The notes beneath the pieces were generated by a model, which made no database searches, was not told where the DNA came from, and saw nothing but the letters and a program-made list of their open reading frames with translations. A program made the position numbers and the translations under genes. Below are positions 1-64,000 of a stretch of DNA of 64,000 bases, in pieces. Source of the stretch: a virus. Every line of letters starts with the position of its first letter. Positions within the stretch are counted from its first letter, which is position 1. The DNA lies in the IMG/VR virus record IMGVR_UViG_3300044546_000330, positions 1-64,000 of that record. One strand, written 5' to 3'.

Positions 1-107
1 CTTATAAAGTTGTACCAAATGTGAGAAAAGTTACTGATCTTGAGACTAGAATGTCCATGATATATACTAGAGATAGTTTACCCCTTTTAGACAGGCTTTC
101 TAGTTAG
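1..107 (+). CDS. C-terminal fragment of an unidentified protein
   Basis: The third reading frame is open from the window edge to a TAG at 105-107. It gives a 34-residue tail with normal codon use and ordinary composition, ending in RDSLPLLDRLSS. Only the end of the gene is visible, so its function cannot be named. It runs in the same direction as the accessory genes that follow, and is separated from them by a long non-coding leader. It could also be a chance open frame, because the visible part is short. Confidence 0.4.
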   Translation, partial: YKVVPNVRKVTDLETRMSMIYTRDSLPLLDRLSS

Positions 108-461
108 AGAGTTGAGACTTGTGGACGATTGACACGAGCACCGCCTCCCACCTTTCTTTTAGCCTCTATAACTGCAACCTTCTTTCCTCCTCTCTACCTT
201 CTTCTTACTCTATCCTGTTTTAACCTCGCCCTCAAAGTCCCTCCACTACCTCAACCTTACCCCAATTTTAACCCCTTTCTTACACCTCCCCTATCCCTAC
301 AGAGCAACTTCTTGACCTCTCCTCCTCTGACCTAGACCTCCTCTCTCCCTTCAACAACCTTTCACTACTATTCACAGTAGTATACTATCCTGCTTATTCC
401 TGGTTTAACCAGCTTCAGTTTGTGACTGAGATATAGCGCTCACCAAAACCCCTTCATTATT
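108..461 (+). other. Pyrimidine-rich, G-poor intergenic region with terminal hairpins
   Basis: No convincing gene. From about 140 to 350 the plus strand is almost entirely C, T and A with very few G, so its transcript would be nearly unstructured. The 68-codon open frame inside it starts at a TTG and is only Pro/Leu/Thr/Ser-rich, as expected from such composition. Downstream are three small hairpins: ACTACT/AGTAGT around 365-380, CTGGTT/AACCAG around 400-413 and TCAGT/ACTGA around 415-430. The last one leads into the gene at 462. Confidence 0.6.
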
Positions 462-770
462 ATGTCTTCATTCCTTAAAGTACTTTCAATAGTACTATTG
501 TTAATCACACTAGTTTACACAGTTATCTTCATGACACAACCTCAACTTCTAGCTGAGAATGCAGTGTCTCACGGGTTCCTAGCCTTCTTCTGTTTCATGG
601 CTGCAATAATCTTTCTATTTGCTGCTGCTGTGGAAGATAAGCAAGAAGAACTTACTCACTACAGAGAAGAGTGGTATCGTTGTACTTGCATAAACAGAAG
701 AGCTAATGCTCGTATACACGAATTAGAAGAACAACTTAAGATCTCTGAAACTCAAGCTAGCTCTATTTAA
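462..770 (+). CDS. Small two-helix membrane protein with cytoplasmic-type tail
   Basis: The 102-residue product has two hydrophobic segments, about residues 5-25 (FLKVLSIVLLLITLVYTVIF) and 37-56, followed by a charged helical tail (YREEW, RIHELEEQL) that could form a coiled coil. The layout resembles small phage membrane proteins such as holins or spanin-like partners, but no family motif is recognisable. It is followed 24 nt later by another membrane-anchored protein, and together they look like a two-gene unit ending at the terminator at 1119-1163. Function unknown; a lysis or envelope role is inference only. Confidence 0.65.
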   Translation: MSSFLKVLSIVLLLITLVYTVIFMTQPQLLAENAVSHGFLAFFCFMAAIIFLFAAAVEDKQEELTHYREEWYRCTCINRRANARIHELEEQLKISETQASSI

Positions 771-794
771 TCACCCTTTAAAACCCTCTTTTCA

Positions 795-1091
795 ATGAAA
801 AAGAAACACACCCTCGGCTGGGCCACACTCTTTATGATGTGTCTCCTTGCCCTAATCGCCGGCCTTTGGAACAGTTCAACTACGCCTAAGTATGCTAACA
901 ACTACAAGTTAATAGCTGACTCGACGTGGGCAAGTGACCCTTGTACTTTAGTCTGTTCTTCAGCCAGAAACAAACAAATCTTAGACAGTATCCCAGGAGT
1001 GCAAAGCGTAAGCTCTGTACAAGAAGGGGATTCAGTAACATGGTACATACTACCGGACTCGGTAAGTACTTACAACCTGACACTGTACTAA
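795..1091 (+). CDS. Single-pass (signal-anchored) small protein
   Basis: The 98-residue product starts with three lysines and one hydrophobic helix (about residues 8-26, ATLFMMCLLALIAGLW), then a hydrophilic domain with two cysteines (CTLVC). This fits a type II membrane anchor or an uncleaved signal peptide with an outward domain. The start follows the recurrent ACCCTTTAAAAC leader by about 12 nt, which supports ATG 795. The partner upstream is also a membrane protein. Family not recognised. Confidence 0.6.
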   Translation: MKKKHTLGWATLFMMCLLALIAGLWNSSTTPKYANNYKLIADSTWASDPCTLVCSSARNKQILDSIPGVQSVSSVQEGDSVTWYILPDSVSTYNLTLY

Positions 1092-1118
1092 GACCCCACT
1101 ACCGCACTATCGGTATCG

Positions 1119-1163
1119 CCACAAGAATAGTATAATCTGCATAAGGTTGGCTTGTGGTTTTTT
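1119..1163 (+). terminator. Intrinsic terminator after the membrane-protein pair
   Basis: CCACAAG at 1119-1125 pairs with CTTGTGG at 1151-1157 and is followed at once by six T. The loop is long (25 nt) and may itself fold. It lies 27 nt after the stop of the preceding gene, the expected place for a Rho-independent terminator. Confidence 0.6.
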
Positions 1164-1424
1164 CTCTTTGCACATTCTCACGTGGATATATATAAACCAC
1201 ACTGATTATACAAATACCAAGTGCTTGCACAGGTTCGAGTAATCAGTCTCCCAAGAGTGAGCAGTTGTAATCACACAGAGCGTCTCCTCACTACCCATAG
1301 GATATGGGTGCTGCATAAAAAGCAGGTAGTAAAGAGCTTCGGGCTCAGGATGTCCTGATAGGTAAGATGTGATGTATATTGGGTTTGAGTATACCCAATA
1401 ACAACTGAGTGCAGAGGGACAAAA
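1164..1424 (+). ncRNA. Folded non-coding RNA candidate upstream of a tRNA-like gene
   Basis: There is no plausible plus-strand gene in 260 nt, but there are many local helices. An extended hairpin at 1202-1246 is closed by CTGATTA/TAATCAG. ACCCATA/TATGGGT pairs at 1293-1309 with a 3-nt loop. GAGC/GCTC pairs at 1334-1346, the palindrome CAGGATGTCCTG is at 1346-1357, and ATTGGGT/ACCCAAT pairs at 1378-1399. The block starts after a terminator and ends at the first base of the tRNA-like gene at 1425, so RNase P cleavage there would give it a defined 3' end. Alternatives are a chain of regulatory hairpins or a decayed gene. Confidence 0.45.
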
Positions 1425-1499
1425 GGAGGTATAGCTCAAGCGGTTAGAGCAGTTTCACGTTAAGTGAAAAAGATCCAGGTTCAAATCCTGGTGCCTCCA
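1425..1499 (+). tRNA. tRNA-like gene with non-canonical anticodon loop (Asn GTT or TTA, ambiguous)
   Basis: The acceptor stem GGAGGTA (1425-1431) pairs with TGCCTCC (1492-1498), discriminator A1499. The D stem is GCTC/GAGC, and the T arm is CCAGG-TTCAAAT-CCTGG (1475-1491). The anticodon arm is one nucleotide too long. TTTCAC (1453-1458) pairs perfectly with GTGAAA (1464-1469), leaving the 5-nt loop GTTAA. Opening the last C-G pair gives a 7-nt loop with G, not U, at position 33 and TTA as anticodon. Reading GTT instead gives C33 and disrupts the stem. The gene may be called tRNA-Asn or a suppressor by software, but neither reading is standard. No CCA is encoded. Confidence 0.65.
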
Positions 1500-1523
1500 C
1501 TTTAATTTACAACATCGAACATT

Positions 1524-1604
1524 ATGTGTACAATCATCAATAGCCAGAATCAACTGGTCTTCGTTGGAACGCTTAAACAGTGGCTCCAAGAAGTAAACGA
1601 TTAA
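1524..1604 (+). CDS. Possible 26-residue small protein
   Basis: An ATG 25 nt after the tRNA-like gene opens a 26-codon frame ending in TAA. It reads like a real soluble peptide (core LVFVGTLKQWLQEV), rather than low-complexity sequence. It sits alone between the tRNA-like gene and a strong hairpin, with an A-rich leader. It is too short for family recognition and could be chance. Confidence 0.3.
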   Translation: MCTIINSQNQLVFVGTLKQWLQEVND

Positions 1605-1626
1605 TAAGTCCTACCTAAGGCAACTC

Positions 1627-1655
1627 GCATCTGATACTTTACAAGTATTGGATGC
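1627..1655 (+). promoter_or_regulatory. 13-bp hairpin that buries an ATG start codon
   Basis: Bases 1627-1639 pair with 1643-1655 through 13 consecutive pairs (two of them wobble) around a 3-nt loop. The ATG at 1652-1654 lies inside the 3' strand, so it would be inaccessible when the stem forms. The next in-frame ATG is at 1685. The hairpin could act as a translational gate or as the 3' end of the upstream RNA; only TTT follows, so it is a weak terminator candidate. Confidence 0.5.
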
Positions 1656-2026
1656 TTTATAACGTCACCAATTCCTTTACATATATGACACTTCTTTACT
1701 GGTACCTAATCTTAGGTATTCCCGCTCTTTACATTTCTATGGAATCTTATCTTAGGTCTGCTGACTTTGAGAAGGAGAAATACCCTATTACAAGTATGCT
1801 CATTTCAATAGTACTCATGTACTTTTTGTGGGTAGTTGTACTTGTAGCTTGGGCAGGACTTCTCTTACGCAGGTCCAAGACTATAAGCAAGATCGCAGTA
1901 CATATCCACTTGGCTAAATGGTATCCCTTCATACTATTCTCTAGCGACAAACAATGGGGTAGACTCAAAACTCCTAAACAATGGCAATGGCTTTGCTTCA
2001 CCATAAGTTGGGAGAAACTTTATTAA
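1652..2026 (+). CDS. Small membrane protein, two hydrophobic helices
   Basis: Starting at 1652, the 124-residue product has hydrophobic stretches near residues 14-30 (LLYWYLILGIPALYIS) and 48-72 (ISIVLMYFLWVVVLVAWAGL), then a basic, tryptophan-rich tail. No family recognised. The ATG at 1652 is locked in the 1627-1655 hairpin, so the functional start may be ATG 1685 (112 aa), which keeps both helices and follows an AT-rich leader. It is isolated between a hairpin upstream and another hairpin before the next gene. Confidence 0.55.
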   Translation: MLYNVTNSFTYMTLLYWYLILGIPALYISMESYLRSADFEKEKYPITSMLISIVLMYFLWVVVLVAWAGLLLRRSKTISKIAVHIHLAKWYPFILFSSDKQWGRLKTPKQWQWLCFTISWEKLY

Positions 2027-2040
2027 ATCACACACATTTT

Positions 2041-2084
2041 GTACAACTGACAGTCCTGTGGAAGGGCAGGCTGGCAGTTAGTAC
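2041..2084 (+). promoter_or_regulatory. Long hairpin in the leader of the next gene
   Basis: GTACAACTG..CAG.CCTG (2041-2058) pairs with CAGG.CTG..CAGTT.GTAC (2067-2084): about 16 base pairs with small bulges around an 8-nt loop. It ends 22 nt before ATG 2106 and just before a CACCTTAAAAC leader. No T run follows, so it is more likely an mRNA 5' stabiliser, processing site or regulator than a terminator. Confidence 0.45.
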
Positions 2085-2105
2085 TATCACCTTAAAACGC
2101 GTACA

Positions 2106-2438
2106 ATGACGAAAGGAAAACCTACTACAGCACCTGAGAGTGGTATTAAACTGACCACATTACGCTCAGGTGGATACTTAGCAACTAGTATTTCTACCCG
2201 TGACGACTTCTTCAAAGACCCAGTCATAATACATTACCGGGACAGAGTGTTGACTTTTACTAAACCTACCTTAGCCTACAAGGGACAGACAAACAAAGCC
2301 TATGTGGGTAAAAGTCATTGTGAACTTAAGTTTATAAACTCTGAACTACGGCTAGACGTACAAGATGGCCTTTACGAGTTTGCTGAAGAGTCTGATGAGG
2401 ATACACGTATTGTTAACTTTAATACTCCTACTCTATGA
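2106..2438 (+). CDS. Hypothetical protein
   Basis: The 110-residue soluble protein has a largely beta pattern in the middle (VIIHYRDRVLTFTKPTLAYKG) and an acidic stretch near the end (FAEESDEDTR). No family recognised. The start follows the recurrent CACCTTAAAAC leader by about 10 nt. The stop overlaps the next start by 4 nt (ATGA), so it is translationally coupled to the Fis-type HTH gene and may act with it. Confidence 0.6.
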   Translation: MTKGKPTTAPESGIKLTTLRSGGYLATSISTRDDFFKDPVIIHYRDRVLTFTKPTLAYKGQTNKAYVGKSHCELKFINSELRLDVQDGLYEFAEESDEDTRIVNFNTPTL

Positions 2439-2707
2439 CATTAGATGAACTTGTCAAGGGGTTATGTATAAAGGCTTTAAAACAATCTCACAGTCAGAGA
2501 CGAGCTGCAAGACTTCTTGGCATTGCTCCGAACACCCTACACACTTATCTCAAGAAGTACAACATTGAAAACCCTTACAGACGTAAGCAGGAATCAGTTG
2601 CCGAATGGCACAATGATCAGAACTCTGGAAGCAGTACAGCTTCTCCCTTGCCCCCTCAACTGGAGCCTCTTGAACAGGTACTAACCCAAGTTCACACAAC
2701 TTTCTAA
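2435..2707 (+). CDS. Fis-type helix-turn-helix DNA-binding protein
   Basis: Residues about 13-42 (KALKQSHSQRRAARLLGIAP then NTLHTYLKKYNI) match the HTH_8 pattern at the C terminus of Fis and NtrC-family activators: an AL..S..N/R..AARLLGI..NTL...L.KY frame. The rest (about residues 50-90) is polar and Pro/Ser-rich, without an ATPase or dimerisation domain. It probably binds phage or host DNA as a small transcription or nucleoid regulator. It overlaps the upstream gene by 4 nt and is followed 11 nt later by a zinc-ribbon protein. Family assignment is good; target unknown. Confidence 0.75.
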   Translation: MTLDELVKGLCIKALKQSHSQRRAARLLGIAPNTLHTYLKKYNIENPYRRKQESVAEWHNDQNSGSSTASPLPPQLEPLEQVLTQVHTTF

Positions 2708-2717
2708 AACTTATACT

Positions 2718-3203
2718 ATGATACAGAACATCCCGGACAAAGTATGTAAGAAGTGTGGAGGTACAGAGTGGTATGGTTACCAAGTGGAAGGAAAAGATTG
2801 CCCATTACGCTACGCTTGTAAATCGTGTAAATCTAAACGTCCTAAGTTCAGAGGGGCTTGGAATACAGAAGCTAAAAAAGCTTACGATAAAGCTTACAGA
2901 GAAAAGCACAGGCAACGCCTTAACGAGAGAGCTAAACTTACCAATAAAAAGTGGCAAAAAGCTAATAGGGACAAAGTAAAGACCTACCATACAAAGTACC
3001 ACGAAAATAATAAAGACTCTATACAGGTTAAACGAAGTTTAAAAGCTAAAACTAAAGCATCTCTTATTACTAAAGTTTATGTTCAAGAGTTGATAGCTAA
3101 TAAACGTCCAATATCTGCTTCTCAAGTAGTATTATCCGATCAAGACTACGAAATGTATAAAGAAATACTCACCTTAAAACGTCAACACAATGGCAAAATT
3201 TAA
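2718..3203 (+). CDS. Zinc-ribbon protein with lysine-rich helical repeats
   Basis: The 161-residue product begins with two CxxC pairs (CKKCGG near residue 10 and CKSC near residue 34), a four-cysteine zinc ribbon. About 80 residues rich in Lys, Arg, Asn and Tyr follow, with a repeated KxYxxKY/KxWQKANRDK-like helical pattern. Such tails are common next to zinc fingers in phage DNA-binding and HNH-associated proteins, but no HNH catalytic histidines are visible. A nucleic-acid-binding role is inferred. Its 3' end overlaps the next gene by 14 nt. Confidence 0.65.
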   Translation: MIQNIPDKVCKKCGGTEWYGYQVEGKDCPLRYACKSCKSKRPKFRGAWNTEAKKAYDKAYREKHRQRLNERAKLTNKKWQKANRDKVKTYHTKYHENNKDSIQVKRSLKAKTKASLITKVYVQELIANKRPISASQVVLSDQDYEMYKEILTLKRQHNGKI

Positions 3204-3438
3204 AACAAACCCGGACTTGGTCATGCTGCAGACTATACAAGATACTACTTACACAGTAGGAAAAGAGCTTATCTCTTCTCAGTCTCGTAATCTTGCAGAA
3301 ATGAGAACAGGTCTGGCTTTTTGGGGCAAAGCTATGGTAGCCCTGCGCCTCAAGATAGTACATACAAGTACTCAAAAGCTACCATCTCCTGACTCAGTGG
3401 AAACACTTTCCCCTAAGACAGGAAAACTTTCATCTTAA
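3190..3438 (+). CDS. Hypothetical protein, 82 aa
   Basis: Small soluble protein whose first two-thirds is likely helical (LQTIQDTTYTVGKELISSQS) and whose C terminus is Ser/Pro/Thr-rich and probably disordered. Its start lies inside the previous gene, preceded by the CACCTTAAAACG leader, so the leader motif is embedded in coding sequence. This supports the start choice. Function unknown. Confidence 0.5.
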   Translation: MAKFKTNPDLVMLQTIQDTTYTVGKELISSQSRNLAEMRTGLAFWGKAMVALRLKIVHTSTQKLPSPDSVETLSPKTGKLSS

Positions 3439-3471
3439 ACTTATTACCTTCACACTTTAAAACAAAACATC

Positions 3472-4014
3472 ATGTCTACATCGACAAGGCTAGTCTGCCT
3501 TAAAAGACCAGATGGTATGATCTACCGTTTACAGCATAAAGATGCTACCGCTATTATAGCAGAAAAACCTGAGTTCAAGCTAGTATCTAAGAGTACTTCA
3601 AAAAGTTTCTACAAGAGACTTGAGCAAGTACAAAAGAACAGAGCAGAATTTGAAAGGTATCAGGTTGACTTTACTACTAATCAGAAAGTACAAAAGAACT
3701 TTGTACAAGAAGAAGATGGTAAAGTTGTGGCCTACCGCTTTAGAGGTACTAAAATGCTAACCTACGAAATGCCCGAGGATGAGAAACAAGCTGAAGAGAA
3801 GAAAACCTGGTTACAGGATATCATCGACAAAGCCTGTATTAACCCGCATGATCAGTCTATCAAAAAAAGCCTATTAGCAACTTTGCTGGCTTTCTTTGGA
3901 CTGTTTACCAAGAAGGAACTCGTTGACAAGCCTAAGACTCATTCAGTAGATTTACCACTTTATCAAAGATACATCTTTGGTTATGGTACTACTGATAACA
4001 TAAGGTACGCGTAA
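3472..4014 (+). CDS. Hypothetical protein, 180 aa, with one hydrophobic helix
   Basis: The N-terminal 115 residues are charged and mixed alpha/beta. A hydrophobic, possibly membrane-associated stretch (SLLATLLAFFGLF) lies near residues 138-150, followed by a polar tail ending in YIFGYGTTDN. No family recognised. The start follows CACTTTAAAACAAAACATC, a good copy of the local leader. The gene stands between two non-coding stretches and is followed by the structured region 4015-4151. Confidence 0.6.
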   Translation: MSTSTRLVCLKRPDGMIYRLQHKDATAIIAEKPEFKLVSKSTSKSFYKRLEQVQKNRAEFERYQVDFTTNQKVQKNFVQEEDGKVVAYRFRGTKMLTYEMPEDEKQAEEKKTWLQDIIDKACINPHDQSIKKSLLATLLAFFGLFTKKELVDKPKTHSVDLPLYQRYIFGYGTTDNIRYA

Positions 4015-4151
4015 CTTAGTCTGACTGTACAACTAAACAGTCACTACCTGTTATCTTTGTAGCCACTCAGAGCAGGTACACAACAACACGGCAGTGAAGT
4101 CTGCGAGGGAGACGTACACCTCAACTTTTTATCACCCTTTAAATAACTTAT
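4015..4151 (+). ncRNA. Four-hairpin structured leader or small RNA
   Basis: Four consecutive stems fill this gap: GACTGT/ACAGTC (4023-4042), TACCTG/CAGGTA (4045-4078), GCAG/CTGC (4091-4104) and GAGG/CCTC (4105-4122), the last followed by AACTTTTT. The gene at 4152 starts after a CACCCTTTAAATA leader. A TATCTTTG box (4052-4059) lies within the second hairpin. It may be a 5' leader that senses something, a small RNA, or only a terminator plus a promoter. Confidence 0.4.
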
Positions 4152-4415
4152 ATGAGTACTAAACAATTTCTCTCATTTATAATAGAAGACGCTACTCCTG
4201 ACGAGCTTTCAGGTAGAGGTCAAGGCAATGCTTTCTTTATTGACAGCCTAATAGAAGCTCTTTTAACTTTGAAGATAGGTCAGAAAATATCTATACCGGC
4301 AAAACAGAAGGGATGCTTACAAGCAGTGCTAAAAACACCTAAACTTGCTGAGTTTCACATAGTAAGACGTACTTCACCTGACAAGATGTTCGTCAAGCTA
4401 ATACGCGTAGCTTAG
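4152..4415 (+). CDS. Hypothetical protein, 87 aa
   Basis: Small basic alpha/beta protein with a central helix (IDSLIEALLTLKIGQKISIP) and a C-terminal strand-rich part. The pattern resembles tiny phage DNA- or RNA-binding regulators, but no motif is diagnostic. It is preceded by the recurrent leader and the 4015-4151 structured region. It converges with the minus-strand gene that ends 2 nt downstream. Confidence 0.55.
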   Translation: MSTKQFLSFIIEDATPDELSGRGQGNAFFIDSLIEALLTLKIGQKISIPAKQKGCLQAVLKTPKLAEFHIVRRTSPDKMFVKLIRVA

Positions 4416-4417
4416 TA

Positions 4418-4810
4418 CTAAGAAAAGCGAGATAAGTAAGTAAGTTGGGCACCTACACCACTAAGTTCTTGGGCTAGATTCTCGATATCGCAGTACTCTT
4501 TAACTTCTGCGTAGTCTTCTAACTTTTTCGAGGCTTTTAGTATATATTTGCCAAGCTCTTTAGGACTTAAAGCCATAACAGTACCTATTACAAACGTAGT
4601 AGGGTCTATACCGGAATAACCTATAAGCTTTTCAGTAATGTTGTCAATCAAATCGTTTAAACTATCGTATGTACGACCTAGCGCCTCATGGGCTGCAAAA
4701 GAACGAGTCTTGTAATGAGAGAGCTTAACCATTAGAAATAACTTGTGTATTTCTGTGTAAGCTGTTTGTTCTGTATACCCTACAGGTACTTTGAGCTTTA
4801 GGTCTGACAT
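4418..4810 (-). CDS. Small helical protein on the opposite strand
   Basis: From ATG 4810 the product is 130 residues and almost entirely helical. The central part (LFLMVKLSHYKTRSFAAHEA) and a later EYCDIENLAQELSG segment suggest a four-helix, ferritin/Dps-like bundle of the kind seen in small phage DUF proteins; I am not certain of the family. An upstream in-frame ATG (4873) would add a low-quality 21-residue extension, so 4810 is preferred. It is the only minus-strand gene in the early region and has its own promoter-like box 15 nt upstream. Confidence 0.6.
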   Translation of the reverse strand: MSDLKLKVPVGYTEQTAYTEIHKLFLMVKLSHYKTRSFAAHEALGRTYDSLNDLIDNITEKLIGYSGIDPTTFVIGTVMALSPKELGKYILKASKKLEDYAEVKEYCDIENLAQELSGVGAQLTYLSRFS

Positions 4811-4824
4811 AATAGTAATTTTGA

Positions 4825-4832
4825 CAAAGGTA
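4825..4832 (-). promoter_or_regulatory. Bacteroidota-type -7 box TACCTTTG
   Basis: On the minus strand the sequence TACCTTTG matches the TAnnTTTG -7 element of Bacteroidota housekeeping promoters. It lies 14 nt from ATG 4810 in an AT-rich region, and would give an almost leaderless mRNA. A convincing -33 TTTG at the right distance is not visible. Confidence 0.4.
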
Positions 4833-4936
4833 CAAAGGTCTTTATTAATATTGATAACTTTTTTAACGTACACAAATTTATGAGAAGGTGGTGTGAAACT
4901 GCCTTCTCTTTTAACCCTTTAAAACATAATAAAACA

Positions 4937-5839
4937 ATGAAGGAATTATTGCCAAAGCAATGGTGTGTTGCTTGTAAAAATAAAGATACAGACACTCCTG
5001 AACTCTTAGAATGGAGAAAGTTTGGTTGGGTAGGTAATGGATTTATTACCAATGACAAAACATGGATTGAAGACAATGATGAATCTTATGATGTTAGAAC
5101 TCTTATAGCCTACCAAACATTCTTGGACTTAGTGTATATCCCTTGGAAGTCTCGATCAGACAAGTGGGCTATTGAGATAACAGAAGAAAATCAAGACATC
5201 TTAATACCTTGGTGGAAAAAGACTAAGCCAAACTCAATGTTTGCTGAACCTATTGTAAGCTTTGTACTATTGTCAGAACATCCTACTGATAACAGCAATT
5301 ATTGGTGTGGGAATATAAAGCACTTCTTAGACAACAACTCAGAGTATAGGACTATTACATTAGAAGAATTTAAAACAATCACCTCAAAACCAATTATGGA
5401 CACTACCAAAACTATTCAGATCTCACGTGAGCTGTTAAATCAGTATTATGATGCAGCTACAGCATCCCAAAAAGAATTTATCAATGCCCGTTTTAAGATA
5501 GACGGCACTACAACAGTAGAATCTATTATTGGACTACACAAAATTGCTTGTAATGCGTGGAAAGACATCATTAAATTAAGTCATCCTAATTGTTTTCCTA
5601 CTGCTAAAACAGCTATTGAATTGGCGGTAGAAAAAGCAGGTAATCCTAATCATTCAGGTTGTACTGTAAAGATTGAAGGTAAGCATATACTTGTTAAATT
5701 ACCTAATGCTAACAGTGACTGGTCTTTTGCAGCCTTTGAGTGGGTGATGAAATTCTGTAAAGAAAATCCAACTTCTTATCCTGTTCACCGTAATGGACAC
5801 AACAACACTGACTATCTTTACATTCAATGGAATGCTTAG
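4937..5839 (+). CDS. Hypothetical protein, 300 aa, AT-rich accessory gene
   Basis: ATG 4937 is preferred over the upstream ATG 4880 because it follows ACCCTTTAAAACATAATAAAACA, the local leader. The product has a tryptophan-rich N-terminal half with a CxxC (CVAC, residues 10-13) and a separate C-terminal half (from about residue 150, IQISRELLNQYYDAATASQK) that looks like an independent helical domain. Codon choice is more A/T-biased than in the replication genes, suggesting recent exchange with other Bacteroidota phages. Function unknown. A tRNA-like gene starts 10 nt after the stop. Confidence 0.6.
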   Translation: MKELLPKQWCVACKNKDTDTPELLEWRKFGWVGNGFITNDKTWIEDNDESYDVRTLIAYQTFLDLVYIPWKSRSDKWAIEITEENQDILIPWWKKTKPNSMFAEPIVSFVLLSEHPTDNSNYWCGNIKHFLDNNSEYRTITLEEFKTITSKPIMDTTKTIQISRELLNQYYDAATASQKEFINARFKIDGTTTVESIIGLHKIACNAWKDIIKLSHPNCFPTAKTAIELAVEKAGNPNHSGCTVKIEGKHILVKLPNANSDWSFAAFEWVMKFCKENPTSYPVHRNGHNNTDYLYIQWNA

Positions 5840-5848
5840 ATGATAATA

Positions 5849-5955
5849 GGTCAGGTGGCGGAATTGGTAGACGCTAAAGTGAAGTGCATTATAGTTGATA
5901 AGCGAGTGTGATATTCGGAACTTTCAACATACAGGTTCGAATCCTGTCCTGACTG
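5849..5955 (+). tRNA. tRNA-like gene with a greatly expanded anticodon arm
   Basis: The acceptor GGTCAGG (5849-5855) pairs with CCTGACT (5948-5954; one G-T pair). The D arm is GCG-GAATTGGTAGA-CGC and the T arm ACAGG-TTCGAAT-CCTGT (5931-5947). At the correct distances from both arms, AAAGT (5876-5880) pairs with ACTTT (5920-5924) as a 5-bp anticodon stem. It encloses 39 nt instead of 7. The Leu-like D arm also allows a class II reading, with an imperfect anticodon stem (loop TGAAGTG, anticodon AAG) and a very long variable arm. Either way the molecule, about 106 nt, is abnormal and lacks U33. No CCA is encoded. Confidence 0.6.
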
Positions 5956-5986
5956 CAAAACATTATAAACAATTAAAAACAAGAAC

Positions 5987-6277
5987 ATGTTAAAAACAGA
6001 ACACCTGTCTCAAGACTGGGACACACTAGTGGTTCACACCACCCACGGAAAGCAACCTTTATCTTTAAATAAAGAAGAAGGCAGTGCTATTATTGAAGGA
6101 GATGCTTTACTAATACAAGTAGACAATGTACCTGCTCAAGGGCCCGAAGGTCAGACAATAGGAACAGTCTCTGTTAAAGAGTATATCTCCTTAGCATCAA
6201 TTGTGCAGTTTACGTTGATTAAAAAGACTATTATCCAGCCAGTACCTTCAATGGAGGGCATTAAAGAAGAAGCTTAG
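5987..6277 (+). CDS. Hypothetical protein, 96 aa
   Basis: Small acidic protein with a compact beta pattern (DALLIQVDNVPAQGPEG; SVKEYISLASIVQFTLIKK). No motif recognised. It is flanked by the tRNA-like gene at 5849 (31 nt upstream) and the folded RNA at 6278. The start follows an A-rich leader without Shine-Dalgarno. Confidence 0.55.
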   Translation: MLKTEHLSQDWDTLVVHTTHGKQPLSLNKEEGSAIIEGDALLIQVDNVPAQGPEGQTIGTVSVKEYISLASIVQFTLIKKTIIQPVPSMEGIKEEA

Positions 6278-6559
6278 TTTTGTTTCCTTGTTTTAAGGTT
6301 CAGTACTCCACACTAAGAGGTAGTGGAGCCAAGTTTATACCTATCTGGCAAATCTTAGAGTAGTATCTAAGCAGTAAAAACCTTGCCATCCGGTCAGCGG
6401 CTACGAGGCAGTGAGCCTGATAAACAAAGCTGATAACTTATAGAAACTGTAACGTGAAGTAGCTCAATAAAACCGAGAGCTCTTAGATACTTCCCAAGAA
6501 AGTAGCGCAGGGTAATACCCGTCAGTCGTAGGCCACCGGGGCGTTACAGTTTCTTTTTT
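6278..6559 (+). ncRNA. Large structured RNA candidate with a 13-bp closing helix
   Basis: No gene, but dense pairing. AGAAACTGTAACG (6442-6454) pairs perfectly with CGTTACAGTTTCT (6542-6554), followed by T-rich sequence. Inside it are GAAGTA/TACTTC (6456-6461/6488-6493), AGCTC/GAGCT (6461-6465/6477-6481) and GGG/CCC (6510-6520). The 5' part has AAGGTT/AACCTT (6295-6300/6379-6384) enclosing CTCCAC/GTGGAG and CTTAGA/TCTAAG hairpins. CCGGT (6390-6394) can pair with ACCGG (6535-6539), crossing the 13-bp helix as a pseudoknot. It does not match tmRNA, RNase P, 6S or group I core motifs that I know. It ends 6 nt before a tRNA-like gene. Confidence 0.6.
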
Positions 6560-6565
6560 AACTTA

Positions 6566-6640
6566 GGACACCTAGCTCATTGGTAGAGCATCTGAACAGA
6601 AATGTTTAGAAGGTAGAGGGTTCGATTCCCTTTGTGTCCG
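6566..6640 (+). tRNA. tRNA-like gene whose anticodon arm is a GAAA-capped stem
   Basis: GGACAC (6566-6571) pairs with GTGTCC (6634-6639); the seventh acceptor pair C-T is mismatched; discriminator G6640. The D arm is GCTC-ATTGGTA-GAGC and the T arm GAGGG-TTCGATT-CCCTT (6616-6632). The anticodon arm has an 8-bp stem, TCTGAACA (6591-6598) with TGTTTAGA (6603-6610), closed by the tetraloop GAAA. With only five pairs counted the loop would be 10 nt. No frame gives a 7-nt loop with U33, so it probably cannot decode, although the outer tRNA fold is well preserved. Confidence 0.65.
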
Positions 6641-6659
6641 CTCACTAAAAGAAATACGT

Positions 6660-6737
6660 ATGAAGAACATACACTTAATACCAACAAAAACTATAGTATT
6701 GTCCTTTATCTTACACACCTTAAACGTAAACAAGTAA
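6660..6737 (+). pseudogene. Possible 25-codon remnant or leader peptide sharing the start of the next gene
   Basis: ATGAAGAACATACAC at 6660-6674 is repeated exactly at 6753-6767, where it starts the next gene (MKNIH). The first copy runs on as MKNIHLIPTKT and stops at 6735-6737. MKNIHLIPT is, from memory, a typical start of this family of Bacteroidota phage proteins. The segment therefore looks like the original N terminus left behind after a deletion or recombination that gave the downstream gene a new start. A functional leader peptide is the alternative. Confidence 0.35.
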
Positions 6738-6752
6738 ACTATATAACACATT

Positions 6753-7574
6753 ATGAAGAACATACACAAACTAAATGAGAACATCTACATCACATCTGAT
6801 GAAGAAATTAAAGAAGGAGATTGGATGTATTACAAGCATTTTAGAGAAGATATTGTATGTAAATACGATACAATGAATGGTCAAAATACAAATGTAAATG
6901 AGCATAAACCATTCTATCAAAAAATTATTCTAACAACAGACCAAGAGTTAATCAAAGATTGTGTACAAGCTATTGATGATGAGTTCTTAGAATGGTTTGT
7001 TAATAATTCAAGTTGTGAAAGTGTAGAGGTTGACAAAAATTGGAATTACCCATTAGATAAAAGTTGGGAATACAAAATCATCATTCCAAAAGAAAAACCT
7101 AAAATTACTAATTGTGGTAATAAGAATTGTCAATCAGGTGTAATTAATGGGGTTAATCCTAAACTATGTAGAAAGTGTAATCCAAAAGAAGAACATCCTA
7201 ATCAGATTAAGTGTTATTGCGGTCACACAACAACTTGTGATTGTAGTCCATTAGAAGAACCTAAACAATTTACTCCTGAAATGTTAGTAGATTTAAAACA
7301 AGGATTAGATAATGCTATACAAAAAAGTAATCCACTGTTTCCAAACTATAAACATTTGAATAAACAAGAAACACTTGAAGAAATAAGAAAGTATGCTGAA
7401 TTGTCATATTATAATGGGGATGAAATAAACGCTTTTGTAAATGGTGCTAAATGGCAACAAGAAAGAATGTATAGTGAGGAAGACTTAAGAAATGCTTATA
7501 GGTGGGGAACTACAGTTAATCACGGAACTAAAAAACATTTTAATGAGTGGTTTAAACAATTTAAAAAGAAATAA
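6753..7574 (+). CDS. Bacteroidota-phage accessory protein with cysteine-rich middle
   Basis: The 273-residue product has an N-terminal domain (NIYITSDEEIKEGDW and KIILTTDQELIKD, then AIDDEFLEWFVNN) that I recognise as a widespread, uncharacterised domain of Bacteroidota phages. A cysteine-rich segment around residues 118-165 (CGNKNC, CRKC, CYCG, CDC) suggests zinc binding. The C terminus contains a short helical domain ending WFKQFKKK. It is AT-rich relative to the replication genes. It is followed directly by the DUF1566-type gene. Molecular function unknown. Confidence 0.65.
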   Translation: MKNIHKLNENIYITSDEEIKEGDWMYYKHFREDIVCKYDTMNGQNTNVNEHKPFYQKIILTTDQELIKDCVQAIDDEFLEWFVNNSSCESVEVDKNWNYPLDKSWEYKIIIPKEKPKITNCGNKNCQSGVINGVNPKLCRKCNPKEEHPNQIKCYCGHTTTCDCSPLEEPKQFTPEMLVDLKQGLDNAIQKSNPLFPNYKHLNKQETLEEIRKYAELSYYNGDEINAFVNGAKWQQERMYSEEDLRNAYRWGTTVNHGTKKHFNEWFKQFKKK

Positions 7575-7575
7575 C

Positions 7576-8088
7576 ATGACAGACAAAGAAAAACTCAACT
7601 ACATGAGAATAGCTTCAGCAATAGTAGGCTATGACCTCAAAGAAAAAGACCTTGATACGGTCTTATCTATCCACGATTTAGTCCTTAGAAAAGAAGGAGA
7701 AGCAGATTTAAAAGATGTCGTTAAGATTGAACATGACATTGAAAAAAAGTACAGTCAGCCTAAACCAATAATCTTAGAGCAACATCTAAAGTTTGAAGTT
7801 TACCCTAAAGACTTAGGTAAACATAATTGGGAAGATGCAAAGAAAGCATGTGAAAATTTGGGAAATGGTTGGAGATTGCCTACAAGAGAAGAGTTGCATC
7901 TGATGTGGATTAATAGAGAAAGTATTGGGAGTTTTGCCGCTGCCTACTATTGGAGTTCTAGTGAGGGCAGTTACAGCAACGCCTGGGGTCAGCTCTTCAA
8001 CGATGGCGATCACTACCTCAGCTACAAGAACTACGCCTACTATGTTCGAGCGGTTCGGGGTGTAAAACAAGACAATGTTAGAGTTTAA
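7576..8088 (+). CDS. DUF1566/C-lectin-like protein, possible diversity-generating target
   Basis: From ATG 7576, one base after the previous stop, the product is 170 residues. Residues about 75-168 match the DUF1566 (Lcl_C/FISUMP-like) pattern: WEDAKKACENLGNGWRLPT, then YWSSSE, an AW..F..G segment and a closing YYVRAVRG. This fold belongs to the C-type-lectin/formylglycine-enzyme group used as variable ligand-binding domains. The final 117 nt change sharply in base composition and consist largely of AGC, AAC, TAC, GAT and CAC codons. It could be a surface or adhesin-like protein; no signal peptide is present. Confidence 0.75.
   Translation: MTDKEKLNYMRIASAIVGYDLKEKDLDTVLSIHDLVLRKEGEADLKDVVKIEHDIEKKYSQPKPIILEQHLKFEVYPKDLGKHNWEDAKKACENLGNGWRLPTREELHLMWINRESIGSFAAAYYWSSSEGSYSNAWGQLFNDGDHYLSYKNYAYYVRAVRGVKQDNVRV
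7945..8061 (+). other. Candidate diversity-generating variable region
   Basis: The segment encoding YYWSSSE to VRAVRG is more G/C-rich than the AT-rich remainder of its gene. It is dominated by codons with A in positions 1-2 (AAC, AGC, TAC, CAC, AAG), the pattern left by adenine-directed mutagenic retrohoming. It ends in a G/C-rich stretch (CGAGCGGTTCGGGG) like an initiation-of-homing site. No reverse transcriptase or template repeat was seen in this window, so this remains inference. Confidence 0.35.
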
Positions 8089-8506
8089 CAAACCTATACC
8101 TGTAGTTGTTGAGGGCAACAAAGATGGCTATGCACTATATGTCACTAACTCAGGTATGCTTGAGAATGATGTATGGTGTGTAGTACATTGTGATGGAGGA
8201 ATAGTAAGACACTACACAACTGATCAGATAAGGATATTCCATAACGCAACTTTTAAAATCATGGCACTTAAAGAATCGTCAGCCTCTAAGAGGTACGGAC
8301 ATAGGGAAGACTGTACCCTACTGTTTGACAAACATCCACTTTTTGTAGTGGAACAGCATCACGAAGATGCCCGAGGTATTGTTTACCTAATAGGTGACAA
8401 AGAAGGGCTATTTACACTGGACGAAAAGCCTATACTAGAGGAGTCTTATTTGAGTACTATGTTAAAGGAACTCAGAGAAGAGAAGCTCCAAAAGATAAAA
8501 GAATAG
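8075..8506 (+). CDS. Hypothetical protein, 143 aa
   Basis: Soluble alpha/beta protein with a beta-rich N-terminal part (PIPVVVEGNKDGYALYV) and a charged C-terminal helix (LKELREEKLQKIKE). No family recognised. It starts 14 nt inside the end of the DUF1566-type gene and is followed by the structured RNA region, whose terminator at 8719-8757 probably ends the shared transcript. Confidence 0.6.
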   Translation: MLEFNKPIPVVVEGNKDGYALYVTNSGMLENDVWCVVHCDGGIVRHYTTDQIRIFHNATFKIMALKESSASKRYGHREDCTLLFDKHPLFVVEQHHEDARGIVYLIGDKEGLFTLDEKPILEESYLSTMLKELREEKLQKIKE

Positions 8507-8631
8507 TAAAACTATTGGCCGGTGAAGCGCAGGGAAAGGCTCTGCAAGGTTTTGGTGACCTGATGGCCCGTACCGGCCTCTCTTAAACTTAGTCAGAACC
8601 GCTGACTTAGTACTCAACCCTTCGAGTACAT
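8507..8631 (+). ncRNA. Structured RNA region before the fourth tRNA-like gene
   Basis: GGCCGGT (8517-8523) pairs with ACCGGCC (8572-8578), enclosing GCAG/CTGC and AGGT/ACCT hairpins. Two more perfect hairpins follow: AGTCAG-aaccg-CTGACT and GTACTC/GAGTAC, the latter ending at the first base of the tRNA-like gene. No open reading frame of note. As with the regions before 1425 and 6566, the folded RNA abuts a tRNA-shaped element. It may be an independent small RNA or an mRNA 3' untranslated region. Confidence 0.45.
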
Positions 8632-8712
8632 CTGCTTATCGTCTAAATCTAAGACCCTTGCTAAGCCCTGTAACAAGGCAAAGGAAATACAGGTTCATTC
8701 CTGTTAAGCAGT
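8632..8712 (+). tRNA. tRNA-like gene with a 13-nt anticodon loop
   Basis: The acceptor CTGCTTA (8632-8638) pairs perfectly with TAAGCAG (8705-8711). The D stem GTCT/AGAC (8641-8655) has a 7-nt loop, and the T stem ACAGG/CCTGT (8689-8704) a 6-nt loop TTCATT. CCTTG (8656-8660) pairs perfectly with CAAGG (8674-8678), but encloses 13 nt (CTAAGCCCTGTAA). There is no spacer base 26, and the variable region is 10 nt. This is the most divergent of the four and would not be expected to decode. A strong terminator starts 7 nt later. Confidence 0.5.
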
Positions 8713-8718
8713 TTCAAT

Positions 8719-8757
8719 AAGTGCTGTATCTCGTTAAGAGGTGCAGTACTTTTTTTT
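8719..8757 (+). terminator. Strong intrinsic terminator
   Basis: Bases 8719-8732 pair with 8738-8751 without interruption (14 bp, three wobble pairs) around the loop GTTAA, followed by a run of T to 8757. It ends the accessory/RNA region and separates it from the replication module that starts at 8782. Confidence 0.85.
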
Positions 8758-8781
8758 CTTACCCTTTAAAACTTACACATT

Positions 8782-9027
8782 GTGACAGAACTAATCATCT
8801 TCCAGCACATAGTTACCAATCAGGTCTACTGCTGGAACGGAGAACATCCTATAGGACTGCTCCCCGAGAATCTAAGAGAAGCGTGGGATCCTAAGGGAGT
8901 ACTCACGGACAAAGAGCTTGACCTTTTCAAGTCTTTAGAAGGTACTAAGAAAAAGTCCTTCGAGTTGAAAGGAAGAGGTAAGTTCGAGATCGTTAAACGC
9001 ATAAAAGCAGACTATGAACAAGGATAG
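8782..9027 (+). CDS. Hypothetical protein, 81 aa, GTG start
   Basis: First gene of the replication-side operon. It starts at GTG 8782 behind TACCCTTTAAAACTTACACATT, a clear copy of the local leader, which supports this unusual start. It is a small charged protein with an aromatic N-terminal half (IIFQHIVTNQVYCWNGEHP) and a basic C terminus. The stop overlaps the next start by 14 nt. Function unknown. Confidence 0.6.
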   Translation: MTELIIFQHIVTNQVYCWNGEHPIGLLPENLREAWDPKGVLTDKELDLFKSLEGTKKKSFELKGRGKFEIVKRIKADYEQG

Positions 9028-9343
9028 CACAGAGGTATACTACCTTAAGACAGCCTTGACTCTGCTAGCCATAGCTTCAAAGTACCTTAAACACTATGGT
9101 ATAGAGGCTAACGTACAAAAAGAAACTAAGAACTTTCTTAACTTTCAAGTCAACAAAGTAGATTCTGTACAACGAGATATGTCTGCTAGAATTTCACCAG
9201 AACTTGCTACTATAATGCGCAAAGAACTAGTGGAAAACTGGGAAACCTTATCTGTTCAGAACGTACTTGGTATGATGGTCATGCTAAACGACGAAAAGAG
9301 AAGACAAGTAGAAGAATTCACTGAAAAACTATTAAACACATGA
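9014..9343 (+). CDS. Hypothetical all-helical protein, 109 aa
   Basis: Predicted almost fully helical (LKTALTLLAIASKYLKHYG; LATIMRKELVENWETL; EKRRQVEEFTEKLL), without cysteines or catalytic motifs. Overlaps both neighbours (14 nt upstream, 4 nt with the dNMP kinase gene), so it is co-translated with nucleotide metabolism. Function unknown. Confidence 0.6.
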   Translation: MNKDSTEVYYLKTALTLLAIASKYLKHYGIEANVQKETKNFLNFQVNKVDSVQRDMSARISPELATIMRKELVENWETLSVQNVLGMMVMLNDEKRRQVEEFTEKLLNT

Positions 9344-10023
9344 CAAAGAAACCAAACCTGATAGGAATCTCAGGAAGAATAGGTTCCGGCAAAGACACGG
9401 TAGGACTTATTATACAACATTTACTACGGAATCAAACTGACTGGAAAATCAAGAAGTTTGCAGGTAAACTCAAAGATGTAGCCTCTCTACTTACTGGTAT
9501 ACCAGCAGAACAATTTGAAGATCAAGAGTTCAAAAGTACTGCGTTAGGAGAAAAGTGGAGTTACTACGAAGATGGATGTTCTAACGACATGACAGTAAGA
9601 TTGTTTCTACAAAAGCTAGGAACTGAAGCCATCAGAAACGGGCTTCATACTAATGCCTGGGTAAATGCTCTCTTTGCTGACTATAAAGATGTTAAGCAAA
9701 GTGAGGATGGTCTTATACATGAGAAATATGGAGAACATGATATAACTATAGTTCCAAACCCTATTTTATGGAGTAAGTACTATCCTAACTGGATCATCAC
9801 TGACCTCAGATTTCCTAACGAGTTTGAGGCTATCAAGAACAGAGGAGGGTTGTGCATACAAATAGATAGAAAGAATTCTTTTTACTGTAGAGTATTACAC
9901 TCTTCAGACACTGCTCTTGACTCTCACAAGTTTGACTATGTACTCAACAACCCAGGTTCTATTGATGAGCTAGTAGAAGAAGTCAAGAAAATGCTTGTTC
10001 ACTTTAAGTTACTTGAGTCATGA
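9340..10023 (+). CDS. Deoxynucleoside monophosphate kinase
   Basis: The P-loop GRIGSGKDT occupies residues 12-20 at the start of a 227-residue P-loop kinase fold. It is followed by a lid/substrate region (FLQKLGTEAIRNG) and the ITDLRFPNEFEAIKNRGG signature typical of phage dNMP kinases of the T4 gp1/dephospho-CoA-kinase-like group. It should phosphorylate dNMPs to dNDPs with ATP, feeding phage DNA synthesis in the cytoplasm. It overlaps both neighbours by 4 nt (ATGA). Length is normal for the family. Confidence 0.85.
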   Translation: MTKKPNLIGISGRIGSGKDTVGLIIQHLLRNQTDWKIKKFAGKLKDVASLLTGIPAEQFEDQEFKSTALGEKWSYYEDGCSNDMTVRLFLQKLGTEAIRNGLHTNAWVNALFADYKDVKQSEDGLIHEKYGEHDITIVPNPILWSKYYPNWIITDLRFPNEFEAIKNRGGLCIQIDRKNSFYCRVLHSSDTALDSHKFDYVLNNPGSIDELVEEVKKMLVHFKLLES

Positions 10024-10175
10024 CGCAGTACGATCTTAAAGAAACAGACGTTGTAGTCTACCGAGGTGTTATCTCTATATTAGGAGTACTTGAGCCTTTG
10101 TTAGAACATAACGACTTTTTAATCTTAGCAACAAAAGAGGAGATCGACCTCTATAACAAACGACCCGAACTATGA
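10020..10175 (+). CDS. Small hypothetical protein, 51 aa
   Basis: A short gene in the tightly overlapping chain: its ATG overlaps the kinase stop (ATGA), and its own TGA overlaps the next ATG in the same way. The product is acidic with a hydrophobic centre (VVVYRGVISILGVLEPLLEH), resembling a small phage regulatory or adaptor protein. Position and overlaps make it credible. Function unknown. Confidence 0.6.
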   Translation: MTQYDLKETDVVVYRGVISILGVLEPLLEHNDFLILATKEEIDLYNKRPEL

Positions 10176-10396
10176 GTGAGATAATACAGCTCTTTGAGCA
10201 TAGCTTTGACAGTCTTGAGAACGACTCATCTGCTGCGCGTAGCAAAACTCTTCTTGCATCTTTCCAAGATGATGAGAAGAAAGTTGCACACCGCAAGTGT
10301 TCTGAGTACTTGTCAACTCTTAAACCTACTTTGTACCTTGGCTGGGATGGAGTAGTTTACCCACATTACACACTTGTAAAAACTACAGTACAATGA
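10172..10396 (+). CDS. Hypothetical protein, 74 aa
   Basis: Small helical protein with a charged middle (FQDDEKKVAHRKCSEYL) and an aromatic C terminus (LYLGWDGVVYPHYT). Overlaps both neighbours by 4 nt, consistent with the coupled operon. No family recognised. Confidence 0.55.
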   Translation: MSEIIQLFEHSFDSLENDSSAARSKTLLASFQDDEKKVAHRKCSEYLSTLKPTLYLGWDGVVYPHYTLVKTTVQ

Positions 10397-10644
10397 GCAT
10401 ACAAGGCACAACAATCAAGAATGGCACACTCCGGCTCATACTGACAGGTTCAGATGGGATTGACGAGGAATGCCTAAAACAACTGGACGGAGCGACAGTA
10501 AAATTTGTCTCTGAGAACTTAAAATTATTTGACAAGAACCTTACAGGCGCACTAGTCCTTGAGGTATTACCTAAAACTAAGAAAGATGAACAAGCAGACA
10601 CTAAAGAATTGGCCGGAAATAGTACAAAAGGAACTCGAGACTGA
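10393..10644 (+). CDS. Hypothetical protein, 83 aa
   Basis: Beta-rich N-terminal two-thirds (TLRLILTGSDGI; ATVKFVSENLKLF; GALVLEVLP) and a lysine-rich disordered tail. The tail overlaps the start of the uracil-DNA glycosylase gene by 59 nt. Function unknown. The close arrangement with the glycosylase makes a partner or modulator possible, but nothing in the sequence shows it. Confidence 0.5.
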   Translation: MSIQGTTIKNGTLRLILTGSDGIDEECLKQLDGATVKFVSENLKLFDKNLTGALVLEVLPKTKKDEQADTKELAGNSTKGTRD

Positions 10645-11281
10645 GTACATGGTGCAGATAGCTAACAGGTTACAGAATGTACCTGATGAGCAACTGTGCC
10701 CACCTAGGCATCAGATTCTAAGAGCTTATGAGCTTGTACAAGCTGAAGACGTTAAAGTCGTAGTTCTAGGTCTTGACCCTCATATCAATGAGGAAGCTTG
10801 TGGCTTATCATTCTCTTGCCAGACTGGGAAAGTACCACCGCCTTTACGAGTAATCTTCAGCACTTTTTTAAAGTGTGGACTTAGTACCGCGAGAAGAACC
10901 GATGGTAACTTGCAGGATTGGGCAGAACAAGGAGTTTTACTTCTTAATACTGTACTGACTACTACTAGAGGTAAGACACTTGCCCACGGCGCCTGGGGAT
11001 GGCAACAGTTTACTGGTGCAACTTTGAAATACTTAGCACAGAGCAATCAACCAATAGTCTTTCTCATCTGGGGAAATGACGCTAAAGCTTCTTGTGCACA
11101 GTACATCAAACCGTTTGTAAACAGTAACAAGCTTATCCTAGAGAACTGTCACCCTGTAGCAGAAGTCTACGGCCGAGTTAAGTTCTCAGACAGTAAGTGT
11201 TTCCTACAGACTAATGAGTTCCTACAAGCTCACAACTTAAAACCTATATTATGGGATGGAAGTTCACAGACTACAGTCTAA
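10586..11281 (+). CDS. ung: Uracil-DNA glycosylase, family 1-like, divergent active site
   Basis: The 231-residue product (start chosen at ATG 10586; an upstream ATG at 10559 adds nine basic residues) follows the family 1 UDG order. The water-activating loop is VVVLGLDPHIN (about residues 57-67) and the uracil-binding LLLNTVLT is near residue 117. The HG..GWQQFT helix and a FLIWG strand follow, then the minor-groove HP loop CHPVAEVYGR near residue 187. It removes uracil from DNA. The usual GQDPYH reads GLDPHI, so the catalytic Asp is kept, but the Gln and the Tyr that excludes thymine are replaced. HPSPLS is also degenerate. The fold assignment is firm, the exact specificity is not. Confidence 0.85.
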   Translation: MNKQTLKNWPEIVQKELETEYMVQIANRLQNVPDEQLCPPRHQILRAYELVQAEDVKVVVLGLDPHINEEACGLSFSCQTGKVPPPLRVIFSTFLKCGLSTARRTDGNLQDWAEQGVLLLNTVLTTTRGKTLAHGAWGWQQFTGATLKYLAQSNQPIVFLIWGNDAKASCAQYIKPFVNSNKLILENCHPVAEVYGRVKFSDSKCFLQTNEFLQAHNLKPILWDGSSQTTV

Positions 11282-11631
11282 GGATGACGGACGATGGGCC
11301 CATTGTCTCTTTTTCGTCTCCTTTTAAGATTGCAGAGCTAGAACTTCCAAAAAGTGTCTTAATATTGCCGTTTGGAATGACAAGGTCTCAGTGTATTAAG
11401 TACCTGAAGACTTTTGACTACCTAGTTTCTACTACTGTGGACAATGACCCGATCATAACAGACTTGCACAGATTTGCACTGAAGTTGGGTACTAAGTCCA
11501 TAGAAGAGATAGAGTTAGAACAGAAAGTAGTGGACGGGGATGATTGGTATAGGGATGAACTTGGATTGGAAGTCTATGCATATAGCTTCCTAAGTATTGA
11601 ATCACATTTTAAAGACTTAAGACATGATTAG
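11251..11631 (+). CDS. Hypothetical protein, 126 aa
   Basis: Starts 31 nt inside the glycosylase gene and overlaps the DNA polymerase start by 8 nt. Alpha/beta composition with an acidic C-terminal half (SIEEIELEQKVVDGDDWYRD). No motif recognised. Its position directly before the polymerase suggests co-expression with replication. Confidence 0.55.
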   Translation: MGWKFTDYSLRMTDDGPIVSFSSPFKIAELELPKSVLILPFGMTRSQCIKYLKTFDYLVSTTVDNDPIITDLHRFALKLGTKSIEEIELEQKVVDGDDWYRDELGLEVYAYSFLSIESHFKDLRHD

Positions 11632-13828
11632 AGTGGTAACCAACCAGGAGACTGGCTACAGTGGAAACTGGGACGAGTTTGTTAGGTGGGTTACACCTCA
11701 AACAGAACTCCAGTTTGATATAGAAACAAACGTCACCCAGTGGTGGTGTACAAAGCAAGTCAAGACCCTACAGTTTGGGGATGTAGAAGGACAGGTTCAA
11801 TACGTGTTAGAGTACAGTATACTAGATGATGCGCAGTTAAACCTTATCAAAGAAGTGCTAGAGAGTTGGCAAATTCTTAAGTTAATCCACAGAGCTTCGT
11901 TCGAATACGTTGTCATGGCTTTCCACGGTATAGAGGTGCACAATGTATATTGTACTTTAGTAGCAGAGAAAGTACTGCAAGGAGGAGCAGAGAACGTAGA
12001 CTACGCTCTTGCGGACTTAACAAGAAAGTACCTTAAGTATGATCTAGACAAAGGACTGCAAACTTCCTTTGGAGATGGTATACTTACACCTGAAAAAGTC
12101 AAGTACGCTGCAGATGACGTAGTTCCCCTTGGAAAGATAAAAGCTCTTCAAGATGCTCAGACTAAAAAGTGGGGACTTGAAAACGTAATGTGGCTAGAGA
12201 TGAGAAGTCTTTTAGCTTTCTCTGAATGTACCTACCATGGTGTAGCACTTGACCTTACTAAATGGAGGGAGAATATTGCACTAGCTCAGCCAATTGTTAC
12301 AGAGGCCAAGAAGCAACTTGATCAGTGGATAAGGGATGACTCTCGTTTACTGGCTAAAGCTGTAGATCACAACTTTTACAAAGTGAATGACACTGTAAAC
12401 TTTAATCTTAACAGCCCTGTACAAAAGTTACAACTATTAAAACTTGTCTTCCCTGACATACAAGGGGCAAGTCTGTCTATCTTAAAAGCGTACATGAGAG
12501 ACAACAACTCTTTACCTGCTAATAAGATGTACTTACTTGTTACATTACTAGAGAAAGACACTCAGCCTTTTTCTGAGTACCTTGTAAAGAATCACAGAGA
12601 AGAACTTATAGAAAGTAACTTATTACTACCTGCAGGTACTATACAGATAAACTGGAATTCTATAGACCAGGCTTTACTTGTGTTACAGGGCGTAGAGCCT
12701 AAACTTAAAAGCCTTTCAGAAGATTCCTTAGGTAAGGTTACTCATCCGGTATTCGAACAACTCAGCGACTACAAAGATTCTCTGAAGCTTACCTCCTCTT
12801 ATGGAGAAGCATTCATAGAAAAACATGTAGAACCTGACGGCAGGGTAAGGACTAACTACAACCAAGTAGTAAGTACAGGTAGGAGCAGTTCCGCTAAGCC
12901 TAACATGCAAAACATTCCTGCTAAAGAATCTCCCAAATCTGTAGTAGACCCTTGGTTAAAAGATAACCCAGGTAAGAAACCTAAAGACTTCTTTTACCGG
13001 TACAGAAATAGTTTTACTTATGACCCAGACTGGGTATTTGTAGACTCTGACTTTACAGGTCAAGAACTTTGTCTTATAGCTTTTGCGTCTCAAGATGATG
13101 TATGGTACAAAGCCATAGAAAGAGGAGAGGATTTACACAGTGTAACTGCTGCGATGGTGTTCGGAAGAAAGTGGACCGCTGCTACTCAAGGAGACTGCGT
13201 ATTTGCAACAGACAGACAAAAGTGTAAATGTGCAGGGCATCAAACTCTTAGAACAGCAGTTAAGACTATCAACTTTGGCTTAGCTTATGGCATGTCCAAG
13301 TACAAACTTGCAAGTACTATACGGTGTTCTGTGCAGGAAGCTCAACAGCTTATTGACCAGTACTTCGAAACCTTTCCACAGATTAAAAAGACCTTGACAA
13401 GTTTTGGACGTTTTGCTCTTGAAAACGGGTATACTCAAAGCCTCAAACCTTTCTTTAGAAAGCGCTGGTTTGCTAATTGGGAAAGTCTTAGATCAAGAGT
13501 ACAACTTCATACCTCAAACATCGACTACAACGCAAGCTTAGGCAGAATAGAACGACAAGCTAAAAACCATCCTATTCAAGGCTCTGGTGGAGATTCCATT
13601 AAGATGGCAATGTGGCTTACTTACAAATACATAAGAGATAACAAACTTACAGACAAGATACACATAGTCTTAAATGTACACGATCAACTTACTACGGTAT
13701 GTGAAAAGAGTATAGCAGATGACTGGTGTGTGACTTTTGACAAACTTATGTGTGACGCGGCCAAGATTATCATCCCTACAGGTCTTCTAAAAGCAGAAAC
13801 AATGAAAAGTCCAGTTTGGACAAAGTAA
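11624..13828 (+). CDS. polA: Family A DNA polymerase with 3'-5' exonuclease domain
   Basis: The 734-residue product is the phage replicative polymerase. The N-terminal DEDD exonuclease begins with FDIET (Asp32, Glu34) and has later Asp-containing motifs. The polymerase palm has motif A (VDSDFTGQEL, about residue 470; first catalytic Asp), motif B (RTAVKTINFGLAYG, about 542, with the Lys, Phe/Tyr-Gly of the O helix) and motif C (LNVHDQL, about 684; second catalytic Asp as HD). There is no N-terminal 5' nuclease; a separate FEN gene lies at 28505. Family A polymerases are one of the two types found in crAss-like phages. It is complete, with overlap at the 5' end and an 11-nt gap at the 3' end. 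Confidence 0.93.
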   Translation: MIRVVTNQETGYSGNWDEFVRWVTPQTELQFDIETNVTQWWCTKQVKTLQFGDVEGQVQYVLEYSILDDAQLNLIKEVLESWQILKLIHRASFEYVVMAFHGIEVHNVYCTLVAEKVLQGGAENVDYALADLTRKYLKYDLDKGLQTSFGDGILTPEKVKYAADDVVPLGKIKALQDAQTKKWGLENVMWLEMRSLLAFSECTYHGVALDLTKWRENIALAQPIVTEAKKQLDQWIRDDSRLLAKAVDHNFYKVNDTVNFNLNSPVQKLQLLKLVFPDIQGASLSILKAYMRDNNSLPANKMYLLVTLLEKDTQPFSEYLVKNHREELIESNLLLPAGTIQINWNSIDQALLVLQGVEPKLKSLSEDSLGKVTHPVFEQLSDYKDSLKLTSSYGEAFIEKHVEPDGRVRTNYNQVVSTGRSSSAKPNMQNIPAKESPKSVVDPWLKDNPGKKPKDFFYRYRNSFTYDPDWVFVDSDFTGQELCLIAFASQDDVWYKAIERGEDLHSVTAAMVFGRKWTAATQGDCVFATDRQKCKCAGHQTLRTAVKTINFGLAYGMSKYKLASTIRCSVQEAQQLIDQYFETFPQIKKTLTSFGRFALENGYTQSLKPFFRKRWFANWESLRSRVQLHTSNIDYNASLGRIERQAKNHPIQGSGGDSIKMAMWLTYKYIRDNKLTDKIHIVLNVHDQLTTVCEKSIADDWCVTFDKLMCDAAKIIIPTGLLKAETMKSPVWTK

Positions 13829-13839
13829 AACAATAGAAA

Positions 13840-14310
13840 ATGGAACAACTAACATACTTCAGCGCACCTGGAGTAATGGTTGAACCTACTGCAGACGAGT
13901 TTGCTTCCCACCTTAAACGAGTACTGTGTGACTATAACAATGCTAGATACTCGTTTAAGTTTACTCCTTTAGATATGGAGGAAAGTAACAGAAAGACAGA
14001 ACTAGTTTTACTTAGACAAGCGTTCTGCTTTGTCTACAGCAAAAGCAGTTTCTTCACAACTCTTAGAGCAATAGGTTCTTACCTAGGAAACAGAGATCAT
14101 ACAACTGTAATATACAGTACCCAGACTTTTGTAGACCTACTAGACTGCGAACACGCAGCAGCAACGGATTTATATAACTATTTAAAAAACAGAGGACTAT
14201 TACTATATGATCACAACATCAAACGAAAAACAGACAAGCAAAGACACGGCTTGCAACTCGGTAATACTAGCGCAACTGCTATACGAGACCCTGAAAACTC
14301 TCCCCGGTAA
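13840..14310 (+). CDS. DnaA domain IV-like (origin-binding HTH) protein
   Basis: Residues about 60-120 contain LRAIGSYLGNRDHTTVIYST, the signature helix-turn-helix of the DnaA C-terminal DNA-binding domain (IG..fgnRDHTTV). An upstream LRQAFCFVYSK helix matches the R-x-x-A/F-M-Y part. There is no AAA+ domain, so this is the DNA-binding domain alone, in a 156-residue protein. It could recognise DnaA-box-like sites in the phage or host genome, either to recruit replication proteins or to interfere with host initiation. It directly follows the polymerase. Its last 104 nt overlap the next gene. Confidence 0.8.
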   Translation: MEQLTYFSAPGVMVEPTADEFASHLKRVLCDYNNARYSFKFTPLDMEESNRKTELVLLRQAFCFVYSKSSFFTTLRAIGSYLGNRDHTTVIYSTQTFVDLLDCEHAAATDLYNYLKNRGLLLYDHNIKRKTDKQRHGLQLGNTSATAIRDPENSPR

Positions 14311-14692
14311 TGAAACCTTGGGAGAGGTGTTATTAGACTACCAAAGAAAAACAGTAGTCCAACTTCCACAACAGACACAACAGTGGATTATGAAGGAAAT
14401 AGCAAAGGAAAAGGTACAAGCCTTACCTCCTTTGTTTAGACAGCATATCAATGTTGTACCTGGTATAGGAGAAGTACTTTACAAAGGCCTTAGTGACATG
14501 ATAGACTTTACTACTACTTTTAAAGGGAAAGCAAGAAATGTAGACCCTGAAAAGTATAGACTGTTTGTACAGTTAATGCGGGCAGAACTAGGTGCAGACT
14601 TAACAGGAGGTACTCCTTGTTTAAGCGCAGAAAGTGGTACTCTCTCTATAAAATTTGCTTTACCTGTAAACAAGGAGGTAGAAGATGAGTAG
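14207..14692 (+). CDS. Hypothetical protein, 161 aa
   Basis: The predicted start lies 104 nt inside the DnaA-like gene. The next in-frame ATG is far downstream, so the overlap is either real or the upstream gene's C terminus is non-essential. The product is helical in its first half (ILAQLLYETLKTLPG; QQWIMKEIAKEKVQAL) and ends in a beta-rich, acidic stretch. It overlaps the helicase gene by 8 nt. Function unknown. Confidence 0.55.
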   Translation: MITTSNEKQTSKDTACNSVILAQLLYETLKTLPGNETLGEVLLDYQRKTVVQLPQQTQQWIMKEIAKEKVQALPPLFRQHINVVPGIGEVLYKGLSDMIDFTTTFKGKARNVDPEKYRLFVQLMRAELGADLTGGTPCLSAESGTLSIKFALPVNKEVEDE

Positions 14693-16142
14693 TCACGTAG
14701 ATGTTTATAACTTATTTGGCCCGCCAGAGACGCCGGCCATAGACCCTATGACATTGCTAAGTCCTCATCAACTCATAGCAGGAGAACTCTTATTAGAGTA
14801 CTTGGTTAGGAATAAAGAAGAGTACGATTTTGCACGTCTTAAAGGGTACGCAGGAACTGGTAAAAGTTTCTTACTTTCTCGAGTACTTGAATCTTATGGA
14901 GGTAAAGGAATAGGCATATCAGCCCCTACCCATAAAGCAGTCAAAGTAATAAAAGAGCAAAGTGAGCCTAATTCTTTTACTTTTGGGACTATCCATTCTT
15001 TGTTTGGACTTACTCAGTCTGTATCAGCAAAAGGAATAGTGTCTTACAAACCTGTATGGCCCCCTAAACCCGCCAAGATAGATTCTTTACACTTACTTGT
15101 TGTTGACGAGGCTTCTATGCTAGACTTAGCTTTGCTAACACAGATATTAGAGTACTTGAAAAGAGACAAAGTAAACTTAAAAGTTATCTTCTGCGGAGAC
15201 CCCCTACAAGCTCCCCCAGTAGGAGAAAAAGAAAGTCATGTGTTTACGGATAAAGTACTAGAAGAGTACAAAGTTCTAAACCTAGAGTTAAGTGAACCGA
15301 TGCGTCAATCAATTGACAATCCTATCCTTTCTTATGCCACCAGTATTCGATCGAACATACGTGTAAACAAAGATTACAAAGAGTTTATAAGTACTACAGG
15401 AGAAATAGGCATAGAAGCTATAAACACAGAAACTTTCCATTCTATTGTATTGCCTATGTTTGACAAAAGGTTTGATGAGAATCAAGACTTTATCAAGATC
15501 CTGGCATGGACTAATGCGCAGGTAAATGTTATCAACGACTTAATTAGAAAGTACAGACTTAAAACTGACTTACCTGATAAATTAGTTGTAGGAGAATACC
15601 TTGTAGCAGATAAGCCTATCATACAAAAAGGGCAGATACGCGGGATAAACATAAACACTTCTGAAGAGATGGAAGTAGTAGCACTCAAGAAGACAACGAT
15701 TAAAGTAAGTTGGAAACTATACCACAGTACAGAAAAGAGTGAAGAACTTAACACTTCTTGTACTAGAGAAGAGAAAGAGTTTAACATCTACAAGTGCAGT
15801 GTAAAACTTATGAGAGATGGTTACCCTGTGTTTGCAACTATTGATGTACTCCATGAATCTGAAGAGGCTGAGTATGATAAACTACTTGCCGAACTAAAGA
15901 CTACTGCAGTAACTTCTGCTCAGAGTAAGGCAGCTTGGGTAGAGTTTTATCAGTTTCAAAGTAACTTCGCAGCTATAAAGTACAACTACGCTTTAACTGT
16001 TCACAAGAGTCAAGGGTCTAGCTATGAGAACTGTGGTATAATACTACTAGACATAGACAGAAACCCTAACACAGAAGAAAAGAACAAGCTCAAGTACGTA
16101 GCTGTAACGCGGGCTAAGAAAAAACTATTTATCATCACTTAA
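14685..16142 (+). CDS. SF1B DNA helicase, Dda/RecD2-like
   Basis: The 485-residue product has Walker A GYAGTGKS at residues 54-61, motif Ia (SAPTHKAVKVIKE), Walker B VVDEASMLD near 137-145 and motif III (FCGDPLQAPPVG). Motif IV follows (EPMRQS), and the C-terminal UvrD_C_2-type motifs are LTVHKSQGSSYENC and VAVTRAKKKLFIIT. The order and length match T4 Dda and short RecD2-like 5'-3' helicases, which remodel forks and displace proteins. It is the first of three helicases within 5 kb (with SF2 and DnaB-like). It is complete. Confidence 0.9.
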   Translation: MSSHVDVYNLFGPPETPAIDPMTLLSPHQLIAGELLLEYLVRNKEEYDFARLKGYAGTGKSFLLSRVLESYGGKGIGISAPTHKAVKVIKEQSEPNSFTFGTIHSLFGLTQSVSAKGIVSYKPVWPPKPAKIDSLHLLVVDEASMLDLALLTQILEYLKRDKVNLKVIFCGDPLQAPPVGEKESHVFTDKVLEEYKVLNLELSEPMRQSIDNPILSYATSIRSNIRVNKDYKEFISTTGEIGIEAINTETFHSIVLPMFDKRFDENQDFIKILAWTNAQVNVINDLIRKYRLKTDLPDKLVVGEYLVADKPIIQKGQIRGININTSEEMEVVALKKTTIKVSWKLYHSTEKSEELNTSCTREEKEFNIYKCSVKLMRDGYPVFATIDVLHESEEAEYDKLLAELKTTAVTSAQSKAAWVEFYQFQSNFAAIKYNYALTVHKSQGSSYENCGIILLDIDRNPNTEEKNKLKYVAVTRAKKKLFIIT

Positions 16143-16153
16143 AACTATACAAC

Positions 16154-16426
16154 ATGACAGCGCACGAGATATGGGCCGGTAAATATACCCACTCTACCGA
16201 AGAACCGGAATTACTTGGACGAGTAATAGCATCATCTTTTAGAGTAGCTTGTTGGCTCTATGAACTTCAAAGTACTATACATGGCCTACAAAGCCTGATG
16301 GAGAAAGACATAGAGCCTGACGACGAACACTTTGGAAAATGGTACTACGACCCTATTACTAACAGCAACTTCTGGACTGGTAAGTACTACCAGACTAAGG
16401 AAGAGGCACAAAAGAGTTTTATATGA
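16154..16426 (+). CDS. Hypothetical protein, 90 aa
   Basis: Tryptophan/tyrosine-rich small protein with a central helix (RVACWLYELQSTIHGLQSLM) and a C-terminal segment FGKWYYDPITNSNFWTGKYY. No family recognised. It lies 11 nt after the Dda-like helicase and overlaps the next gene by 4 nt. Confidence 0.55.
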   Translation: MTAHEIWAGKYTHSTEEPELLGRVIASSFRVACWLYELQSTIHGLQSLMEKDIEPDDEHFGKWYYDPITNSNFWTGKYYQTKEEAQKSFI

Positions 16427-16704
16427 CGGAACTAATAGAAAAGACCTCTTACGAGGCGAGACTTAAAGAACTTGTAGATTTACAGTATATTAAAGTTGAA
16501 GAACTGCAAGAGTACATTGCCAAAGAAGTAGAACTTGCTTACAAGGCAGGGATGCTAAGGTTTAATGCTTTAGACCATACATTCCAAGCCCCGGGAACTA
16601 AACTCTTGCTTCAATGGAACAAGGAAGACCTATCTTTTATGGAAGTAGGAGAAGGAGCACTTCTTCCCTCTCTTTACTTACAAGCTAAAGGGTTCAAAAG
16701 ATGA
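16423..16704 (+). CDS. Hypothetical protein, 93 aa
   Basis: Helical N-terminal half (YEARLKELVDLQYIKVEELQ; KEVELAYKAGMLRFN), followed by a beta-like C-terminal part. Overlaps the upstream gene and the SF2 helicase by 4 nt each. Function unknown. Confidence 0.55.
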   Translation: MTELIEKTSYEARLKELVDLQYIKVEELQEYIAKEVELAYKAGMLRFNALDHTFQAPGTKLLLQWNKEDLSFMEVGEGALLPSLYLQAKGFKR

Positions 16705-17900
16705 CTAAAGAGCAAGCATTAGAGAACAAAACAAGAGTACAAGAAGAGACCAGGAAAGCCTGGTTCCAGGTAGGCTGTTGTGGTACTGCTGAACTAGCAA
16801 CCGGGTCAGGCAAGTCTAAGATAGCAATCGACTGCTTACAACAGTTGAGAGCTGATCCCTTAATGGGAACTTTCAAGACTTTACTAGTCACCCCTACTGA
16901 AAGTATGAGAGATGATGACTGGCCCGCAGAGTTTGCAAAGTGGAACGCAAGTACAGATGACGTAAAACTTATTTGCCAAGCCTCTCTTGGAAAAGAGAAG
17001 TTAGACAAGTACGACTTTATCATTCTAGATGAGTATCATAACTGTACTGTGAATATTCTTAAAAAGATAGAAATTGCTAAGCTTAGAGGCGCCAAAATCC
17101 TTGGTCTTACTGCCACGCTGCCCGACAAGGCAAACTGGCCTGATGAGATTGAAAGAGTAGGTTACCTTAGAGAGATAGTTCCAAGTATCTACAAAGTCAC
17201 AACTGATGAGGCTGTAGATCTTGGACTTATCTGTGACTTTGAGGTACAAGTACTTAAGTTTAAACTCGATACTATTCACCACGTTATACCGGCGGGCAGT
17301 AAAGCTACTCCCTTTATGAACACAGAATCTTCTCAGTACATCTACTTGACCAAGCAACTGCAGAAAGCTATGTACTCTAAGAATGAGTTCTTAAAGTTTT
17401 CAGCAATTCAGAAAAGAACTTCTTTTTTGTACAACTTACCATCTAAGACTAGACTTGCTAAAGCATGCATGGATAAGATGACAAGCGGTACAAAAAGAAC
17501 TCTTGTTCTGGCTGGGAGTATTGAACAGGCAAACTTACTTTGTGGAGACTATGTGTACCACTCAGAAAGTAGTCAGAAATACTTAGATGAGTTTCAAGAC
17601 GAAAAGATTAACATACTAGGTGCCGTAAAAGCACTTGACGAAGGTAGGAATCTTAAAAACTTAGAACAACTCTTAGTAGTACAAGTTCAGAGTGGTGAAA
17701 GGAGATTAGTGCAACGCATTGGCCGAGCTGTCAGGGTAGACTATAATAACATGGACAAGAAAGCCTTAATAGTTATTCTAGTTTCTATAGCAGGAAACGA
17801 TGGGAAATGTGCTGACGAGGAGTGGTACAAATCTGCCATAAGGGGATTTGACACTAAACGAATAACAGAAACCCTGGTTAAGGCACCTGACCATACTTAA
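16701..17900 (+). CDS. SF2 helicase (DEAD/H-like, UvsW/type III restriction-like core)
   Basis: The 399-residue product has Walker A ATGSGKS (residues 33-39), motif Ia (LLVTPTESM), motif II LDEYHN near 109-114 and motif III GLTATLPD near 134. The second RecA domain ends with VQRIGRAVRVD (motif VI) near 338. The compact two-domain form without extra domains resembles phage SF2 helicases such as UvsW-like proteins, used in recombination-dependent replication and fork reversal. Motif II reads DEYH rather than DEAD/DEAH, a tolerated variant. It is coupled by 4 nt to the upstream gene. Confidence 0.88.
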   Translation: MTKEQALENKTRVQEETRKAWFQVGCCGTAELATGSGKSKIAIDCLQQLRADPLMGTFKTLLVTPTESMRDDDWPAEFAKWNASTDDVKLICQASLGKEKLDKYDFIILDEYHNCTVNILKKIEIAKLRGAKILGLTATLPDKANWPDEIERVGYLREIVPSIYKVTTDEAVDLGLICDFEVQVLKFKLDTIHHVIPAGSKATPFMNTESSQYIYLTKQLQKAMYSKNEFLKFSAIQKRTSFLYNLPSKTRLAKACMDKMTSGTKRTLVLAGSIEQANLLCGDYVYHSESSQKYLDEFQDEKINILGAVKALDEGRNLKNLEQLLVVQVQSGERRLVQRIGRAVRVDYNNMDKKALIVILVSIAGNDGKCADEEWYKSAIRGFDTKRITETLVKAPDHT

Positions 17901-17901
17901 G

Positions 17902-18408
17902 ATGACTCTACAAGAAGTTACAGAATGGTTAGTACTCAACAAGTACATGACCTATCACAAAGGAAAACCTATCTTTACAGACAAGTTCAAACACGAAGTA
18001 AGTACTTCATCAGTACCCGCAGTGAGCTCTACAAGTGTAGCGCTTTCCACCACTATCGATTACGAAGAAGAGTACAAACAGTTCATACTAAAGTGTCAGG
18101 TTCCTCCAAGAGGGTATGATAACTTTCAAAGGGCCTATGCACTCAATAAGTTTTCAAAAGATGGTGCAGTAGCGTACAAAGAAGCTATAGTAAAAGGTTA
18201 CAACATGGACATACTAGCTATGGTTGTCCATACGTATTACAAGTCTTCCATAAACTTTAAGAAAGCAATAGGCAACTATATGGTTTCAGGAGAATGGCAG
18301 ACTGATTATACTACCTTTATGGCTAAACACGAAGATGGCAAACTTAAAGAACACTTAAAACAAGAAACACACGATGTCAACAATATCCCATGGTTTACCA
18401 GAGGTTAA
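17902..18408 (+). CDS. Hypothetical protein, 168 aa
   Basis: An N-terminal helical domain is followed by a Ser/Thr/Val-rich linker (residues about 35-52, TSSVPAVSSTSVALSTT) and a C-terminal helical domain (FQRAYALNKFSKDGAVAYKE). It starts one base after the SF2 helicase stop, and its 3' end overlaps the DnaB-like gene by 35 nt. The two-domain, linker-joined form directly before the replicative helicase is suggestive of a helicase loader or primase-helicase adaptor, but no motif proves it. Confidence 0.55.
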   Translation: MTLQEVTEWLVLNKYMTYHKGKPIFTDKFKHEVSTSSVPAVSSTSVALSTTIDYEEEYKQFILKCQVPPRGYDNFQRAYALNKFSKDGAVAYKEAIVKGYNMDILAMVVHTYYKSSINFKKAIGNYMVSGEWQTDYTTFMAKHEDGKLKEHLKQETHDVNNIPWFTRG

Positions 18409-19534
18409 TTTACACCTCAAAGAAGTAAAGAACAGAGCATTCTTAGAAGAAGTTGAAAGGGGCCGTAGCGGTGCAAATGCTGGTCTCCCTTCCACACTGA
18501 AACTGAGTACTAAGTTACATGGTATACAAAAAGGCAGATACTATCTTTTGGGGGCTCACCCGAATGTAGGAAAGACTCAGTTTACAGACTTTTACTTTGT
18601 ACTATCTGCTTGGCTTAATGCTAAGAAGGCAGGAAAGAGGATAAAGATCTTTTACTGTTCTTTCGAGTTATCTGCCATTGTTAAAAAGGCAAAGTGGTGT
18701 ACATTCTACTTACATTGGAAGTATCAGTTGGACTGGTCTTCAGATTTTGTACTAGGTAGGATACCAAATGACGTGCCAACAGACGATCAGATGGTCCTCA
18801 TAACAGAAGCTTACACTTTTGTAGAGGCAATTATGTTGGACATGATTGTACTAGACATTCCCTTAACTCCTGACGCCCTTACGAACTACTTAATAGACAA
18901 CTATTACAGTTTAATGGGTACTGTGGTACGGGAACCAGTCACAGAAGAGCAGAAGAAAAAGAAACACAGAGGAAGAATTACAGGGTATAGTCCTAACATA
19001 GACATACCACTTACACTACTTGTTATAGACCACATGGCCCTATTGGCCGGTAAGAACCTAAAAGAGTCTATGGACCAGATGAGTACGAACTGTGTTTTTC
19101 TAAGAAACATCTTTGAACTGTCTCCTGTAATAGTACAGCAGTTTAATCAAGACCTAAACAAAACTCGCAGGGAGTCTTTGGCTAGGCATGGGGAAAAGAA
19201 TGCACCTACAAACATTCTTGCGCCCCAACAACTCGACTTTGGAGATTCTACTTACACTTATAGGGATGCTGATGTAGTCTTAGGACTGGTCAAGCCTAGT
19301 AAGTTTGGAGTAGCAGTCTTTGAGGATTTCCCTGCCAGTCCCCCTTCAGTCGGAGGGTTAGGGGACTGTCTTGCTGTACTGTACTTAATCAAGAACAGGT
19401 ACGGTTCAGTTGGAAGTATTTACCCTCTTTTTATGAATGGAATAGCTGGCATGTTCTATGACCTACCGGATACTCTTGAGCCGGATTTAAGTCCTTGGAT
19501 AGAGTCAGCTTTAAAACTCTCGCAAAATGGCTAA
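18374..19534 (+). CDS. DnaB-like replicative helicase (SF4, RecA fold)
   Basis: The 386-residue product carries Walker A GAHPNVGKT at residues 60-68, a strand with KIFYCSFELS (the motif 1a region with the catalytic Glu), Walker B LLVIDHMALL near 215, and an H3-type QQFNQDL motif. A DSTYTYRDADVVLGL sensor segment follows, as in DnaB/RadA-like SF4 enzymes (GS..i...AD.v). The usual N-terminal domain of DnaB is absent. It should form a hexamer that unwinds the phage fork, with the TOPRIM primase at 21847. Overlaps both neighbours. Confidence 0.85.
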   Translation: MSTISHGLPEVNLHLKEVKNRAFLEEVERGRSGANAGLPSTLKLSTKLHGIQKGRYYLLGAHPNVGKTQFTDFYFVLSAWLNAKKAGKRIKIFYCSFELSAIVKKAKWCTFYLHWKYQLDWSSDFVLGRIPNDVPTDDQMVLITEAYTFVEAIMLDMIVLDIPLTPDALTNYLIDNYYSLMGTVVREPVTEEQKKKKHRGRITGYSPNIDIPLTLLVIDHMALLAGKNLKESMDQMSTNCVFLRNIFELSPVIVQQFNQDLNKTRRESLARHGEKNAPTNILAPQQLDFGDSTYTYRDADVVLGLVKPSKFGVAVFEDFPASPPSVGGLGDCLAVLYLIKNRYGSVGSIYPLFMNGIAGMFYDLPDTLEPDLSPWIESALKLSQNG

Positions 19535-20201
19535 CATAGTATTAATAGTAGGCGATCAGGGTACTGGTAAATCAGCATCAGTAGAATCTCTTGACCCTAA
19601 AGAAACTTTTATAGTAAACTGTTCTAACAAACCCTTGCCGTTTGGCGGGAGTGGCGGACAGTATAAAGTAGGAGTTAACCTTTTTGTAAGTGACTCTTCA
19701 GTTGCTATTCTTCCAGTACTTGATGCAGTAGACAAGAACTCTGCTATCAAAAACTTGGTAATAGATGACTCAGGATTCATTATGTCAGAGATATACTTTA
19801 AGCGCGCATCAGAAACAGGCTTTGGTAAGTTCACTGCTATTGCGCAAGCGTATCAGTCTATACTTAGCAAGTGTAAGTCTATGCGACCAGACCTTAATGT
19901 AGCAGTAATGATGCACGAAGAGAATGAAGTTTCTAATGGTATTATCGTAGGAAAGAAAGGCCGTACAGTTGGAAAACTTGTAGACGACCAGTACAATCCT
20001 CTTAGTGTGGTATCTATAGCTTTGTTTACAGCTGTAACCTTTAACAAGGACGGCATACCAGAGTACAACTTCATTACTAATCGATGCATGGTAAGCGGCG
20101 TAGTCATTCCCGCAAAGTCTCCTAAGGGGATGTTTGACTTAAAGGTACCTAATAACCTTGATGTAGTATTTAAAGCTGCACGAACTTATTACGGAGCATA
20201 A
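19527..20201 (+). CDS. Small P-loop ATPase of the recombination/replication module
   Basis: Walker A GDQGTGKS at residues 9-16 and Walker B-like NLVIDDSGF near 76-84 identify a RecA/AAA-type ATPase of 224 residues. The size and position next to DnaB, primase and candidate single-strand-binding proteins fit the Sak4/RecA-like annealing-associated ATPases or AAA+ loaders of phages. I cannot separate these from sequence alone. It overlaps the helicase gene by 8 nt. Complete. Confidence 0.75.
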   Translation: MANIVLIVGDQGTGKSASVESLDPKETFIVNCSNKPLPFGGSGGQYKVGVNLFVSDSSVAILPVLDAVDKNSAIKNLVIDDSGFIMSEIYFKRASETGFGKFTAIAQAYQSILSKCKSMRPDLNVAVMMHEENEVSNGIIVGKKGRTVGKLVDDQYNPLSVVSIALFTAVTFNKDGIPEYNFITNRCMVSGVVIPAKSPKGMFDLKVPNNLDVVFKAARTYYGA

Positions 20202-20227
20202 TTTTCAAAACTTTTAAACTAAGAAAT

Positions 20228-21025
20228 ATGAACAACGCACTTTTAGGTTTCTTGAATGAAATCAAAGTAAACGAAGTCGCTGCCCCAGTAGGCCGATTGA
20301 CAACCAAGAAAGAGACTAACCCGGCTAGTAACTTTATGGGTATCCGTGTATGGAAAGATGGAAGTATTTTCCCTTCTCGTACTTTAGTAGATACCTATAA
20401 CTTAGAGTACCCTAAAGCTACAGTGACTATCATTGATGTACACAACGAAGATGGTAGTCTTAAGAAAGATGCTGAAGGTAAGCAAGTAGTAAAAAGAACG
20501 GTTAGTTTTCCTGAAGGGAGTACAGCAAACGGTCTTGACATCTTTGCTTTAGCTGACTGGACTCAAGTAGACGAAACATTCCGTGCTAACAAGTTGATTC
20601 TTGTAGGTATTACTTCTAAGTCTATGCCTAAAGTAGAAGTCTTCTCTAATGTAAAGTACAATGATGACGGTACACCGCAGAACAGTGTAATGGATCAAGG
20701 TGCAACTACGTATGGTAGAGAAACTTTGTTGCCTTTGGTAAAGTCTGTGTACGGTATGGAACCTGGAGAAAATGGTTATATAGATTTGGAAATTAACCCA
20801 AGCTTTAACTTGAAATCAAAAGTAGCTAACGGTGTCTTTCTTATCCCTAAGACTATTGTCCGCGGAGAAAAGAAAGGTCATGCAGATTACTTAAGAAGAG
20901 AGAACATTGATGTGTTACCTATGACGCCTGTAGTTCCTGTACAAAGTACTATTGACCAAACTAGCACAGCTATAGCAGAGATGCCTCAAGATATTGCAGA
21001 AAGCGTATCTAGTGTACCTGCATAG
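20228..21025 (+). CDS. Conserved-looking hypothetical protein of the replication module
   Basis: The 265-residue product is beta-rich with a polar, Gln/Ser/Thr-rich acidic tail (about residues 240-265, ending AESVSSVPA). The core (MGIRVWKDGSIFPSRTLVDT) has no motif I recognise. It is one of the few genes here with a clear gap before it (26 nt, with TTTTAAACTAAGAAAT), which suggests strong independent translation. Location between a P-loop ATPase and the primase would suit a single-strand DNA-binding protein, but this is inference. Confidence 0.6.
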   Translation: MNNALLGFLNEIKVNEVAAPVGRLTTKKETNPASNFMGIRVWKDGSIFPSRTLVDTYNLEYPKATVTIIDVHNEDGSLKKDAEGKQVVKRTVSFPEGSTANGLDIFALADWTQVDETFRANKLILVGITSKSMPKVEVFSNVKYNDDGTPQNSVMDQGATTYGRETLLPLVKSVYGMEPGENGYIDLEINPSFNLKSKVANGVFLIPKTIVRGEKKGHADYLRRENIDVLPMTPVVPVQSTIDQTSTAIAEMPQDIAESVSSVPA

Positions 21026-21027
21026 TC

Positions 21028-21058
21028 TTGGCACTGTAGTGACTTTTATTTAACTTTG
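21028..21058 (+). promoter_or_regulatory. Promoter-like site TTG-N20-TAACTTTG
   Basis: TTG at 21028-21030 and TAACTTTG at 21051-21058 are separated by 20 nt, the spacing of Bacteroidota -33/-7 elements (TTTG, TAnnTTTG). The box lies 18 nt before ATG 21077 in a 51-nt intergenic gap, the right place for an internal promoter. Confidence 0.5.
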
Positions 21059-21076
21059 ACCTCTTAAACAAACTAT

Positions 21077-21841
21077 ATGATACAAGTAGGAATCAACGAG
21101 GATGTAATCCTCAAAAACGTAGAACTTACCGAAAAGGATGGTAAGTGGGCTGTAAACTTTGCCTTATCTCAGGGTGGGCAAGAAGACGCAGGTGATGACC
21201 CTCTTAATGAGGTGTATGATGAAGATGGGATGCTTGTTACCGGTTCAGGTGGAGGTATGAATATCAAAGTGTGGCCTATCAATGTACCTAAAGAGGATAC
21301 ATTTGACGGCAAAGCTAAGACCATCAAGGATCGTATTGACGAGGCTAACGAAGCATCGAAGGAAATGCAAAACTTGTTTACTTCTTTTGCCCGTTGCTAT
21401 CTTACATCGGACAAGATAAAGTTCGAAAGGTTTAGAAATATCCCTATTACAAAAGACTCTATGCAGATACTTTTGAACGAGGATACTTTATTGCTTGTTA
21501 CTAAGAACTTGGCTAACCAGTTCATAGAAATGTGCTCTCCTTTCTTCGGCCAACAAGAGTACAAACTTAGACTTTTACTTCGCCGCCAAAGTGTAACTAA
21601 ACACTACCCGGCTTTAAGAGATAAGTTGTTACAAGCTTTCCCTTTTGTGGAGCTTATGGCTATTCCAAAGAGTGCGTCTAAGATCGCGTTCACTAAGTAT
21701 GAAATTTCTAAAGGGTTAAACAGTGGCACACCGTCTGTAGCTACTGATGCTCCTGCGGAAAACTTGGCACCAGTTGATACTAATGCCTTGTTTGGAACTA
21801 CAGGTGACGTTAACCTAGCTGAAGCTACTGAACTGAACTAA
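21077..21841 (+). CDS. Hypothetical protein, 254 aa, replication module
   Basis: An N-terminal beta-rich part (VILKNVELTEKDGKWAVNFA) is followed by a helical centre (EANEASKEMQNLFTSFARCY) and a basic helix (YKLRLLLRRQSVTKHYP). The tail is Pro/Ala/Thr-rich and disordered. The order, with an OB-like start and flexible tail, is compatible with a nucleic-acid-binding protein, but no family is recognised. Preceded by its own promoter-like box; the primase gene starts 5 nt after its stop. Confidence 0.6.
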   Translation: MIQVGINEDVILKNVELTEKDGKWAVNFALSQGGQEDAGDDPLNEVYDEDGMLVTGSGGGMNIKVWPINVPKEDTFDGKAKTIKDRIDEANEASKEMQNLFTSFARCYLTSDKIKFERFRNIPITKDSMQILLNEDTLLLVTKNLANQFIEMCSPFFGQQEYKLRLLLRRQSVTKHYPALRDKLLQAFPFVELMAIPKSASKIAFTKYEISKGLNSGTPSVATDAPAENLAPVDTNALFGTTGDVNLAEATELN

Positions 21842-21846
21842 GTCTT

Positions 21847-22803
21847 ATGCTTACACTGGACCAACTCAGTGAGCAAGAAATATTAGAGCGAGTCGATGAG
21901 TACTCGCTCTATTGTTTTTATCTGGAGTTTGAACCTGTTATAGGTAGAAAGTACCAGTCTAGACTTCGTACTAGAGATGACAAGCCTTCTTTTGGTCTAT
22001 TTGAAAGAAAGTATGGTGGAGACCTACCGCATGAATTCATGTGGAAAGATCAAGCTCTTCCATGCACTCCTAACTATGGAGACATCTTTGATCTTTTAAT
22101 AGTACTGTATCAAGAAGTAGAGTCTAGGTATGAGGCTATGTTAAAAGTAGCAGCAGACTTTGGACTTATGGAAGAGGCTAGTCCTCTAATAAAACAGCTT
22201 GTCATTACTCCTGTACGTAAAGAACCTGCTCACATCAGGGTAAAGTCCAGAGAGTTCACTCATAAGGAACTTCATTACTGGGAACAGTACAATGTAAACA
22301 AGAGTATTCTGCAGTTGTATAATTGTACAGCTGTGGAATACTTTTTTCTTTATGATACTGATGTAGTGCCCAGAAACCCCGTAACGTCTATGTATGCCTA
22401 TAGAATCTTTGACAAGTACCAATTGTACAAGCCAAAGCCTAAGGAGTTTTATATGGATTGGACAGAAAGCTGTGTACCAGGGTTTAGTCAATTAGAACGT
22501 ACTGACTTGTTGGTAATTACTAAGGCTATGAAAGATATTATGTTTTTCAAGTCTTTAGGGTATGACGCTATAGCTCCGAGAGCTGAGAATATGATACCAG
22601 ACCCTATGCTAATTCAGTGGATACAGAAAAGATATAATAGAGTGATTACTTTCTTCGACAACGATGGAAAGACTAGTCCTCACTTGTATCCTTTTCAATC
22701 TGTCACAATTCCTTTAGGAACTGAGACAAAAGACCCCACTGACCACTGTGCCAGGTACGGAGTAGAAAGTACTGCTGAACTTATAAAAGACTTACTAAGA
22801 TGA
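21847..22803 (+). CDS. DnaG-type primase-like protein with TOPRIM domain, no zinc finger
   Basis: The 318-residue product has a CHC2-like N-terminal region (EQEILERVDEYSLYC; SRLRTRDDKPSFGLF), but lacks the zinc-binding cysteines and histidine. The TOPRIM half shows LLVITKAMKDIMFFKSLG near 220-237 (the Glu of the family reads Thr-Lys here) and ITFFDNDGKT near 268-277 (the D-x-D pair). It likely synthesises or helps synthesise RNA primers for the fork with the DnaB-like helicase. The substitution at the glutamate position leaves activity uncertain. Overlaps the next gene by 4 nt. Confidence 0.75.
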   Translation: MLTLDQLSEQEILERVDEYSLYCFYLEFEPVIGRKYQSRLRTRDDKPSFGLFERKYGGDLPHEFMWKDQALPCTPNYGDIFDLLIVLYQEVESRYEAMLKVAADFGLMEEASPLIKQLVITPVRKEPAHIRVKSREFTHKELHYWEQYNVNKSILQLYNCTAVEYFFLYDTDVVPRNPVTSMYAYRIFDKYQLYKPKPKEFYMDWTESCVPGFSQLERTDLLVITKAMKDIMFFKSLGYDAIAPRAENMIPDPMLIQWIQKRYNRVITFFDNDGKTSPHLYPFQSVTIPLGTETKDPTDHCARYGVESTAELIKDLLR

Positions 22804-23036
22804 CAGAAGCAGCGGAGTTAGAACAGGAACTAGAACCTTTATTAATAGGTAAAGTAGTTCAGATAAAGTACACTCACTTTTCAAAAGAAGAACGGGTCGA
22901 GATAGATACAGTTAACCGTCTGGCTGTAGATATCGATACTAGACCAAACCATTATCTTATACTCTTTACAAATCAAGGTAAGAGACTTGAGATAAACCTA
23001 GACGATTTTTCAACACACATAAAAGTACTAAATTAA
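22800..23036 (+). CDS. Hypothetical protein, 78 aa
   Basis: Small acidic protein with a five-strand-like beta pattern (GKVVQIKYTHFSKEERVEID; HYLILFTNQGKRLEINL) resembling a small barrel. Overlaps the primase by 4 nt, and its stop TAA shares one base with the following ATG. No family recognised. Confidence 0.55.
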   Translation: MTEAAELEQELEPLLIGKVVQIKYTHFSKEERVEIDTVNRLAVDIDTRPNHYLILFTNQGKRLEINLDDFSTHIKVLN

Positions 23037-26000
23037 TGGCAATACTAGAACAAGGTACTTCGCAGATTAGCGGAGGCTTCGACAAGGGTATAGAAGAAGC
23101 CGGGAGAGATGTTATGCTTGACATCTTTCAAAAGAACCAATATCAGTACCCTGTAAAGAGTACTATTAGAGAGATAGTTTCTAACTGTGTAGACTCTATT
23201 AACGAGAGAGAAGTAGCTAAGAAGATACTGTCTGGCGCATCTGTAGTATCTGATTTCTTTGAAGACAGAGAAGGAGATGTATACAAAGACAGTAAGTTCG
23301 TACCTGAATACTATGACCCTAATTGGTTAAGCAATGATCCTACTACTTACATTACGTATTACGAAGGCGCTACTGCCGAACGGGATAGCATCTGTATTAA
23401 AGACTACGGAGTAGGACTTGGGGGAAGAAGGCTTGAGAAGTACTTTTCACTTTTCTTTAGCACTAAGAGGCTATCTAAACTACCTTTAGGTAAGTTTGGC
23501 CTTAACATACCGGGGCCGCTGTCAGGTAACTGACATGAAAATAAAGTGGGAGAATTGCTGGAAGTCTAAGTTAGTTTTACTATCTTTGTTTCCTAAACAC
23601 AACATACCATGCGACAAAGAAAAAGTCGAAGTAGAAAAAAGCACGATTATTTTTCAGTAATAGACACAGAGTTCAAAGCTTACATCCTGGGATGGATATA
23701 CGCTGATGGCACTCTTTTAAAACGTAACGGAAATAGACAGGCACTATTTTGCATATCAGTACAAGAAGAAGACGGTAAGGAGTTCTTACCTGAGCTTGCT
23801 AAAGTAGTAGCCGACAGAGTACCTGGGATACGATATTACGCAGCACAGAAGCTTAGAGGAGAAAAGCCACAGATGAGAGTAAGTATATCCTCCGATCAGA
23901 TATATGCTGACTTAGTACGTCATGGCTTACAGCAAAATAAAACTGCGTATGGCATGACTTACCCTACTACTTTACCTTCTGAACTAGAGCATCATTTTAT
24001 ACGTGGGTTCTTAGATGGGGACGGTAGTATCATGTACAGCCAAACTGTCTCTACTTATGTTCCAAAAACTAAGCCTAAGACAAACGTCTTAAGAGACAGG
24101 GGACGTATAGCCTTTATAGGAACTGATAAAGCGTTCTTAGAAGAGATACGAAAAAGACTTCCTATTACAAAGTGTTACTACGGGGGTAAGCAGTCCAAGA
24201 ACATGTTTACTCACGTACTTTGGGTTGAGCGTGCTTTAGATGTAAGAGCGTGTATAGCATACCTATATAAAGACGCCACATGGTTTTTGTCAAGAAAGAA
24301 AAGTAAAGCTGATAAGATAATCAGCAGCCGAGCCTTACGTGCAAGTAAGGAAGGTTCAGAGACTACCGGAGCAGTAGAGTCTGCTTAATAACCGGAAGTA
24401 GTATAGAGTAGTTTCTATATGAAACAGCACCCACCTCCGTGTGAAGACGCACGGATGATGATATAGTCCGACACTCTTGGAAACAAGAGATTACAGATTC
24501 GCGGTAATAAAGCGCCCTTATCTTTAGAGATGGGGTACTATACAGTAGAGTCAAGATACAACGGGCAACTGTACAGGTTCAATGTCTACAAAGGTAAGGT
24601 AGAATCTATCATACCTAAGTTTAACATAAAGACAGGGCAGGAGAACACTGCTCACGAGATGCCAACTCCCTCTGGCGTACCTTACATTTACTACAGCGAA
24701 GTCACTACTGAAAAGAATGGAGTATCTGTAATAGTAGAAGCCAAGAAACCGCATAAAGAACTGTACCGTGATGCAGTCCAATCTCAGTTGCTTTACTTTG
24801 ACAACATAAACTTTCAGATAATCAAAGAAGGGTATGTAGACCAAGTAGATTACAAAGCTGACATTATTTATGAGGATGAGTACCTTGTTATGTCTAACAA
24901 CTCTTATTACTCCAAACCCCATTTACTTCTTAACAGGGTAAACTATGGGTACATAAACTTTGGAGAGTTAGAGATACAGGACAAGATAGGTAACATTGGT
25001 ATCAAAGTACTGCCTGAAGACGTAGAGATTTCACCGTCTAGGGAATCTTTGGTGTGGAATGACAAGACTAAGGAGACTATTCTTAGTAGATTTAAGGCAG
25101 CGGTACAAAGTGCCACAGTACTTGTACAAGAAGAGCTCAAGGAAAAGGACTTTCTAAGATGGGTAAAGCTTTGCTATGGCATGCAAAACAGGTATTCAAG
25201 TGATAAGGCTAATGGCACTGTAGTGGAAAGACTGTCGTGTATCATAGATATGGCTTCTTTAGAACCCACTTATAATGGTACTGATATAAAGTTTAACCAT
25301 AACGTGCTAGACTTCCTACTCGTAGAGAAAGTAGAAATAATTAAGACTAAAAAAGCGAACAAAGTAAGTAACAAGGTAGACAGAAAAAGAGTTTACACTT
25401 TATACGATGCTATGAATTCCAAAGTAGTAATTTCTACCGGTAAGAGAAACAATCGTAAAGACAAGTACCTATTAAGTACTGCAGATAAGTTTGTACGAGT
25501 AAAACCCCCATATTGGTTAACAGAAGAGTCACAGTCTCTTAGTAAAGAGGAGTTACTTGAAACCATATTGGAAGGTTACGTTTCTGAATCGCACAAAGAA
25601 GAGATAAGAAAGAAGTTTAATGCTAACAACTCTGTTGAAGTATGGAACTTGCTAAAGTCTTCTATAGATGTGCTAGACTACGAAGCCATAGAAGTCCCTG
25701 ATAGCTTTGTCGCTTCGAACAATGAAGAAGATGAGGAGATCATAGAAACTGAGGAGGAGAAACAAGAAGCTGCTATGTCTAATGAGGAACGAAGAAAGTT
25801 ACACAACAAGGTAGTAATACACACTCCAAGATTTGTATCCGATTCTCGTGCACCTCAGTTTATAGAATGGCAGAAACTTGAAGTAACTGTAAAAGAGATC
25901 GAAGCCTGGGATGCTGCAGAAGTGTACTATGGTAACGACGTAGATGGCGATACTATTAAACTTGTAGCTATGTTGTCTCGTAAAGTGAACAATGAAAGTG

Positions 26001-26785
26001 ACTGTGTATGGCTTCCAAAAGGTGTTACTATTGAGGGCGATGCTAATCCGGGAGAAGAAGGCCACTACTCTGAATGGCGTAAATCAAAGTTTGACGAGTC
26101 CATCACAGCGGGCGTAGCATATAGGTGTTCTCATTTCTTTGACAATACGCAGATTAAACTGATAAAAGTTTCTCAACAGACTACTAAACTGTATAAGAAC
26201 TTTTACCACATAAACAAATTCTTTTACCGTTTAAACAGAGGTGTACTTACCATGAGCAATGTACTAATACAGTGGAATACTTCCCGCTTAATTAAACAGG
26301 ACCTTCATAAGTTGAACTTCTTATGGAACTATCCTTTCTCGCAAGAGAAGAAAGACCAGTTTAGAGAGATAGTAAAGTATGTCAAACTTAACTATAGGCC
26401 GATGGCAGGGTTTCAAGATAAAGGTGTTGCACCTGAAGCTTTAAACAACTTGACTGCACATCTTGATAAGGTACTGCAGTTTCAACTCTTTGTCAAAGAA
26501 GGGCATGCGTCAGAAGACATAGCTAAACTTGCTTCCGAAATGTGGGGCAGTGAATCTGTAGTTGACGGCCAGGCTATTGACATGGCAGTATGGGACAAGT
26601 TTAAAGCTTTGCTTGAGTGGTCAGAACCTATTAGAGTACTATTAAATGAGATGACAGCGTTAACAGGCATTGATGGTGTAGCTCTAACAGAAGTTGACCA
26701 ATACCAAGATAGACAAGAGTGCCTTATTAAAGAAGAACTTGAACACTCTCTTATTTCGTATATCAAGTCTAAGAACGTATCTTAG
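23036..26785 (+). CDS. rIIA: rIIA-like GHKL ATPase, interrupted by a group I intron
   Basis: Exons 23036-23502 and 24502-26785 join in frame to a 916-residue protein. Exon 1 has the GHKL N box (REIVSNCVDSI, Glu46/Asn50) and G1 box (KDYGVGL, Asp123). The junction restores the G2 box as GKFGLGNKAP. Without splicing, translation stops at 23533. The downstream part resembles the long, less conserved body of T4 rIIA (membrane-associated protein that, with rIIB, affects host range and exclusion), with an acidic linker (EEDEEIIETEEEKQE) near the middle. The rIIB-like gene follows 15 nt after. The family call rests on the GHKL motifs, size and partner. Confidence 0.8.
23581..23588 (+). promoter_or_regulatory. 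TATCTTTG box before the intron endonuclease gene
   Basis: A perfect TAnnTTTG element lies 20 nt before ATG 23609, inside the intron and downstream of P4. A TTG is 23 nt upstream. It suggests that the homing endonuclease gene has its own promoter, independent of splicing of the host gene transcript. Confidence 0.45.
23609..24388 (+). CDS. LAGLIDADG homing endonuclease encoded in the intron
   Basis: The 259-residue product has two LAGLIDADG helices, YILGWIYADGT (about residues 25-35) and HFIRGFLDGDGSI (about 129-141), so it should act as a monomer that cuts intronless rIIA-like alleles and drives intron homing. The catalytic Asp is present in both motifs. The N terminus is very basic (RQRKSRSRKK). 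The reading frame runs through the intron's Q (P4 3' strand) and R (P7 5' strand) elements and stops at 24388, so RNA-folding and protein-coding constraints overlap. Confidence 0.92.
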   Translation: MRQRKSRSRKKHDYFSVIDTEFKAYILGWIYADGTLLKRNGNRQALFCISVQEEDGKEFLPELAKVVADRVPGIRYYAAQKLRGEKPQMRVSISSDQIYADLVRHGLQQNKTAYGMTYPTTLPSELEHHFIRGFLDGDGSIMYSQTVSTYVPKTKPKTNVLRDRGRIAFIGTDKAFLEEIRKRLPITKCYYGGKQSKNMFTHVLWVERALDVRACIAYLYKDATWFLSRKKSKADKIISSRALRASKEGSETTGAVESA

Positions 26786-26800
26786 CATAAAATCTCAAAC

Positions 26801-27985
26801 ATGATGATTATAGTAAACAACATCAACAACGAAAGAATTGTTGGTACAGCATCAGGAGAAGCTTTCTCAGTTACTTACTCTGAAAAGAAGTATAACTTAA
26901 TGAAAGAACTCCAAAACAAAGCAGAGGACGCTACTACTGTAGACGAACTTAAAGCTATCTTAGAAGAGTTTACACCTCTTACTAAAGAAAGCTATAAGGA
27001 AATCATAGAGCAAGCCTGTCCTTATGTAGTGTGTAACCCTCACACTAATAAGTTCTATCTGAAGTACAATGGAGTAGTGTCAAGCCGACCTATGCCAAAC
27101 GAGTTTGCAGAAAGACTTGTTAAGTCCGCAGAAAAGGGAATTGATTTCATGCCTTACGTGTACATGTGGGTCCGTTATTTAAGAGAAGCTGAAGGCCGAC
27201 CGGCTTACAGTTTACAAAGAGCTAACGACTTTGCCAAGTATGTAACGGCTACCTTTTGTAATCCTAGAACAGTAACACAACTTATGGACGACTTTGGCCT
27301 GTCAAGAGAAGCTGCTGTCAAACAAGCAACTCTACCACAAGTTTCAGTTACGAAAGAAGGTCTATTGTGTACCTTTAAAGTTAGTACTGAGATTCGTCAC
27401 AGATATGACTTGAACGAGGACGAAGAAGTAGTTGTAAAAAGTAGGTACAAGAAGAGTGTTGATCCTGATACAGGAGAAGTAACTTTTACTGAGCCAGACT
27501 TTGCTGAAGACTTATTGTTTGAACCTGCTGTAATGGGCGAAAGAGGAGATGCTTTTAACTGTGTCTCTATTAATGGCGCCTTTAACAAGAAAGGTCACCA
27601 CATCCGCGTAGGCTGTCGTCACTTCTTGGATAGCTGGGATCAAGTAGGTCCTCCTATGGGTCCTGGTTTACACGTTGGTAACCTGGATTACATTGGAACG
27701 TACCAAACTGACCAGACTGTTACTCATAACGTATTTGTAGACCCTGCTCATATCCATACTGTGAATCCTAACGGGCATGGAGACGGTGCTTTGACTTGTA
27801 TTGAGTACTTTGTTCACAGTTCCTTTAAGGGGCAGAACAAAACTCTGTATAACTCGTCAGAGTATGCTAAGTTCCACGATGAAGAGTACGTAAAGTACTT
27901 GAATGAAGTGGTAAAAGCTTCTGCTATGAAGAAGGAGGAAGTTGATCAGTTTGAGTCTGAAGCCAAATCTCTGATTAAAGCCTAG
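26801..27985 (+). CDS. rIIB: rIIB-like protein
   Basis: The 394-residue product has the C-terminal signature of T4 rIIB-like proteins: GPGLHVGNLDYI followed by NVFVDPAHIHTV (about residues 288-320), preceded by a CRHFLDSWDQVG segment. The N-terminal part contains an FCNPRTVTQLMDDFGLSREA helix-turn-helix-like stretch. In T4 rIIB acts together with rIIA at the membrane. Here it follows the rIIA-like gene after 15 nt, supporting the pairing. A strong terminator ends the unit. Confidence 0.75.
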   Translation: MMIIVNNINNERIVGTASGEAFSVTYSEKKYNLMKELQNKAEDATTVDELKAILEEFTPLTKESYKEIIEQACPYVVCNPHTNKFYLKYNGVVSSRPMPNEFAERLVKSAEKGIDFMPYVYMWVRYLREAEGRPAYSLQRANDFAKYVTATFCNPRTVTQLMDDFGLSREAAVKQATLPQVSVTKEGLLCTFKVSTEIRHRYDLNEDEEVVVKSRYKKSVDPDTGEVTFTEPDFAEDLLFEPAVMGERGDAFNCVSINGAFNKKGHHIRVGCRHFLDSWDQVGPPMGPGLHVGNLDYIGTYQTDQTVTHNVFVDPAHIHTVNPNGHGDGALTCIEYFVHSSFKGQNKTLYNSSEYAKFHDEEYVKYLNEVVKASAMKKEEVDQFESEAKSLIKA

Positions 27986-27997
27986 TCTTATCACCTA

Positions 27998-28030
27998 AGA
28001 AGGGGAGTGTAATAGCTCCCTTTCTTTTTT
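27998..28030 (+). terminator. Intrinsic terminator after the rIIA-rIIB pair
   Basis: AGAAGGGGAG (27998-28007) pairs with CTCCCTTTCT (28016-28025) around an 8-nt loop, with only one G-T pair, followed by T to 28030. It lies 13 nt after the rIIB-like stop. The next gene starts 11 nt later, so some read-through or a separate promoter is needed. Confidence 0.85.
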
Positions 28031-28040
28031 AAACTTAAAT

Positions 28041-28508
28041 ATGAACGGATCACGAAACAGAACAGCAGGACATAGCTTTGAAAGAGAGTGTGTAAAGTTG
28101 TTTAAACAACTAGGATTTACTCATGTGGAAACATCTAGACTAGTGTCTAAGATGAGAGATTCTCAAAAGATAGATCTTGCTAACCCGGATGAACTGGAGC
28201 ATGGGAGATTCCCTTACAATGTACAATGTAAGAACACTACTACTTTGAACTACAGTAAAATCCTACAAGAAGTACCTATTACCCCAGGTATAAAGAATGT
28301 GGTCTTGCATAAGCACACGAAAAAAGTGGGCACCAAGTTTATAAGTCAAGGAAAGTTTGCCTATATGTATATGGAAAACTTCTTTGAACTTGTAGAAGAA
28401 TTAGAAAAATACAAGAAAGGCTATGAAGCTATGATGGAGTACTTTGATTCCATACCAGAAGATGAAAAGCCTAAACTTGACCTTAAACTTAAAACACTAG
28501 GATTATGA
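28041..28508 (+). CDS. Holliday-junction-resolvase-like PD-(D/E)XK nuclease
   Basis: The 155-residue product begins with a basic segment and GHSFERECVKLFKQLGF (catalytic-type Glu in the first helix). It then has SRLVSKMRDSQKIDLA (Asp) and PYNVQCKNTTTL (the E/Q-x-K-like motif III, with Gln-Cys-Lys). This is the order of archaeal Hjc/phage resolvase-like PD-(D/E)XK enzymes, which cut branched DNA made during recombination-dependent replication. A C-terminal helical tail (about residues 115-155) is extra. Overlaps the FEN gene by 4 nt. Fold assignment likely; exact substrate not shown. Confidence 0.75.
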   Translation: MNGSRNRTAGHSFERECVKLFKQLGFTHVETSRLVSKMRDSQKIDLANPDELEHGRFPYNVQCKNTTTLNYSKILQEVPITPGIKNVVLHKHTKKVGTKFISQGKFAYMYMENFFELVEELEKYKKGYEAMMEYFDSIPEDEKPKLDLKLKTLGL

Positions 28509-29284
28509 GAGCAGCGATAATAGATGCAGATAGCATCATCTACATAGTAGCATGGAACAACAAAGAGTCTGACGAAGAACTTGTCATTCAGTCTTGTGAC
28601 AGTATTGTAAACGCTATTCTTAAGAAAGCAGAGGCCACTCATTACCTAGGAGCTTTCTCAGCCAGTGTAACCTTTAGACAAGAGGTGTACAAGGTTGCAA
28701 AGTACAAAGGAAACAGAGGAGAAAAGCCCGAATGGATTACCAAATGGGGACCAGTTATAAAGAATCACTTAATAACTAACTGGGGCTTTGTACAAGCTTC
28801 TAAGTGCGAGGCAGATGACGTACTAGCAGCTATGGAAAGTCTTCTTGAAGACTCTTCTATAGAACTAGTGTACTGTTCTCCTGATAAAGACTTGAAGCAA
28901 CTACCTGGTCTTCACTTTGATTATAGCAAGATGGAGAATGAGCTAGAATCTGTAAACTTTGAGCAGTCTATAGACAACTATCTTACTCAACTTCTTACAG
29001 GGGATGCCACTGATAACGTAAAAGGACTCTTTGGCGTGGGCCCAGTAAAAGCTGCTAAACTACTAGCTAGTTGTATAGACCATCTGGATAAGTATCAGAT
29101 GGTTATCAATCAGTATGATCAGTTCTACGGTGACTACTATGGTCCTATCATCCTTAAAGAAACTGAGACAACTATAGGGTTATTAACTCCTATTCATCCC
29201 TTGTGGGAGGAGTACAGCCCTACTATGTCCGGTTATAGACTTCTTCCAGTACCCGAGATAGATAATGACTTACCTGAACTGTAG
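28505..29284 (+). CDS. 5'-3' exonuclease/flap endonuclease (PIN/FEN family)
   Basis: The acidic motifs of the family are in order in this 259-residue protein: IDADS at the start (Asp7, Asp9), a basic YKGNRG helical-arch motif near 70, and CEADDVLAA near 100. SPDKDLKQLPG is near 124, and the helix-3-turn-helix LTGDATDNVKGLFGVGPVKA is near 163-182. It removes RNA primers and flaps and can resect duplex ends, like T7 gp6 or T5 D15. It complements the 5'-nuclease-free family A polymerase at 11624. Complete. Confidence 0.9.
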   Translation: MRAAIIDADSIIYIVAWNNKESDEELVIQSCDSIVNAILKKAEATHYLGAFSASVTFRQEVYKVAKYKGNRGEKPEWITKWGPVIKNHLITNWGFVQASKCEADDVLAAMESLLEDSSIELVYCSPDKDLKQLPGLHFDYSKMENELESVNFEQSIDNYLTQLLTGDATDNVKGLFGVGPVKAAKLLASCIDHLDKYQMVINQYDQFYGDYYGPIILKETETTIGLLTPIHPLWEEYSPTMSGYRLLPVPEIDNDLPEL

Positions 29285-29292
29285 TAACTTTG
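29285..29292 (+). promoter_or_regulatory. TAACTTTG box before the last plus-strand gene
   Basis: Directly after the FEN stop codon, TAACTTTG matches TAnnTTTG and precedes ATG 29309 by 16 nt. No clear -33 element is visible, so it is a moderate-quality candidate. Confidence 0.4.
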
Positions 29293-29308
29293 TCCTAAAT
29301 GACATATT

Positions 29309-29872
29309 ATGGAGCTAAAAACTATGATTACAGTAATGAAAGAGGTAAATCTTTGCACCTATTTTCTTCTTCCATTGCTAGGACTTTCGGAGCGCAGCTT
29401 CGGGGAGGGCAACTTCACAAACAGCTTCTTAGACAGGGCTGAACCGTTTATTTATGTGGGCGTATCTAACCTCGATCGAATTCCCCTTGATGTAAGACAA
29501 GGGTCTAGTAAGATTGTGGCTATTGATGGTACTACTTACCTAAGATTTAGGTTTCCTGATCTTTGGGCACTTGACATTAAGAAGTTTGCAGAAGGAAAGT
29601 ACAGTACTATGAGTAGTACGGCTAAACAAGCCATAAGGACTTACTCAGGATTAATGTACAAAGAAGAAAGAGAGGGTATGATGTACTCTGACTTTAGATT
29701 GACTGCCTTAGAAAGGAGTCCAGCTTTAGTAGAGGAACTGAAGAACCATCTTTACAGCGACAAGGATTCATCCTACGGCGTGACTATTCTTGACACAGAT
29801 CCAACAACTGAACTTCTGGAAGCCCCCGGCTACTACATGTTCTTTAACAAGGAAATAGAGTCTATATCTTAA
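29309..29872 (+). CDS. Hypothetical protein, 187 aa, end of the early block
   Basis: Alpha/beta protein with LDVRQGSSKIVAIDGTTYLR near the middle and a helical segment (STMSSTAKQAIRTYSGLMYK). No family recognised. A second in-frame ATG (29324) gives nearly the same product. It is the last plus-strand gene, placed between a promoter-like box and the terminator at 29878, so it could be transcribed alone. Confidence 0.6.
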   Translation: MELKTMITVMKEVNLCTYFLLPLLGLSERSFGEGNFTNSFLDRAEPFIYVGVSNLDRIPLDVRQGSSKIVAIDGTTYLRFRFPDLWALDIKKFAEGKYSTMSSTAKQAIRTYSGLMYKEEREGMMYSDFRLTALERSPALVEELKNHLYSDKDSSYGVTILDTDPTTELLEAPGYYMFFNKEIESIS

Positions 29873-29877
29873 AATTA

Positions 29878-29912
29878 CCCTGCACTTTCCGAAAGGAGGT
29901 GTAGGGTTTTTT
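29878..29912 (+). terminator. Intrinsic terminator at the convergence of early and late blocks
   Basis: CCCTGCAC (29878-29885) pairs with GTGTAGGG (29899-29906), and TTCC-GAAA-GGAG (about 29887-29898) continues the stem to a GAAA tetraloop; six T follow. It closes the whole plus-strand replication block. On the minus strand the stem is followed by TAATTTT, so weak bidirectional action is possible for the late genes that end at 29929. Confidence 0.85.
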
Positions 29913-29928
29913 CTGCGCGCTATTGGCG

Positions 29929-30213
29929 CTAGTAAAACGAGTCAGTGGACTGAGGGCCCCATTTACCTATAGGGCAGGAACAAGTAGTGCATGCAGTCTT
30001 AGCAGAGAGAGGACAAGTACACTTAGTACACTTTAAGATACTCCCTTCCGGGTTTAACCCTCTTACTATAGTACTGGCTACCTTACCTAACTCTCCTCTA
30101 AAAGGACAAGTATCACACACGGCAAGCCGTTGCTCCATAAGTAGCTTAGTACGTGGAGAAGCTGTGGCGTAAGCATGCCACCCTTGTGCTATTTGTAGTA
30201 TACTAGACGACAA
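29929..30213 (-). CDS. Small zinc-binding protein (multiple CxxC)
   Basis: The 94-residue product has cysteines spaced as CDTCP (about residue 33), CTKCTCP (about 62) and CTTCSCPIGKW (about 75), ending just after GKW. This CxxC...CxxCxC...CPxGKW pattern is familiar from small zinc-ribbon proteins of many tailed phages, of unknown function. It overlaps the tail-fibre-like gene by 11 nt and is the last gene of the minus-strand operon. Confidence 0.65.
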   Translation of the reverse strand: MSSSILQIAQGWHAYATASPRTKLLMEQRLAVCDTCPFRGELGKVASTIVRGLNPEGSILKCTKCTCPLSAKTACTTCSCPIGKWGPQSTDSFY

Positions 30214-31546
30214 AGACTTTTGTAGGGTAAGAACAGACTATAGGTACTATTAAGTGTGCTGTTGAGGATAATGTTGCAGTGCTATAATCGGCGCCCGATG
30301 TTGGTAATACAAGACTTAAGTACATATCTCCAGCAGGTGTAATAGTACAACTCATGTGTATGTTTATTTGGCGCCCCGCAAACTGAGTTTCCTTTCCTGA
30401 GCCCCAATAACGGGTAGGTTGTATAATACCTGGTAAAGTTATTGTAGTAGTGTGCATAGGTCTATAAGTAGCAGGAATAGTGCCTATTTTATAGGATTCT
30501 ACGTATCTAACTGCTCCCAAAGTGGTCATAACCGCTGTAATGTTAGCCCAAACTACGTAAAAAGCTGCGTTTATAGAAACAGTTATAAGGTTTGCAGTGT
30601 CTGTTAATTTACTTATAGTATTAATAGGATCGTCTTGAGTAAAAGTATCGACATCACCGTCTCCTACACATTCTCCCCATCCCAATGAGCTATCCGGAGT
30701 TATATTAGAGTAAGTGTAAGTTACTGCGCCCGCCGGTAAAGTTTTGTAAGACCATTGATTACCTGTCCAGTACAACACTTGATCTACAGTCGCAGAAGTG
30801 TCTACTGCATCATTGACATTAGATAAGTCACCTAAAGAGTGAGTGTGAGCTGGAAGAGTAGGTGTAGGTATTACTAAACTTGAGGCATTAGTTACTCTAC
30901 CATAAGCATCTACATTAATTACAGGGTATGAGGTAGAACTCCCATAAGTTCCAGCAGTAACTCCGCTAACGGCTAAGTCTATTACAGGGTTACCAGTTAC
31001 ACCGTCAGGGTAAGTAACAGTAAGTCTAGAAGTATTACCGATAGAACGGAATGTCCAAGTGCCTACAGCAGTCTTTGTTAAAAACCCACTACCCGAGAGT
31101 GCTTCTATAGCTGGAAGTTCTAGACCTAAGTCAGGGTATACTAAAGCTTGTAGTGTCACTCCTGTAATATGGCCCGACTCATTAATTGTAATAACAGGCA
31201 CTTCTATAGAAGATCCGTACGTTCCTACAGGAACTCCACTAGCACTGTGTGACACTACTCCTGTTAGAGGATTGTAAGCTAAGGGTGCAGATGCACTTAT
31301 TATAGCACGAGCAGCAGACTCAGTAAAGAACTGATTACCTAATAAGTCTATGTCGTTTATGGTGAGTTGAACTTCTCCTGTTTTATCTGCAACAGAAATT
31401 ACGCAACAAGGATTACTAGGTAAAGCTTCAGAGGTGCTTACTAGTCCTGCTAGATTACACTGGCAAGAACTCACAGTAGTACTGGAGAAATCAAATGGGT
31501 CACCTAAAGACCCTCCGCATTTTATACATGTACTCATGAGCAACAA
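30203..31546 (-). CDS. Tail-fibre/receptor-binding-like protein with beta repeats
   Basis: The 447-residue product opens with a CIKCGG knuckle. It contains two copies of a fibre repeat, VGTYGSSIEVPVITINESGH and a diverged one at TAGTYGSSTSYPVINVDAYG, then a collar-type PAHTHSLGDLSNVNDAV segment, typical of trimeric phage fibres. The C-terminal 180 residues (Thr/Ile/Ala-rich beta pattern) would be the receptor-binding tip. As the largest protein of the terminal operon, it is the best candidate for host recognition in this window. No lyase motif is seen. Confidence 0.75.
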   Translation of the reverse strand: MLLMSTCIKCGGSLGDPFDFSSTTVSSCQCNLAGLVSTSEALPSNPCCVISVADKTGEVQLTINDIDLLGNQFFTESAARAIISASAPLAYNPLTGVVSHSASGVPVGTYGSSIEVPVITINESGHITGVTLQALVYPDLGLELPAIEALSGSGFLTKTAVGTWTFRSIGNTSRLTVTYPDGVTGNPVIDLAVSGVTAGTYGSSTSYPVINVDAYGRVTNASSLVIPTPTLPAHTHSLGDLSNVNDAVDTSATVDQVLYWTGNQWSYKTLPAGAVTYTYSNITPDSSLGWGECVGDGDVDTFTQDDPINTISKLTDTANLITVSINAAFYVVWANITAVMTTLGAVRYVESYKIGTIPATYRPMHTTTITLPGIIQPTRYWGSGKETQFAGRQINIHMSCTITPAGDMYLSLVLPTSGADYSTATLSSTAHLIVPIVCSYPTKVFVV

Positions 31547-31854
31547 CAGGATTTAGAGATTTGTTCTACGTTTGTTAGAAGAGCCATAAGTTGGTCTTCA
31601 TTTATAAAGTTCTTCCCTTCAAAGTCAAAGCTATCTAGCGCGTACAAGTACAAGTATAGGCAGTAAACACCGGTAGTGTCTGAAGGGTTACAAAGATTTT
31701 TATTAAGTTGGTACAAGTTGTTGTACATCATATTAAGTACACCGTCAGTAAGTCCAGCCTTTCCACCTGAAAGCGCTTTACATACTTCGTCTTCTGAAAC
31801 AAAAGGAGTAAACTCGGATATATTATACAATGTAGCCATTAGCAAGTAGTACAA
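31534..31854 (-). CDS. Small structural or assembly protein, 106 aa
   Basis: Acidic protein that ends in SKSCCCS, with a helical core (DGVLNMMYNNLYQLNKNLC). It overlaps the neighbours by 16 and 13 nt. The location between a structural protein and the fibre suggests a fibre-attachment or chaperone role, but the sequence alone does not identify it. Confidence 0.55.
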   Translation of the reverse strand: MYYLLMATLYNISEFTPFVSEDEVCKALSGGKAGLTDGVLNMMYNNLYQLNKNLCNPSDTTGVYCLYLYLYALDSFDFEGKNFINEDQLMALLTNVEQISKSCCCS

Positions 31855-32618
31855 GTTGGTGAAGAAGTAGAAGACGCACTCAAAAGAACTGCAGCGTTAT
31901 GAGCTTTGGCATAGTTTCCACAGTTCATACTTATCTGTGCAGCAAACTTAAGTAGTAATCGATTAAACAAAGCTAAAGAAGTTTCATTGTCACAACCTTG
32001 CCCGTTCTTTAAAGAGTTTATAGCCATGTTTCCAATATCAGAGATAAGATCTGCTTCTCCGTCATTAGTAATCAGTACGTACTTTTGTACTTTATACACA
32101 AACCACAAAGGACCGTCGTCTAACCCACCGGTCAAAGTTGAAGCCAGTGTTACAGTTGTGGTGTCGAAAGCTGTAATAACAGAGACATTATCTATGCTAA
32201 AGTTTTCAGAAGCTGAAACTATTACTCCGTAAACACCTTCGAACAAACCTGTAGTGCCCGTCCAAGGGGCCCCAGCTCCTCTACTAAGTGTAGTCTTCGG
32301 TGTATCTAGAGCATAGTCTAAGTCTATACCTGATACTGATCTTGTAAAGTACTCTGTTACAAGATAAATACCGTCTTTAAACTGGTAAGAGATGGTCGCT
32401 GTTACATCTTCATTAGTAGTTGAAGGAAAAAACGTAAGTTTTTGGGCTATGTCACCTAGGTATTGTACGTATAACTGTTTGTTCCATGACAAGTTATTCT
32501 GGGGCAAGTAACTTGCTATTCCGTAACCTGTAAGGTCAGCAGGGTAGTTTCCTGTAATGTCAGCAACTGTAATAGACTTGGAGTCTTTTGGAATTGTTAT
32601 GCTTATCTTAGGTATCAT
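31839..32618 (-). CDS. Structural protein, 259 aa
   Basis: Beta-rich product with an N-terminal ISITIPKDSKSITVADITG-type segment, repeated Thr/Val strands in the middle and a C-terminal helical part ending CTTC. The composition matches virion baseplate/tail or head-decoration proteins. It is the first gene after the terminator and promoter at 32623-32664 and begins the distal minus-strand operon with the fibre. Family not recognised. Confidence 0.6.
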   Translation of the reverse strand: MIPKISITIPKDSKSITVADITGNYPADLTGYGIASYLPQNNLSWNKQLYVQYLGDIAQKLTFFPSTTNEDVTATISYQFKDGIYLVTEYFTRSVSGIDLDYALDTPKTTLSRGAGAPWTGTTGLFEGVYGVIVSASENFSIDNVSVITAFDTTTVTLASTLTGGLDDGPLWFVYKVQKYVLITNDGEADLISDIGNMAINSLKNGQGCDNETSLALFNRLLLKFAAQISMNCGNYAKAHNAAVLLSASSTSSPTCTTC

Positions 32619-32622
32619 AATA

Positions 32623-32630
32623 CAAAGATA
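32623..32630 (-). promoter_or_regulatory. TATCTTTG promoter box of the distal late operon
   Basis: On the minus strand TATCTTTG lies just downstream of the 32633-32664 terminator and 5 nt from ATG 32618, the same arrangement as before the 1392-aa gene at 63692. It would give a nearly leaderless transcript of the four terminal late genes. Confidence 0.5.
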
Positions 32631-32632
32631 GT

Positions 32633-32664
32633 AAAAAAGAGATACACTTATGCATATCTCCTTC
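32633..32664 (-). terminator. Intrinsic terminator after the giant RNA polymerase gene
   Basis: On the minus strand AAGGAGATA pairs with TATCTCTTT around a short A/T-rich loop and runs into a T6 tract. It lies 12-43 nt beyond the stop of the 4713-residue protein and directly before the next promoter box. Confidence 0.7.
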
Positions 32665-32675
32665 TTACTGTAAGG

Positions 32676-35600
32676 TTATCTAACTGCTGAACTAAGGTCA
32701 GTAGTTGCATACTGGTTTAGTTTATTTACATTGTTCACTATAGGCAGGGCTTTTGTAGTCTTGAGAACAGCTTTGTCCCAATGGTATCCTTCATCTGTAG
32801 AAAACTTGTACCAAGCTTTAGGCACAGCAAGTGCATCTCTTACTACGGACCATGAAGGTACTGGGTTACCAGTCAACTGGTCAAACACATCCGGGCTAGA
32901 GTAGATAGCAAGATCCTGGTAAGTTCTATACAGCATGTTTATAGTCATACGTTGTATAGCTGTGTGATCTTTCCCTAGTCGTCTTCTCTTCTTCATCTCT
33001 TCGTCGTCTGGTAAAGCAGCTTTAAGTAAATAGTACGAAGCAAGTATAAAAGCAGTGTAAGCCATACCTGCTAAGTTTCTTCTCATGTTCTCTTTCTCAT
33101 GTTCTTGCAAGTCTACTAGTTGCCTTTCTCCGTCTACAGTTCTCCATATCTGGCCACTGTCTAACGGATTTGTTCCAGTCATTACACTGAAAGCTTGTTG
33201 CAATAACATAGGTACTCCAAGACCAGGCATACGTAACATAGTTCTGTATCTACCTTCTACGTTTCTTTCTAGTACCTCACTGTATCCTTGATCACTGCCC
33301 CATCTAGTCTTAATACCTTCTGGTATCCAGCTAGCTTTAAACTGACCAAGTAGTCTACCAAACATGTCCTCTTTAATATGCTGAGGCATAAACTTGTCCT
33401 GCGCTCCAAAGATTATGACCTGTATCATTCTAGCTCTTAGAGTAAACTTGTTCCATTCTGTTTGTTCGCTCCTGTTATCTTGAGAAGACCACGCTTTGTT
33501 CTCGCCATACTTGGCAGCGTCCCATTCTCCGTTCTCATTTAAAGCGTCGAACAAACGAATAGTTTTCTCTTCGCCATCTACAAGTACTTTTATAGGTACA
33601 TTAAGAGTACGGGCAATAATACACGAACCTTTAGTAAGAAAGTCACCTGACTTCTGCGCTGCAAAAGGATGGAAGAACTGAGCGGTGTTTGACTTCTCTT
33701 CTACTAGGTTTGTTTTACCGTAAGCAGTGTCTATTAATGCCTCGATAGAACCAACTCTCTGTATAATTGCTGCACATTTCTTAGCAACGTCTCCACCTTC
33801 GTACCCAAACGCTTTTAACCAAGACCTAGACACATTACCTTTCATCATCTTGAAAGCTAGTTTAAGGTGCTCTACTGCAAAGTCTCCGTTACCTTTAGTA
33901 AAGCCATCTTCTCCAACTCTAAAACCTCTGGCATGTATCATTGCGGCCATGTAACCGTAAGTAAAGTTAGACACAGCTGAGAGAGGATTATAAGACATAG
34001 ACTTAAGTTGTTGCAAACCTATTGTAACGTCTGCTATTTTAGAAGCAGCAATGTACCTAGCCTTTGATCTTATCTCTTCTACTCTGTTCTCTACCATTTC
34101 CAACTCTTTTACAAGTGGGTGATTAGGATTATCGTAAGGGTTTACACCAGTGTTTGCATGCTCATCTAGTATTTTACTTCGAAGAACTGGGACTCTTTTA
34201 ACAAGTTCAGCAAGTTCTCTAGTAAGTTTTTTGTTCTCTCTGACGTTTGCACTGTACACCGGCGTAGTACCGACTCCTTGTACTTCCGTAGGCTTTTGGT
34301 ATACCAGCATATCTTGATAGTACTCCATCAAGCTTAACAAGTTAGTCAATCCTTTCTTACCATCCTTTAGTCTCTCATTGTTTTCCTCTTTAACTAAACG
34401 AGTGATAACGTCTCCTACTTCTTTTACAGGGTACATGTTCTTGTAGTGTATAGCCATGTTACCAAACATCTCAAAGATACGAGGTAAGTCATGACTAATC
34501 TCTTCAGTAAGTACTCTGCCTTTTACTTTGTTTCCGGCCGCATCAATAGTCTCTTCCCTTGGGGCAGCACCGGCGTACTTAACCTTAAGTTTAGAACCGC
34601 GTACTTTGTCCATCTGGTCTTTAGTAACAGATAGTTTTTCAAGCGCCTTTTGCCCTACTGCTGACGTCTTAAAGTTAGACAAGAAGTTAGAAGCTGCTGC
34701 CATCTGATCTATACCTACTATAGGCAAGAAGTTTTCGTGTAAACTCTCCGCTAGTGTGGCCGGTAAATAGTCTCTAAACTTTTGAGACAATTCGGTTAGT
34801 ATATCATAAGCTTCAGACAGGTTATTGTTGGCCCTTATCTTTTCGTACTTACTATCTAAGTTAGATGCTAGTCTTTTAGGGGCAAACCAAGCTTTGAATC
34901 TTCCGTTGTGCGCGTATACTCTTTCTTCTTTTTGAGACGTAGATGGTTCTGTGTTTAAGAAACTAACCGGAGAGTTTCTACTTTCCCAACTAATCTTTTG
35001 TCTAGCTTTCTCGTTTTCTATTCTTGTCTTAACGTGATTAGCCATGTACACAAGTTGTTCATCTGGCGTCATGTTTGCCCAGTTTATCTGGTCTTCAGCG
35101 GATAAAGTAGCAGGATCAAAAGCTGCCATAGCAGGGTCTGTTTCTACTCCTGCTTCTAACTCTTCGAACTTTATCTCTCTTATCTCTAAGTACTTTTTGT
35201 AGTCCTTTTGAGCTTTTTCTATTACCTTCTTAGTAGATTCTTCTACAGTCTTAGAATAGAAATCTGCCAACACTGCTTGAGCTTCTGCGTCTGTTCTTAG
35301 TTCCCCTGTAGCTAAGTCAAGTATCTTGTCGATAGGAACTGCTATGCCTGTCTTGTTACTTTCTTTCCAGTACTTCTTAAATGCGCGTTCTGCAAGTTTC
35401 CTTTTACGTCTTACATTGTCTGGCGTATCAGTAGGCATACTTTGTAGTTCGCTAAGTCTGTGTCTTAAGTACCCTCTATTACTAGCTAATGCTTGATACC
35501 AGTCAGGGTGCAATTCTTGTACAAGTCCAAACACAGTGTTGGCATCGTTAGTCTGAATGAACTGTGCGTAAGCTTTCTCGTCTGGTACAAGTTCTTTAAA

Positions 35601-38600
35601 CCTCTTGAGTATACTTACCAAGTCACGCTTTTCAGCCTCTGCAGTCTGTACATGGTACTGAGTAAACGTAGTGTACATCTGCATTAACTTGTTAGCATCT
35701 CTCTCTAAGTAGATCAATTGATCTTGAAGTATGTGTATCTCCTTAAGATTAAAACCAAGGTCAGCCGGGGTAAGTTCTATGTTTGTAACTTCTTTACCTG
35801 TCGCTATTACAGTGTGCATACCTTGCTGTACCATTCTATTGGTGAGTTCTCTGGCTATACCTTCTATTGAAGAAGTGGCAAGTTTAAAGTCTTCGTTAGT
35901 AGTATCAAACCCAGTTTTGTAAATCTCTGATAAAGAGTTCCAAGTATCTAGTACTTCCCAAGCGACATTCACTTCAGACATGTGCAGGTTACCTTTAGTC
36001 AATCTATTCTTTACCCACTGTATCTGTTTGTTACCTATCTCTATTACCTTCTCAAGGTCATTGGATTCTTTAAGTTGATCGTAGTCATCCTTTACTTCGT
36101 GGTACTGTAGTTTTGCTTCTGCTTGACGTTGTCTATCTTCATCTGTTCTAGCGGGTCTATCTATTGCACCTTCCATAACTTGTAGAGTTCTATACATGTT
36201 CTCAAGTACTTTGTCCACATAGTCAGTACGTATAGACTTAGCCTCGGCGCCGACAGTCAATATTAAGTGAGTACCTTTGTCTTCTACAGAAACGTCTTTA
36301 GATTGTGTAGTACCTATGATGTCCTTCATGTGGCTAGCTTCTTGTTCTGTAAAGAAGAGCATAGCAGGGGGTGCAAACAAATCATCAAGAGTAGTAGTTA
36401 TTCTTTCTAGCGCTCGTTCGTTGTGGTCTTGTAAAGAAGATAAGTCATAGCTTAGCGCGACTGCTTCTTTCAGTATACTAGTACTATTGTACTGTACACC
36501 CTTTGCCTCAAGGGCTTTTACTACCTCTGCAAAGAAAGAAGTTACAGCGTCTAAAAGCTTCTCTATCCAGTTTTCTGCTTTGTTTGTAGACTCTATGCTG
36601 TTAAGAAACTGCATAAGGTCTTCTTGAGTAAGCACTTGGACTACAAACTCTTCCATACTTGAAAGACTGTACATCAACCTGATGTTAACGTCGTCCGGCA
36701 AAGAGCTCTTATTCTCTTTTAACAAGTTGGACCATTCTTCAAACTTTCCAGGTTGGGCAATTTCCATCTCTGCTTTAAGTTTAGCTAAAGCTTGTTGACG
36801 AAGCTTGTCTAACTCTATAGCTTTTCTATAAAGGTCAGGGTGCTTGGCGATAAACGCTTGAGCACTTGCTTGGTACTCAGCAAATAACTTATCTGACTCT
36901 GCCTTTGATGCATTAGGGTTATCTTTACTATACTTTGACCACCATAAGTCCTTGTTTAACCATCCCATACTTCTTAAGAACCCTACAGATCTTGTGTGTA
37001 AGTTCTCGTGTACAGTTGTTTCAGCAGCTAACTTTATGTCCTTAGTAGGTTTAAGATTTAAAGTATTAGTCTGTAAGAAAAAGTTACCACTAGACCCTAT
37101 AGGGCTAGTAGGACTATAGCTAAATGGTTGGGCAGTGTTTACTCCAAGAAACTGTCTGCCTTCAAGTTCTTCAGCTGATACTGTTGACTCTGCAAGACTT
37201 TGAGCAAGCATTCTTAAGTAGCTAGGTACTAGAGGATCTGTAGACAGAAGTTCTAATCCTCTGTTCATAATCTCTTCACCACCTTCTATATGCAAGTTCC
37301 AGCGGGACAGTGCGTTATTAGGGTCACTACCTTCACGTATTCTCTTTTCGACTTCAGAGTCTAACTGCCTTTCAAAAGTAGCTTCTTTAAACTTATACCC
37401 TGCTCTGTTCTCTGGGAACACTGATCGATTTATTTCGTGCACTTTAGAGTCATACTCTACATGATTATCTTGCCCTAAGGTGTCAACGCGTTGATAAGTA
37501 ACTGTACCTCCCGCTTCTCTTAGCCTGTAAAGTATAGTACGCCCTTCTTGTTTAGACCTGTAACTAATGTACTTAGTGTACTCTTGCTCGCCGTCTCCAG
37601 GTACAACTTGTAAGTTTGCATTTTGTCCATACTTAAATACTATTATCTCAGGGTAATCTCTACCTGTGACCTCATACTGGGCCCAAGAATCTTTAAACAC
37701 AGCAGAGTCTACTTTGATAGCTAGTTTAGGCATGTGCTGATACAGCTGATCTATAAACCCAGCAGGCACTTTACCAGTTGCTTGTAGCATTTCATAGGAA
37801 AGCCTTAGGTTTACACTTATATCAGTACCTAATAAAACTCCTGAAGGTAACTTACTAGCCAAAGAAGTTGAACTAGCCTGAGGAGTAAGTAGCATAGTAT
37901 ACGTTATTAAGTCTTCTCCTAGTTGTCTTTCTACTTCATTACTTGATTGTATGAGAGCAGCAAAATCTTCTATTACTTGGTTGTCTGTTGCACGTATAGA
38001 CTTTTCATTGTGGACAGTTATAAAGTCGGGCCCTTTTCCTACTATTGCAATATCAGTAGAAATACGGTTTATAAGACTGTTAGTCTTGTTCTCTTTCATG
38101 TACTCGGCCACTCTAACTGCTAAGGACTTATTTGTCTCGGTATTGTAGAGTAGTCTTAACCTTTCAGCAGTACTGTTCATAGCTATTGCAGGTGAGGTAG
38201 AGATTAAGAAAGACCTAAAATTCCTAAGGACTTCTAGTTGTACTTTCAAAGGTAACTCACTCATTACTTTACCTTGTTGCATTGCCACTTGTGACATTAG
38301 ACTAGATATAGCATCTACCGGGAATACGGAAGCTAGTAAATTCTTGGCAATAGGAATAGTCATCTGGTACATCTGTTCCAGCTGGTGCTCGGGCTCAGTT
38401 AAATAGTGTTCCCCTATAAAGATCTTGCCCATAGTTGTGTGGCCAAGCTTTTCATGATTCTCTTCTTGCTGAAGTAAGTAGACTAGGTTAGGCCCTGCTC
38501 CATTAGTGTCTTGGTTTAAAGTCTTTTGAAGTTGTCTAATACGTTCTCCTATTTCCAACAACCTTTCAAACTTTTTCAAAACCGCTAACTGTCTTGTGTA

Positions 38601-41600
38601 GTAAAGACTGTCCTTAGCTTCTTCTTTTAAAGAAGTATTAAACGCTGCTACAAGCATCCTCTCATCTACGTTTGTAGTTGCTATTTCCTTTACCAAGTCT
38701 TCATCACTATTCTTTTCTTTCTTTTCAAGAGCACTAGCAGCTTTCCACTTTGCTGTGTAGTCTCTAGCTAGTCCTTCTATAATAGTAGCTTGTAGATTAG
38801 CATTGTACTCTTCACTCAAGGAGTCATTTCCTTTTCTATACTCTCTAGTGTAATCGTTTAAGATCTCTTGTACAGATAATGCTGTTTGAAAGTTTTTACT
38901 TAAACCCAGGTTTGGCTCTTTCTCCTTAACCTGGTGTATCATATTCATAGCAACAAAGGCAGGATAAGTAGCCAAAGTAATATTTAAGTTATCTAGATCT
39001 CTGTTGTTAGCATTATCTACGGCGCCTGACTGATCTATGGTAATGTTATCGTGTTTTGAGTACCAAGTAGACATGTCATCAGTAGAGTCTTCTCCTCTTG
39101 AGATTGCTTCTCCCGCTAAGTGAGAAAGTCTAAGACCGTTTAATTCTAGCGGTCTAGGGTTTTCATGCACCATACCTTCTTTATCTGTATAGTAGTTTCC
39201 TAACTTTATTTCTCGTCCTTGCGTAGCAAACTTTTGTAAGTTAGCTTCTTGGGTTGAAGCTAAGGAAGTAGCGCCCACCAAAGACTTAGCATCTTTTGCA
39301 GATTGGAAAGTTTTTAATTGAGTGATAGCAGAAAAGTAAGTATGTGCCCCTGTAACTCCGCGAGCAAACTTCTTGTTAGCTTTAGCCAAGTCAGTCTTAT
39401 CCAACTTAGAAAAAACTTTAGCGTACATATCCTTGTGGGTAAGTATTCCCCAGTGGATATTAAAGTAATCCTTTTGTAAAGTGTCTGTTGTTTCTTTTTC
39501 CCCACTTGTCACTTCCATGAACGAGTTAGTCTCTGGGTTATGCCAGTAAGGTCTTTGATAAGTGTACAACTTATCCACGTCAAAGTCAGATCCCATCTGT
39601 CCTGTAATGGCTCCAGGTACTATCATCAGATCTCCCATCCATTCAGGAGTAAAACCTACTATCTCAATAGGTATCATAGAGTTGTGGCCCTGATTAGGGA
39701 TACGCGCGCCTACAAGTTGTAATAGTTCCTTAGGTACACGGGCCATGTCCAACTGGTTAGTACCTTCTATAAGGTAATCAGATACTTTCTGTTTAACGCC
39801 GTTGATGTGAAAGTTAAAAGGAGCTATGACTTGGGCCGGCAACACGTTACCATTCTCGTCCTTAGACATGTGTCTTAGAGGTTCATCAAGATTGTAGTCT
39901 CCTATTGTCACTATTCCTTTACGGTCTGCAGCTGAAAGACTTGCTAGTCTTCGCATACCTATACTAGAAGCCTGTACATAAGACTTACCAGGCATCTTAA
40001 ACTCCGTTACTTTCTTCACTTGAGCAAGTAATAACTTCTCAAATCTTTCTACTGCGCTATGAAAGAATAGCGGGTAAGCCATGTAATCTTTCTGTACTTC
40101 AACAGGGTTGCCCTTACTGTCAATCTTTGTTTCAGTTTCAGAGAGTATACCTTCTAGCAAAGCTATATCGTTAGGAGGAAACTCTCCTGCACGGGCAGCG
40201 TCTACTAGAAGTTCTATTACTTTCTTAGGTTCAATTTGTTCTGTTGCGTTTTTAATTCCAAGTTTAGAGTACAAGTCTTTAAGGTTTCTAGTAGCCATAG
40301 CTATTCGAATAGCTTCTTTACGTTGTCTTACTTCTTGCCCTGAATAAGTTTTACCAGAATCGTCGATAGTAAAGTTTGACATCTCTAATATTCCTTCTAC
40401 TATTAACTTGTCCATCTGAGTAACTACACCGATCTTAGTCTTGCTTTCATCGTACGGAACCTCTTGCTGAATACGGAAGTTTGCTCTGTCCAGTTGTCTT
40501 GTACTTCTAACTAAGGCGTCTTTGTCAGGCGAAACAAACTTGTTGTCCTCGTCAAAAAGTTTAACAAGTTTTGGATTATTACCCAGTTTACTACCTGATT
40601 TAAAAGAACATCTTTGGTACAATTCTTTTCCGTCAGTAGTCTCGTGCCCTGGAAGTTTACCTTCCATTAGTAATCTTAGCTTGTCTAGTTCCGTATCTTT
40701 TGTGTACTCTTTAAACAAAGGAAAAGACATAGTCTTAAGATAGTCATAAAAGATTAAACCATTTTCATAACGTGCCCCAGCGTATACCGGCTTCATAGCA
40801 CCCATAGGTTCGATCATCTGTTGCAATTGCTCGTCACTAAAGTCTCCGTCTTTGTCTAAGACTTCTATAAGTTCGTTGTATAGTTTTTCTTCTATTTTTC
40901 CAGCCTTATACATTACATTTAAGTGCTCTCTTACAGTTGTTAACTCTTGGGCATCTGTAGCTTCTGAAGACTGTACATTACTACCAAACTTAGCTGCGTA
41001 CCCATAAGTCATTGTCACGTCAGTAATAGTTAGGTGAGAGTACAAAGGATTTTCAAACTCTAGTTGTTGTCCCGGAGCAATGTCTTTTGCTAGACGTTTA
41101 GAATAGAAAGCCAAAGTCTTTTCTTCATTACCCTTCCATGCATTAGCTGGGTCTCCCATAAACATAACTACTGAAGAGGCGTTCCATAGTACTGAATTAA
41201 GAGCGTACTCATACGCAGTTCTTCTAAGTATTTCCTCGTTCTTAGTCTTTCCCTTTAGGTCTTTGTAGTTCTTTTTCTGGTACTTGGTATCTATAAGAGT
41301 ATGATCAATACCGTTGTCCTTAAAGTACTGCACAGCTTCGTCACCTATTTGTGTAAGGTACTCGGCTATTCTTTCTTTTACAAAGCTTTGTACGCCGGCA
41401 TCTAAAGAAGAAGCAACATTGCCTTGCTCGTCAAAAAGAAACATACTATTTTTACCTAAAGACTCTTTGTTTAAAGTAGGGAATAGTATAAAGCGTTCAC
41501 CTCCATCGTCCATTGCTTCTGAACCTGCAGTACCTTGATTTCTTTTTAACTCTTGTACTCTCTTAATACGAAGCCATTCTCCCTCGAACAGAGTGTACAC

Positions 41601-44600
41601 TGCGTTTACTATCTCAGGGGTTAGGTTACCATCTTTCCCTATAGCTTGTACTCTAGGTATGTTGCTAAAGACAGGAGTTGTAGTCTTATCTGAGTGGGCC
41701 ATAGAGATCATGTGCATCAACTTGTGACCCTGGTTTGTAAACATGTTTACTGCTACCAGTAGTTGTTCACGGTCAGACATGTTAGGACGTACTCTACCAA
41801 GTAAAGCATTGTCCATGTTCAGCCCTTCCAAGTAAGACAGGTTAAACTTATTGACATCTAGTTTGCCCATGTAATAAGTACCGCCCCACACACTTTCCTG
41901 TATAGATGTAAAGACTCCGTCTTTGTTAGTCTTAAAAGAACTTACTATGTTAGACAAAGCGCTCGGGTACGAGTAGTCCCAGTTCTGTTTACCCTCTATA
42001 GTAGTGTGTACTGAGTTAAATAGCTTCTCACTATACCTTGATGTAAAACTTGCAAGAACTCCCATAGTCTTTTCTTCTAAGTAGATAGGGTTATTTTCTT
42101 TTACTAAGTTCTCCAACTCTTCTGTTACACTCTCATCTAACTCAGCCCCGTAAGTAACGCCGGCCGCTCTGTTAAAGAAGGCAGAGAATATACCGTTAGA
42201 CTTACCGTTTGTAGTATTAGTAAACTGGCCAAGCCAGTCTGTACTCATTTCCTTATGAGCCATTGACGAAGTAATAAAGTCTACTCTTTGACCATTCTTG
42301 TAATAGTACCCAGCCATGTCATTAAGTACAGGCGTGGACAACTGTATCCCGTGGGCAGCGAACATTCTTTTTAACAGAGCTTTTTGTGTAGCACGTTGTT
42401 GATCTCTTGGAACTCTTGCCTCGCTTGTTTCTTCTTTTATAAGAGCGTCTACTAGATTAATCTGTGCTTCAGGGGATGTATTACCTATAAACAATCTTGC
42501 TGCAGGGTTAGAGATTGCTAAGTCGTTTAAGTACAAGTGTAGCTTTACTGTTAAGTCAAGTACTTCGTTAGGGTTTCTAAAGTCTACTCGTTGGAATAGT
42601 TGCATCATATTAATTACCCCAAGATGATGACGAGCTTGTTCTACGTCAAGTACCTTTTCCCCTGTCTCTCTAACCTTTATCATAGGAGAGACCATCTGTG
42701 CATCTGTCCAAGCTTTTACAATAGTTTGATTCTGTGAATATCGTTGTGCGTTTATGACGCGAGTAGTAAGAAAGTCTTTTCCTCCGTCTGATCCTGAGTC
42801 TGCTCTTAGTACTAGGAATTTGTTATACTGCATACGCATAACCTTAATAAACTCTTTTTGGTTTCGAACGCTAGTCTTTTCTAATCTGTCAGCAAACTCT
42901 TCTAAGTTGGCATCTCTTTGAGAACGTAGAATTGCCAACGCTTCTTCCATACGTAAGTTAGGGATGTCAGCTAAAAGGCCTTGTACATTTTCGTACATAG
43001 TGTCAAACTGAATAAGAGTAGGAATACCAAACTGAGTTTTAGCTGGCAATCGTTTCATCTTACTTCTTAAGGCTGCTTCAAGTTCTGGACCTGTGTACTC
43101 ACTGTGGTACACTACCTTGTTGTTCATCTGCCTAGCCTGTGCAACTGTAAGTGTATCAGGATTGATGTGAGAAATGTCCATTGCGTCAGGCAAGATAGAC
43201 ATGTCTGCCAACTTGTTAACTCCTATGATGTCAAAGTGCTCACGTTCTCCTTGCCCTGCCATAAAGATTTTAAGACGTGCAGTAGCTGAGGATTTGCTAT
43301 TCTTTTCAAAGGAACTATCTTGCCACCCTTTTACAACTTCAGTACGTGTATCCTCTACATTAAACTGAACGTCATCTAAGTTATCTGAGATGTAGTCCTG
43401 TATTTCTTTTTCGTAATCTGTACTCTCCTCAATATTGATTGTCATACCTTCATCTACTTTAACAAAGGTTGGATCTGTTTTCTTAAGGTTGAAGTAAGTC
43501 TTTAGTTTGCTTCGATCAGCAATGTCTATCTTGTACCCAAGTACTGCAAGGTTTTCTAGTACTGAATCAATGAAGGATAACTTGGGGTCAGTGCCATTAA
43601 AAGCAAACGAGTTTACAACGTCTTTCCACATATTACCCATTTCAGTGTTCTCTAAAGCCATACGCTTAGATTCTTTGAGTAACTGTCCGAACAAGTGAGG
43701 TACAGAAATGTTACCGTTTGCCTGATTGTACATTAGATAGAACGTACTAGTAAGTGCGTTAATTAAACCAAGCTGAGCTTCTTTACCGTGCTTCTTGGCA
43801 AAGTAGTCTTCTACTTTACCGTTTTGATCAGTTATACAGATTTCCATCTTAGCACTCATCTTTGCCATCTCAGTTTGATCCAGTCTCCAGGCAAGTCTTG
43901 AATTCTTAAACTCATTTATCTTATCTGTAAAGACCATCAATAGTCTTTCTGTGTTGTTGTTCATCTCAAACAAGAAAGCCGGTGGTAGTTTTAAGTTAGG
44001 AGGAAAGTCATCTCCCATCTTAGTACGAAGATCATCTAGCATTTGAGCGTACTCAGAAGGTTTGATACCTCTTGAGTCTGGCCAATTGTTTACTCGTGGG
44101 TTTTCCCAAGGCACAGTAAAGAGTTGATCAGGTTCGGCAACTGCTGCAGCTACTATCTCTCTTTCTAAAAGTTCTCTTGCTTCCTTTATGTTTTCGTTGG
44201 TAAGGTTCTTTCTGCTTATAGGGTTAGGTGCCTCAGGCATTCTGAGCATAGTTATGCCTGGAACTGCTGTGGATGTTTGAACGGGTTTACTTTCTGCAGT
44301 ACTTTGTAGAGTATTCTGGTATATGTCTCTTATGGCTTGCACAGATTCTGGCGTCATAGTACCGTTATCTTGCCTACTACCTATACCTGCAAAGTTCTTA
44401 TGAAGTGTTGGTACACCTGTTTGTTCGAATGTAGTACCATTCCACTTGTACCATTCATTTGTTTTAGTGTCAAAGACTACAACTTCTTTTCCGTTGGCTA
44501 TCCCCATCTCAACAGCGTAACCAGTTCCACCATCTACAGTAGTACGTACAGCTTTAGAAGTATACCCTTTACTGTTTTTTTCCCCAGGTTGAATAAGTGG

Positions 44601-46817
44601 GGCTATAGCGACTACTTGTGTACTGTTTTTAACTTGATACCAGTTTCGTCCAAGTAAGTTTGCAAACTTGTCGTTCCAAGGTCTACCAAGTACTTTAGCA
44701 GCTGCCTTAGCGTGTACTACTCCTTCAGCAAGTTGAGCATCCGTAAGTTGTACGTTTCCACCGGGTGTTTTAGCATTGGCCCAGTAGTGGTTATGATTTG
44801 TAAAGCCAAACTCTCTCCCTATTGTGTCCCACATCATGTCAGCTCCAATGGCCCCGCCTGAATGGTTTGTAAACTGTGTAGGGTCTACCTTAATTCTTTC
44901 CGGAGTACTAATAGTAGGTATCTCAACAAGCTCTGTTAAGTACTCTATAAGGTCTTGCACAATCTTTAGTTGGTTTGCCTTTAAAGATGCTTGGTTAATA
45001 CTTTTAAAGTTTTTTAGTTGTTCTTCTCTACTTTTTTTTACCCAGTATTTATCATAGGTTACAGGCAGTTCCGCAGTATAGATACTGTCTATAACTTCTT
45101 CCAACTTAGCAACTCTTGTGCTGTCAGGGGACTGTGCACCAGCGTCTAGTGCAAGTGCTCCTTTACCGACAAACTCTTTAAATCCTTCTATATCTTGTTG
45201 AGTTCCTAGTATGTGCGTTTGCTCACTGTCTTTAACTGAGTAGATTTTCTCTCCACTCATTATTTCATTTACGTAGCCATCCCCGCCTTCAAAGCCTTCC
45301 TTTAAGTTTTTTATATTAAGTAGTACAGAGTGTAAGTATTTACCGTACTGAGTATTACCTGGTGTTTTAGAAAAGTCAAATACTCCTCCAGTTTCCTTGT
45401 TTAATCTATTATTATCAAAGTTATCAAACTGTATGTCACTTCTATGATAAACAATATCCTTTATTTGACTATCAGGAAATATAGTATCTAAGTATTGAGA
45501 ATACTCTTCTTGTGTACCAATAGAAGCTAGTTCAGGATTAGACTCAAACAGTTCTGTTACTCCTGGTTTAAGCGGGGCTTTTAGTAAGTTACTTTTAACC
45601 CACTCATAAGTAGGCTCTTGCCCCAAAGTATCCACAGGTATAGAATCTATTATTTCCTGGTAAGATTTGGAGGCTTCAGCATTCTCTTTAAAAGTTTCCA
45701 AAATTTCGGCAGCTACAAAGAAAGCTTGATTGTAAAGTGTAGGGTCTGATTTAGTTATATCTAAAGCAGCTAAAATACTGTCTATGATCTCTTCAAGTAA
45801 ATTTGAGTACTTTACAGAATCCAAAGGAGGTAGAGTGCTGAGTAATTGTATGAACTCTGCATCTGTGTACAAGGCCACAAAAAACTCGTCTATGTTAAGC
45901 AGTGCATAGGCTTCAGGCAATACAGACTTGGCATGTTCAAACAGTTTAGTAAAAGACTTGTTTGTTTCCGTATTACTTCTTAGTTGGTTATGAGATATGG
46001 CATGTAAGATTTCATGTATAATAGTAGGCTCGGAACCCCTCCCTCTGAAAGATGCACCTTCTTTTATTTCTATTCGATTCTCTAAAGGTATAAAGACTGC
46101 AGCAGGATTGTTTATTAAGGTTGAGGTTTCTATAGTTTGCACAAGACTTACTCTCACATTGTTTAAAGCGACAAAAGGAATAAGCTTTTCTGCTACTTTA
46201 GAAAGTGGATGATTGCTTTCAACTATCTTTGTCAGTACGGATACACTGTCTGTTTCGTCACCTTCGTTAAAGTACTTCGCTCTTAGGGCAGTGTCAAAAG
46301 TATTGTAACCTTCGTGGGCTTCGTTAAACAGCTTACCCGTTTCTTCGGCAAGTTCTATTTCATGTGCTTGTTCGTCCGGAGTTAACTCCTTCCACATCTT
46401 ATCAAAGTTTGCTGCGTAGTTTAAGTCGAGGGTAGACTTATCAGATAGTTTAGGTTTCTTTACATATACTACAAACCTGTTTTCTGCAAGTTGGAACGGC
46501 TTGTTTACAAAGTCTTTTCCGTGCTCTCTTACTTGTCTTTCATAGACTAATTGAGCTTCTGCCAAGTTATTACGTTCAAACTTTCCTCTAGTTCTTTCCC
46601 AAAGGTTTACAGCTCTTGTATAAGCTACTTTGTCGTCAGATCCAAAAGTAGCTGCCAGTGCTCCGCCCGTAACAAAGTCTCCGTGCTTGGTAGCAAACTC
46701 ATCAGAATAGATATGAGACATTACCCGGTCTCTTATTTCTTGACCATGATTTTCTAGTAATAAGTCAGCAAGTACAGACTTTTTTCCATTGTAAGACGTA
46801 TAGCAGTTTGAACTCAT
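32676..46817 (-). CDS. Giant virion polyprotein with crAss-like RNA polymerase
   Basis: At 4713 residues this is the largest gene. The RNA polymerase active site is GSDFDVDKL (metal-binding Asp2411, Asp2413, Asp2415), preceded by RIPNQGHNSM at 2372. This matches the single-chain, QDE-1-like virion polymerases of crAss-like phages, which are injected and transcribe early genes. Other parts are a zincin motif HEILH (268-272), an ADP-ribosyltransferase-like polyvalent domain starting VYHRS (near 456) and a SLOG-type nucleotide-binding domain (HSGGAIGAD near 650 to AGIGSRQDNG near 830). A second zincin-like HENLH lies at 3270-3274, followed by long coiled-coil regions and a membrane helix (4585-4602). 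Probably packaged as cargo and possibly processed. Confidence 0.88.
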   Translation of the reverse strand: MSSNCYTSYNGKKSVLADLLLENHGQEIRDRVMSHIYSDEFATKHGDFVTGGALAATFGSDDKVAYTRAVNLWERTRGKFERNNLAEAQLVYERQVREHGKDFVNKPFQLAENRFVVYVKKPKLSDKSTLDLNYAANFDKMWKELTPDEQAHEIELAEETGKLFNEAHEGYNTFDTALRAKYFNEGDETDSVSVLTKIVESNHPLSKVAEKLIPFVALNNVRVSLVQTIETSTLINNPAAVFIPLENRIEIKEGASFRGRGSEPTIIHEILHAISHNQLRSNTETNKSFTKLFEHAKSVLPEAYALLNIDEFFVALYTDAEFIQLLSTLPPLDSVKYSNLLEEIIDSILAALDITKSDPTLYNQAFFVAAEILETFKENAEASKSYQEIIDSIPVDTLGQEPTYEWVKSNLLKAPLKPGVTELFESNPELASIGTQEEYSQYLDTIFPDSQIKDIVYHRSDIQFDNFDNNRLNKETGGVFDFSKTPGNTQYGKYLHSVLLNIKNLKEGFEGGDGYVNEIMSGEKIYSVKDSEQTHILGTQQDIEGFKEFVGKGALALDAGAQSPDSTRVAKLEEVIDSIYTAELPVTYDKYWVKKSREEQLKNFKSINQASLKANQLKIVQDLIEYLTELVEIPTISTPERIKVDPTQFTNHSGGAIGADMMWDTIGREFGFTNHNHYWANAKTPGGNVQLTDAQLAEGVVHAKAAAKVLGRPWNDKFANLLGRNWYQVKNSTQVVAIAPLIQPGEKNSKGYTSKAVRTTVDGGTGYAVEMGIANGKEVVVFDTKTNEWYKWNGTTFEQTGVPTLHKNFAGIGSRQDNGTMTPESVQAIRDIYQNTLQSTAESKPVQTSTAVPGITMLRMPEAPNPISRKNLTNENIKEARELLEREIVAAAVAEPDQLFTVPWENPRVNNWPDSRGIKPSEYAQMLDDLRTKMGDDFPPNLKLPPAFLFEMNNNTERLLMVFTDKINEFKNSRLAWRLDQTEMAKMSAKMEICITDQNGKVEDYFAKKHGKEAQLGLINALTSTFYLMYNQANGNISVPHLFGQLLKESKRMALENTEMGNMWKDVVNSFAFNGTDPKLSFIDSVLENLAVLGYKIDIADRSKLKTYFNLKKTDPTFVKVDEGMTINIEESTDYEKEIQDYISDNLDDVQFNVEDTRTEVVKGWQDSSFEKNSKSSATARLKIFMAGQGEREHFDIIGVNKLADMSILPDAMDISHINPDTLTVAQARQMNNKVVYHSEYTGPELEAALRSKMKRLPAKTQFGIPTLIQFDTMYENVQGLLADIPNLRMEEALAILRSQRDANLEEFADRLEKTSVRNQKEFIKVMRMQYNKFLVLRADSGSDGGKDFLTTRVINAQRYSQNQTIVKAWTDAQMVSPMIKVRETGEKVLDVEQARHHLGVINMMQLFQRVDFRNPNEVLDLTVKLHLYLNDLAISNPAARLFIGNTSPEAQINLVDALIKEETSEARVPRDQQRATQKALLKRMFAAHGIQLSTPVLNDMAGYYYKNGQRVDFITSSMAHKEMSTDWLGQFTNTTNGKSNGIFSAFFNRAAGVTYGAELDESVTEELENLVKENNPIYLEEKTMGVLASFTSRYSEKLFNSVHTTIEGKQNWDYSYPSALSNIVSSFKTNKDGVFTSIQESVWGGTYYMGKLDVNKFNLSYLEGLNMDNALLGRVRPNMSDREQLLVAVNMFTNQGHKLMHMISMAHSDKTTTPVFSNIPRVQAIGKDGNLTPEIVNAVYTLFEGEWLRIKRVQELKRNQGTAGSEAMDDGGERFILFPTLNKESLGKNSMFLFDEQGNVASSLDAGVQSFVKERIAEYLTQIGDEAVQYFKDNGIDHTLIDTKYQKKNYKDLKGKTKNEEILRRTAYEYALNSVLWNASSVVMFMGDPANAWKGNEEKTLAFYSKRLAKDIAPGQQLEFENPLYSHLTITDVTMTYGYAAKFGSNVQSSEATDAQELTTVREHLNVMYKAGKIEEKLYNELIEVLDKDGDFSDEQLQQMIEPMGAMKPVYAGARYENGLIFYDYLKTMSFPLFKEYTKDTELDKLRLLMEGKLPGHETTDGKELYQRCSFKSGSKLGNNPKLVKLFDEDNKFVSPDKDALVRSTRQLDRANFRIQQEVPYDESKTKIGVVTQMDKLIVEGILEMSNFTIDDSGKTYSGQEVRQRKEAIRIAMATRNLKDLYSKLGIKNATEQIEPKKVIELLVDAARAGEFPPNDIALLEGILSETETKIDSKGNPVEVQKDYMAYPLFFHSAVERFEKLLLAQVKKVTEFKMPGKSYVQASSIGMRRLASLSAADRKGIVTIGDYNLDEPLRHMSKDENGNVLPAQVIAPFNFHINGVKQKVSDYLIEGTNQLDMARVPKELLQLVGARIPNQGHNSMIPIEIVGFTPEWMGDLMIVPGAITGQMGSDFDVDKLYTYQRPYWHNPETNSFMEVTSGEKETTDTLQKDYFNIHWGILTHKDMYAKVFSKLDKTDLAKANKKFARGVTGAHTYFSAITQLKTFQSAKDAKSLVGATSLASTQEANLQKFATQGREIKLGNYYTDKEGMVHENPRPLELNGLRLSHLAGEAISRGEDSTDDMSTWYSKHDNITIDQSGAVDNANNRDLDNLNITLATYPAFVAMNMIHQVKEKEPNLGLSKNFQTALSVQEILNDYTREYRKGNDSLSEEYNANLQATIIEGLARDYTAKWKAASALEKKEKNSDEDLVKEIATTNVDERMLVAAFNTSLKEEAKDSLYYTRQLAVLKKFERLLEIGERIRQLQKTLNQDTNGAGPNLVYLLQQEENHEKLGHTTMGKIFIGEHYLTEPEHQLEQMYQMTIPIAKNLLASVFPVDAISSLMSQVAMQQGKVMSELPLKVQLEVLRNFRSFLISTSPAIAMNSTAERLRLLYNTETNKSLAVRVAEYMKENKTNSLINRISTDIAIVGKGPDFITVHNEKSIRATDNQVIEDFAALIQSSNEVERQLGEDLITYTMLLTPQASSTSLASKLPSGVLLGTDISVNLRLSYEMLQATGKVPAGFIDQLYQHMPKLAIKVDSAVFKDSWAQYEVTGRDYPEIIVFKYGQNANLQVVPGDGEQEYTKYISYRSKQEGRTILYRLREAGGTVTYQRVDTLGQDNHVEYDSKVHEINRSVFPENRAGYKFKEATFERQLDSEVEKRIREGSDPNNALSRWNLHIEGGEEIMNRGLELLSTDPLVPSYLRMLAQSLAESTVSAEELEGRQFLGVNTAQPFSYSPTSPIGSSGNFFLQTNTLNLKPTKDIKLAAETTVHENLHTRSVGFLRSMGWLNKDLWWSKYSKDNPNASKAESDKLFAEYQASAQAFIAKHPDLYRKAIELDKLRQQALAKLKAEMEIAQPGKFEEWSNLLKENKSSLPDDVNIRLMYSLSSMEEFVVQVLTQEDLMQFLNSIESTNKAENWIEKLLDAVTSFFAEVVKALEAKGVQYNSTSILKEAVALSYDLSSLQDHNERALERITTTLDDLFAPPAMLFFTEQEASHMKDIIGTTQSKDVSVEDKGTHLILTVGAEAKSIRTDYVDKVLENMYRTLQVMEGAIDRPARTDEDRQRQAEAKLQYHEVKDDYDQLKESNDLEKVIEIGNKQIQWVKNRLTKGNLHMSEVNVAWEVLDTWNSLSEIYKTGFDTTNEDFKLATSSIEGIARELTNRMVQQGMHTVIATGKEVTNIELTPADLGFNLKEIHILQDQLIYLERDANKLMQMYTTFTQYHVQTAEAEKRDLVSILKRFKELVPDEKAYAQFIQTNDANTVFGLVQELHPDWYQALASNRGYLRHRLSELQSMPTDTPDNVRRKRKLAERAFKKYWKESNKTGIAVPIDKILDLATGELRTDAEAQAVLADFYSKTVEESTKKVIEKAQKDYKKYLEIREIKFEELEAGVETDPAMAAFDPATLSAEDQINWANMTPDEQLVYMANHVKTRIENEKARQKISWESRNSPVSFLNTEPSTSQKEERVYAHNGRFKAWFAPKRLASNLDSKYEKIRANNNLSEAYDILTELSQKFRDYLPATLAESLHENFLPIVGIDQMAAASNFLSNFKTSAVGQKALEKLSVTKDQMDKVRGSKLKVKYAGAAPREETIDAAGNKVKGRVLTEEISHDLPRIFEMFGNMAIHYKNMYPVKEVGDVITRLVKEENNERLKDGKKGLTNLLSLMEYYQDMLVYQKPTEVQGVGTTPVYSANVRENKKLTRELAELVKRVPVLRSKILDEHANTGVNPYDNPNHPLVKELEMVENRVEEIRSKARYIAASKIADVTIGLQQLKSMSYNPLSAVSNFTYGYMAAMIHARGFRVGEDGFTKGNGDFAVEHLKLAFKMMKGNVSRSWLKAFGYEGGDVAKKCAAIIQRVGSIEALIDTAYGKTNLVEEKSNTAQFFHPFAAQKSGDFLTKGSCIIARTLNVPIKVLVDGEEKTIRLFDALNENGEWDAAKYGENKAWSSQDNRSEQTEWNKFTLRARMIQVIIFGAQDKFMPQHIKEDMFGRLLGQFKASWIPEGIKTRWGSDQGYSEVLERNVEGRYRTMLRMPGLGVPMLLQQAFSVMTGTNPLDSGQIWRTVDGERQLVDLQEHEKENMRRNLAGMAYTAFILASYYLLKAALPDDEEMKKRRRLGKDHTAIQRMTINMLYRTYQDLAIYSSPDVFDQLTGNPVPSWSVVRDALAVPKAWYKFSTDEGYHWDKAVLKTTKALPIVNNVNKLNQYATTDLSSAVR

Positions 46818-46823
46818 ATTGTG

Positions 46824-49800
46824 TTAGCACCGTTTAAATGGATTGAAACCTTCAGGCGGGTGTGTAACTTGAATACGTCTAAAGTAATCAAACATTTCCT
46901 GGGGTGTAATACCATTCCTTTCGGATTGTGGTGTAAAGTTATACATCTCTGTTAAACTCTCCAAAGAAACTGCAGGAACCTTTTGAGTACCTACAGTTTT
47001 AGTACTAGTTTTAGGCATTTCGACAGACGGTGACATGCTCCCAACGTCTAATCCTAACCCTGCGCCAAACCCGCCCTCTACATCAACTGCTTCATCTTCT
47101 ACAGTTGTTGGCGTGTTAGCTACTTCTCCATCAGGGATAACAGTACTTGGTCGATTGTTTAACGCAAGTATAGGATCAGTGTCGTACTCTATTATAGGGT
47201 TGGCCCCGTAATAGAACTCTTTGTGAGTTTTACCGTTGGCGTCAGTAACATCTACTCCACCGTCTATGTAGTTAATTGGTACAATAGGACTTACAAGATG
47301 AGTACTTATAAAGTCGTTGTAAGAAGAGTGCTTAATAGCTCTCCACTTAGTTCCGTCGTATATGAACTCGTTTATTTCTGAAGGGTCGTTAAGCCCAATC
47401 ATCTGTCTTACAGGGGAAGTAAATGCTACACCTCTATACCTGTTGTCGAATAACGTAGCTACTGCTTTTTTAGAATCTCTAGTTAGTTTACCCGTGGCAT
47501 CTACAGCCATTGTCCAACTTTGAGTACCGGCGTCATCTGTGTAAGAGATTACTATGTTTTCACCTACAGAACGTAACTGCAGTCCTTCACCTACTTCAGT
47601 ACTAAAGTAAGTGTAATACTGACTTACAAAGTTTCTTAATCCGTCTTTAGTAAGTTTCCCGTTAGTGTCAGTTAGGAAGTTAAACCCTAATGCTTTAAGG
47701 GCTTTCATCTCTGCTTCATCATGCTGTAAGTAAAGTTCTAGTACTCTATTAAAAGTTTGAAAGGAAGTATCATCTGATTTACTTGATAGCTTGCTTCCTT
47801 TTAAAGGAACAAGAGTTCTAGCGCCGTTAGCCATTCTTACTAAAGCCACTACTCTACCGTCTAGATTTTCTATACCCTCTTGGTCTATACTGTTTAGCAT
47901 GCCTGGTAAATTCTCAACACCAATTAAACTTTTACCTCTTACTAAGACCATAGGAACTTGTGAAACTTTTCTAGACCCTTGAACTACATTACTTTCCTTG
48001 AGTACTATAGAAGCTTTAATCCCGTTGTTAGGAGCGTAAACGTACTTACCCGGTCCTTTAGTTTTAACTTTTGTTTTAGTTTCAGTCTCTCCTCTGTTGT
48101 GCGCTTTAGCTAATGCCATTCTATAGGAGAACATATCAGCGGATTGTTTTGCTACGTTGTTCTCTTCTTTGATATTACCTTCTGCGTCCCGTAGTACGTT
48201 TACAGTGTTGTACCAAGCATCTTCTAAAGGCTTGCCATCAGCGTCCACTGCTAAAGGATCTTTTCTTTCTATCCAGTTTACAGTGTGCAACCATTGCGGA
48301 GTTTCTCCATCTGCAGTGACTATCTTTATAGGCATATTACCTATAGCTTCAGGGTTGTCAGTGTCAATAGTACCGTCAGGTCTTAGGTAAGACTTTACCT
48401 CTCCTTTACTTGTTAAGTAATGTCCGGCCGGTATATCCACTTGCTGTATTGCAGAAGGTTTAAGACTGCCTGTTTTGGCATCAACTATCTGAGGAGTATA
48501 CTGTACTGTGCCACTGTAGGTTAAGTCAATACTAATAGTTACTGGAGTATTGGCAGTAAGTTGGTCATGTTGTACTACTTTCTTGCTAGCAGTCTCTTCC
48601 CAAAGAGAAGTACTTTCTCTTCGTACTTTGTTATCTGCCCATCTTTTCTCAAAGAAAACTGTGGACCGCGATGCTCCAGAGGAAGCTGAGTTTACTTGCT
48701 TAAATCCTTCCACTCCACCTTTCTCATCCGGGTCTTCTATAGTAGTAGCTGATAAGTCAGGTTCTAAAAAGTTGTCAGGGCTTTGCGCCATTATTGTAGC
48801 GGCAAAGTCTAGAGGTTCAGGTATATTCTGTATGGCCTCTTCGCCCTCTTCAATAGTTTCTGCTAGTTCTGTAAGAACCACACCTTGTGCTTCTAGCATA
48901 GCTTTTACAGCAGTCATTAGTTTAGCACTGTCATCTGAGGACAAGTTTATGCCATCTCTGGTAAACGCTCCTAGTGAAAACTCTTTTGTAGTTCTTACTT
49001 CTTCCACAACAACTAGTATCTCAGCCTGCTTTGCTGGGTACTTCTGTAGCTCAGCTATAAAGCCTTGTATAGCAATCTCTAGTTTAGACGGGCCAGTAGG
49101 TGTTACAGGTGGAGCTAATGGCGCCGGGGTATGAGGCATAGTAGTAGAGTTCTCAAGTCTGTATATGTACTCTGTGTACGTATTTATTTGCTTCGTTAAG
49201 AAGTCTGCCTCTGCTTTTAACTTGGCAACACTTTTCATCAAGTCTTGTACCTCTCCTACAGGGTCTGCACTGTTGAGCTTTATAACCCCTATCAACTGGC
49301 TCAGTTGGTTTAACTCGTCGTGTATTTTACCCAGTCTAGTAGCTAACTTTGTTGACTCAGCTGTAAACTTTCTTTGCAATCTTTCTCGTACAGTTTTATT
49401 GTACTTCTGTATCTGAGATTCATTATCCAGTACTTCTTTGACGTTTCTATTAGCCGAGTCTCTTTGCTTCTTTAACTTCTCTCCTAACTTATCATAGAAC
49501 TTTGTTGTGTTCTTCATGATAGTTGACAAGGTAGCAGACTTGGTAATAGTCTCGTGCACTCCTTTAAGTATGTCAAGTCTGTTCTCTTCGTCAGAGATAT
49601 GTTCTACAAGCGCCTTTTGGTACAAAGAGTCTTGTTGCTTTTCCATCAGTTCTTTAAAGTAATCTTCAGTTTTACCCTCTGGATTCTTTTCCGACCAGGC
49701 AGCGAATTCCTCAGTTCCTAAGTTCTGCTTTTGAAGTTCTTCGTACTCTGCATTGTCCTTATCTATTTTTTCTTTTACAGCTTTGGTAAGTCTCTCACTA

Positions 49801-52088
49801 ATCTCTTTAGGAGTTTCTCCTTCCATAGATACTACGCCAAAGTAATCCAAAGCTTTCTCTAATGCTAGGTTGTTCTCGGGAGTCTGGGGCAAGTTAGCCA
49901 GTCTATTGATTTCGTCTATAGTGGCTAAGTTTTTTCTACTACGAATAGAGTTCTGTCTTGTCTTTCTAGCCCAGTCTCTTGCTGCTCTAGCGGCTATAGC
50001 CCTTTCATCTAGTACTCCATTACCGTCCAAAGGCATGTCAAACTTTTCTAACTCTGCTTTAGAAGATTCTATTCTACTCTTTGTAAGATGCATGTCTGCT
50101 AAAGTCTGGAAGATAAAGTCTGCTACGTGCCCTTGCTCAGGACTAGACCAGTCTTTGTCAACTCCGTACTTTTTAAATACTTCTTCGTGTAGTATCTTTA
50201 GAGCGCCTAAGTCTTTTACAGCTTTCTCTGCTTTTTCAATGAAACGATTATCCCCCGGCTTGGTAGCAAACCCTACTTTCATAGCAGCAGTTTGGTTCTT
50301 AGTAAGTAGTAAATTGCTTTGTGCTTTTGCTATAGCCTCTTCTATTGGAGCAGTGTCTTCTCCTTTGCCCTGCGCTTCTGTTAACTGTTGGCCAAGTTGG
50401 TCTAAGGTTTCTTGTACTTCCTGAGTGTCTGTCTTAGTATTGTCTAAACCGGCTATCGATCGATACGTTTCTTTCATGTGTTCAGCCATACCAAGTTGAA
50501 CACTTCTCATGTTCATAAGGTCGAACATACTATGTCTAAGGTTCTCAGCTTTAGCAAGGTCTCCACTTTTCATTGCCTCTACAATCTCTTCTTGAGTACT
50601 TTGTAAATGCTCTGCATCTGCAATCATCCGTTCTTTAATGTTATTAAACATTACACCAGTTTGGATTCTATTCTTCTTTGCAGAGGTTACTCTTTTGCCA
50701 TTCTCATAGTAGTTAACTGCGGCGTCTCTGTCGTTACTAACAGGTTTGCCATCCTTATCAACTCTTTCGCCTGTAATGGCATCAGTGGCCATCCCCATGG
50801 CTACCTTGTGAATAGGTAAACCTGCTGCTACGGTATTCTGTACTGGCCCAGCTATGGCGCCCATTACAAAGTTAAGAGCTCCTTCTTCGTTAAAAGTAGT
50901 ATCATAGTAGTCTGACAACAGGCTTAACTGTTCTGCAAAACCGTGAACCTGTCCTTTCTTCCCTTCGTTAGTTGCAGAAGCTTGGGCCCATTGGTTTGTC
51001 AATTCTTCGAAACCTTCCCCTACGGCTTCGCGAGTTGCAGTAGCTACCTTCTTTCCAGTAGTAAGCAAGTTATGATCAAGACCAAGTTCCTTAGTGTATT
51101 TCTTAGGATCCATCTCTTTCAACCTTGTAATGTACTTACCTAAGCCTTCTACAGTACCTTCCCCAACCTCTTGTTTCATCAAAGTATGTGCGGCTTCTAT
51201 GACTGCATCTTTTTCATGATCGAAGAACATTCCTACTCCGCCAACTAAGTTGAGTCCTGTAGCTACCATAGTGTTAAGTTGTACACCTGAAGCTGCTGAT
51301 TGGGAAGCTATATGTTTAGCCTCTTCTTCACTCTTTCCTTGTTTGAGTTGTGCAGTGTACACATCGTTGTAGATCTGTCTGCCAAACTGTGCTGCTTCTT
51401 CGTAGGCTAACATACCTGCAGTAAGAGTTTTCTCTCCTGCGTTAACAAACTTTGTAGCAGTTGCTACGTCAGACAGTCCGCTGACCATACTTCCTACCCT
51501 TCTACCTGCTCCTGTAAGTTTACCAATGGCCCCTAGTCCCTTTGCTATTCCTGCACCGCCCACAGCAAATCCTATTACAGAAGCTGCTACGCCAGAACCA
51601 TTCTGTAACCAGAAAGATAAGTCTCCTGCATCTCCCCAAGTACCTGTCGAACGCCTGTACAAAGGAAAGTTTTTATCAGTCCACTCATTGGCTTTGTCTG
51701 CTGCGTCTGTAAAGATGTTTTGATAGTCTCTATTGTCCCCAAACCCTTCAGTAAGTAAAGACGTAAGACCTCCTGCCATATCGATTAACTGTGTTCCAGC
51801 TTTAACGCCTGTCTGTACTACAGCATTTCCCCACTTGTCTAAAGCAGACTGAGCTTCTCCCCTTTGCAGGTCAGGGTCACCCTTAGACTCATAGAGTCCC
51901 TCAGTTAAGTACCCTGTATATTCGTCTGGGTTATAACTAGAAGCTTTAGGCCCATAGTTACTAATATCAGACGGCAAGAACGACATGAGGTCTTCATGAG
52001 TTCTTGGCCCTGTTGGTTTAATCGGCGGGGTTTGTTGGTCGTCTGCGCCTAAGCCCCTGTCATAGGTGTCTGTAAGATCTATTGCCAT
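46824..52088 (-). CDS. Large cargo/ejection protein, 1754 aa
   Basis: The N-terminal region holds glycine-rich hydrophobic segments (ASVIGFAVGGAGIAKGLGAI, about residues 168-187; a second near 275-290) that could insert in membranes. A long coiled-coil centre (about 480-1010, Lys/Glu/Gln/Leu-rich) and a beta-rich C-terminal third follow. This architecture, directly upstream in transcription of the RNA polymerase polyprotein, fits the internal proteins that crAss-like virions eject with the polymerase. No enzyme motif is recognised. It is separated by 6 nt from the polymerase gene. Confidence 0.65.
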   Translation of the reverse strand: MAIDLTDTYDRGLGADDQQTPPIKPTGPRTHEDLMSFLPSDISNYGPKASSYNPDEYTGYLTEGLYESKGDPDLQRGEAQSALDKWGNAVVQTGVKAGTQLIDMAGGLTSLLTEGFGDNRDYQNIFTDAADKANEWTDKNFPLYRRSTGTWGDAGDLSFWLQNGSGVAASVIGFAVGGAGIAKGLGAIGKLTGAGRRVGSMVSGLSDVATATKFVNAGEKTLTAGMLAYEEAAQFGRQIYNDVYTAQLKQGKSEEEAKHIASQSAASGVQLNTMVATGLNLVGGVGMFFDHEKDAVIEAAHTLMKQEVGEGTVEGLGKYITRLKEMDPKKYTKELGLDHNLLTTGKKVATATREAVGEGFEELTNQWAQASATNEGKKGQVHGFAEQLSLLSDYYDTTFNEEGALNFVMGAIAGPVQNTVAAGLPIHKVAMGMATDAITGERVDKDGKPVSNDRDAAVNYYENGKRVTSAKKNRIQTGVMFNNIKERMIADAEHLQSTQEEIVEAMKSGDLAKAENLRHSMFDLMNMRSVQLGMAEHMKETYRSIAGLDNTKTDTQEVQETLDQLGQQLTEAQGKGEDTAPIEEAIAKAQSNLLLTKNQTAAMKVGFATKPGDNRFIEKAEKAVKDLGALKILHEEVFKKYGVDKDWSSPEQGHVADFIFQTLADMHLTKSRIESSKAELEKFDMPLDGNGVLDERAIAARAARDWARKTRQNSIRSRKNLATIDEINRLANLPQTPENNLALEKALDYFGVVSMEGETPKEISERLTKAVKEKIDKDNAEYEELQKQNLGTEEFAAWSEKNPEGKTEDYFKELMEKQQDSLYQKALVEHISDEENRLDILKGVHETITKSATLSTIMKNTTKFYDKLGEKLKKQRDSANRNVKEVLDNESQIQKYNKTVRERLQRKFTAESTKLATRLGKIHDELNQLSQLIGVIKLNSADPVGEVQDLMKSVAKLKAEADFLTKQINTYTEYIYRLENSTTMPHTPAPLAPPVTPTGPSKLEIAIQGFIAELQKYPAKQAEILVVVEEVRTTKEFSLGAFTRDGINLSSDDSAKLMTAVKAMLEAQGVVLTELAETIEEGEEAIQNIPEPLDFAATIMAQSPDNFLEPDLSATTIEDPDEKGGVEGFKQVNSASSGASRSTVFFEKRWADNKVRRESTSLWEETASKKVVQHDQLTANTPVTISIDLTYSGTVQYTPQIVDAKTGSLKPSAIQQVDIPAGHYLTSKGEVKSYLRPDGTIDTDNPEAIGNMPIKIVTADGETPQWLHTVNWIERKDPLAVDADGKPLEDAWYNTVNVLRDAEGNIKEENNVAKQSADMFSYRMALAKAHNRGETETKTKVKTKGPGKYVYAPNNGIKASIVLKESNVVQGSRKVSQVPMVLVRGKSLIGVENLPGMLNSIDQEGIENLDGRVVALVRMANGARTLVPLKGSKLSSKSDDTSFQTFNRVLELYLQHDEAEMKALKALGFNFLTDTNGKLTKDGLRNFVSQYYTYFSTEVGEGLQLRSVGENIVISYTDDAGTQSWTMAVDATGKLTRDSKKAVATLFDNRYRGVAFTSPVRQMIGLNDPSEINEFIYDGTKWRAIKHSSYNDFISTHLVSPIVPINYIDGGVDVTDANGKTHKEFYYGANPIIEYDTDPILALNNRPSTVIPDGEVANTPTTVEDEAVDVEGGFGAGLGLDVGSMSPSVEMPKTSTKTVGTQKVPAVSLESLTEMYNFTPQSERNGITPQEMFDYFRRIQVTHPPEGFNPFKRC

Positions 52089-52090
52089 AC

Positions 52091-54523
52091 TTAGTTTCTT
52101 TGAGCGTAATGATAATAAGTGATAGCTGCGTTAAGAGTTAACCCACTATGTAATGCTTCCTTTTTACCGTTTGGTAAAGTTTGGTATATAGTGTAAGTAC
52201 CGTTTTTAGGGTGCTGTAGCAGAGAGATTGCGTTACCCTCTTTTGTTGTAAACGGAGTATTGTCGCCGCTAGTTATTGGTATAAAGTCAAAACTGCTTCT
52301 TAATTTGTTTAAGTACTGAGGGTATAAGTTTGCACCTTCATGGTCGCCAGTACTTCGGTCTCTACTTGGTGCTAAGATATCAGACATAACACGTAAGTCT
52401 TGATCACTAGACGCGTCCAAAAGTTGAGCTACTCTTTTTCTTGTGTTAGAGTTATTTAAGTCTACAAAAAACTCTCCTTGCGGCGTTCTTATTCTACCAT
52501 AGTTTAACTCTGGAATGTACCCAGTTACTGTTACTTTAGTTTGATCTTCTAAAGCAGCGTTCACTTGCGCAGGCTCAGCAGCTTTCATAGTAGTTGGGTC
52601 TATCAGTTGTTCTGTGTTAGCAAAGCTTCCTATAGCATCTCTTACGTCTTTATACTTTTCTCCAGTAAGAGTATAGTTAGACGCACGTATTGACGGCGTA
52701 GGCATTTTTTCTACTTCTTTAACTACTTTTTTGTAAACAGGTGTTTCTGAAGATCTTGCTACTGTAGTTAAAGTTTCATACAGGTTTTTAGATATAGTTT
52801 TAGGTCCGTCAGCTGTATTTAAGGTAACCATTTGTTCACTAGCCATCATACCTTCTTTTGCTAGTCTTCTAACAGCTAAAGTTGAAGAAAGTGCGCCCAT
52901 ACCTGGTGTGTTAGCTACTGCTTTTTCAAGGTTACGAGTACTTTTTATAGGCGGGTCTGTTGTTGATTTTTTGTCTATTATTGCGTTAAATACAGAGTTC
53001 CTATCTTTTGTGGATAAAGTTTGTAATTCATTCATTACTATAGGAGTCATAGCACCAATGTGTACCCCTGTGCCAGTTAGTTTACTGTTTGCTCCAGAGA
53101 CTGCATTTTCCAGATCATCAAAAGTTTTTCTTTGTAACTCCCTATTATCTTTCTTTACTTCTTTCCAGTCTATGTGTCGAGTTACTTTCTTACCATCTTT
53201 TACCTCAGTTTTAACTGCTGTAGGTTCATCTATAGTTGCGTCTTCGTATTGTACTTGACGTTGGTTTTGGAAGTCAGTCTTTTTGAACTGGTTCATATTC
53301 AATTCTGCTGTAGCGTTTGCTAAGTCTTCTTGGGCAACCGCTCTTTCTCTTTCGTTTACAGCAGTGTTAGCTGGGTCAAGTTTCTTATTAATATTAGCTA
53401 TTCTAGCGTTTATCTCGTTCTCTTTAGTTACGTAATCTTTGTAGGCTACATGCTCATCTGGTAGGTTTAATGTTAAACCTTGTGAACTTGGTATCCAGCC
53501 TTCCGGAGTCTTAGAGCCCTTAGGGCCTGTAGTAGTCTCCTTAGGAATACCTCTATCAGTAACTTGTTCAGAATGAGTAATATCGAAGTAAGATGCGGCA
53601 TCTGCAAAAGTACCAAGTGAACGGTATGTATCGTTCCTGTGTAAAACCGTGTTAACTTCTTCTACAGCTTCTTTTGCTGAGTAGTTGTTTTCTTTTACCA
53701 ACTTTAAAGCAGCTTGACCTACTTGACTAGCTGGGTCTGCTATAACCTTTTGGGCCATCTCTTCAGTGATGTTATTTTGGTAAGTACTTGTTCTAGCATC
53801 TTGGTCTATAGAAGCTTTCCATTCAGGGTCAGATTCTATAGCGGCGGCCAAAGCTTGTTGAATTCTTTCTTTAGATAATCCTTTCCAACCATTTCCAGTC
53901 CTTACACTTTCCAACATATTAGCAGCGGCTTCTGCTCTACCAACTTCTGTAGTTATAGTACTGTCTCCTTCCGGCACTAAACCTTCTAAAGCTCTTTTAG
54001 CCCTAGCTATGTTGTCTACTTGTTTAGTTGGTTTTACAGAATACCCATAACTGTTTACGGGTCTGTTGTACTCATCAAACGTAGTACCTTTAAAGTTTTC
54101 ATCTGCTTTGCCGAGTATATAATCTTTTGTAGCAGGGTTTAAGTATCCGTACTTTTCTCTGTCGTCTAAGTCTTTTTTTATTATCTCTCTCTTCTTAGTG
54201 TTGTTGGCAAGTGCTACCATCTTTACACCAGTTTTAGAAGCTGTACGATATAAGTCAGGCAAAGCATTTTCAAGGTCACCTCTTGTGGCCCACTCATTTA
54301 TCTTTCCAGTAGCCTCATTGCTTATTTGCTCCCAAGCTGCTTGATCTTGTGGCAGTATTTCTGCAGTACCTAGTTTCTCTTGAGTACCTAACATAAGGTC
54401 TTGAGCTTTGTAATATCTGTCCTCCGCTGAAGCTTTTACTTCTTTTAACTCGGGGGCCATAGTACCGGCAAAGTCTTTAGTCTTAGTTGAGTTGGCTAGT
54501 TGCCAGTTATCGTATAGTCCCAT
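52091..54523 (-). CDS. Cargo/internal virion protein, 810 aa
   Basis: Mostly helical, charged product with heptad-like stretches (about residues 370-420, INARIANINKKLDPA) and a C-terminal mixed domain. No signal peptide, membrane helix or enzyme motif. It sits in the contiguous late operon, two bases before the 1754-aa gene, between the transglycosylase-like and the membrane-segment cargo proteins. This supports an internal or ejected structural role. Confidence 0.6.
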   Translation of the reverse strand: MGLYDNWQLANSTKTKDFAGTMAPELKEVKASAEDRYYKAQDLMLGTQEKLGTAEILPQDQAAWEQISNEATGKINEWATRGDLENALPDLYRTASKTGVKMVALANNTKKREIIKKDLDDREKYGYLNPATKDYILGKADENFKGTTFDEYNRPVNSYGYSVKPTKQVDNIARAKRALEGLVPEGDSTITTEVGRAEAAANMLESVRTGNGWKGLSKERIQQALAAAIESDPEWKASIDQDARTSTYQNNITEEMAQKVIADPASQVGQAALKLVKENNYSAKEAVEEVNTVLHRNDTYRSLGTFADAASYFDITHSEQVTDRGIPKETTTGPKGSKTPEGWIPSSQGLTLNLPDEHVAYKDYVTKENEINARIANINKKLDPANTAVNERERAVAQEDLANATAELNMNQFKKTDFQNQRQVQYEDATIDEPTAVKTEVKDGKKVTRHIDWKEVKKDNRELQRKTFDDLENAVSGANSKLTGTGVHIGAMTPIVMNELQTLSTKDRNSVFNAIIDKKSTTDPPIKSTRNLEKAVANTPGMGALSSTLAVRRLAKEGMMASEQMVTLNTADGPKTISKNLYETLTTVARSSETPVYKKVVKEVEKMPTPSIRASNYTLTGEKYKDVRDAIGSFANTEQLIDPTTMKAAEPAQVNAALEDQTKVTVTGYIPELNYGRIRTPQGEFFVDLNNSNTRKRVAQLLDASSDQDLRVMSDILAPSRDRSTGDHEGANLYPQYLNKLRSSFDFIPITSGDNTPFTTKEGNAISLLQHPKNGTYTIYQTLPNGKKEALHSGLTLNAAITYYHYAQRN

Positions 54524-54528
54524 TATTA

Positions 54529-55938
54529 CTAGTATTTAATGTTTATAGGTTTCATGTTCTTTACCATTCTCCCAGCAGTGTAAAGTTTACCGCCCATAGC
54601 TTTTATAGTTACGCCGTTTGCATCTACCTTAGGCTGGTCTTGTTCTTTCTCGTACTTGTCAGCAAGTCTTTTAAAGTACCCAGTAGGATCGTTCATGTAC
54701 ATTAACTTCATCTTTCTATCCTCTAAGTCGTTTTGAGACTGAGTGTTTTGCTGAGCTATGAACTTGTCTGACGCGTTAGCTAAGTTAGCTGCTTGTTGCT
54801 GAGTTATAGCGTTTGTACGTTCTGCCTCTAACATTCTTGTAGCGTATAGCTTGTCATTGTTTCTACTGTTTATAGCAGCGTTAGCAGTAGTTTGGGCGTT
54901 TCCTATTTCTACGTTCTTGTTAGTCTCTATTTCGTTTATCTTGTTCATAAACTGAAACTTCTGAGCTTTACTTGCCATGTTAGCCCTTACCGCGGTGTTA
55001 GCATCAAGTGTAGCATTATTGTTTAGTACTGCGTTACGGTAGTCACTCTGTACAGCGTTACGCTCTGAGTCTAAGCTTACTCGGCCGAACTGCGTTGGCG
55101 CGTCCATTACTGGTTGTGGTACACCAGCAGGACGTAAGTTCATGTTTGCAATGTTAGACATGTAGGGCATAGTTGAACTTGCTATACTTTGAAACTTGCT
55201 TGGTCTGCTCTCTAAAGACTTCCAGCCATCAGGCTTTCCTTGAGTTTGAGTAATAGGGGTTCCAACTACAGGCTTTTGACCTGAGGTTGTAGCAACTGTT
55301 GCATCTTCTTTCTTTGGCGGTACATAGTTAGTTACTGGAGTCAACGTGATAGGGTCGTTATTAGGTAAAGCTCTCCCGGCATTACCAGCTGTAGAAGCAG
55401 CTGTGTAAGTTGTAGACTTAGCGGGAGTTGTAGCAGTAGTTGTAGACGTTGGGGTTAAACCCATTCCCTTAGCAACTTTATCTGCGTAGGCGCCAACTGT
55501 TATCTTGTTACCAGACTTTGGTTTAGGAACTACGTTCTCAAAGTGACTTACGTTACCTGTGTACCAACCTTTGGTTAACATTCTTGCACGGTCAACGTCT
55601 GACGCGTCTGCTGGTATTTTTTTGTCTAACATAAGTAGACCGTGTCTTGCTACAGTTCGTTCAAACTTTGGGTCATTTTGAAATCTGGATACCGCATCGT
55701 TGTAAGATTTTTGAGTCTTTGCAAGCCCCATGTCTCTGAGTATACGATTTCTAGTTCTGTCAGTTATCTGCCATCTACCACTAGCAGTATTGACTGGCTG
55801 ACCTGGTGCAGCTTTAATCCTAGTACGCTTACCAGTAATGCCGCCTTCAAATCCAGGCTTAGCCATCTGGTCTAACCATCTGTCGTAAATGTCTGGTCCA
55901 GTTTGTTCTTTTACTTCGCCGTCTCCTTTTATTGCCAT
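54529..55938 (-). CDS. Virion protein with N-terminal lysozyme/transglycosylase-like domain
   Basis: Residues about 8-150 contain GPDIYDRWLDQMAKPGFEGG and then TASGRWQITDRTRNRI, a Glu-to-SGRWQIT arrangement like that of phage lytic transglycosylase/lysozyme domains (E...A.GRYQI). The middle is Thr/Pro-rich linker, followed by a helical Asn/Ala/Gln-rich segment (VEIGNAQTTANAAINSRNND). The last 25 residues carry MGGKLY, similar to the GG motifs of the neighbouring 926-aa protein. It probably is a virion-associated peptidoglycan hydrolase that opens the cell wall during DNA and cargo entry. The catalytic residue is not certain. Confidence 0.65.
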   Translation of the reverse strand: MAIKGDGEVKEQTGPDIYDRWLDQMAKPGFEGGITGKRTRIKAAPGQPVNTASGRWQITDRTRNRILRDMGLAKTQKSYNDAVSRFQNDPKFERTVARHGLLMLDKKIPADASDVDRARMLTKGWYTGNVSHFENVVPKPKSGNKITVGAYADKVAKGMGLTPTSTTTATTPAKSTTYTAASTAGNAGRALPNNDPITLTPVTNYVPPKKEDATVATTSGQKPVVGTPITQTQGKPDGWKSLESRPSKFQSIASSTMPYMSNIANMNLRPAGVPQPVMDAPTQFGRVSLDSERNAVQSDYRNAVLNNNATLDANTAVRANMASKAQKFQFMNKINEIETNKNVEIGNAQTTANAAINSRNNDKLYATRMLEAERTNAITQQQAANLANASDKFIAQQNTQSQNDLEDRKMKLMYMNDPTGYFKRLADKYEKEQDQPKVDANGVTIKAMGGKLYTAGRMVKNMKPINIKY

Positions 55939-55939
55939 G

Positions 55940-58720
55940 TTATTGTAAGTTTAATTGTTTTTTCATATACTCTTGTGCAAGTTTTAACTTGTTAGTTTTA
56001 TCTGCAAGAAGTTTTAAAGTGTTAAGTCTTTCAGGTGTAGAAGCTTTTGCCTCTATTTTTCCTTGCGCTTTAGCTATAGGTTTGTGAAGCGCCGCAAAGC
56101 CAAGTTGTTTTGAGAAAACATAGTCTCCTGACATAGTTTCTCCCCCTTCTATTTCTGCTTGTTGATCCGGTAAAGCTATACCACCTTGTTCGTGCGAGGG
56201 GCCTACAGCTATAGAAGCATCTTTAGACATAGGTTGGATACTTCCCCCTACAGCTTTCTGGTTAGCCATGTAGTTAGAAGCCATAGAACCCCCTGGTCCA
56301 TACATCTTAGTCCCCGTATAGTCTGTGAACTGTGCTTGTGGTCTTTTAACAGTGCCCCCATTAGCTTTCTTGTACAGACTAGAAACTGTACTAGCATCTT
56401 TCTTTAGCTGGTTAAAACTATTACCTGAAGGGGAGTAGCCTTCTTGTGCAGCGTTTACAACCATATCTCCTATTACTGGTACTCCCAGTTTTGTAAACTC
56501 ACTACCTATTAAGTTTGCAGCTTTTAAGTAGTCTTTGTTTTTAAAAGCTTTTCCTGCGTCTTTACCTGTGTTGTACATATTGTAAAGTTTACCTGGATTA
56601 GTTTGGTCTAGGAGTGTTTGTACAGAGACGTTACCTGCATAGTTAACCGCCGGGCTAAAGTCTTCTTTTTGTTTAGGAGCAGTATCTTCTACAGCTTTAT
56701 TGTACTTAGAGTTAGGCTTCCAATCGTAACCAACTGGAGTTTGTGTAATCCAGTTCTTAGAATCTGCTGTATGAGTTGCTACAGTTTTTGTTTGCCCACC
56801 ATTACGGTACGTAGTAAGTAGACCTTTATTCTGTCTGCCTTTTAAAGAATCTCTAAGTTCACCATATCTGGCGTGCAGACCAGGAGCTATATTGCCGTGA
56901 GCTTCATACTCCATATACTCAGGTCCTGTCACTTTAGGTTGGTAAAACTTTTGGTAATCTTTCATACTAAAGGACGGACTTCTTAACCAGTCTTTTGCCC
57001 AACCTGCAGCAACTCCTTTACCTATAGGGTTTTCTTTATCTTGTTTACTGTGAGCAGTTTCTTCTATAAGATTCCTAGTAAACTTGTTAGGGTTTTTACC
57101 TGTTGGCAGTATTATAGTACTTGAAAAAGGATTGTAATGAGGCCACGCTCCTTCTTTTGTAGTTACGTCAGGAGAGCCATTCTCTTCTAATAGTTTTTTC
57201 TTAGCTAAGTAGGAAGCAGGATCAAGCTTACCCTTACGCATAGACCCTTGTTCTAGAACTTCTGTAGAGTTGCTGCTAGGGTTGTACACCGGCATTCCAC
57301 TAGGGTTTGGTCTAAAAGTTCTAGTGTACGTACTGACAGGGCTAGGCATTTGAGGGCTAGGCGCTGGAGAAGAAGGTACGTATGTAAACTTGCTACTTGG
57401 CAAGTTGGCAGTTGTTGCGTTTGCCACTGTATCTGGTTCTGTATCTCCGCCAAAACCCATAGTCTTAAGATACCCTTTAGACAGTGCTCCTCCGTTTCTA
57501 TAGTACCCACTACTAGTAGGTTTGAGATCTTGGTACCTAGATGAATTAGAATTTATAACACTCTGTTCTGCTTTCATGTAGTCAGCCTGCCATGCATCAT
57601 AAGCTTTCTTCTTAACCTTGCCAGAAGCTCTACCTCCAATATAACCAGCTATTCCTCCTACAGCTGCTCCAACTGCAGTACCAATAGGGCCAAAGGTAGA
57701 ACCTATAGATGCTCCTGTACCCATACCTTTAGCAGCTCCTTTTATATCATCCATACTACCAGTGTCATGAGCTCCTTCTTGCTTACGTCTGTTTGTCTCA
57801 GCAAAGTTACCTATAAAAGATGTACCTGCTTGAATAGCTGCATTGTAAGACTTTGCTGCTAGTTCTTTATTTTTAAACTCATCTTGTGGTTCTGGAGTTT
57901 CTGGAGTTTCTGGAGTTGATTTGCCTTTACCTTCTGTACCTGGTGCAAATTCAGAAGTTACAAAGTTTTTTCTTTGTTGGTTGCTAGCCATGTTAAAGAC
58001 ACCCTCTTGTTGGGTCTGTGCAGGCATGTTTTGGTTTGTAGACCATGATGAGAATGGAGTTTGCTTACCTAAAATAACTCCATCAGTTTCATCAGTAGGA
58101 CCACCAAGTAAATACTTCTTAAGTCCTTTACCATAGGCAACATTGACTGTACCTCTTTTATCATACATCTGCTTAAGACTGCCTCCCATTGCTACATGTT
58201 GATTACCTACTAGGAGTGGTCCTCCTTTACCAAACTTATACCTTAAACCAGCATTTACATTCTTTGAATTACTCTGCATGTCAATATCAAGTCGATCATT
58301 TACATGGTATGTTCCTGCCATTCCCATATCAGCAGGGAACTTTTGAAAGTGTTTATTACCAACGCCGACCGCGTAAGGCCCAACAGAAAAGTCTTTAGTT
58401 TGGTAACGAGGGTTTATCCCTCCTACAATTAAGTTTTCTTTTCTGTCATTAGCAAGAAACCCGTTAAACTTTAAAGGCTTTACTTCTTGCTGTCTATTTA
58501 CAGGTAAGTTTAAGTTTATACCTTTACTAGTTATATAAGGACTCTCTTCTAATATTGGACCACCGTTACGATGTTGCCACTTAGCAGCATTCTGTGCAAA
58601 GACAGCTCTCTTCTTAGTTACTGGGTTAGAACTATGAGTAAGTTCTTCCGTACTTTTTCCGGTACGAGCTTTGGTAGCGTTAAACTTACCACGGTTTTCA
58701 GGCTTAATATGTATACTCAT
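55940..58720 (-). CDS. Virion cargo protein with repeated GG motifs, 926 aa
   Basis: Short polar-GG-hydrophobic motifs recur through the chain (RNGGPIL, GKGGPLL, MGGSLKQ, LGGPTD, RNGGALS, FGGDTE, RNGGQTK, ANGGTVK, GPGGSM, VGGSIQP). A glycine-zipper segment (residues about 333-362, GASIGSTFGPIGTAVGAAVG) could cross or disturb membranes. A zincin-like LIEETAHSKQ near residue 545 lacks the first His of HExxH. The C-terminal GPSHEQGGIALP...EIEGGETM domain I recall from crAss-like phage structural proteins. Probably an injected internal protein. It overlaps the upstream gene by 4 nt. Confidence 0.65.
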   Translation of the reverse strand: MSIHIKPENRGKFNATKARTGKSTEELTHSSNPVTKKRAVFAQNAAKWQHRNGGPILEESPYITSKGINLNLPVNRQQEVKPLKFNGFLANDRKENLIVGGINPRYQTKDFSVGPYAVGVGNKHFQKFPADMGMAGTYHVNDRLDIDMQSNSKNVNAGLRYKFGKGGPLLVGNQHVAMGGSLKQMYDKRGTVNVAYGKGLKKYLLGGPTDETDGVILGKQTPFSSWSTNQNMPAQTQQEGVFNMASNQQRKNFVTSEFAPGTEGKGKSTPETPETPEPQDEFKNKELAAKSYNAAIQAGTSFIGNFAETNRRKQEGAHDTGSMDDIKGAAKGMGTGASIGSTFGPIGTAVGAAVGGIAGYIGGRASGKVKKKAYDAWQADYMKAEQSVINSNSSRYQDLKPTSSGYYRNGGALSKGYLKTMGFGGDTEPDTVANATTANLPSSKFTYVPSSPAPSPQMPSPVSTYTRTFRPNPSGMPVYNPSSNSTEVLEQGSMRKGKLDPASYLAKKKLLEENGSPDVTTKEGAWPHYNPFSSTIILPTGKNPNKFTRNLIEETAHSKQDKENPIGKGVAAGWAKDWLRSPSFSMKDYQKFYQPKVTGPEYMEYEAHGNIAPGLHARYGELRDSLKGRQNKGLLTTYRNGGQTKTVATHTADSKNWITQTPVGYDWKPNSKYNKAVEDTAPKQKEDFSPAVNYAGNVSVQTLLDQTNPGKLYNMYNTGKDAGKAFKNKDYLKAANLIGSEFTKLGVPVIGDMVVNAAQEGYSPSGNSFNQLKKDASTVSSLYKKANGGTVKRPQAQFTDYTGTKMYGPGGSMASNYMANQKAVGGSIQPMSKDASIAVGPSHEQGGIALPDQQAEIEGGETMSGDYVFSKQLGFAALHKPIAKAQGKIEAKASTPERLNTLKLLADKTNKLKLAQEYMKKQLNLQ

Positions 58721-59514
58721 CGTAGTGCTTTTTGTGCTTGAACGGTTGTGTCATGTAAAATTAACTGTTTTTTCTGTAAGTTGTCAAACTCAAACCTAAT
58801 AACAAAGTATTTATCTTGTAAAAGTTCGGCCTCATACCAGTCTTTAGTACTTGCCATTGCGGGGTCAAGCCTGTAATTGTTAAACAAGTCCTTTATAAAC
58901 GTAGTGCCTCTGTCAGTTACTATATTTCTAAAGTCGTTAAAGCTCCATTTACCGTCAGTCTTTCGAGAGGTTTGATATTGTAGGTCTGCGAAGACGTCTT
59001 GTAAAGAGATCTTTCCTGAGTGTTGTTGAGAGTTCCAGATTGAGATGTGAGTAAGTGTATTCCACTCACTCCCAACGGTACTGGCATCGGAACTATCTTC
59101 CAGTACAGATGAGACCCAGTTTACTGTTTCCAGTAAAAGTTCTCCATCAGCTTTAAACACTACATCTATAAAGAACGGGTTAACAGTGTCTGTAAAGTAT
59201 TTACCTACTGGACCAGCATTAGTTTTGTACAAAGCATTGTCCTTTAAAGCAAACAAAGCTTCTCTAGTATGAAAATAGAAGTCAGGGATGTAATCATGGA
59301 AGAATACCCATGCTCCATCTTTTACAGAGTAGGACATAGTAAAAGACTTATCCACTGTATTCTCTAAAGCCAAGTCTTCAAAAGCTAGACAGTACTCAGT
59401 TTGCGAGTTACTGTTAGGAAAAGATAGCTTCATCAAGTAGATACAAGAATGGTCCCAAGACGTTGCGTTTGGGGCAAAGTTGACTGCAGTAGTTTGATTA
59501 CATCCTTGTGCCAT
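58717..59514 (-). CDS. Structural protein, 265 aa, tail module
   Basis: Beta-rich product with aromatic strands (DGAWVFFHDYIPDFYF) and a C-terminal helical end (FDNLQKKQLILHDTTVQAQK). Its stop overlaps the 926-aa gene start by 4 nt, and its own start shares a base with the stop of the 1392-aa gene (TAATG), so the three are translationally coupled. In crAss-like genomes a small protein next to the large tail hub is usual. No catalytic motif. Confidence 0.6.
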   Translation of the reverse strand: MAQGCNQTTAVNFAPNATSWDHSCIYLMKLSFPNSNSQTEYCLAFEDLALENTVDKSFTMSYSVKDGAWVFFHDYIPDFYFHTREALFALKDNALYKTNAGPVGKYFTDTVNPFFIDVVFKADGELLLETVNWVSSVLEDSSDASTVGSEWNTLTHISIWNSQQHSGKISLQDVFADLQYQTSRKTDGKWSFNDFRNIVTDRGTTFIKDLFNNYRLDPAMASTKDWYEAELLQDKYFVIRFEFDNLQKKQLILHDTTVQAQKALR

Positions 59515-62500
59515 TATGAGTAAGTTAAAGATATATAGTTGTTAGAGTTAAGTGTTATAGAGCCTGTTCCTGATTCAGTCACACTAGTAGCTCCTACCAT
59601 TAAGTTGTGATCTATACTTACTACTACAGGGCCTGAAGGCGCCGGCAAGTTTACAACTGCAGTAAATGTACTAGATATAGAGTTTAAATTGAAAGAGCCT
59701 GTGTATGTCACACCATTTGATAGTACTTCTACATTTCCTGTGTCTGACCATCCTGGGTATCGATTCAAGTTGCCTGACAAGTGGAACTTGTAAGAGACTT
59801 TAGGTTCAGGTACAAAATAGTTAGCAAATCCACAATAAGAAGGGTCTGTGATAGTACCTGCATAACCAGTTCCTGCAGCTAAGTACTCTCCTGCTCCTAA
59901 TACAACTGAGATGTTGACTGAGTAGTTACCAGTTGTAATTGTACCTGTGAGAGGAGTACCAATTAGAGTTCCAGTGCTACCTACTTTGTAAATAGTTACA
60001 GGTATATTAGAAACAGCTATTGTAGGGTTTGATAACTGATCCATTAAGGTTACTGTGATGTCAGACAACCCAGGGTTCACAGCATACCATAAACAATAGC
60101 TTCTAGGTGAATTAACTACACGAGAAGTAGACCATTGAATAGAACTAACCTCACTTACACACTCTGGTCCACACTCTGACCAGATATCAAACTTATAAGC
60201 AGTGTCAGGTAATAGGGCAGTAAAGTCAACAAAGTATCCTGTAGATGTTCCTGACTGTACTAGGGTATTAGTAAGAGTACCTACTTCATATAGATTCCAA
60301 GAGAATGTTCCTACTCCTCCCCATGTAACGTGAGAGGAAACTTGGTCATTCATTAAGACTACCTTTAAGTTTATAGGGTCAATACAATCACAAGGATCTT
60401 CAGGGCAACTGTAAGTTGTGTTAAAGCTTTGACCTAAGTAAGTCAGATACTTTCCTTGGTAGAAGATGACATCTCCTATCTTAACAATACCATTAGTAGT
60501 TATAAGACAGTCAGGGTAGTTTGGAGGTCCTACTATACCTACTACTTCTAGAATATCTGCAGGACTGTTAATAATTACTACATTAGTTCCATCTGCTGGT
60601 CTGATGTTTTTTACTGTAGCTAGTATACGTTTATACCTCTGATCCCATCCTAGAGTAATACCATTACCTGTGAAAGGGTTCTTTCCAAATATCTTTAAGT
60701 AGTCCCTTAAGAACCTGTGCATCCCTGTGTTTAGAAGAGTCAGCTCTTTAGGTTTGTATAGGTACAGTTCCCCTTGTTTAGAGTCTGCAAACACATACCC
60801 TATTGGGGTTCTTATACAGGCCAAGTTGTGTTGAGTACCTCCATACCCTAGTTTAGATGACTGAGCCTCTTGTGGTTCAAACTGGAAAATGTCTCCAGCT
60901 CCTAAAGTAATTGACAACATACCAGCTTCTAACTTACCCTTGTCCTGACTAACAAAAAGAGAATTAGTCATGTGCACAAGCATTCTATCATCCATACCTT
61001 CTAGATGTTCTATGTACCCCATGTTCTTTTGCATTTCATAGTAGTCTAAAGCTAGGAAAGTTCTCCAAGATCTTGTAGTCTGTCTAGACAACTTACCTCC
61101 TCTATGTATACGATATGGAAACTTGTCTATGTACTCTTGGTAAGGATTAAATATCACATCAGATGCAAAGTCATTGATAGCTTCTGCACCTTTAGTAAAC
61201 CCAAATTGATTAGGGTCTGTGTGGCCATTGTAATCTATTGGGTACATAGCAGATAATGGCCCACCTATATAAACACTTTCTAGTTTCCTATGAGGATACC
61301 ACCAAGAGTAGTTGTTACCTGGTATGTCATATCTAGTATAAAGGTTAGCTACAGTTTCACATATAAATCTATTAACTACCCTATGTCCTCTTCTATCTAA
61401 TGGGAAGTCTACACCACCTTTAGTTTGTACTCCCCAGTAATAATCTAATATTCCATAAGTATGAAAAGTATATTGGGATAAGAATATATCACCTCCCCAA
61501 AAAGAACTAGAATCTGTAAGAGTTTTAACGTCCCCTGCAGATACTAACTCTTGAGTATAGAAAGCTTCATATATGTTTATCTTAGTATCACATAGATTAG
61601 TAAGATAATTCTCTACACTTGTTGGTCCTGAAGATGGCCAATTTCCAGAGTCACTTAGTACAGGGTAAGTAGACATAGGCAATGGTGGACCTAGTAACTG
61701 AGCTACATAAGTAGTTTCTAAGTACCCATTAAAGTATGATAGGTATGTACCAAAAGGAGTGTTAGCACTTTCAGCTAGTGCATTAGTATCACTAAGTAAA
61801 TACTTAGGTTCTTTTAAAGCATTTATATTAAAAGCATTTACAGAGGATACAGTAGCATTAGCAATACTATCCATCAAAGTAATAGTAAACCCTGTACCAG
61901 TAGCTCCCATTGAAGTACCTGTTGTATAAGAATAGCTACTTACTAAAGCAGTATGGGGTGTTGTTAACTTGTACTGAGCTGCTACAAAAGAAGGTGATAT
62001 CAAAGGCTTATTAAACAAGACATCAAAAGAATGAAACCTTAAAAAACTTTGATTAGGTGCATACTCTTCTATGGCCCAATTGTTTCCATTACTGTAAACC
62101 TTATCATCTGTAAGAGTTGACAATGTAGGATTCCAAGGGCTTAAGTAAGTAGATCCATAAAGTGCTAACCCTTGACCATAGATAGTCATGTTCTGTAAAT
62201 TCCTTTTAGCATAGAGGATTTCATACCCTATAATCTGATTAGTGTACTTAGTAGGTATAATTACATTAATAGCCTTAACACCTAAGAGGTCTAACTTTTT
62301 ACAACCATAATCAGCTACCGTAGGATAGAGTTCAGTCTGACACCATCCTAATGAAGGCATCTTGTGGTGCCTTACTCTTTCTCCTCTAAGGTCATACCCT
62401 CCAAACGATATAGAATTAAAGTCATCAGTAATTGGGTATACTTCTGTGTCATTATAATAAGGACCTGTAAAACCTTCAAGGGTAACACTTGAAAAAGTAT

Positions 62501-63692
62501 TTATATAGTCTTGAGTTTTAAACAATGGAGTGTTTCCTAAACCTCCTGCAGTAGCTACCGGGCTAATCCCTAAAGCAGTAGCATCTGCTTCTACTCCAGG
62601 GATATGATAAGCTATTGTCATATTACCATTAGAGAGTTTATACTTAATGTAAAAGGCATAAGTCTCTCCATGCATGAATCCTTTTTTCTGACCTGTCTTA
62701 TGTTCTTCAGGACAGTTTTCAACATCAATAAGTTCTGAAGTCCAAAGCAACTGTACTAGGTTAGCATACTTCTGCATGTCTAGAATCTCATCACTCTTTT
62801 CTAACTTACCAACATACAAGGCATCATTCAATTGTGTCATTGTACCCACCTTGTTGTAGAAGATAGGGTTGACTAACACTTCTTCAATTGATATAGTTGT
62901 AATAACTTCATTACCGGTAAATGTAGTTTTGCTGACTCCTGACACTATTGGAATCTTGTTCAGTAGTGAGGCTTTGACTATTCCACTTATTTTACTTATG
63001 ACTGCAACTTCTATGAAGTCATAGGTAGTGTCAGCATTAGTAATTAGTAACTGTATTGCCTTATCAGCAAATGTTTGGTACAAATCAGACACTATAGCTA
63101 TACCACTTGATACTTCAGAAAAGCCTGTTACAGTTCCATCTAATCTTGTATATCTAACAGCAAAGAAATATGAACCTACACTTAAGTAACCTCCACTCTC
63201 AATAGACTTTGTAATGGTAGGGAATATGCATTCAGGAAATAAGTTCCATGATCTGAGCTCATCTATCTGAGGATTATCAAGATTTATGAACTTGGGAAAT
63301 GTAACCTTGTCAGTAAAAGCGCATACAAGTTCTCCTAGATTGTTTCTTTGTACTTGACCTGTAATATAGTTCTCAGCTTTGAATCCAAGTTTGTAGGTTA
63401 AAGCAGTATCAATTACAGAGAAACTTACTGTATTACTTGCTAGGTCATAGAGTTTTAACCCTGAGTTTATATCATTTGTAAAGAAGACTAAGACCTTTGT
63501 AGTATCAGTTTCAAGTATACCATTGATAGTATAACCTGCAGGAACTATGTTCTTTGTCAACTGCTTAAAGCCGGGCTCATTTGTCACAGACCCTTCTAGG
63601 TCAAACTGTAAACCATTCTTGCCGAAAGGGTACGTTCCTTCCGGCTGATCTTCTGGTCTTGTGTCTTGAGACAGTCCTTTTATTGGCTTCAT
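59514..63692 (-). CDS. Tail hub/muzzle-like structural protein, 1392 aa
   Basis: The N-terminal 1100 residues are dense in short beta strands with repeated Gly/Tyr/Asn turns (PEGTYPFGKNG; VPAGYTINGI; VGSYFFAVRYTRLDGTVTG), compatible with a propeller-like tail hub as in P22 gp10/T7 gp12-type tail tubular proteins. After a Cys-rich segment (CPEDPCDC near 1095) come Ig/fibronectin-like domains (AYKFDIWSECGPECVS near 1165). Size and position match the large tail (muzzle) protein of crAss-like podoviruses. The start has a TATCTTTG box 5 nt upstream. The assignment rests on architecture, not on a motif. Confidence 0.7.
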   Translation of the reverse strand: MKPIKGLSQDTRPEDQPEGTYPFGKNGLQFDLEGSVTNEPGFKQLTKNIVPAGYTINGILETDTTKVLVFFTNDINSGLKLYDLASNTVSFSVIDTALTYKLGFKAENYITGQVQRNNLGELVCAFTDKVTFPKFINLDNPQIDELRSWNLFPECIFPTITKSIESGGYLSVGSYFFAVRYTRLDGTVTGFSEVSSGIAIVSDLYQTFADKAIQLLITNADTTYDFIEVAVISKISGIVKASLLNKIPIVSGVSKTTFTGNEVITTISIEEVLVNPIFYNKVGTMTQLNDALYVGKLEKSDEILDMQKYANLVQLLWTSELIDVENCPEEHKTGQKKGFMHGETYAFYIKYKLSNGNMTIAYHIPGVEADATALGISPVATAGGLGNTPLFKTQDYINTFSSVTLEGFTGPYYNDTEVYPITDDFNSISFGGYDLRGERVRHHKMPSLGWCQTELYPTVADYGCKKLDLLGVKAINVIIPTKYTNQIIGYEILYAKRNLQNMTIYGQGLALYGSTYLSPWNPTLSTLTDDKVYSNGNNWAIEEYAPNQSFLRFHSFDVLFNKPLISPSFVAAQYKLTTPHTALVSSYSYTTGTSMGATGTGFTITLMDSIANATVSSVNAFNINALKEPKYLLSDTNALAESANTPFGTYLSYFNGYLETTYVAQLLGPPLPMSTYPVLSDSGNWPSSGPTSVENYLTNLCDTKINIYEAFYTQELVSAGDVKTLTDSSSFWGGDIFLSQYTFHTYGILDYYWGVQTKGGVDFPLDRRGHRVVNRFICETVANLYTRYDIPGNNYSWWYPHRKLESVYIGGPLSAMYPIDYNGHTDPNQFGFTKGAEAINDFASDVIFNPYQEYIDKFPYRIHRGGKLSRQTTRSWRTFLALDYYEMQKNMGYIEHLEGMDDRMLVHMTNSLFVSQDKGKLEAGMLSITLGAGDIFQFEPQEAQSSKLGYGGTQHNLACIRTPIGYVFADSKQGELYLYKPKELTLLNTGMHRFLRDYLKIFGKNPFTGNGITLGWDQRYKRILATVKNIRPADGTNVVIINSPADILEVVGIVGPPNYPDCLITTNGIVKIGDVIFYQGKYLTYLGQSFNTTYSCPEDPCDCIDPINLKVVLMNDQVSSHVTWGGVGTFSWNLYEVGTLTNTLVQSGTSTGYFVDFTALLPDTAYKFDIWSECGPECVSEVSSIQWSTSRVVNSPRSYCLWYAVNPGLSDITVTLMDQLSNPTIAVSNIPVTIYKVGSTGTLIGTPLTGTITTGNYSVNISVVLGAGEYLAAGTGYAGTITDPSYCGFANYFVPEPKVSYKFHLSGNLNRYPGWSDTGNVEVLSNGVTYTGSFNLNSISSTFTAVVNLPAPSGPVVVSIDHNLMVGATSVTESGTGSITLNSNNYISLTYS

Positions 63693-63696
63693 AGAA

Positions 63697-63704
63697 CAAA
63701 GATA
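63697..63704 (-). promoter_or_regulatory. TATCTTTG promoter box of the late structural operon
   Basis: On the minus strand TATCTTTG lies between the endolysin stop and ATG 63692 (5 nt). The intergenic gap of 18 nt contains nothing else. Together with the box at 32623 it suggests that late operons use almost leaderless mRNAs. Confidence 0.5.
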
Positions 63705-63710
63705 AGTACT

Positions 63711-64000
63711 TTAGGTTAAACATTCTAGAAAGTCGTCGGCATATACTGCTATTAAGTCATCACAGTCCGTACCGTTTATTATGTGACGCGCTTTTACAAA
63801 GTCACAACTTTTTGAGTTGATGTAAGTTTTAAGCTTTGCCCCTGTAAACCACCCTTCTATCATCCCCCTAACAAGTATTGTAGATGCTGTACTTAATTCC
63901 AAAGCTAACTCTGGAGTATTAAGCAAGTCTATGCCAAGCTTCTTTCCTGCCTTTACGTAATTCTCGTACCAAGTAAGCTGGACAAAACCTCTGCCATAGT
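63711..64000 (-). CDS. Endolysin, GH19 chitinase/lysozyme-like, partial (C-terminal part)
   Basis: The frame is open from the window edge to the stop at 63711. The visible 95 residues begin YGRGFVQLTWYENYVKAG and continue with KLGIDLLNTPELAL and a GMIEGWFTG helix. This is the classical GRG(Y/F)(I/V)QLT...NY...lgiDLl.nPe.a signature of glycoside hydrolase 19 endolysins, which cleave peptidoglycan for lysis. The catalytic N-terminal part lies outside the window. It is transcribed ahead of the 1392-aa structural gene. Confidence 0.85.
   Translation of the reverse strand, partial: YGRGFVQLTWYENYVKAGKKLGIDLLNTPELALELSTASTILVRGMIEGWFTGAKLKTYINSKSCDFVKARHIINGTDCDDLIAVYADDFLECLT

Follow-up and report, generated by a model that had tools for sequence, protein, structure and literature searches.

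RNAC and RNAD of phage T4, the species 1 and 2 stable RNAs, are of unknown function (PMC9697503). Like the elements described below, they are phage-encoded stable RNAs located beside tRNA genes, and RNAC, which is 139 nt long, finishes with a consensus T arm (CCGGG-TTCGAAT-CCCGG) and, after it, a short closing stem. Unlike these elements, RNAC and RNAD have no recognisable D arm, are present in one copy each and occur in different hosts; RNAC and the elements have the T arm in common, with no sequence similarity seen between them. A constant carrier with exchangeable modules is a feature of the present elements. They resemble tmRNA in their tRNA-like acceptor/T-arm domain, long insert in the place of the anticodon arm and likely pseudoknots, but are far shorter (about 70–210 nt), possess a D-stem, have U3-A70 rather than the alanine identity pair G3-U70, and contain no tag reading frame; a tmRNA assignment was rejected on the acceptor pair and on the lack of an Rfam tmRNA match over the cut-off. 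The bacterial Y RNA YrlA contains a non-decoding tRNA-mimicking domain, a trait that the elements share, with no Rfam Y RNA match. Class II tRNA-Leu has the same D arm (GCG/CGC), A14, A15-U48, A20a, A73 and long variable region, but in the elements the anticodon arm is missing or non-canonical, and the acceptor is AGTCAGG versus the usual G1-C72 type. In biotechnology, engineered tRNA scaffolds hold an RNA of interest in the anticodon arm for stability and processing; the elements differ in being natural and phage-borne, in the hundreds of modules they display and in using the D loop as a further site.

The DNA analysed here, hereafter the window, comprises 64,000 nt (positions 1 to 64,000 of IMG/VR record IMGVR_UViG_3300044546_000330). 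The initial annotation had proposed four tRNA-shaped genes, at 1425, 5849, 6566 and 8632, all lacking a standard anticodon loop. Using the Rfam tRNA model (RF00005, cut-off 29 bits), 1425–1499 (53.3 bits), 6566–6640 (45.4 bits) and 5849–5955 (38.5 bits) were the only three hits across the full 75,340-base record, which upholds the tRNA shape of these loci; 8632–8711 was reported by neither Rfam nor ARAGORN and is a weak case. ARAGORN called just two loci in the window, 1425 as 'tRNA-Stop' (tta) and 6566 as 'tRNA-???' (gaaa), and did not report the 5849 element. The folding z-scores of 1425, 6566 and 5849 were −4.9, −3.7 and −1.6, respectively. The features are as follows.

1425–1500, + strand: tRNA-shaped gene with a 6-bp/GTTAA arm, or 5 bp with CGTTAAG
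5849–5956, + strand: tRNA-frame element with an AGTCAGG-type frame and more than 400 relatives
5849–5855, + strand: acceptor 5′ strand GGTCAGG, pairing with 5948–5954; the acceptor covaries in relatives
5856–5874, + strand: T8 and a tRNA-Leu-like D arm (GCG/CGC, A14, A15, G18G19, A20a), from the sequence and tallies in relatives
5875–5930, + strand: variable module in place of the anticodon and variable arms, with U48 at 5930, from the fold and compared relatives
5894–5898, + strand: helix b 5′ strand GTTGA, pairing with 5924–5928
5924–5928, + strand: helix b 3′ strand TCAAC, from the fold and compared relatives
5931–5947, + strand: T arm ACAGG-TTCGAAT-CCTGT, identical in most relatives and covarying in others
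5948–5954, + strand: acceptor 3′ strand CCTGACT, from the Rfam match and compared relatives
5955 and 5956, + strand: G73 and C74 of the 5849 element
6566–6641, + strand: tRNA-shaped gene with an 8-bp arm (6591–6610) capped by GAAA
8632–8712, + strand: weak cloverleaf-like fold with a T loop of 6 nt and no tRNA call
8717–8757, + strand: strong terminator-like hairpin and T-run directly 3′ of the 8632 fold (z −7.1)

In the 5849 element, a 56-nt stretch separates the D-stem from the T-stem, standing where the anticodon and variable arms belong, and helix b stops exactly 2 nt 5′ of the T-stem, as in 48 of 73 relatives with a strong helix. Its acceptor and T-arm pattern was found in at least 120 IMG/VR contigs, with two to seven copies in many of the loci examined and up to 14 per genome. 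Nearly all of the 428 distinct elements collected share the frame AGTCAGGTGGCGGAATTGGTAGACGC...ACAGGTTCGAATCCTGTCCTGACTAC, within which hypervariable inserts (median about 60 nt; 278 clusters among 378 elements) occupy the place of the anticodon and variable arms. The same pattern was present in six contigs, all MAGs, among 84,980 cellular genomes. Among 50,697 GenBank phage records, no match was obtained to the AGTCAGG frame, to module K or to window positions 1150–1424; stretches of the whole window had no match in isolated phages, Rfam matched no known module in the elements, and a full-text literature search (preprints outside its scope) returned no description of the family. The 5849 family is apparently a large and undescribed phage RNA family. 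If so, tRNA finders, which list such RNAs as broken or 'undetermined' tRNAs, have caused a whole class of phage ncRNA to be overlooked.

Across the relatives, the carrier (7-bp acceptor, D arm, T arm, U8-A14, A15-U48, A73 and C74) is evidently kept nearly constant, with its helices compensated, although this near-constancy is partly ascertained because elements were gathered by exact patterns and most tallies also required pairing. The tRNA geometry of the acceptor, D and T arms is supported by RF00005 matches and covariation, and in a scan seeded on the 5′ side, 118 elements had a recognisable T-arm, of which 94 also had the exactly complementary acceptor strand, its distance varying. Position 48 is T in 134 of 137 elements, and C74 is present in 97%. 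The acceptor is constant in the elements, whereas those of normal phage tRNAs are diverse. At the anticodon position, any hairpin of at least 5 bp was observed in 54 of 303 elements, and very few had a 5-bp stem, a 7-nt loop and U33, in contrast to the majority of normal tRNAs from these phages; the elements were accordingly rejected as decoding tRNAs despite their acceptor, D and T geometry. A group I intron-containing tRNA was also rejected, given the insert length and the lack of an Rfam intron match. A few members bear a normal anticodon arm on the same carrier (e.g., the tRNA-Lys of L056; L089 is also intact), and thus the carrier can serve a real tRNA too. Two records (G033 and G009) contain elements and no normal tRNA.

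The inserts are clearly hypervariable between elements, conserved within families and predicted to fold, with a helix 2 nt before the T-stem and family-specific hairpins. In family F1, 126 of 126 cells were paired and 10 of 21 pairs had changed on both sides; F4, which was gathered via its module sequence and is thus unbiased for the carrier, was 99.2% paired with 33 double-change cells; and Fpk, likewise, was 96.8% paired with double changes at 8 pairs (0 of 500 shuffles in each case). Helix b reached p ≤ 0.1 against dinucleotide shuffles in 45% of 134 inserts, and free folding of inserts was only modestly better than that of shuffled sequences (mean z −0.63). One 12-nt loop in the modules, ATGGTTATAGCA, is invariant, and further cores are conserved. 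A universal pseudoknot was rejected, as helix a crossing b was not significant family-wide; it was well kept in Fpk, and some module families likely form a pseudoknot.

Comparison of flanks and inserts indicates that modules have been swapped between identical flanks and that the same module occurs on carriers with different acceptors. L099, L118, L128 and L071 share both flanks around four different inserts, L022 and L046 likewise have common flanks and different inserts, and 115 pairs of similar inserts lie between different flanks. Identical modules were found on the compensated acceptors AGTGAGG, AGTCAAG, ACTCAGG, GCTCAAG, AGAAGAG and AGTAGAG; L024 and L051, which first looked like a single insert on compensatory acceptor variants, were excluded, being ambiguous in nature and partly open in a single reading frame. 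Within loci, just 2 of 322 pairs had an insert family in common. The D loop is evidently a second insertion site, with the same D-loop hairpin accompanying two different modules in L265 and L294, and one module also appears on plain stems: of 15 contigs with module K, 11 have it on the carrier, and in L021, L252 and L255 it sits on plain stems that lack a tRNA frame. Antisense guiding was rejected, since insert complementarity to the own neighbourhood was 8.78 nt versus 8.78 nt for shuffled inserts, as was a link to one downstream gene (159 downstream ORFs fall into 134 clusters).

Taken from sequence comparison, the most probable reading (about 0.68) is that the 5849 element belongs to a phage ncRNA family in which a tRNA-Leu-derived carrier holds an exchangeable, non-decoding module and is matured like a tRNA. 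Host RNase P and RNase Z would cut the elements out of polycistronic phage transcripts, after which they would receive CCA and be stabilised by the tRNA fold; they are perhaps leucylated, as LeuRS needs no anticodon, and bound by EF-Tu while unable to decode. The module would be the working part, and rapid module replacement would fit an arms race. Its favoured role, engaging host factors as a decoy or aptamer in takeover or counter-defence, is the least certain step of the explanation, and we regard it as doubtful. At somewhat less than even odds, the two-site carrier (anticodon position and D loop) of Bacteroidota phages may be a general platform displaying many horizontally shared, functional RNA modules, host-matured and possibly leucylated, an RNA counterpart of anti-defence cassettes. 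If true, the family would give the tRNA scaffold of biotechnology a natural precedent. The role of the stable non-tRNA RNAs encoded in phage tRNA clusters (T4 RNAC/RNAD), a question for half a century, would gain an explanation open to test, and hundreds of modules with possible affinity for host or defence factors would form a ready-made library.

The initial annotation suggested selection for a tRNA outline without decoding. In the 5849 family, this is strongly supported, because the acceptor, T-arm and tRNA core show conservation or compensated change, canonical anticodon arms are confined to a handful of members, and the inserts are structured and cassette-exchanged. The initial annotation had named normal 7-nt loops in homologues at these loci as contrary evidence; the 5849 locus of the relative L004 shows, on the same acceptor and T-arm, a centre that differs but is equally abnormal. 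The suggested RNase P/RNase Z role agrees with part of the evidence but leaves the conservation, structure and exchange of the inserts unexplained. The suggested resistance to host anticodon nucleases is not favoured. The elements occupy intergenic gaps and run in the direction of the genes; frequently, a stop codon lies 3–19 nt upstream and an ATG 14–33 nt downstream. Their leaders (−1T.72, −2A.68, −4A.67) resemble those of 407 normal tRNAs (.69,.64 and.68, respectively), a pattern that fits RNase P. A Bacteroidota promoter box was found within 12 nt of 22 elements versus 3.6 expected. Were the outline kept only as processing punctuation between genes, with a freely drifting centre, such positions, leaders and the diversity of downstream genes would be accounted for, but not the compensatory changes in module stems, the invariant loop and other conserved cores, the conserved helix before the T-stem, the module without a tRNA frame, or the many elements that are clustered rather than preceding a gene. 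We therefore consider punctuation alone unlikely.

The suggested aminoacylation role is plausible for leucine. Bacterial Leu identity is independent of the anticodon, and leucylation without an anticodon arm is possible (PMC9976931). The tRNA-Leu identity elements (A73, core tertiary pairs, A20a and a large variable region) are present in the family (A73 87%, A14 93%, A15-U48 227/278, A20a 77%), and A15-U48 with A73 occurs in 45 of 45 normal phage tRNA-Leu. The elements might then be leucylated decoys, whose conserved part binds LeuRS/EF-Tu or supplies Leu off-ribosome while the centre only blocks decoding. However, the same modules occur on carriers without Leu features, on other acceptors and on plain stems, many phage tRNAs of other kinds (168/340) have A15-U48 too, and about 13% of elements lack A73, including the element in the window, whose discriminator G counts against leucylation of that copy; this alternative is quite improbable. 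A selfish mobile RNA, with the constant arms as homology or retro-mobility ends and no benefit to the phage, would explain the cassette-like swapping at fixed flanks and the similar inserts between different flanks, but no reverse transcriptase, transposase or common gene was found beside the elements, no flanking repeats were seen in the flanks inspected, and the structure is under purifying selection, leaving it very unlikely. The reading as drifting ex-tRNAs that have lost the anticodon arm, to which the few intact members and the tRNA-Phe resemblance of 6566 might point, is contradicted for the 5849 family by the compensatory changes, module cores conserved from phage to phage, the presence of several copies in phages that have no other tRNA and the constant acceptor, and has very little probability left.

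The loci at 1425, 6566 and 8632 remain orphans without demonstrated relatives and may be decaying tRNA genes. Exact-pattern searches for relatives of 1425 and 6566 returned none (four unlike matches), and support for the proposed outline selection is confined to the 5849 family. The fold at 8632–8711 combines a perfect 7-bp acceptor and 5-bp T-stem with a 6-nt T-loop and a D-loop without GG (z −2.8); matches of this type arose 0.25 times per dinucleotide-shuffled genome in a strict structural scan and about 3 times in a looser one, and its status as a tRNA is doubtful. None of the four loci would decode normally, as first proposed, although the absence of a 7-nt loop is not strict at 1425, where the arm can be drawn equally well as 6 bp with GTTAA or as 5 bp (TTTCA/TGAAA) with the loop CGTTAAG. 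The latter would place an 'anticodon' TTA with G at position 33; an ochre suppressor was rejected, because G33 replaces U33 and, among the 42 ORFs in the window that reach 100 aa, TAA is used more than any other stop (23 ORFs), making a working suppressor unlikely. The arm of 6566 comprises 8 bp (TCTGAACA/TGTTTAGA) with a GAAA cap, and its nearest normal tRNA is tRNA-Phe(GAA).

The whole record was searched with the Rfam tRNA model, which matched three of the four loci described as tRNA-shaped genes in the initial annotation and nothing beyond them:

1425-1499: tRNA match, 53.3 bits
5849-5955: tRNA match, 38.5 bits
6566-6640: tRNA match, 45.4 bits
8632-8711: cloverleaf-like fold, recognised by neither the Rfam tRNA model nor ARAGORN

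ARAGORN called two of the three matched loci, both with impossible anticodons. The fourth is unproven, given its 6-nt T loop, its D loop without GG, and the chance rate of such folds, which in each shuffled genome was 0.25 with strict and 3 with loose criteria. The accompanying claim that no locus has a 7-nt anticodon loop is less secure at 1425, whose arm allows two readings, one with 6 bp and a 5-nt loop, the other with 5 bp and a 7-nt loop carrying TTA and G33. No relative of the 1425 element was found, the closest normal tRNA to the 6566 element was Phe-GAA, and both, like 8632, stay single cases. Loci from other phages (L306, L307, and L308) have a T arm and acceptor end as in 6566 (GGGTTCGATTCCCTTTGTGTCC), preceded by a long unusual region.

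The window phage (full record, 75,340 bases) is crAss-like, judging from the genes it carries, among them a DNA polymerase with distant similarity to the crAss001 enzyme. In L004, the only close relative found, the same gene is followed by a tRNA-shaped element sharing its acceptor and T arm with 5849 (GGTCAGG ... CCTGTCCTGACTGC), but its D loop differs and its centre is just ~15 nt long; a further copy two hundred bases on has a centre of ~160 nt. A homologue with a normal anticodon arm was looked for at this locus, and the L004 element has no such arm. The centre has thus been replaced here between unchanged ends and flanks.

At its 3' end the 5849 element reads GGTTCRAATCCTGTCCTGACT, a sequence present in at least 120 IMG/VR contigs among the matches listed, many with several copies; almost all copies had a complementary acceptor strand 60–210 nt upstream, mostly with a Leu-like D arm. 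Scanning with the 5' end as the sole seed added a further set, in which the exact partner CCTGACT occurred at variable distance in 94 of the 118 elements with a recognisable T-arm. Together, the exact-pattern searches yielded, among the matches listed, 501 elements (428 distinct) from 275 loci. Some genomes held 8–14 copies, and two (G033 and G009) had family elements with normal tRNA entirely absent. Among cellular genomes, the pattern occurred in six contigs, all MAGs and mostly Bacteroidota; it was not found in isolated phages in GenBank.

The centre of these elements reads as a structured, hypervariable module. The inserts of 378 distinct elements formed 278 clusters, and only 2 of 322 pairs within one locus shared an insert family. 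A helix with its 3' strand ending two bases before the T-stem was far commoner than in dinucleotide shuffles, and the base preceding the T-stem, which is U48 of the A15-U48 Levitt pair, was T in 134 of 137 elements. Stems covaried in families having several members, pairing tallies being partly ascertained except for module-seeded families. In family F1 (A1), 126 of 126 cells were paired, 10 of 21 pairs had changed on both sides, and no shuffle was as good. Carrier pairing was not selected for in F4 (A7), because this family was collected by its module, and 99.2% of cells were paired, with double changes in 33. Its 4-bp stem at the anticodon position, with a first pair that is variously AU, CG, UA, or GC, bears an invariant 12-nt loop (ATGGTTATAGCA). 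Fpk (A6; 96.8% paired) likely folds as a pseudoknot. Additional comparisons also favoured covarying stems.

Four viral loci (L099, L118, L128, and L071) had identical or nearly identical flanks around four unrelated inserts, and two others (L022 and L046) had unrelated inserts between identical flanks, including the same off-consensus CCTGACG. The F4 and Fpk modules occurred on carriers with the acceptors AGTCAGG, AGTGAGG, AGTCAAG, ACTCAGG, GCTCAAG, AGAAGAG, and AGTAGAG, each variant with a compensating 3' strand. One D-loop hairpin (GGAGGGTGGTGTCCATCCTCG) was combined with two different modules (L265 and L294); the D loop is therefore a second mounting site. That the module is an autonomous RNA, with the tRNA as its carrier, is best indicated by the contexts of module K (AAAACAAAGGGCAGRGCACAA ... 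GGAACTTCCATTAC). Of 15 contigs with this module, 11 have it on a tRNA carrier; L021, L252, and L255 have it on plain stems, and L249 on half a carrier with a T-run behind it.

The 5' leader of the elements (-1 T, -2 A, -4 A), which we take to be an RNase P signature, agreed nearly percentage point for percentage point with that of 407 normal tRNAs at these loci, and the 3' side had A73 in 87% and C74 in 97% of elements. The Bacteroidota -7 box TAnnTTTG lay within 12 nt upstream of 22 elements (3.6 expected), which makes separate transcription of some elements probable; others lie between genes, on the same strand as the genes. Processing punctuation alone would explain part of these data but leaves the conserved modules on several carriers unexplained. 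The conserved core also agrees with the bacterial leucine identity set, comprising A73, core tertiary pairs, A20a, and a large variable region (PMC9976931). A leucylated decoy would likewise cover part of the data, but not why conserved modules recur on several carriers; leucylation is not claimed for the window's 5849 element, as it has G73 in place of A73.

At the sequence level, the comparisons show a non-decoding tRNA frame under selection and structured modules, both of which are exchanged. The earlier proposal of selection for the tRNA outline without decoding is strongly supported for the 5849 family, in which the frame is kept, stems covary, and modules are structured. RNase P and RNase Z would excise the element, CCA would be added, the element would gain stability, and the module may target host or defence factors. 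Non-decoding tRNA-like RNAs are familiar as single cases, such as tmRNA, YrlA, and viral tRNA-like structures, and T4 RNAC, whose feature is the T arm, is likewise one. After a search of published open-access papers, we know of no natural system in which one tRNA carrier displays RNA modules that are exchangeable and as numerous as these.

Other features were observed in the window:

1150-1424: second conserved phage RNA, directly 5' of the 1425 element; core YTCCCAAGRGTGAGCAGTTGTAA ... TTACAACTGAGTGCAGAGGGA, hairpins variable
6298-6420 (and L004:5521-5690): intergenic RNA, outer parts conserved, inner part replaced; compensatory changes CTCCAC/GTGGAG versus CTCTAC/GTAGAG
6420-6556: intergenic, strongly folded; closing pair GAAACTGTAACG/CGTTACAGTTTC, then a T-run, immediately upstream of the 6566 element
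8507-8575: intergenic, strongly folded
7492-8088: protein with a C-terminal WSSSE...YYVRAVRG stretch, with scattered residue differences from its L004 counterpart
23036-26785: split gene, ATPase-like start at 23036, continuation at 24530-26785 with a weak RIIA-like match

The 1150-1424 type of RNA had no match in GenBank phages and recurred in L008 (minus), L028:2755, L093:1298 and 2443, L238:2678, L156:9223, and L198:7126. In a phage tRNA array, L070:1916-2038 gave a weak Rfam tmRNA match (18.9 bits, under the cut-off). The C-terminal pattern of the 7492-8088 protein is reminiscent of the variable proteins of diversity-generating retroelements, and the insert interrupting the split gene (23609-24388) is a probable homing endonuclease.

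What the first reader, a model, noticed from the sequence alone, without database searches (positions are those of the whole stretch)
23503..24501. Group I intron splits the ATP-lid motif of an rIIA-like gene
The splice sites can be placed to the base: P1 (5 bp with U-G), P10 (4 bp), and P4, P7, P8 and P9 elements are all visible. Joining at 23502/24502 restores GKFGLGNKAP, the glycine box of GHKL ATPases. Homing introns favour such invariant sites. The host gene is unusual, since phage introns more often sit in polymerase, nucleotide-reductase or structural genes.
Basis: partly seen in the sequence, partly recalled or inferred. Interest (0 to 1): 0.65.

Follow-up and report, generated by a model that had tools for sequence, protein, structure and literature searches.

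The report
Mobile intron in phage rIIA gene
A self-splicing, mobile RNA intron sits in the most conserved part of a phage gene for an Hsp90-like ATPase (rIIA), and relatives from other phages show that this same spot has been invaded several times by related and unrelated introns.

Summary
Positions 23503-24501 are a 999-nt group I intron of the IA type, with an intact LAGLIDADG homing-endonuclease gene (23609-24388) inserted in the P5 loop. The host gene (23036-23502 + 24502-26785, 916 aa) is an RIIA-family GHKL ATPase. Joining the exons restores GKFGLGNKAPLS; colinear intronless relatives (40-46% identical) read GKFGIGAKAPLS or GKFGLGNKSPLS there. P1 (5-6 bp, U-G), P10 (5 bp) and P2-P9 are present, and 34 of 62 core pairs change on both sides across 12 introns. 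The annotated crAss-like phage cr116_1 has one, and scans of viral contigs found more: about a dozen viruses carry the same endonuclease clade, another a GIY-YIG intron, and one lineage (three contigs) a short intron without an endonuclease. All fall within about 7 nt of the GxFGxG codons. So it is an ordinary kind of element (mobile group I intron) in a recurrently invaded site that I could not find described. Splicing and homing are inferred, not measured. New member of a known kind; interest moderate.

The parts
23036..23502 (+). rIIA-like gene, exon 1 (155 codons + 2 nt; ends ...GGT AAG TTT GGC CT)
   Evidence: aligned to intronless relatives
23503..24501 (+). group I intron (IA type), 999 nt, last base omega-G
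23498..23517 (+). P1: exon GGCCU (23498-23502) with guide GGGCC (23513-23517), U-G at the splice site
23508..23512 (+). P10 strand UACCG, pairs with exon 2 CGGUA (24502-24506)
23520..23535 (+). P2 hairpin UGUCAG-GUAA-CUGACA
23546..23574 (+). 5' strands of P3 (GUGGG), P4 (UUGCUG) and P5 (GUCU)
   Evidence: covariation in P3 and P4
23609..24388 (+). LAGLIDADG homing endonuclease gene, 259 aa, both catalytic motifs present (LGWIYADG, IRGFLDGDGS), in the P5 loop; its 3' end overlaps P4-P7.1
24315..24365 (+). 3' strands of P5 and P4, P6, P6a and 5' strand of P7 (GACUA, 24361-24365)
24366..24419 (+). P7.1, P7.1a and P7.2, the extra elements of IA introns
24430..24489 (+). P3 3' strand, P8, P7 3' strand (UAGUC) and P9
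24502..26785 (+). rIIA-like gene, exon 2 (starts C GGT AAT AAA GCG CCC); on its own it would be called as a 751-aa gene from ATG 24530

Best explanation
This is a mobile group I intron (IA type) with its own LAGLIDADG homing endonuclease, inserted in codon 156 of an RIIA-family GHKL ATPase gene, in the G-x-F-G-x-G glycine motif. The RNA core folds with P1 and P10 holding the two exons. An external guanosine attacks after U23502, the freed exon then attacks after G24501, and the joined mRNA encodes an intact 916-aa ATPase. Without splicing, translation stops at 23533, about ten codons into the intron, and no ATP lid is made. The endonuclease, translated from unspliced RNA, cuts intronless rIIA alleles at the lid codons so that repair copies the intron in. 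Because the lid is needed for ATP binding, the target sequence is hard to lose, which explains why several intron lineages have settled in the same few bases. Shown here: sequence, fold, covariation, exon continuity, an empty allele for a related intron, and recurrence. Inferred: catalysis, endonuclease cleavage and homing.
For: Group I match E 9.7e-11. Twelve introns share the core, with 34 of 62 pairs changed on both sides and 91% of cells paired. P1/P10 track the differing exon sequences in each host: window UACCG/CGGUA, L075 CUAG/CUAG, L096 GAUCUA/UAGGUC, L070 UCCAAU/AUUGGA. Full-length colinear intronless relatives exist (L076, L091, L060, L068). RIIA family E 8e-19; a profile of this family matches Hsp90/TRAP1 and topoisomerase VI-B, with the lid on GQFGVG. 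Endonuclease phrog_4645 E 7.5e-34. All 18 viral-contig relatives of the endonuclease at 37% identity or more lie next to rIIA exon 1 broken at the lid, 16 of them with exon 2 as well; the more distant ones do not.
Against: No RNA or biochemical data. The Rfam score is 2.4 bits below the gathering cut-off. The endonuclease ORF overlaps the 3' core, which could constrain folding or translation. P5 and P2 are weakly paired across the set (31 of 48 and 38 of 69 cells). No close (over 60% identical) intronless allele of this very gene is held, so the junction rests on 40-46% relatives.
Confidence: 0.94

Rival explanations
1. A decayed intron: the ribozyme no longer splices, and rIIA is a split pseudogene or two separate proteins.
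For: Exon 2 has its own ATG ORF (24530-26785); no expression data.
Against: Every core helix pairs in the window sequence, P1 and P10 fit the present exons, both exons stay open over 916 codons with the conserved ATPase motifs, and the endonuclease motifs are intact. Exon 1 alone would lack the lid and exon 2 alone the ATP-binding N and D boxes.
Confidence: 0.04
2. An intein or an in-frame insertion rather than an intron.
For: A LAGLIDADG endonuclease is also typical of inteins.
Against: The insert is not in frame with the exons; the frame stops at 23533. The RNA core is present and covaries; no intein splicing domain was found.
Confidence: 0.005
3. The intron is kept because it helps its phage, not only because it is selfish: the endonuclease cuts rIIA of competing phages, or splicing times RIIA production.
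For: An intron endonuclease that interferes with a co-infecting phage has been reported for PhiPA3 (PMC11620839, abstract). The same lid has been colonised by several intron lineages.
Against: No data here; recurrence at a conserved site is also expected of a purely selfish element. Intronless relatives are in the majority in the rIIA scan. This is not exclusive of the best explanation.
Confidence: 0.15

Closest known systems
rIIA intron of crAss-like phage cr116_1 (NC_055882, Pamirivirus faecium, Steigviridae)
   Same: Group I intron (RF00028, 80.8 bits) with a LAGLIDADG-type endonuclease in the ATP lid of rIIA; very similar 3' core. The record already labels the ORF 'intron-encoded endonuclease' between two rIIA pieces.
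   Different: Inserted 7 nt upstream (GGG U|UU GGC); endonuclease lies before P3, not in P5, and belongs to another clade (26% identical).
Intron of viral contig IMGVR_UViG_3300030047_000014 (L075/L102) and its clade (L095-L111)
   Same: Orthologous intron: endonuclease 37-47% identical, inserted in P5, same lid, same core.
   Different: Splice site 1-2 nt earlier (GGU|CUA or GGG U|UA against CU|C); host rIIA 28-42% identical over the N-terminal part.
T4 td/nrdB/nrdD, phage 25 gene 43 and other phage group I introns
   Same: Group I introns, several with homing endonucleases, in conserved protein-coding genes (PMC2993671, PMC3984707).
   Different: Other host genes; T-even introns carry GIY-YIG or HNH endonucleases.
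Introns of Delta and Zeta crAss-like phages (PMC7886860)
   Same: Same broad host group, group I introns with endonucleases.
   Different: [quoted passage not shown] RIIA is not mentioned in that paper.

Membership tests
Group I intron | Conserved core P3-P8 with P7 guanosine-binding helix | tested here: met
Group I intron | U at the 5' splice site in a U-G pair of P1, and intron-terminal G | tested here: met
Group I intron | Self-splicing with exogenous guanosine | not testable with these tools
   needs RNA work
Subgroup IA | P7.1/P7.1a/P7.2 between P7 5' strand and P3 3' strand | tested here: met
   P7.1, P7.1a and P7.2 fold and covary; finer subgroup (IA1 or IA2) not tested with subgroup models
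LAGLIDADG homing endonuclease | Two LAGLIDADG helices with acidic catalytic residues | tested here: met
   LGWIYADG and IRGFLDGDGS; PF14528 22.8 bits over the cut-off of 22.5, phrog_4645 E 7.5e-34
LAGLIDADG homing endonuclease | Cuts the intronless allele near the insertion site | not testable with these tools
   needs purified enzyme
RIIA family, GHKL ATPase | Sequence match to RIIA families and GHKL N, D and G boxes in the spliced protein | tested here: met
   phrog_612 E 8e-19; PF13589 E 0.00086 but under its curated cut-off; PDB profile hit to Hsp90/TRAP1/TopoVI-B E 3e-8
RIIA family, GHKL ATPase | ATP hydrolysis and lysis-inhibition or exclusion phenotype | not testable with these tools
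   uncultured phage
Intein | In-frame insert with splicing domain | tested here: not met
   stop at 23533; no Hint domain

The most novel reading that the evidence does not exclude
The rIIA ATP lid is a true intron hot spot: at least four intron lineages (two LAGLIDADG clades, one GIY-YIG, one short intron with a different core and no endonuclease) have landed within about 7 nt of the GxFGxG codons. Within one lineage the splice site has shifted through all three phases next to one leucine codon (GGU|CUA, GGG U|UA, GGC CU|C), following whichever base is U, while P1 and P10 were re-matched to the exons. Its endonuclease is less diverged (41-50%) than the host genes (28-32%) between two deep rIIA clades, which suggests transfer between distantly related phages.
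Probability: 0.6. Interest if true: 0.5.

Novelty: new member of a known kind. Interest (0 to 1): 0.42.

Why it matters
rIIA is one of the genes in which Benzer mapped gene fine structure, yet I found no paper that describes an intron in it. The recurrent lid introns add a host gene to the list of phage intron targets, explain why rIIA is annotated in pieces in some crAss-like phages, and give a natural set (empty alleles, three splice phases, several endonuclease families at one site) for testing how homing introns pick and follow conserved active-site codons.

Tried and rejected
Single-protein scans of viral contigs with the joined rIIA, the endonuclease and the DnaB-like protein found nothing; profiles of several relatives worked. 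A first, more diverse rIIA alignment gave no searchable stretch. An Rfam e-value scan of the relatives found only L009 (83.4 bits), because P5-inserted endonucleases split the core; I therefore aligned the two core halves directly. A same-site reading with cr116_1 was considered and rejected: under the U and omega-G rules the two sites are 7 nt apart. Splice choices one or two bases away in the window break the frame, the U or the final G. Two weak RF00028 hits elsewhere in the genome (40591-40757, 29838-30113) are far below the cut-off and treated as chance. Endonucleases downstream of intact rIIA in L057 and L084 lie at the next gene, not in rIIA.

Full report
Observation. The window lies in a 75,340-base virus record. 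Joining 23502 to 24502 gives an open frame of 916 codons that reads LGKFGLGNKAPLSLE. cmscan finds RF00028 at 24227-24490, 47.6 bits, E 9.7e-11. The score is held down because the 5' half of the core lies about 750 nt upstream: P3 GUGGG 23546-23550, P4 UUGCUG from 23555, P5 GUCU from 23564, then the endonuclease gene, then the P5/P4 3' strands from 24315.

Splice sites. Exon 1 ends GGCCU and pairs with GGGCC of the guide (U-G at the site); the five bases before the guide, UACCG, pair with exon 2 CGGUA. The intron ends in G. Shifting either site by a base or two breaks the frame, the U or the G. All 16 introns extracted here from rIIA genes end in G under the frame-preserving joint.

Fold. Twelve homologous introns were aligned with the endonuclease removed. 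With the structure named on the window sequence, 62 pairs, 91.0% of cells pair; 34 pairs show changes on both sides; slid versions give 33-49% and 3-11 such pairs; none of 500 shuffles reaches the observed values. Related sequences inflate such counts, so the slid controls matter most. P3, P4, P6, P6a, P7, P7.1, P7.1a and P9 pair in every sequence. P7.1, P7.1a and P7.2 place it in class IA, by the scheme summarised in PMC3984707 and my own knowledge of that class.

Host gene. The spliced protein matches phrog_612 'RIIA lysis inhibitor' E 8.3e-19 and four further RIIA families. A profile of four such proteins matches Hsp90/TRAP1/HtpG and topoisomerase VI-B structures, E 3.3e-8 at best, with the lid on TRAP1 GQFGVG. 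Full-length intronless relatives are colinear: L076 44%, L091 44%, L060 44%, L068 39% by tblastn (39-46% for these and others in the multiple alignment), with lids GKFGIGAKAPLS and GKFGLGNKSPLS. So the intron interrupts codon 156, inside the G-x-F-G-x-G box.

Recurrence. A distant DNA search of named phages hit the 3' core in cr116_1 (76.9%) and Cellulophaga phi14:2 (74.0%). In cr116_1 the intron splits rIIA, annotated as 'RIIA lysis inhibitor', 'endonuclease; intron-encoded' and 'VOG4594'; the best joint, GGT GGG T|TT GGC, gives GGFGIGKYS. In phi14:2 it lies in DNA polymerase. A pattern from the two cores found L008 and L009 in viral contigs, both in the rIIA lid; a looser pattern added L013 in a family A and L014 in a family B DNA polymerase. 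A scan with an rIIA profile, whose patterns lie upstream of the lid, gave 80 loci; genes broken in the region surveyed were broken only at the lid: L016 (the L009 virus), L032 (the L008 virus), L069-L071 and L075; the other short ones end at contig ends. A scan with the endonuclease pair window/L075 gave 32 loci; the 18 with 37% identity or more all sit next to rIIA exon 1 broken at the lid, 16 of them with exon 2 too, and the rest sit elsewhere. Several loci are near-identical or come from one contig, so this is about a dozen distinct viruses.

Sites. Numbering the lid G1 x2 F3 G4 L5 G6: cr116_1 and L008 are split after the first base of codon 3; L070 and the L075 group between codons 4 and 5; L009, L096 and L111 after the first base of codon 5; the window after the second base of codon 5. 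In every case the last exon base is U. P10 follows the exon in each host that has the short guide; in cr116_1, L008 and L009 the guide is longer-range and my P1 reading there is weaker. L070 carries a 262-nt intron without an endonuclease whose core differs from the others; Rfam does not score it and its class is my reading of P1, P10 and a GCAUA/UAUGC P7.

Empty allele. L015 and the joined exons of L009 align at 91.3% over 5.8 kb without a gap at the junction; the lid differs by synonymous changes. This shows directly that a related insert is an exact, removable intron. Intronless relatives of the window's own gene are more distant.

Mobility. The endonuclease tree joins the window, L096, L111 and the L075 group in one clade apart from cr116_1/L008, while the rIIA tree puts the window, L096 and L111 far from the L075 group. 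L096 and L111 endonucleases are 49-50% identical to L075's although their rIIA N-terminal parts are only 28-29% identical. Homing enzymes do not usually evolve more slowly than a conserved ATPase, so transfer between lineages is the likelier reading; this is inference, and the window branch is long.

Phage. The catalytic part of the 4713-aa protein (DFDVDKL motif) matches giant proteins of Flavobacterium, Cellulophaga and Bacteroides crAss-like phages (32.5%, E 1e-43), so the record is most likely a crAss-like phage or a relative of that order.

Literature. Searches for introns in rIIA found none in the held library. PMC7886860 describes many introns in Delta and Zeta crAss-like phages but does not mention RIIA. 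PMC3984707 lists polymerases, reductases and terminases as usual phage targets. Most subscription papers are not held, so an earlier report cannot be excluded.

Verdict. A real, probably active, mobile group I intron; an ordinary kind of element in a little-noticed host gene whose active-site codons are invaded again and again.

Noticed in passing
window 1425-1500: tRNA predicted with anticodon UUA (a UAA reader), but with G at position 33; UAA still ends 16 of 29 long genes checked, so no recoding of UAA is evident.
   Followed up: partly
window 5849-5955 and 6566-6641: Two further tRNA-like genes: one 107 nt long (RF00005 38.5 bits, missed by ARAGORN), one with an undetermined 4-base anticodon reading.
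   Followed up: no
L099, about 1740-2960: A second insertion of about 1.2 kb in the same rIIA gene, at the conserved NRES motif, with a group I-like 3' end (GATGATATAGTC); so rIIA may have a second intron site.
   Followed up: partly
L084 7209-8048 and L057 6979-7851: LAGLIDADG endonuclease genes that appear to break the gene after rIIA (relative of window 26801-27985) in two related phages.
   Followed up: partly
L013 12154-12940; L014 around 11570; L003 3001-3171: Introns with nearly the same 3' core as the window's lie in conserved motifs of family A and family B DNA polymerase genes of other phages.
   Followed up: partly
window 32676-46817, minus strand: 4713-aa giant protein with a DFDVDKL motif, a likely virion RNA polymerase of the crAss-like type.
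   Followed up: partly
L070 3848-4109: Short 262-nt rIIA-lid intron with no endonuclease and a core unlike the others, in three contigs; not matched by Rfam.
   Followed up: partly
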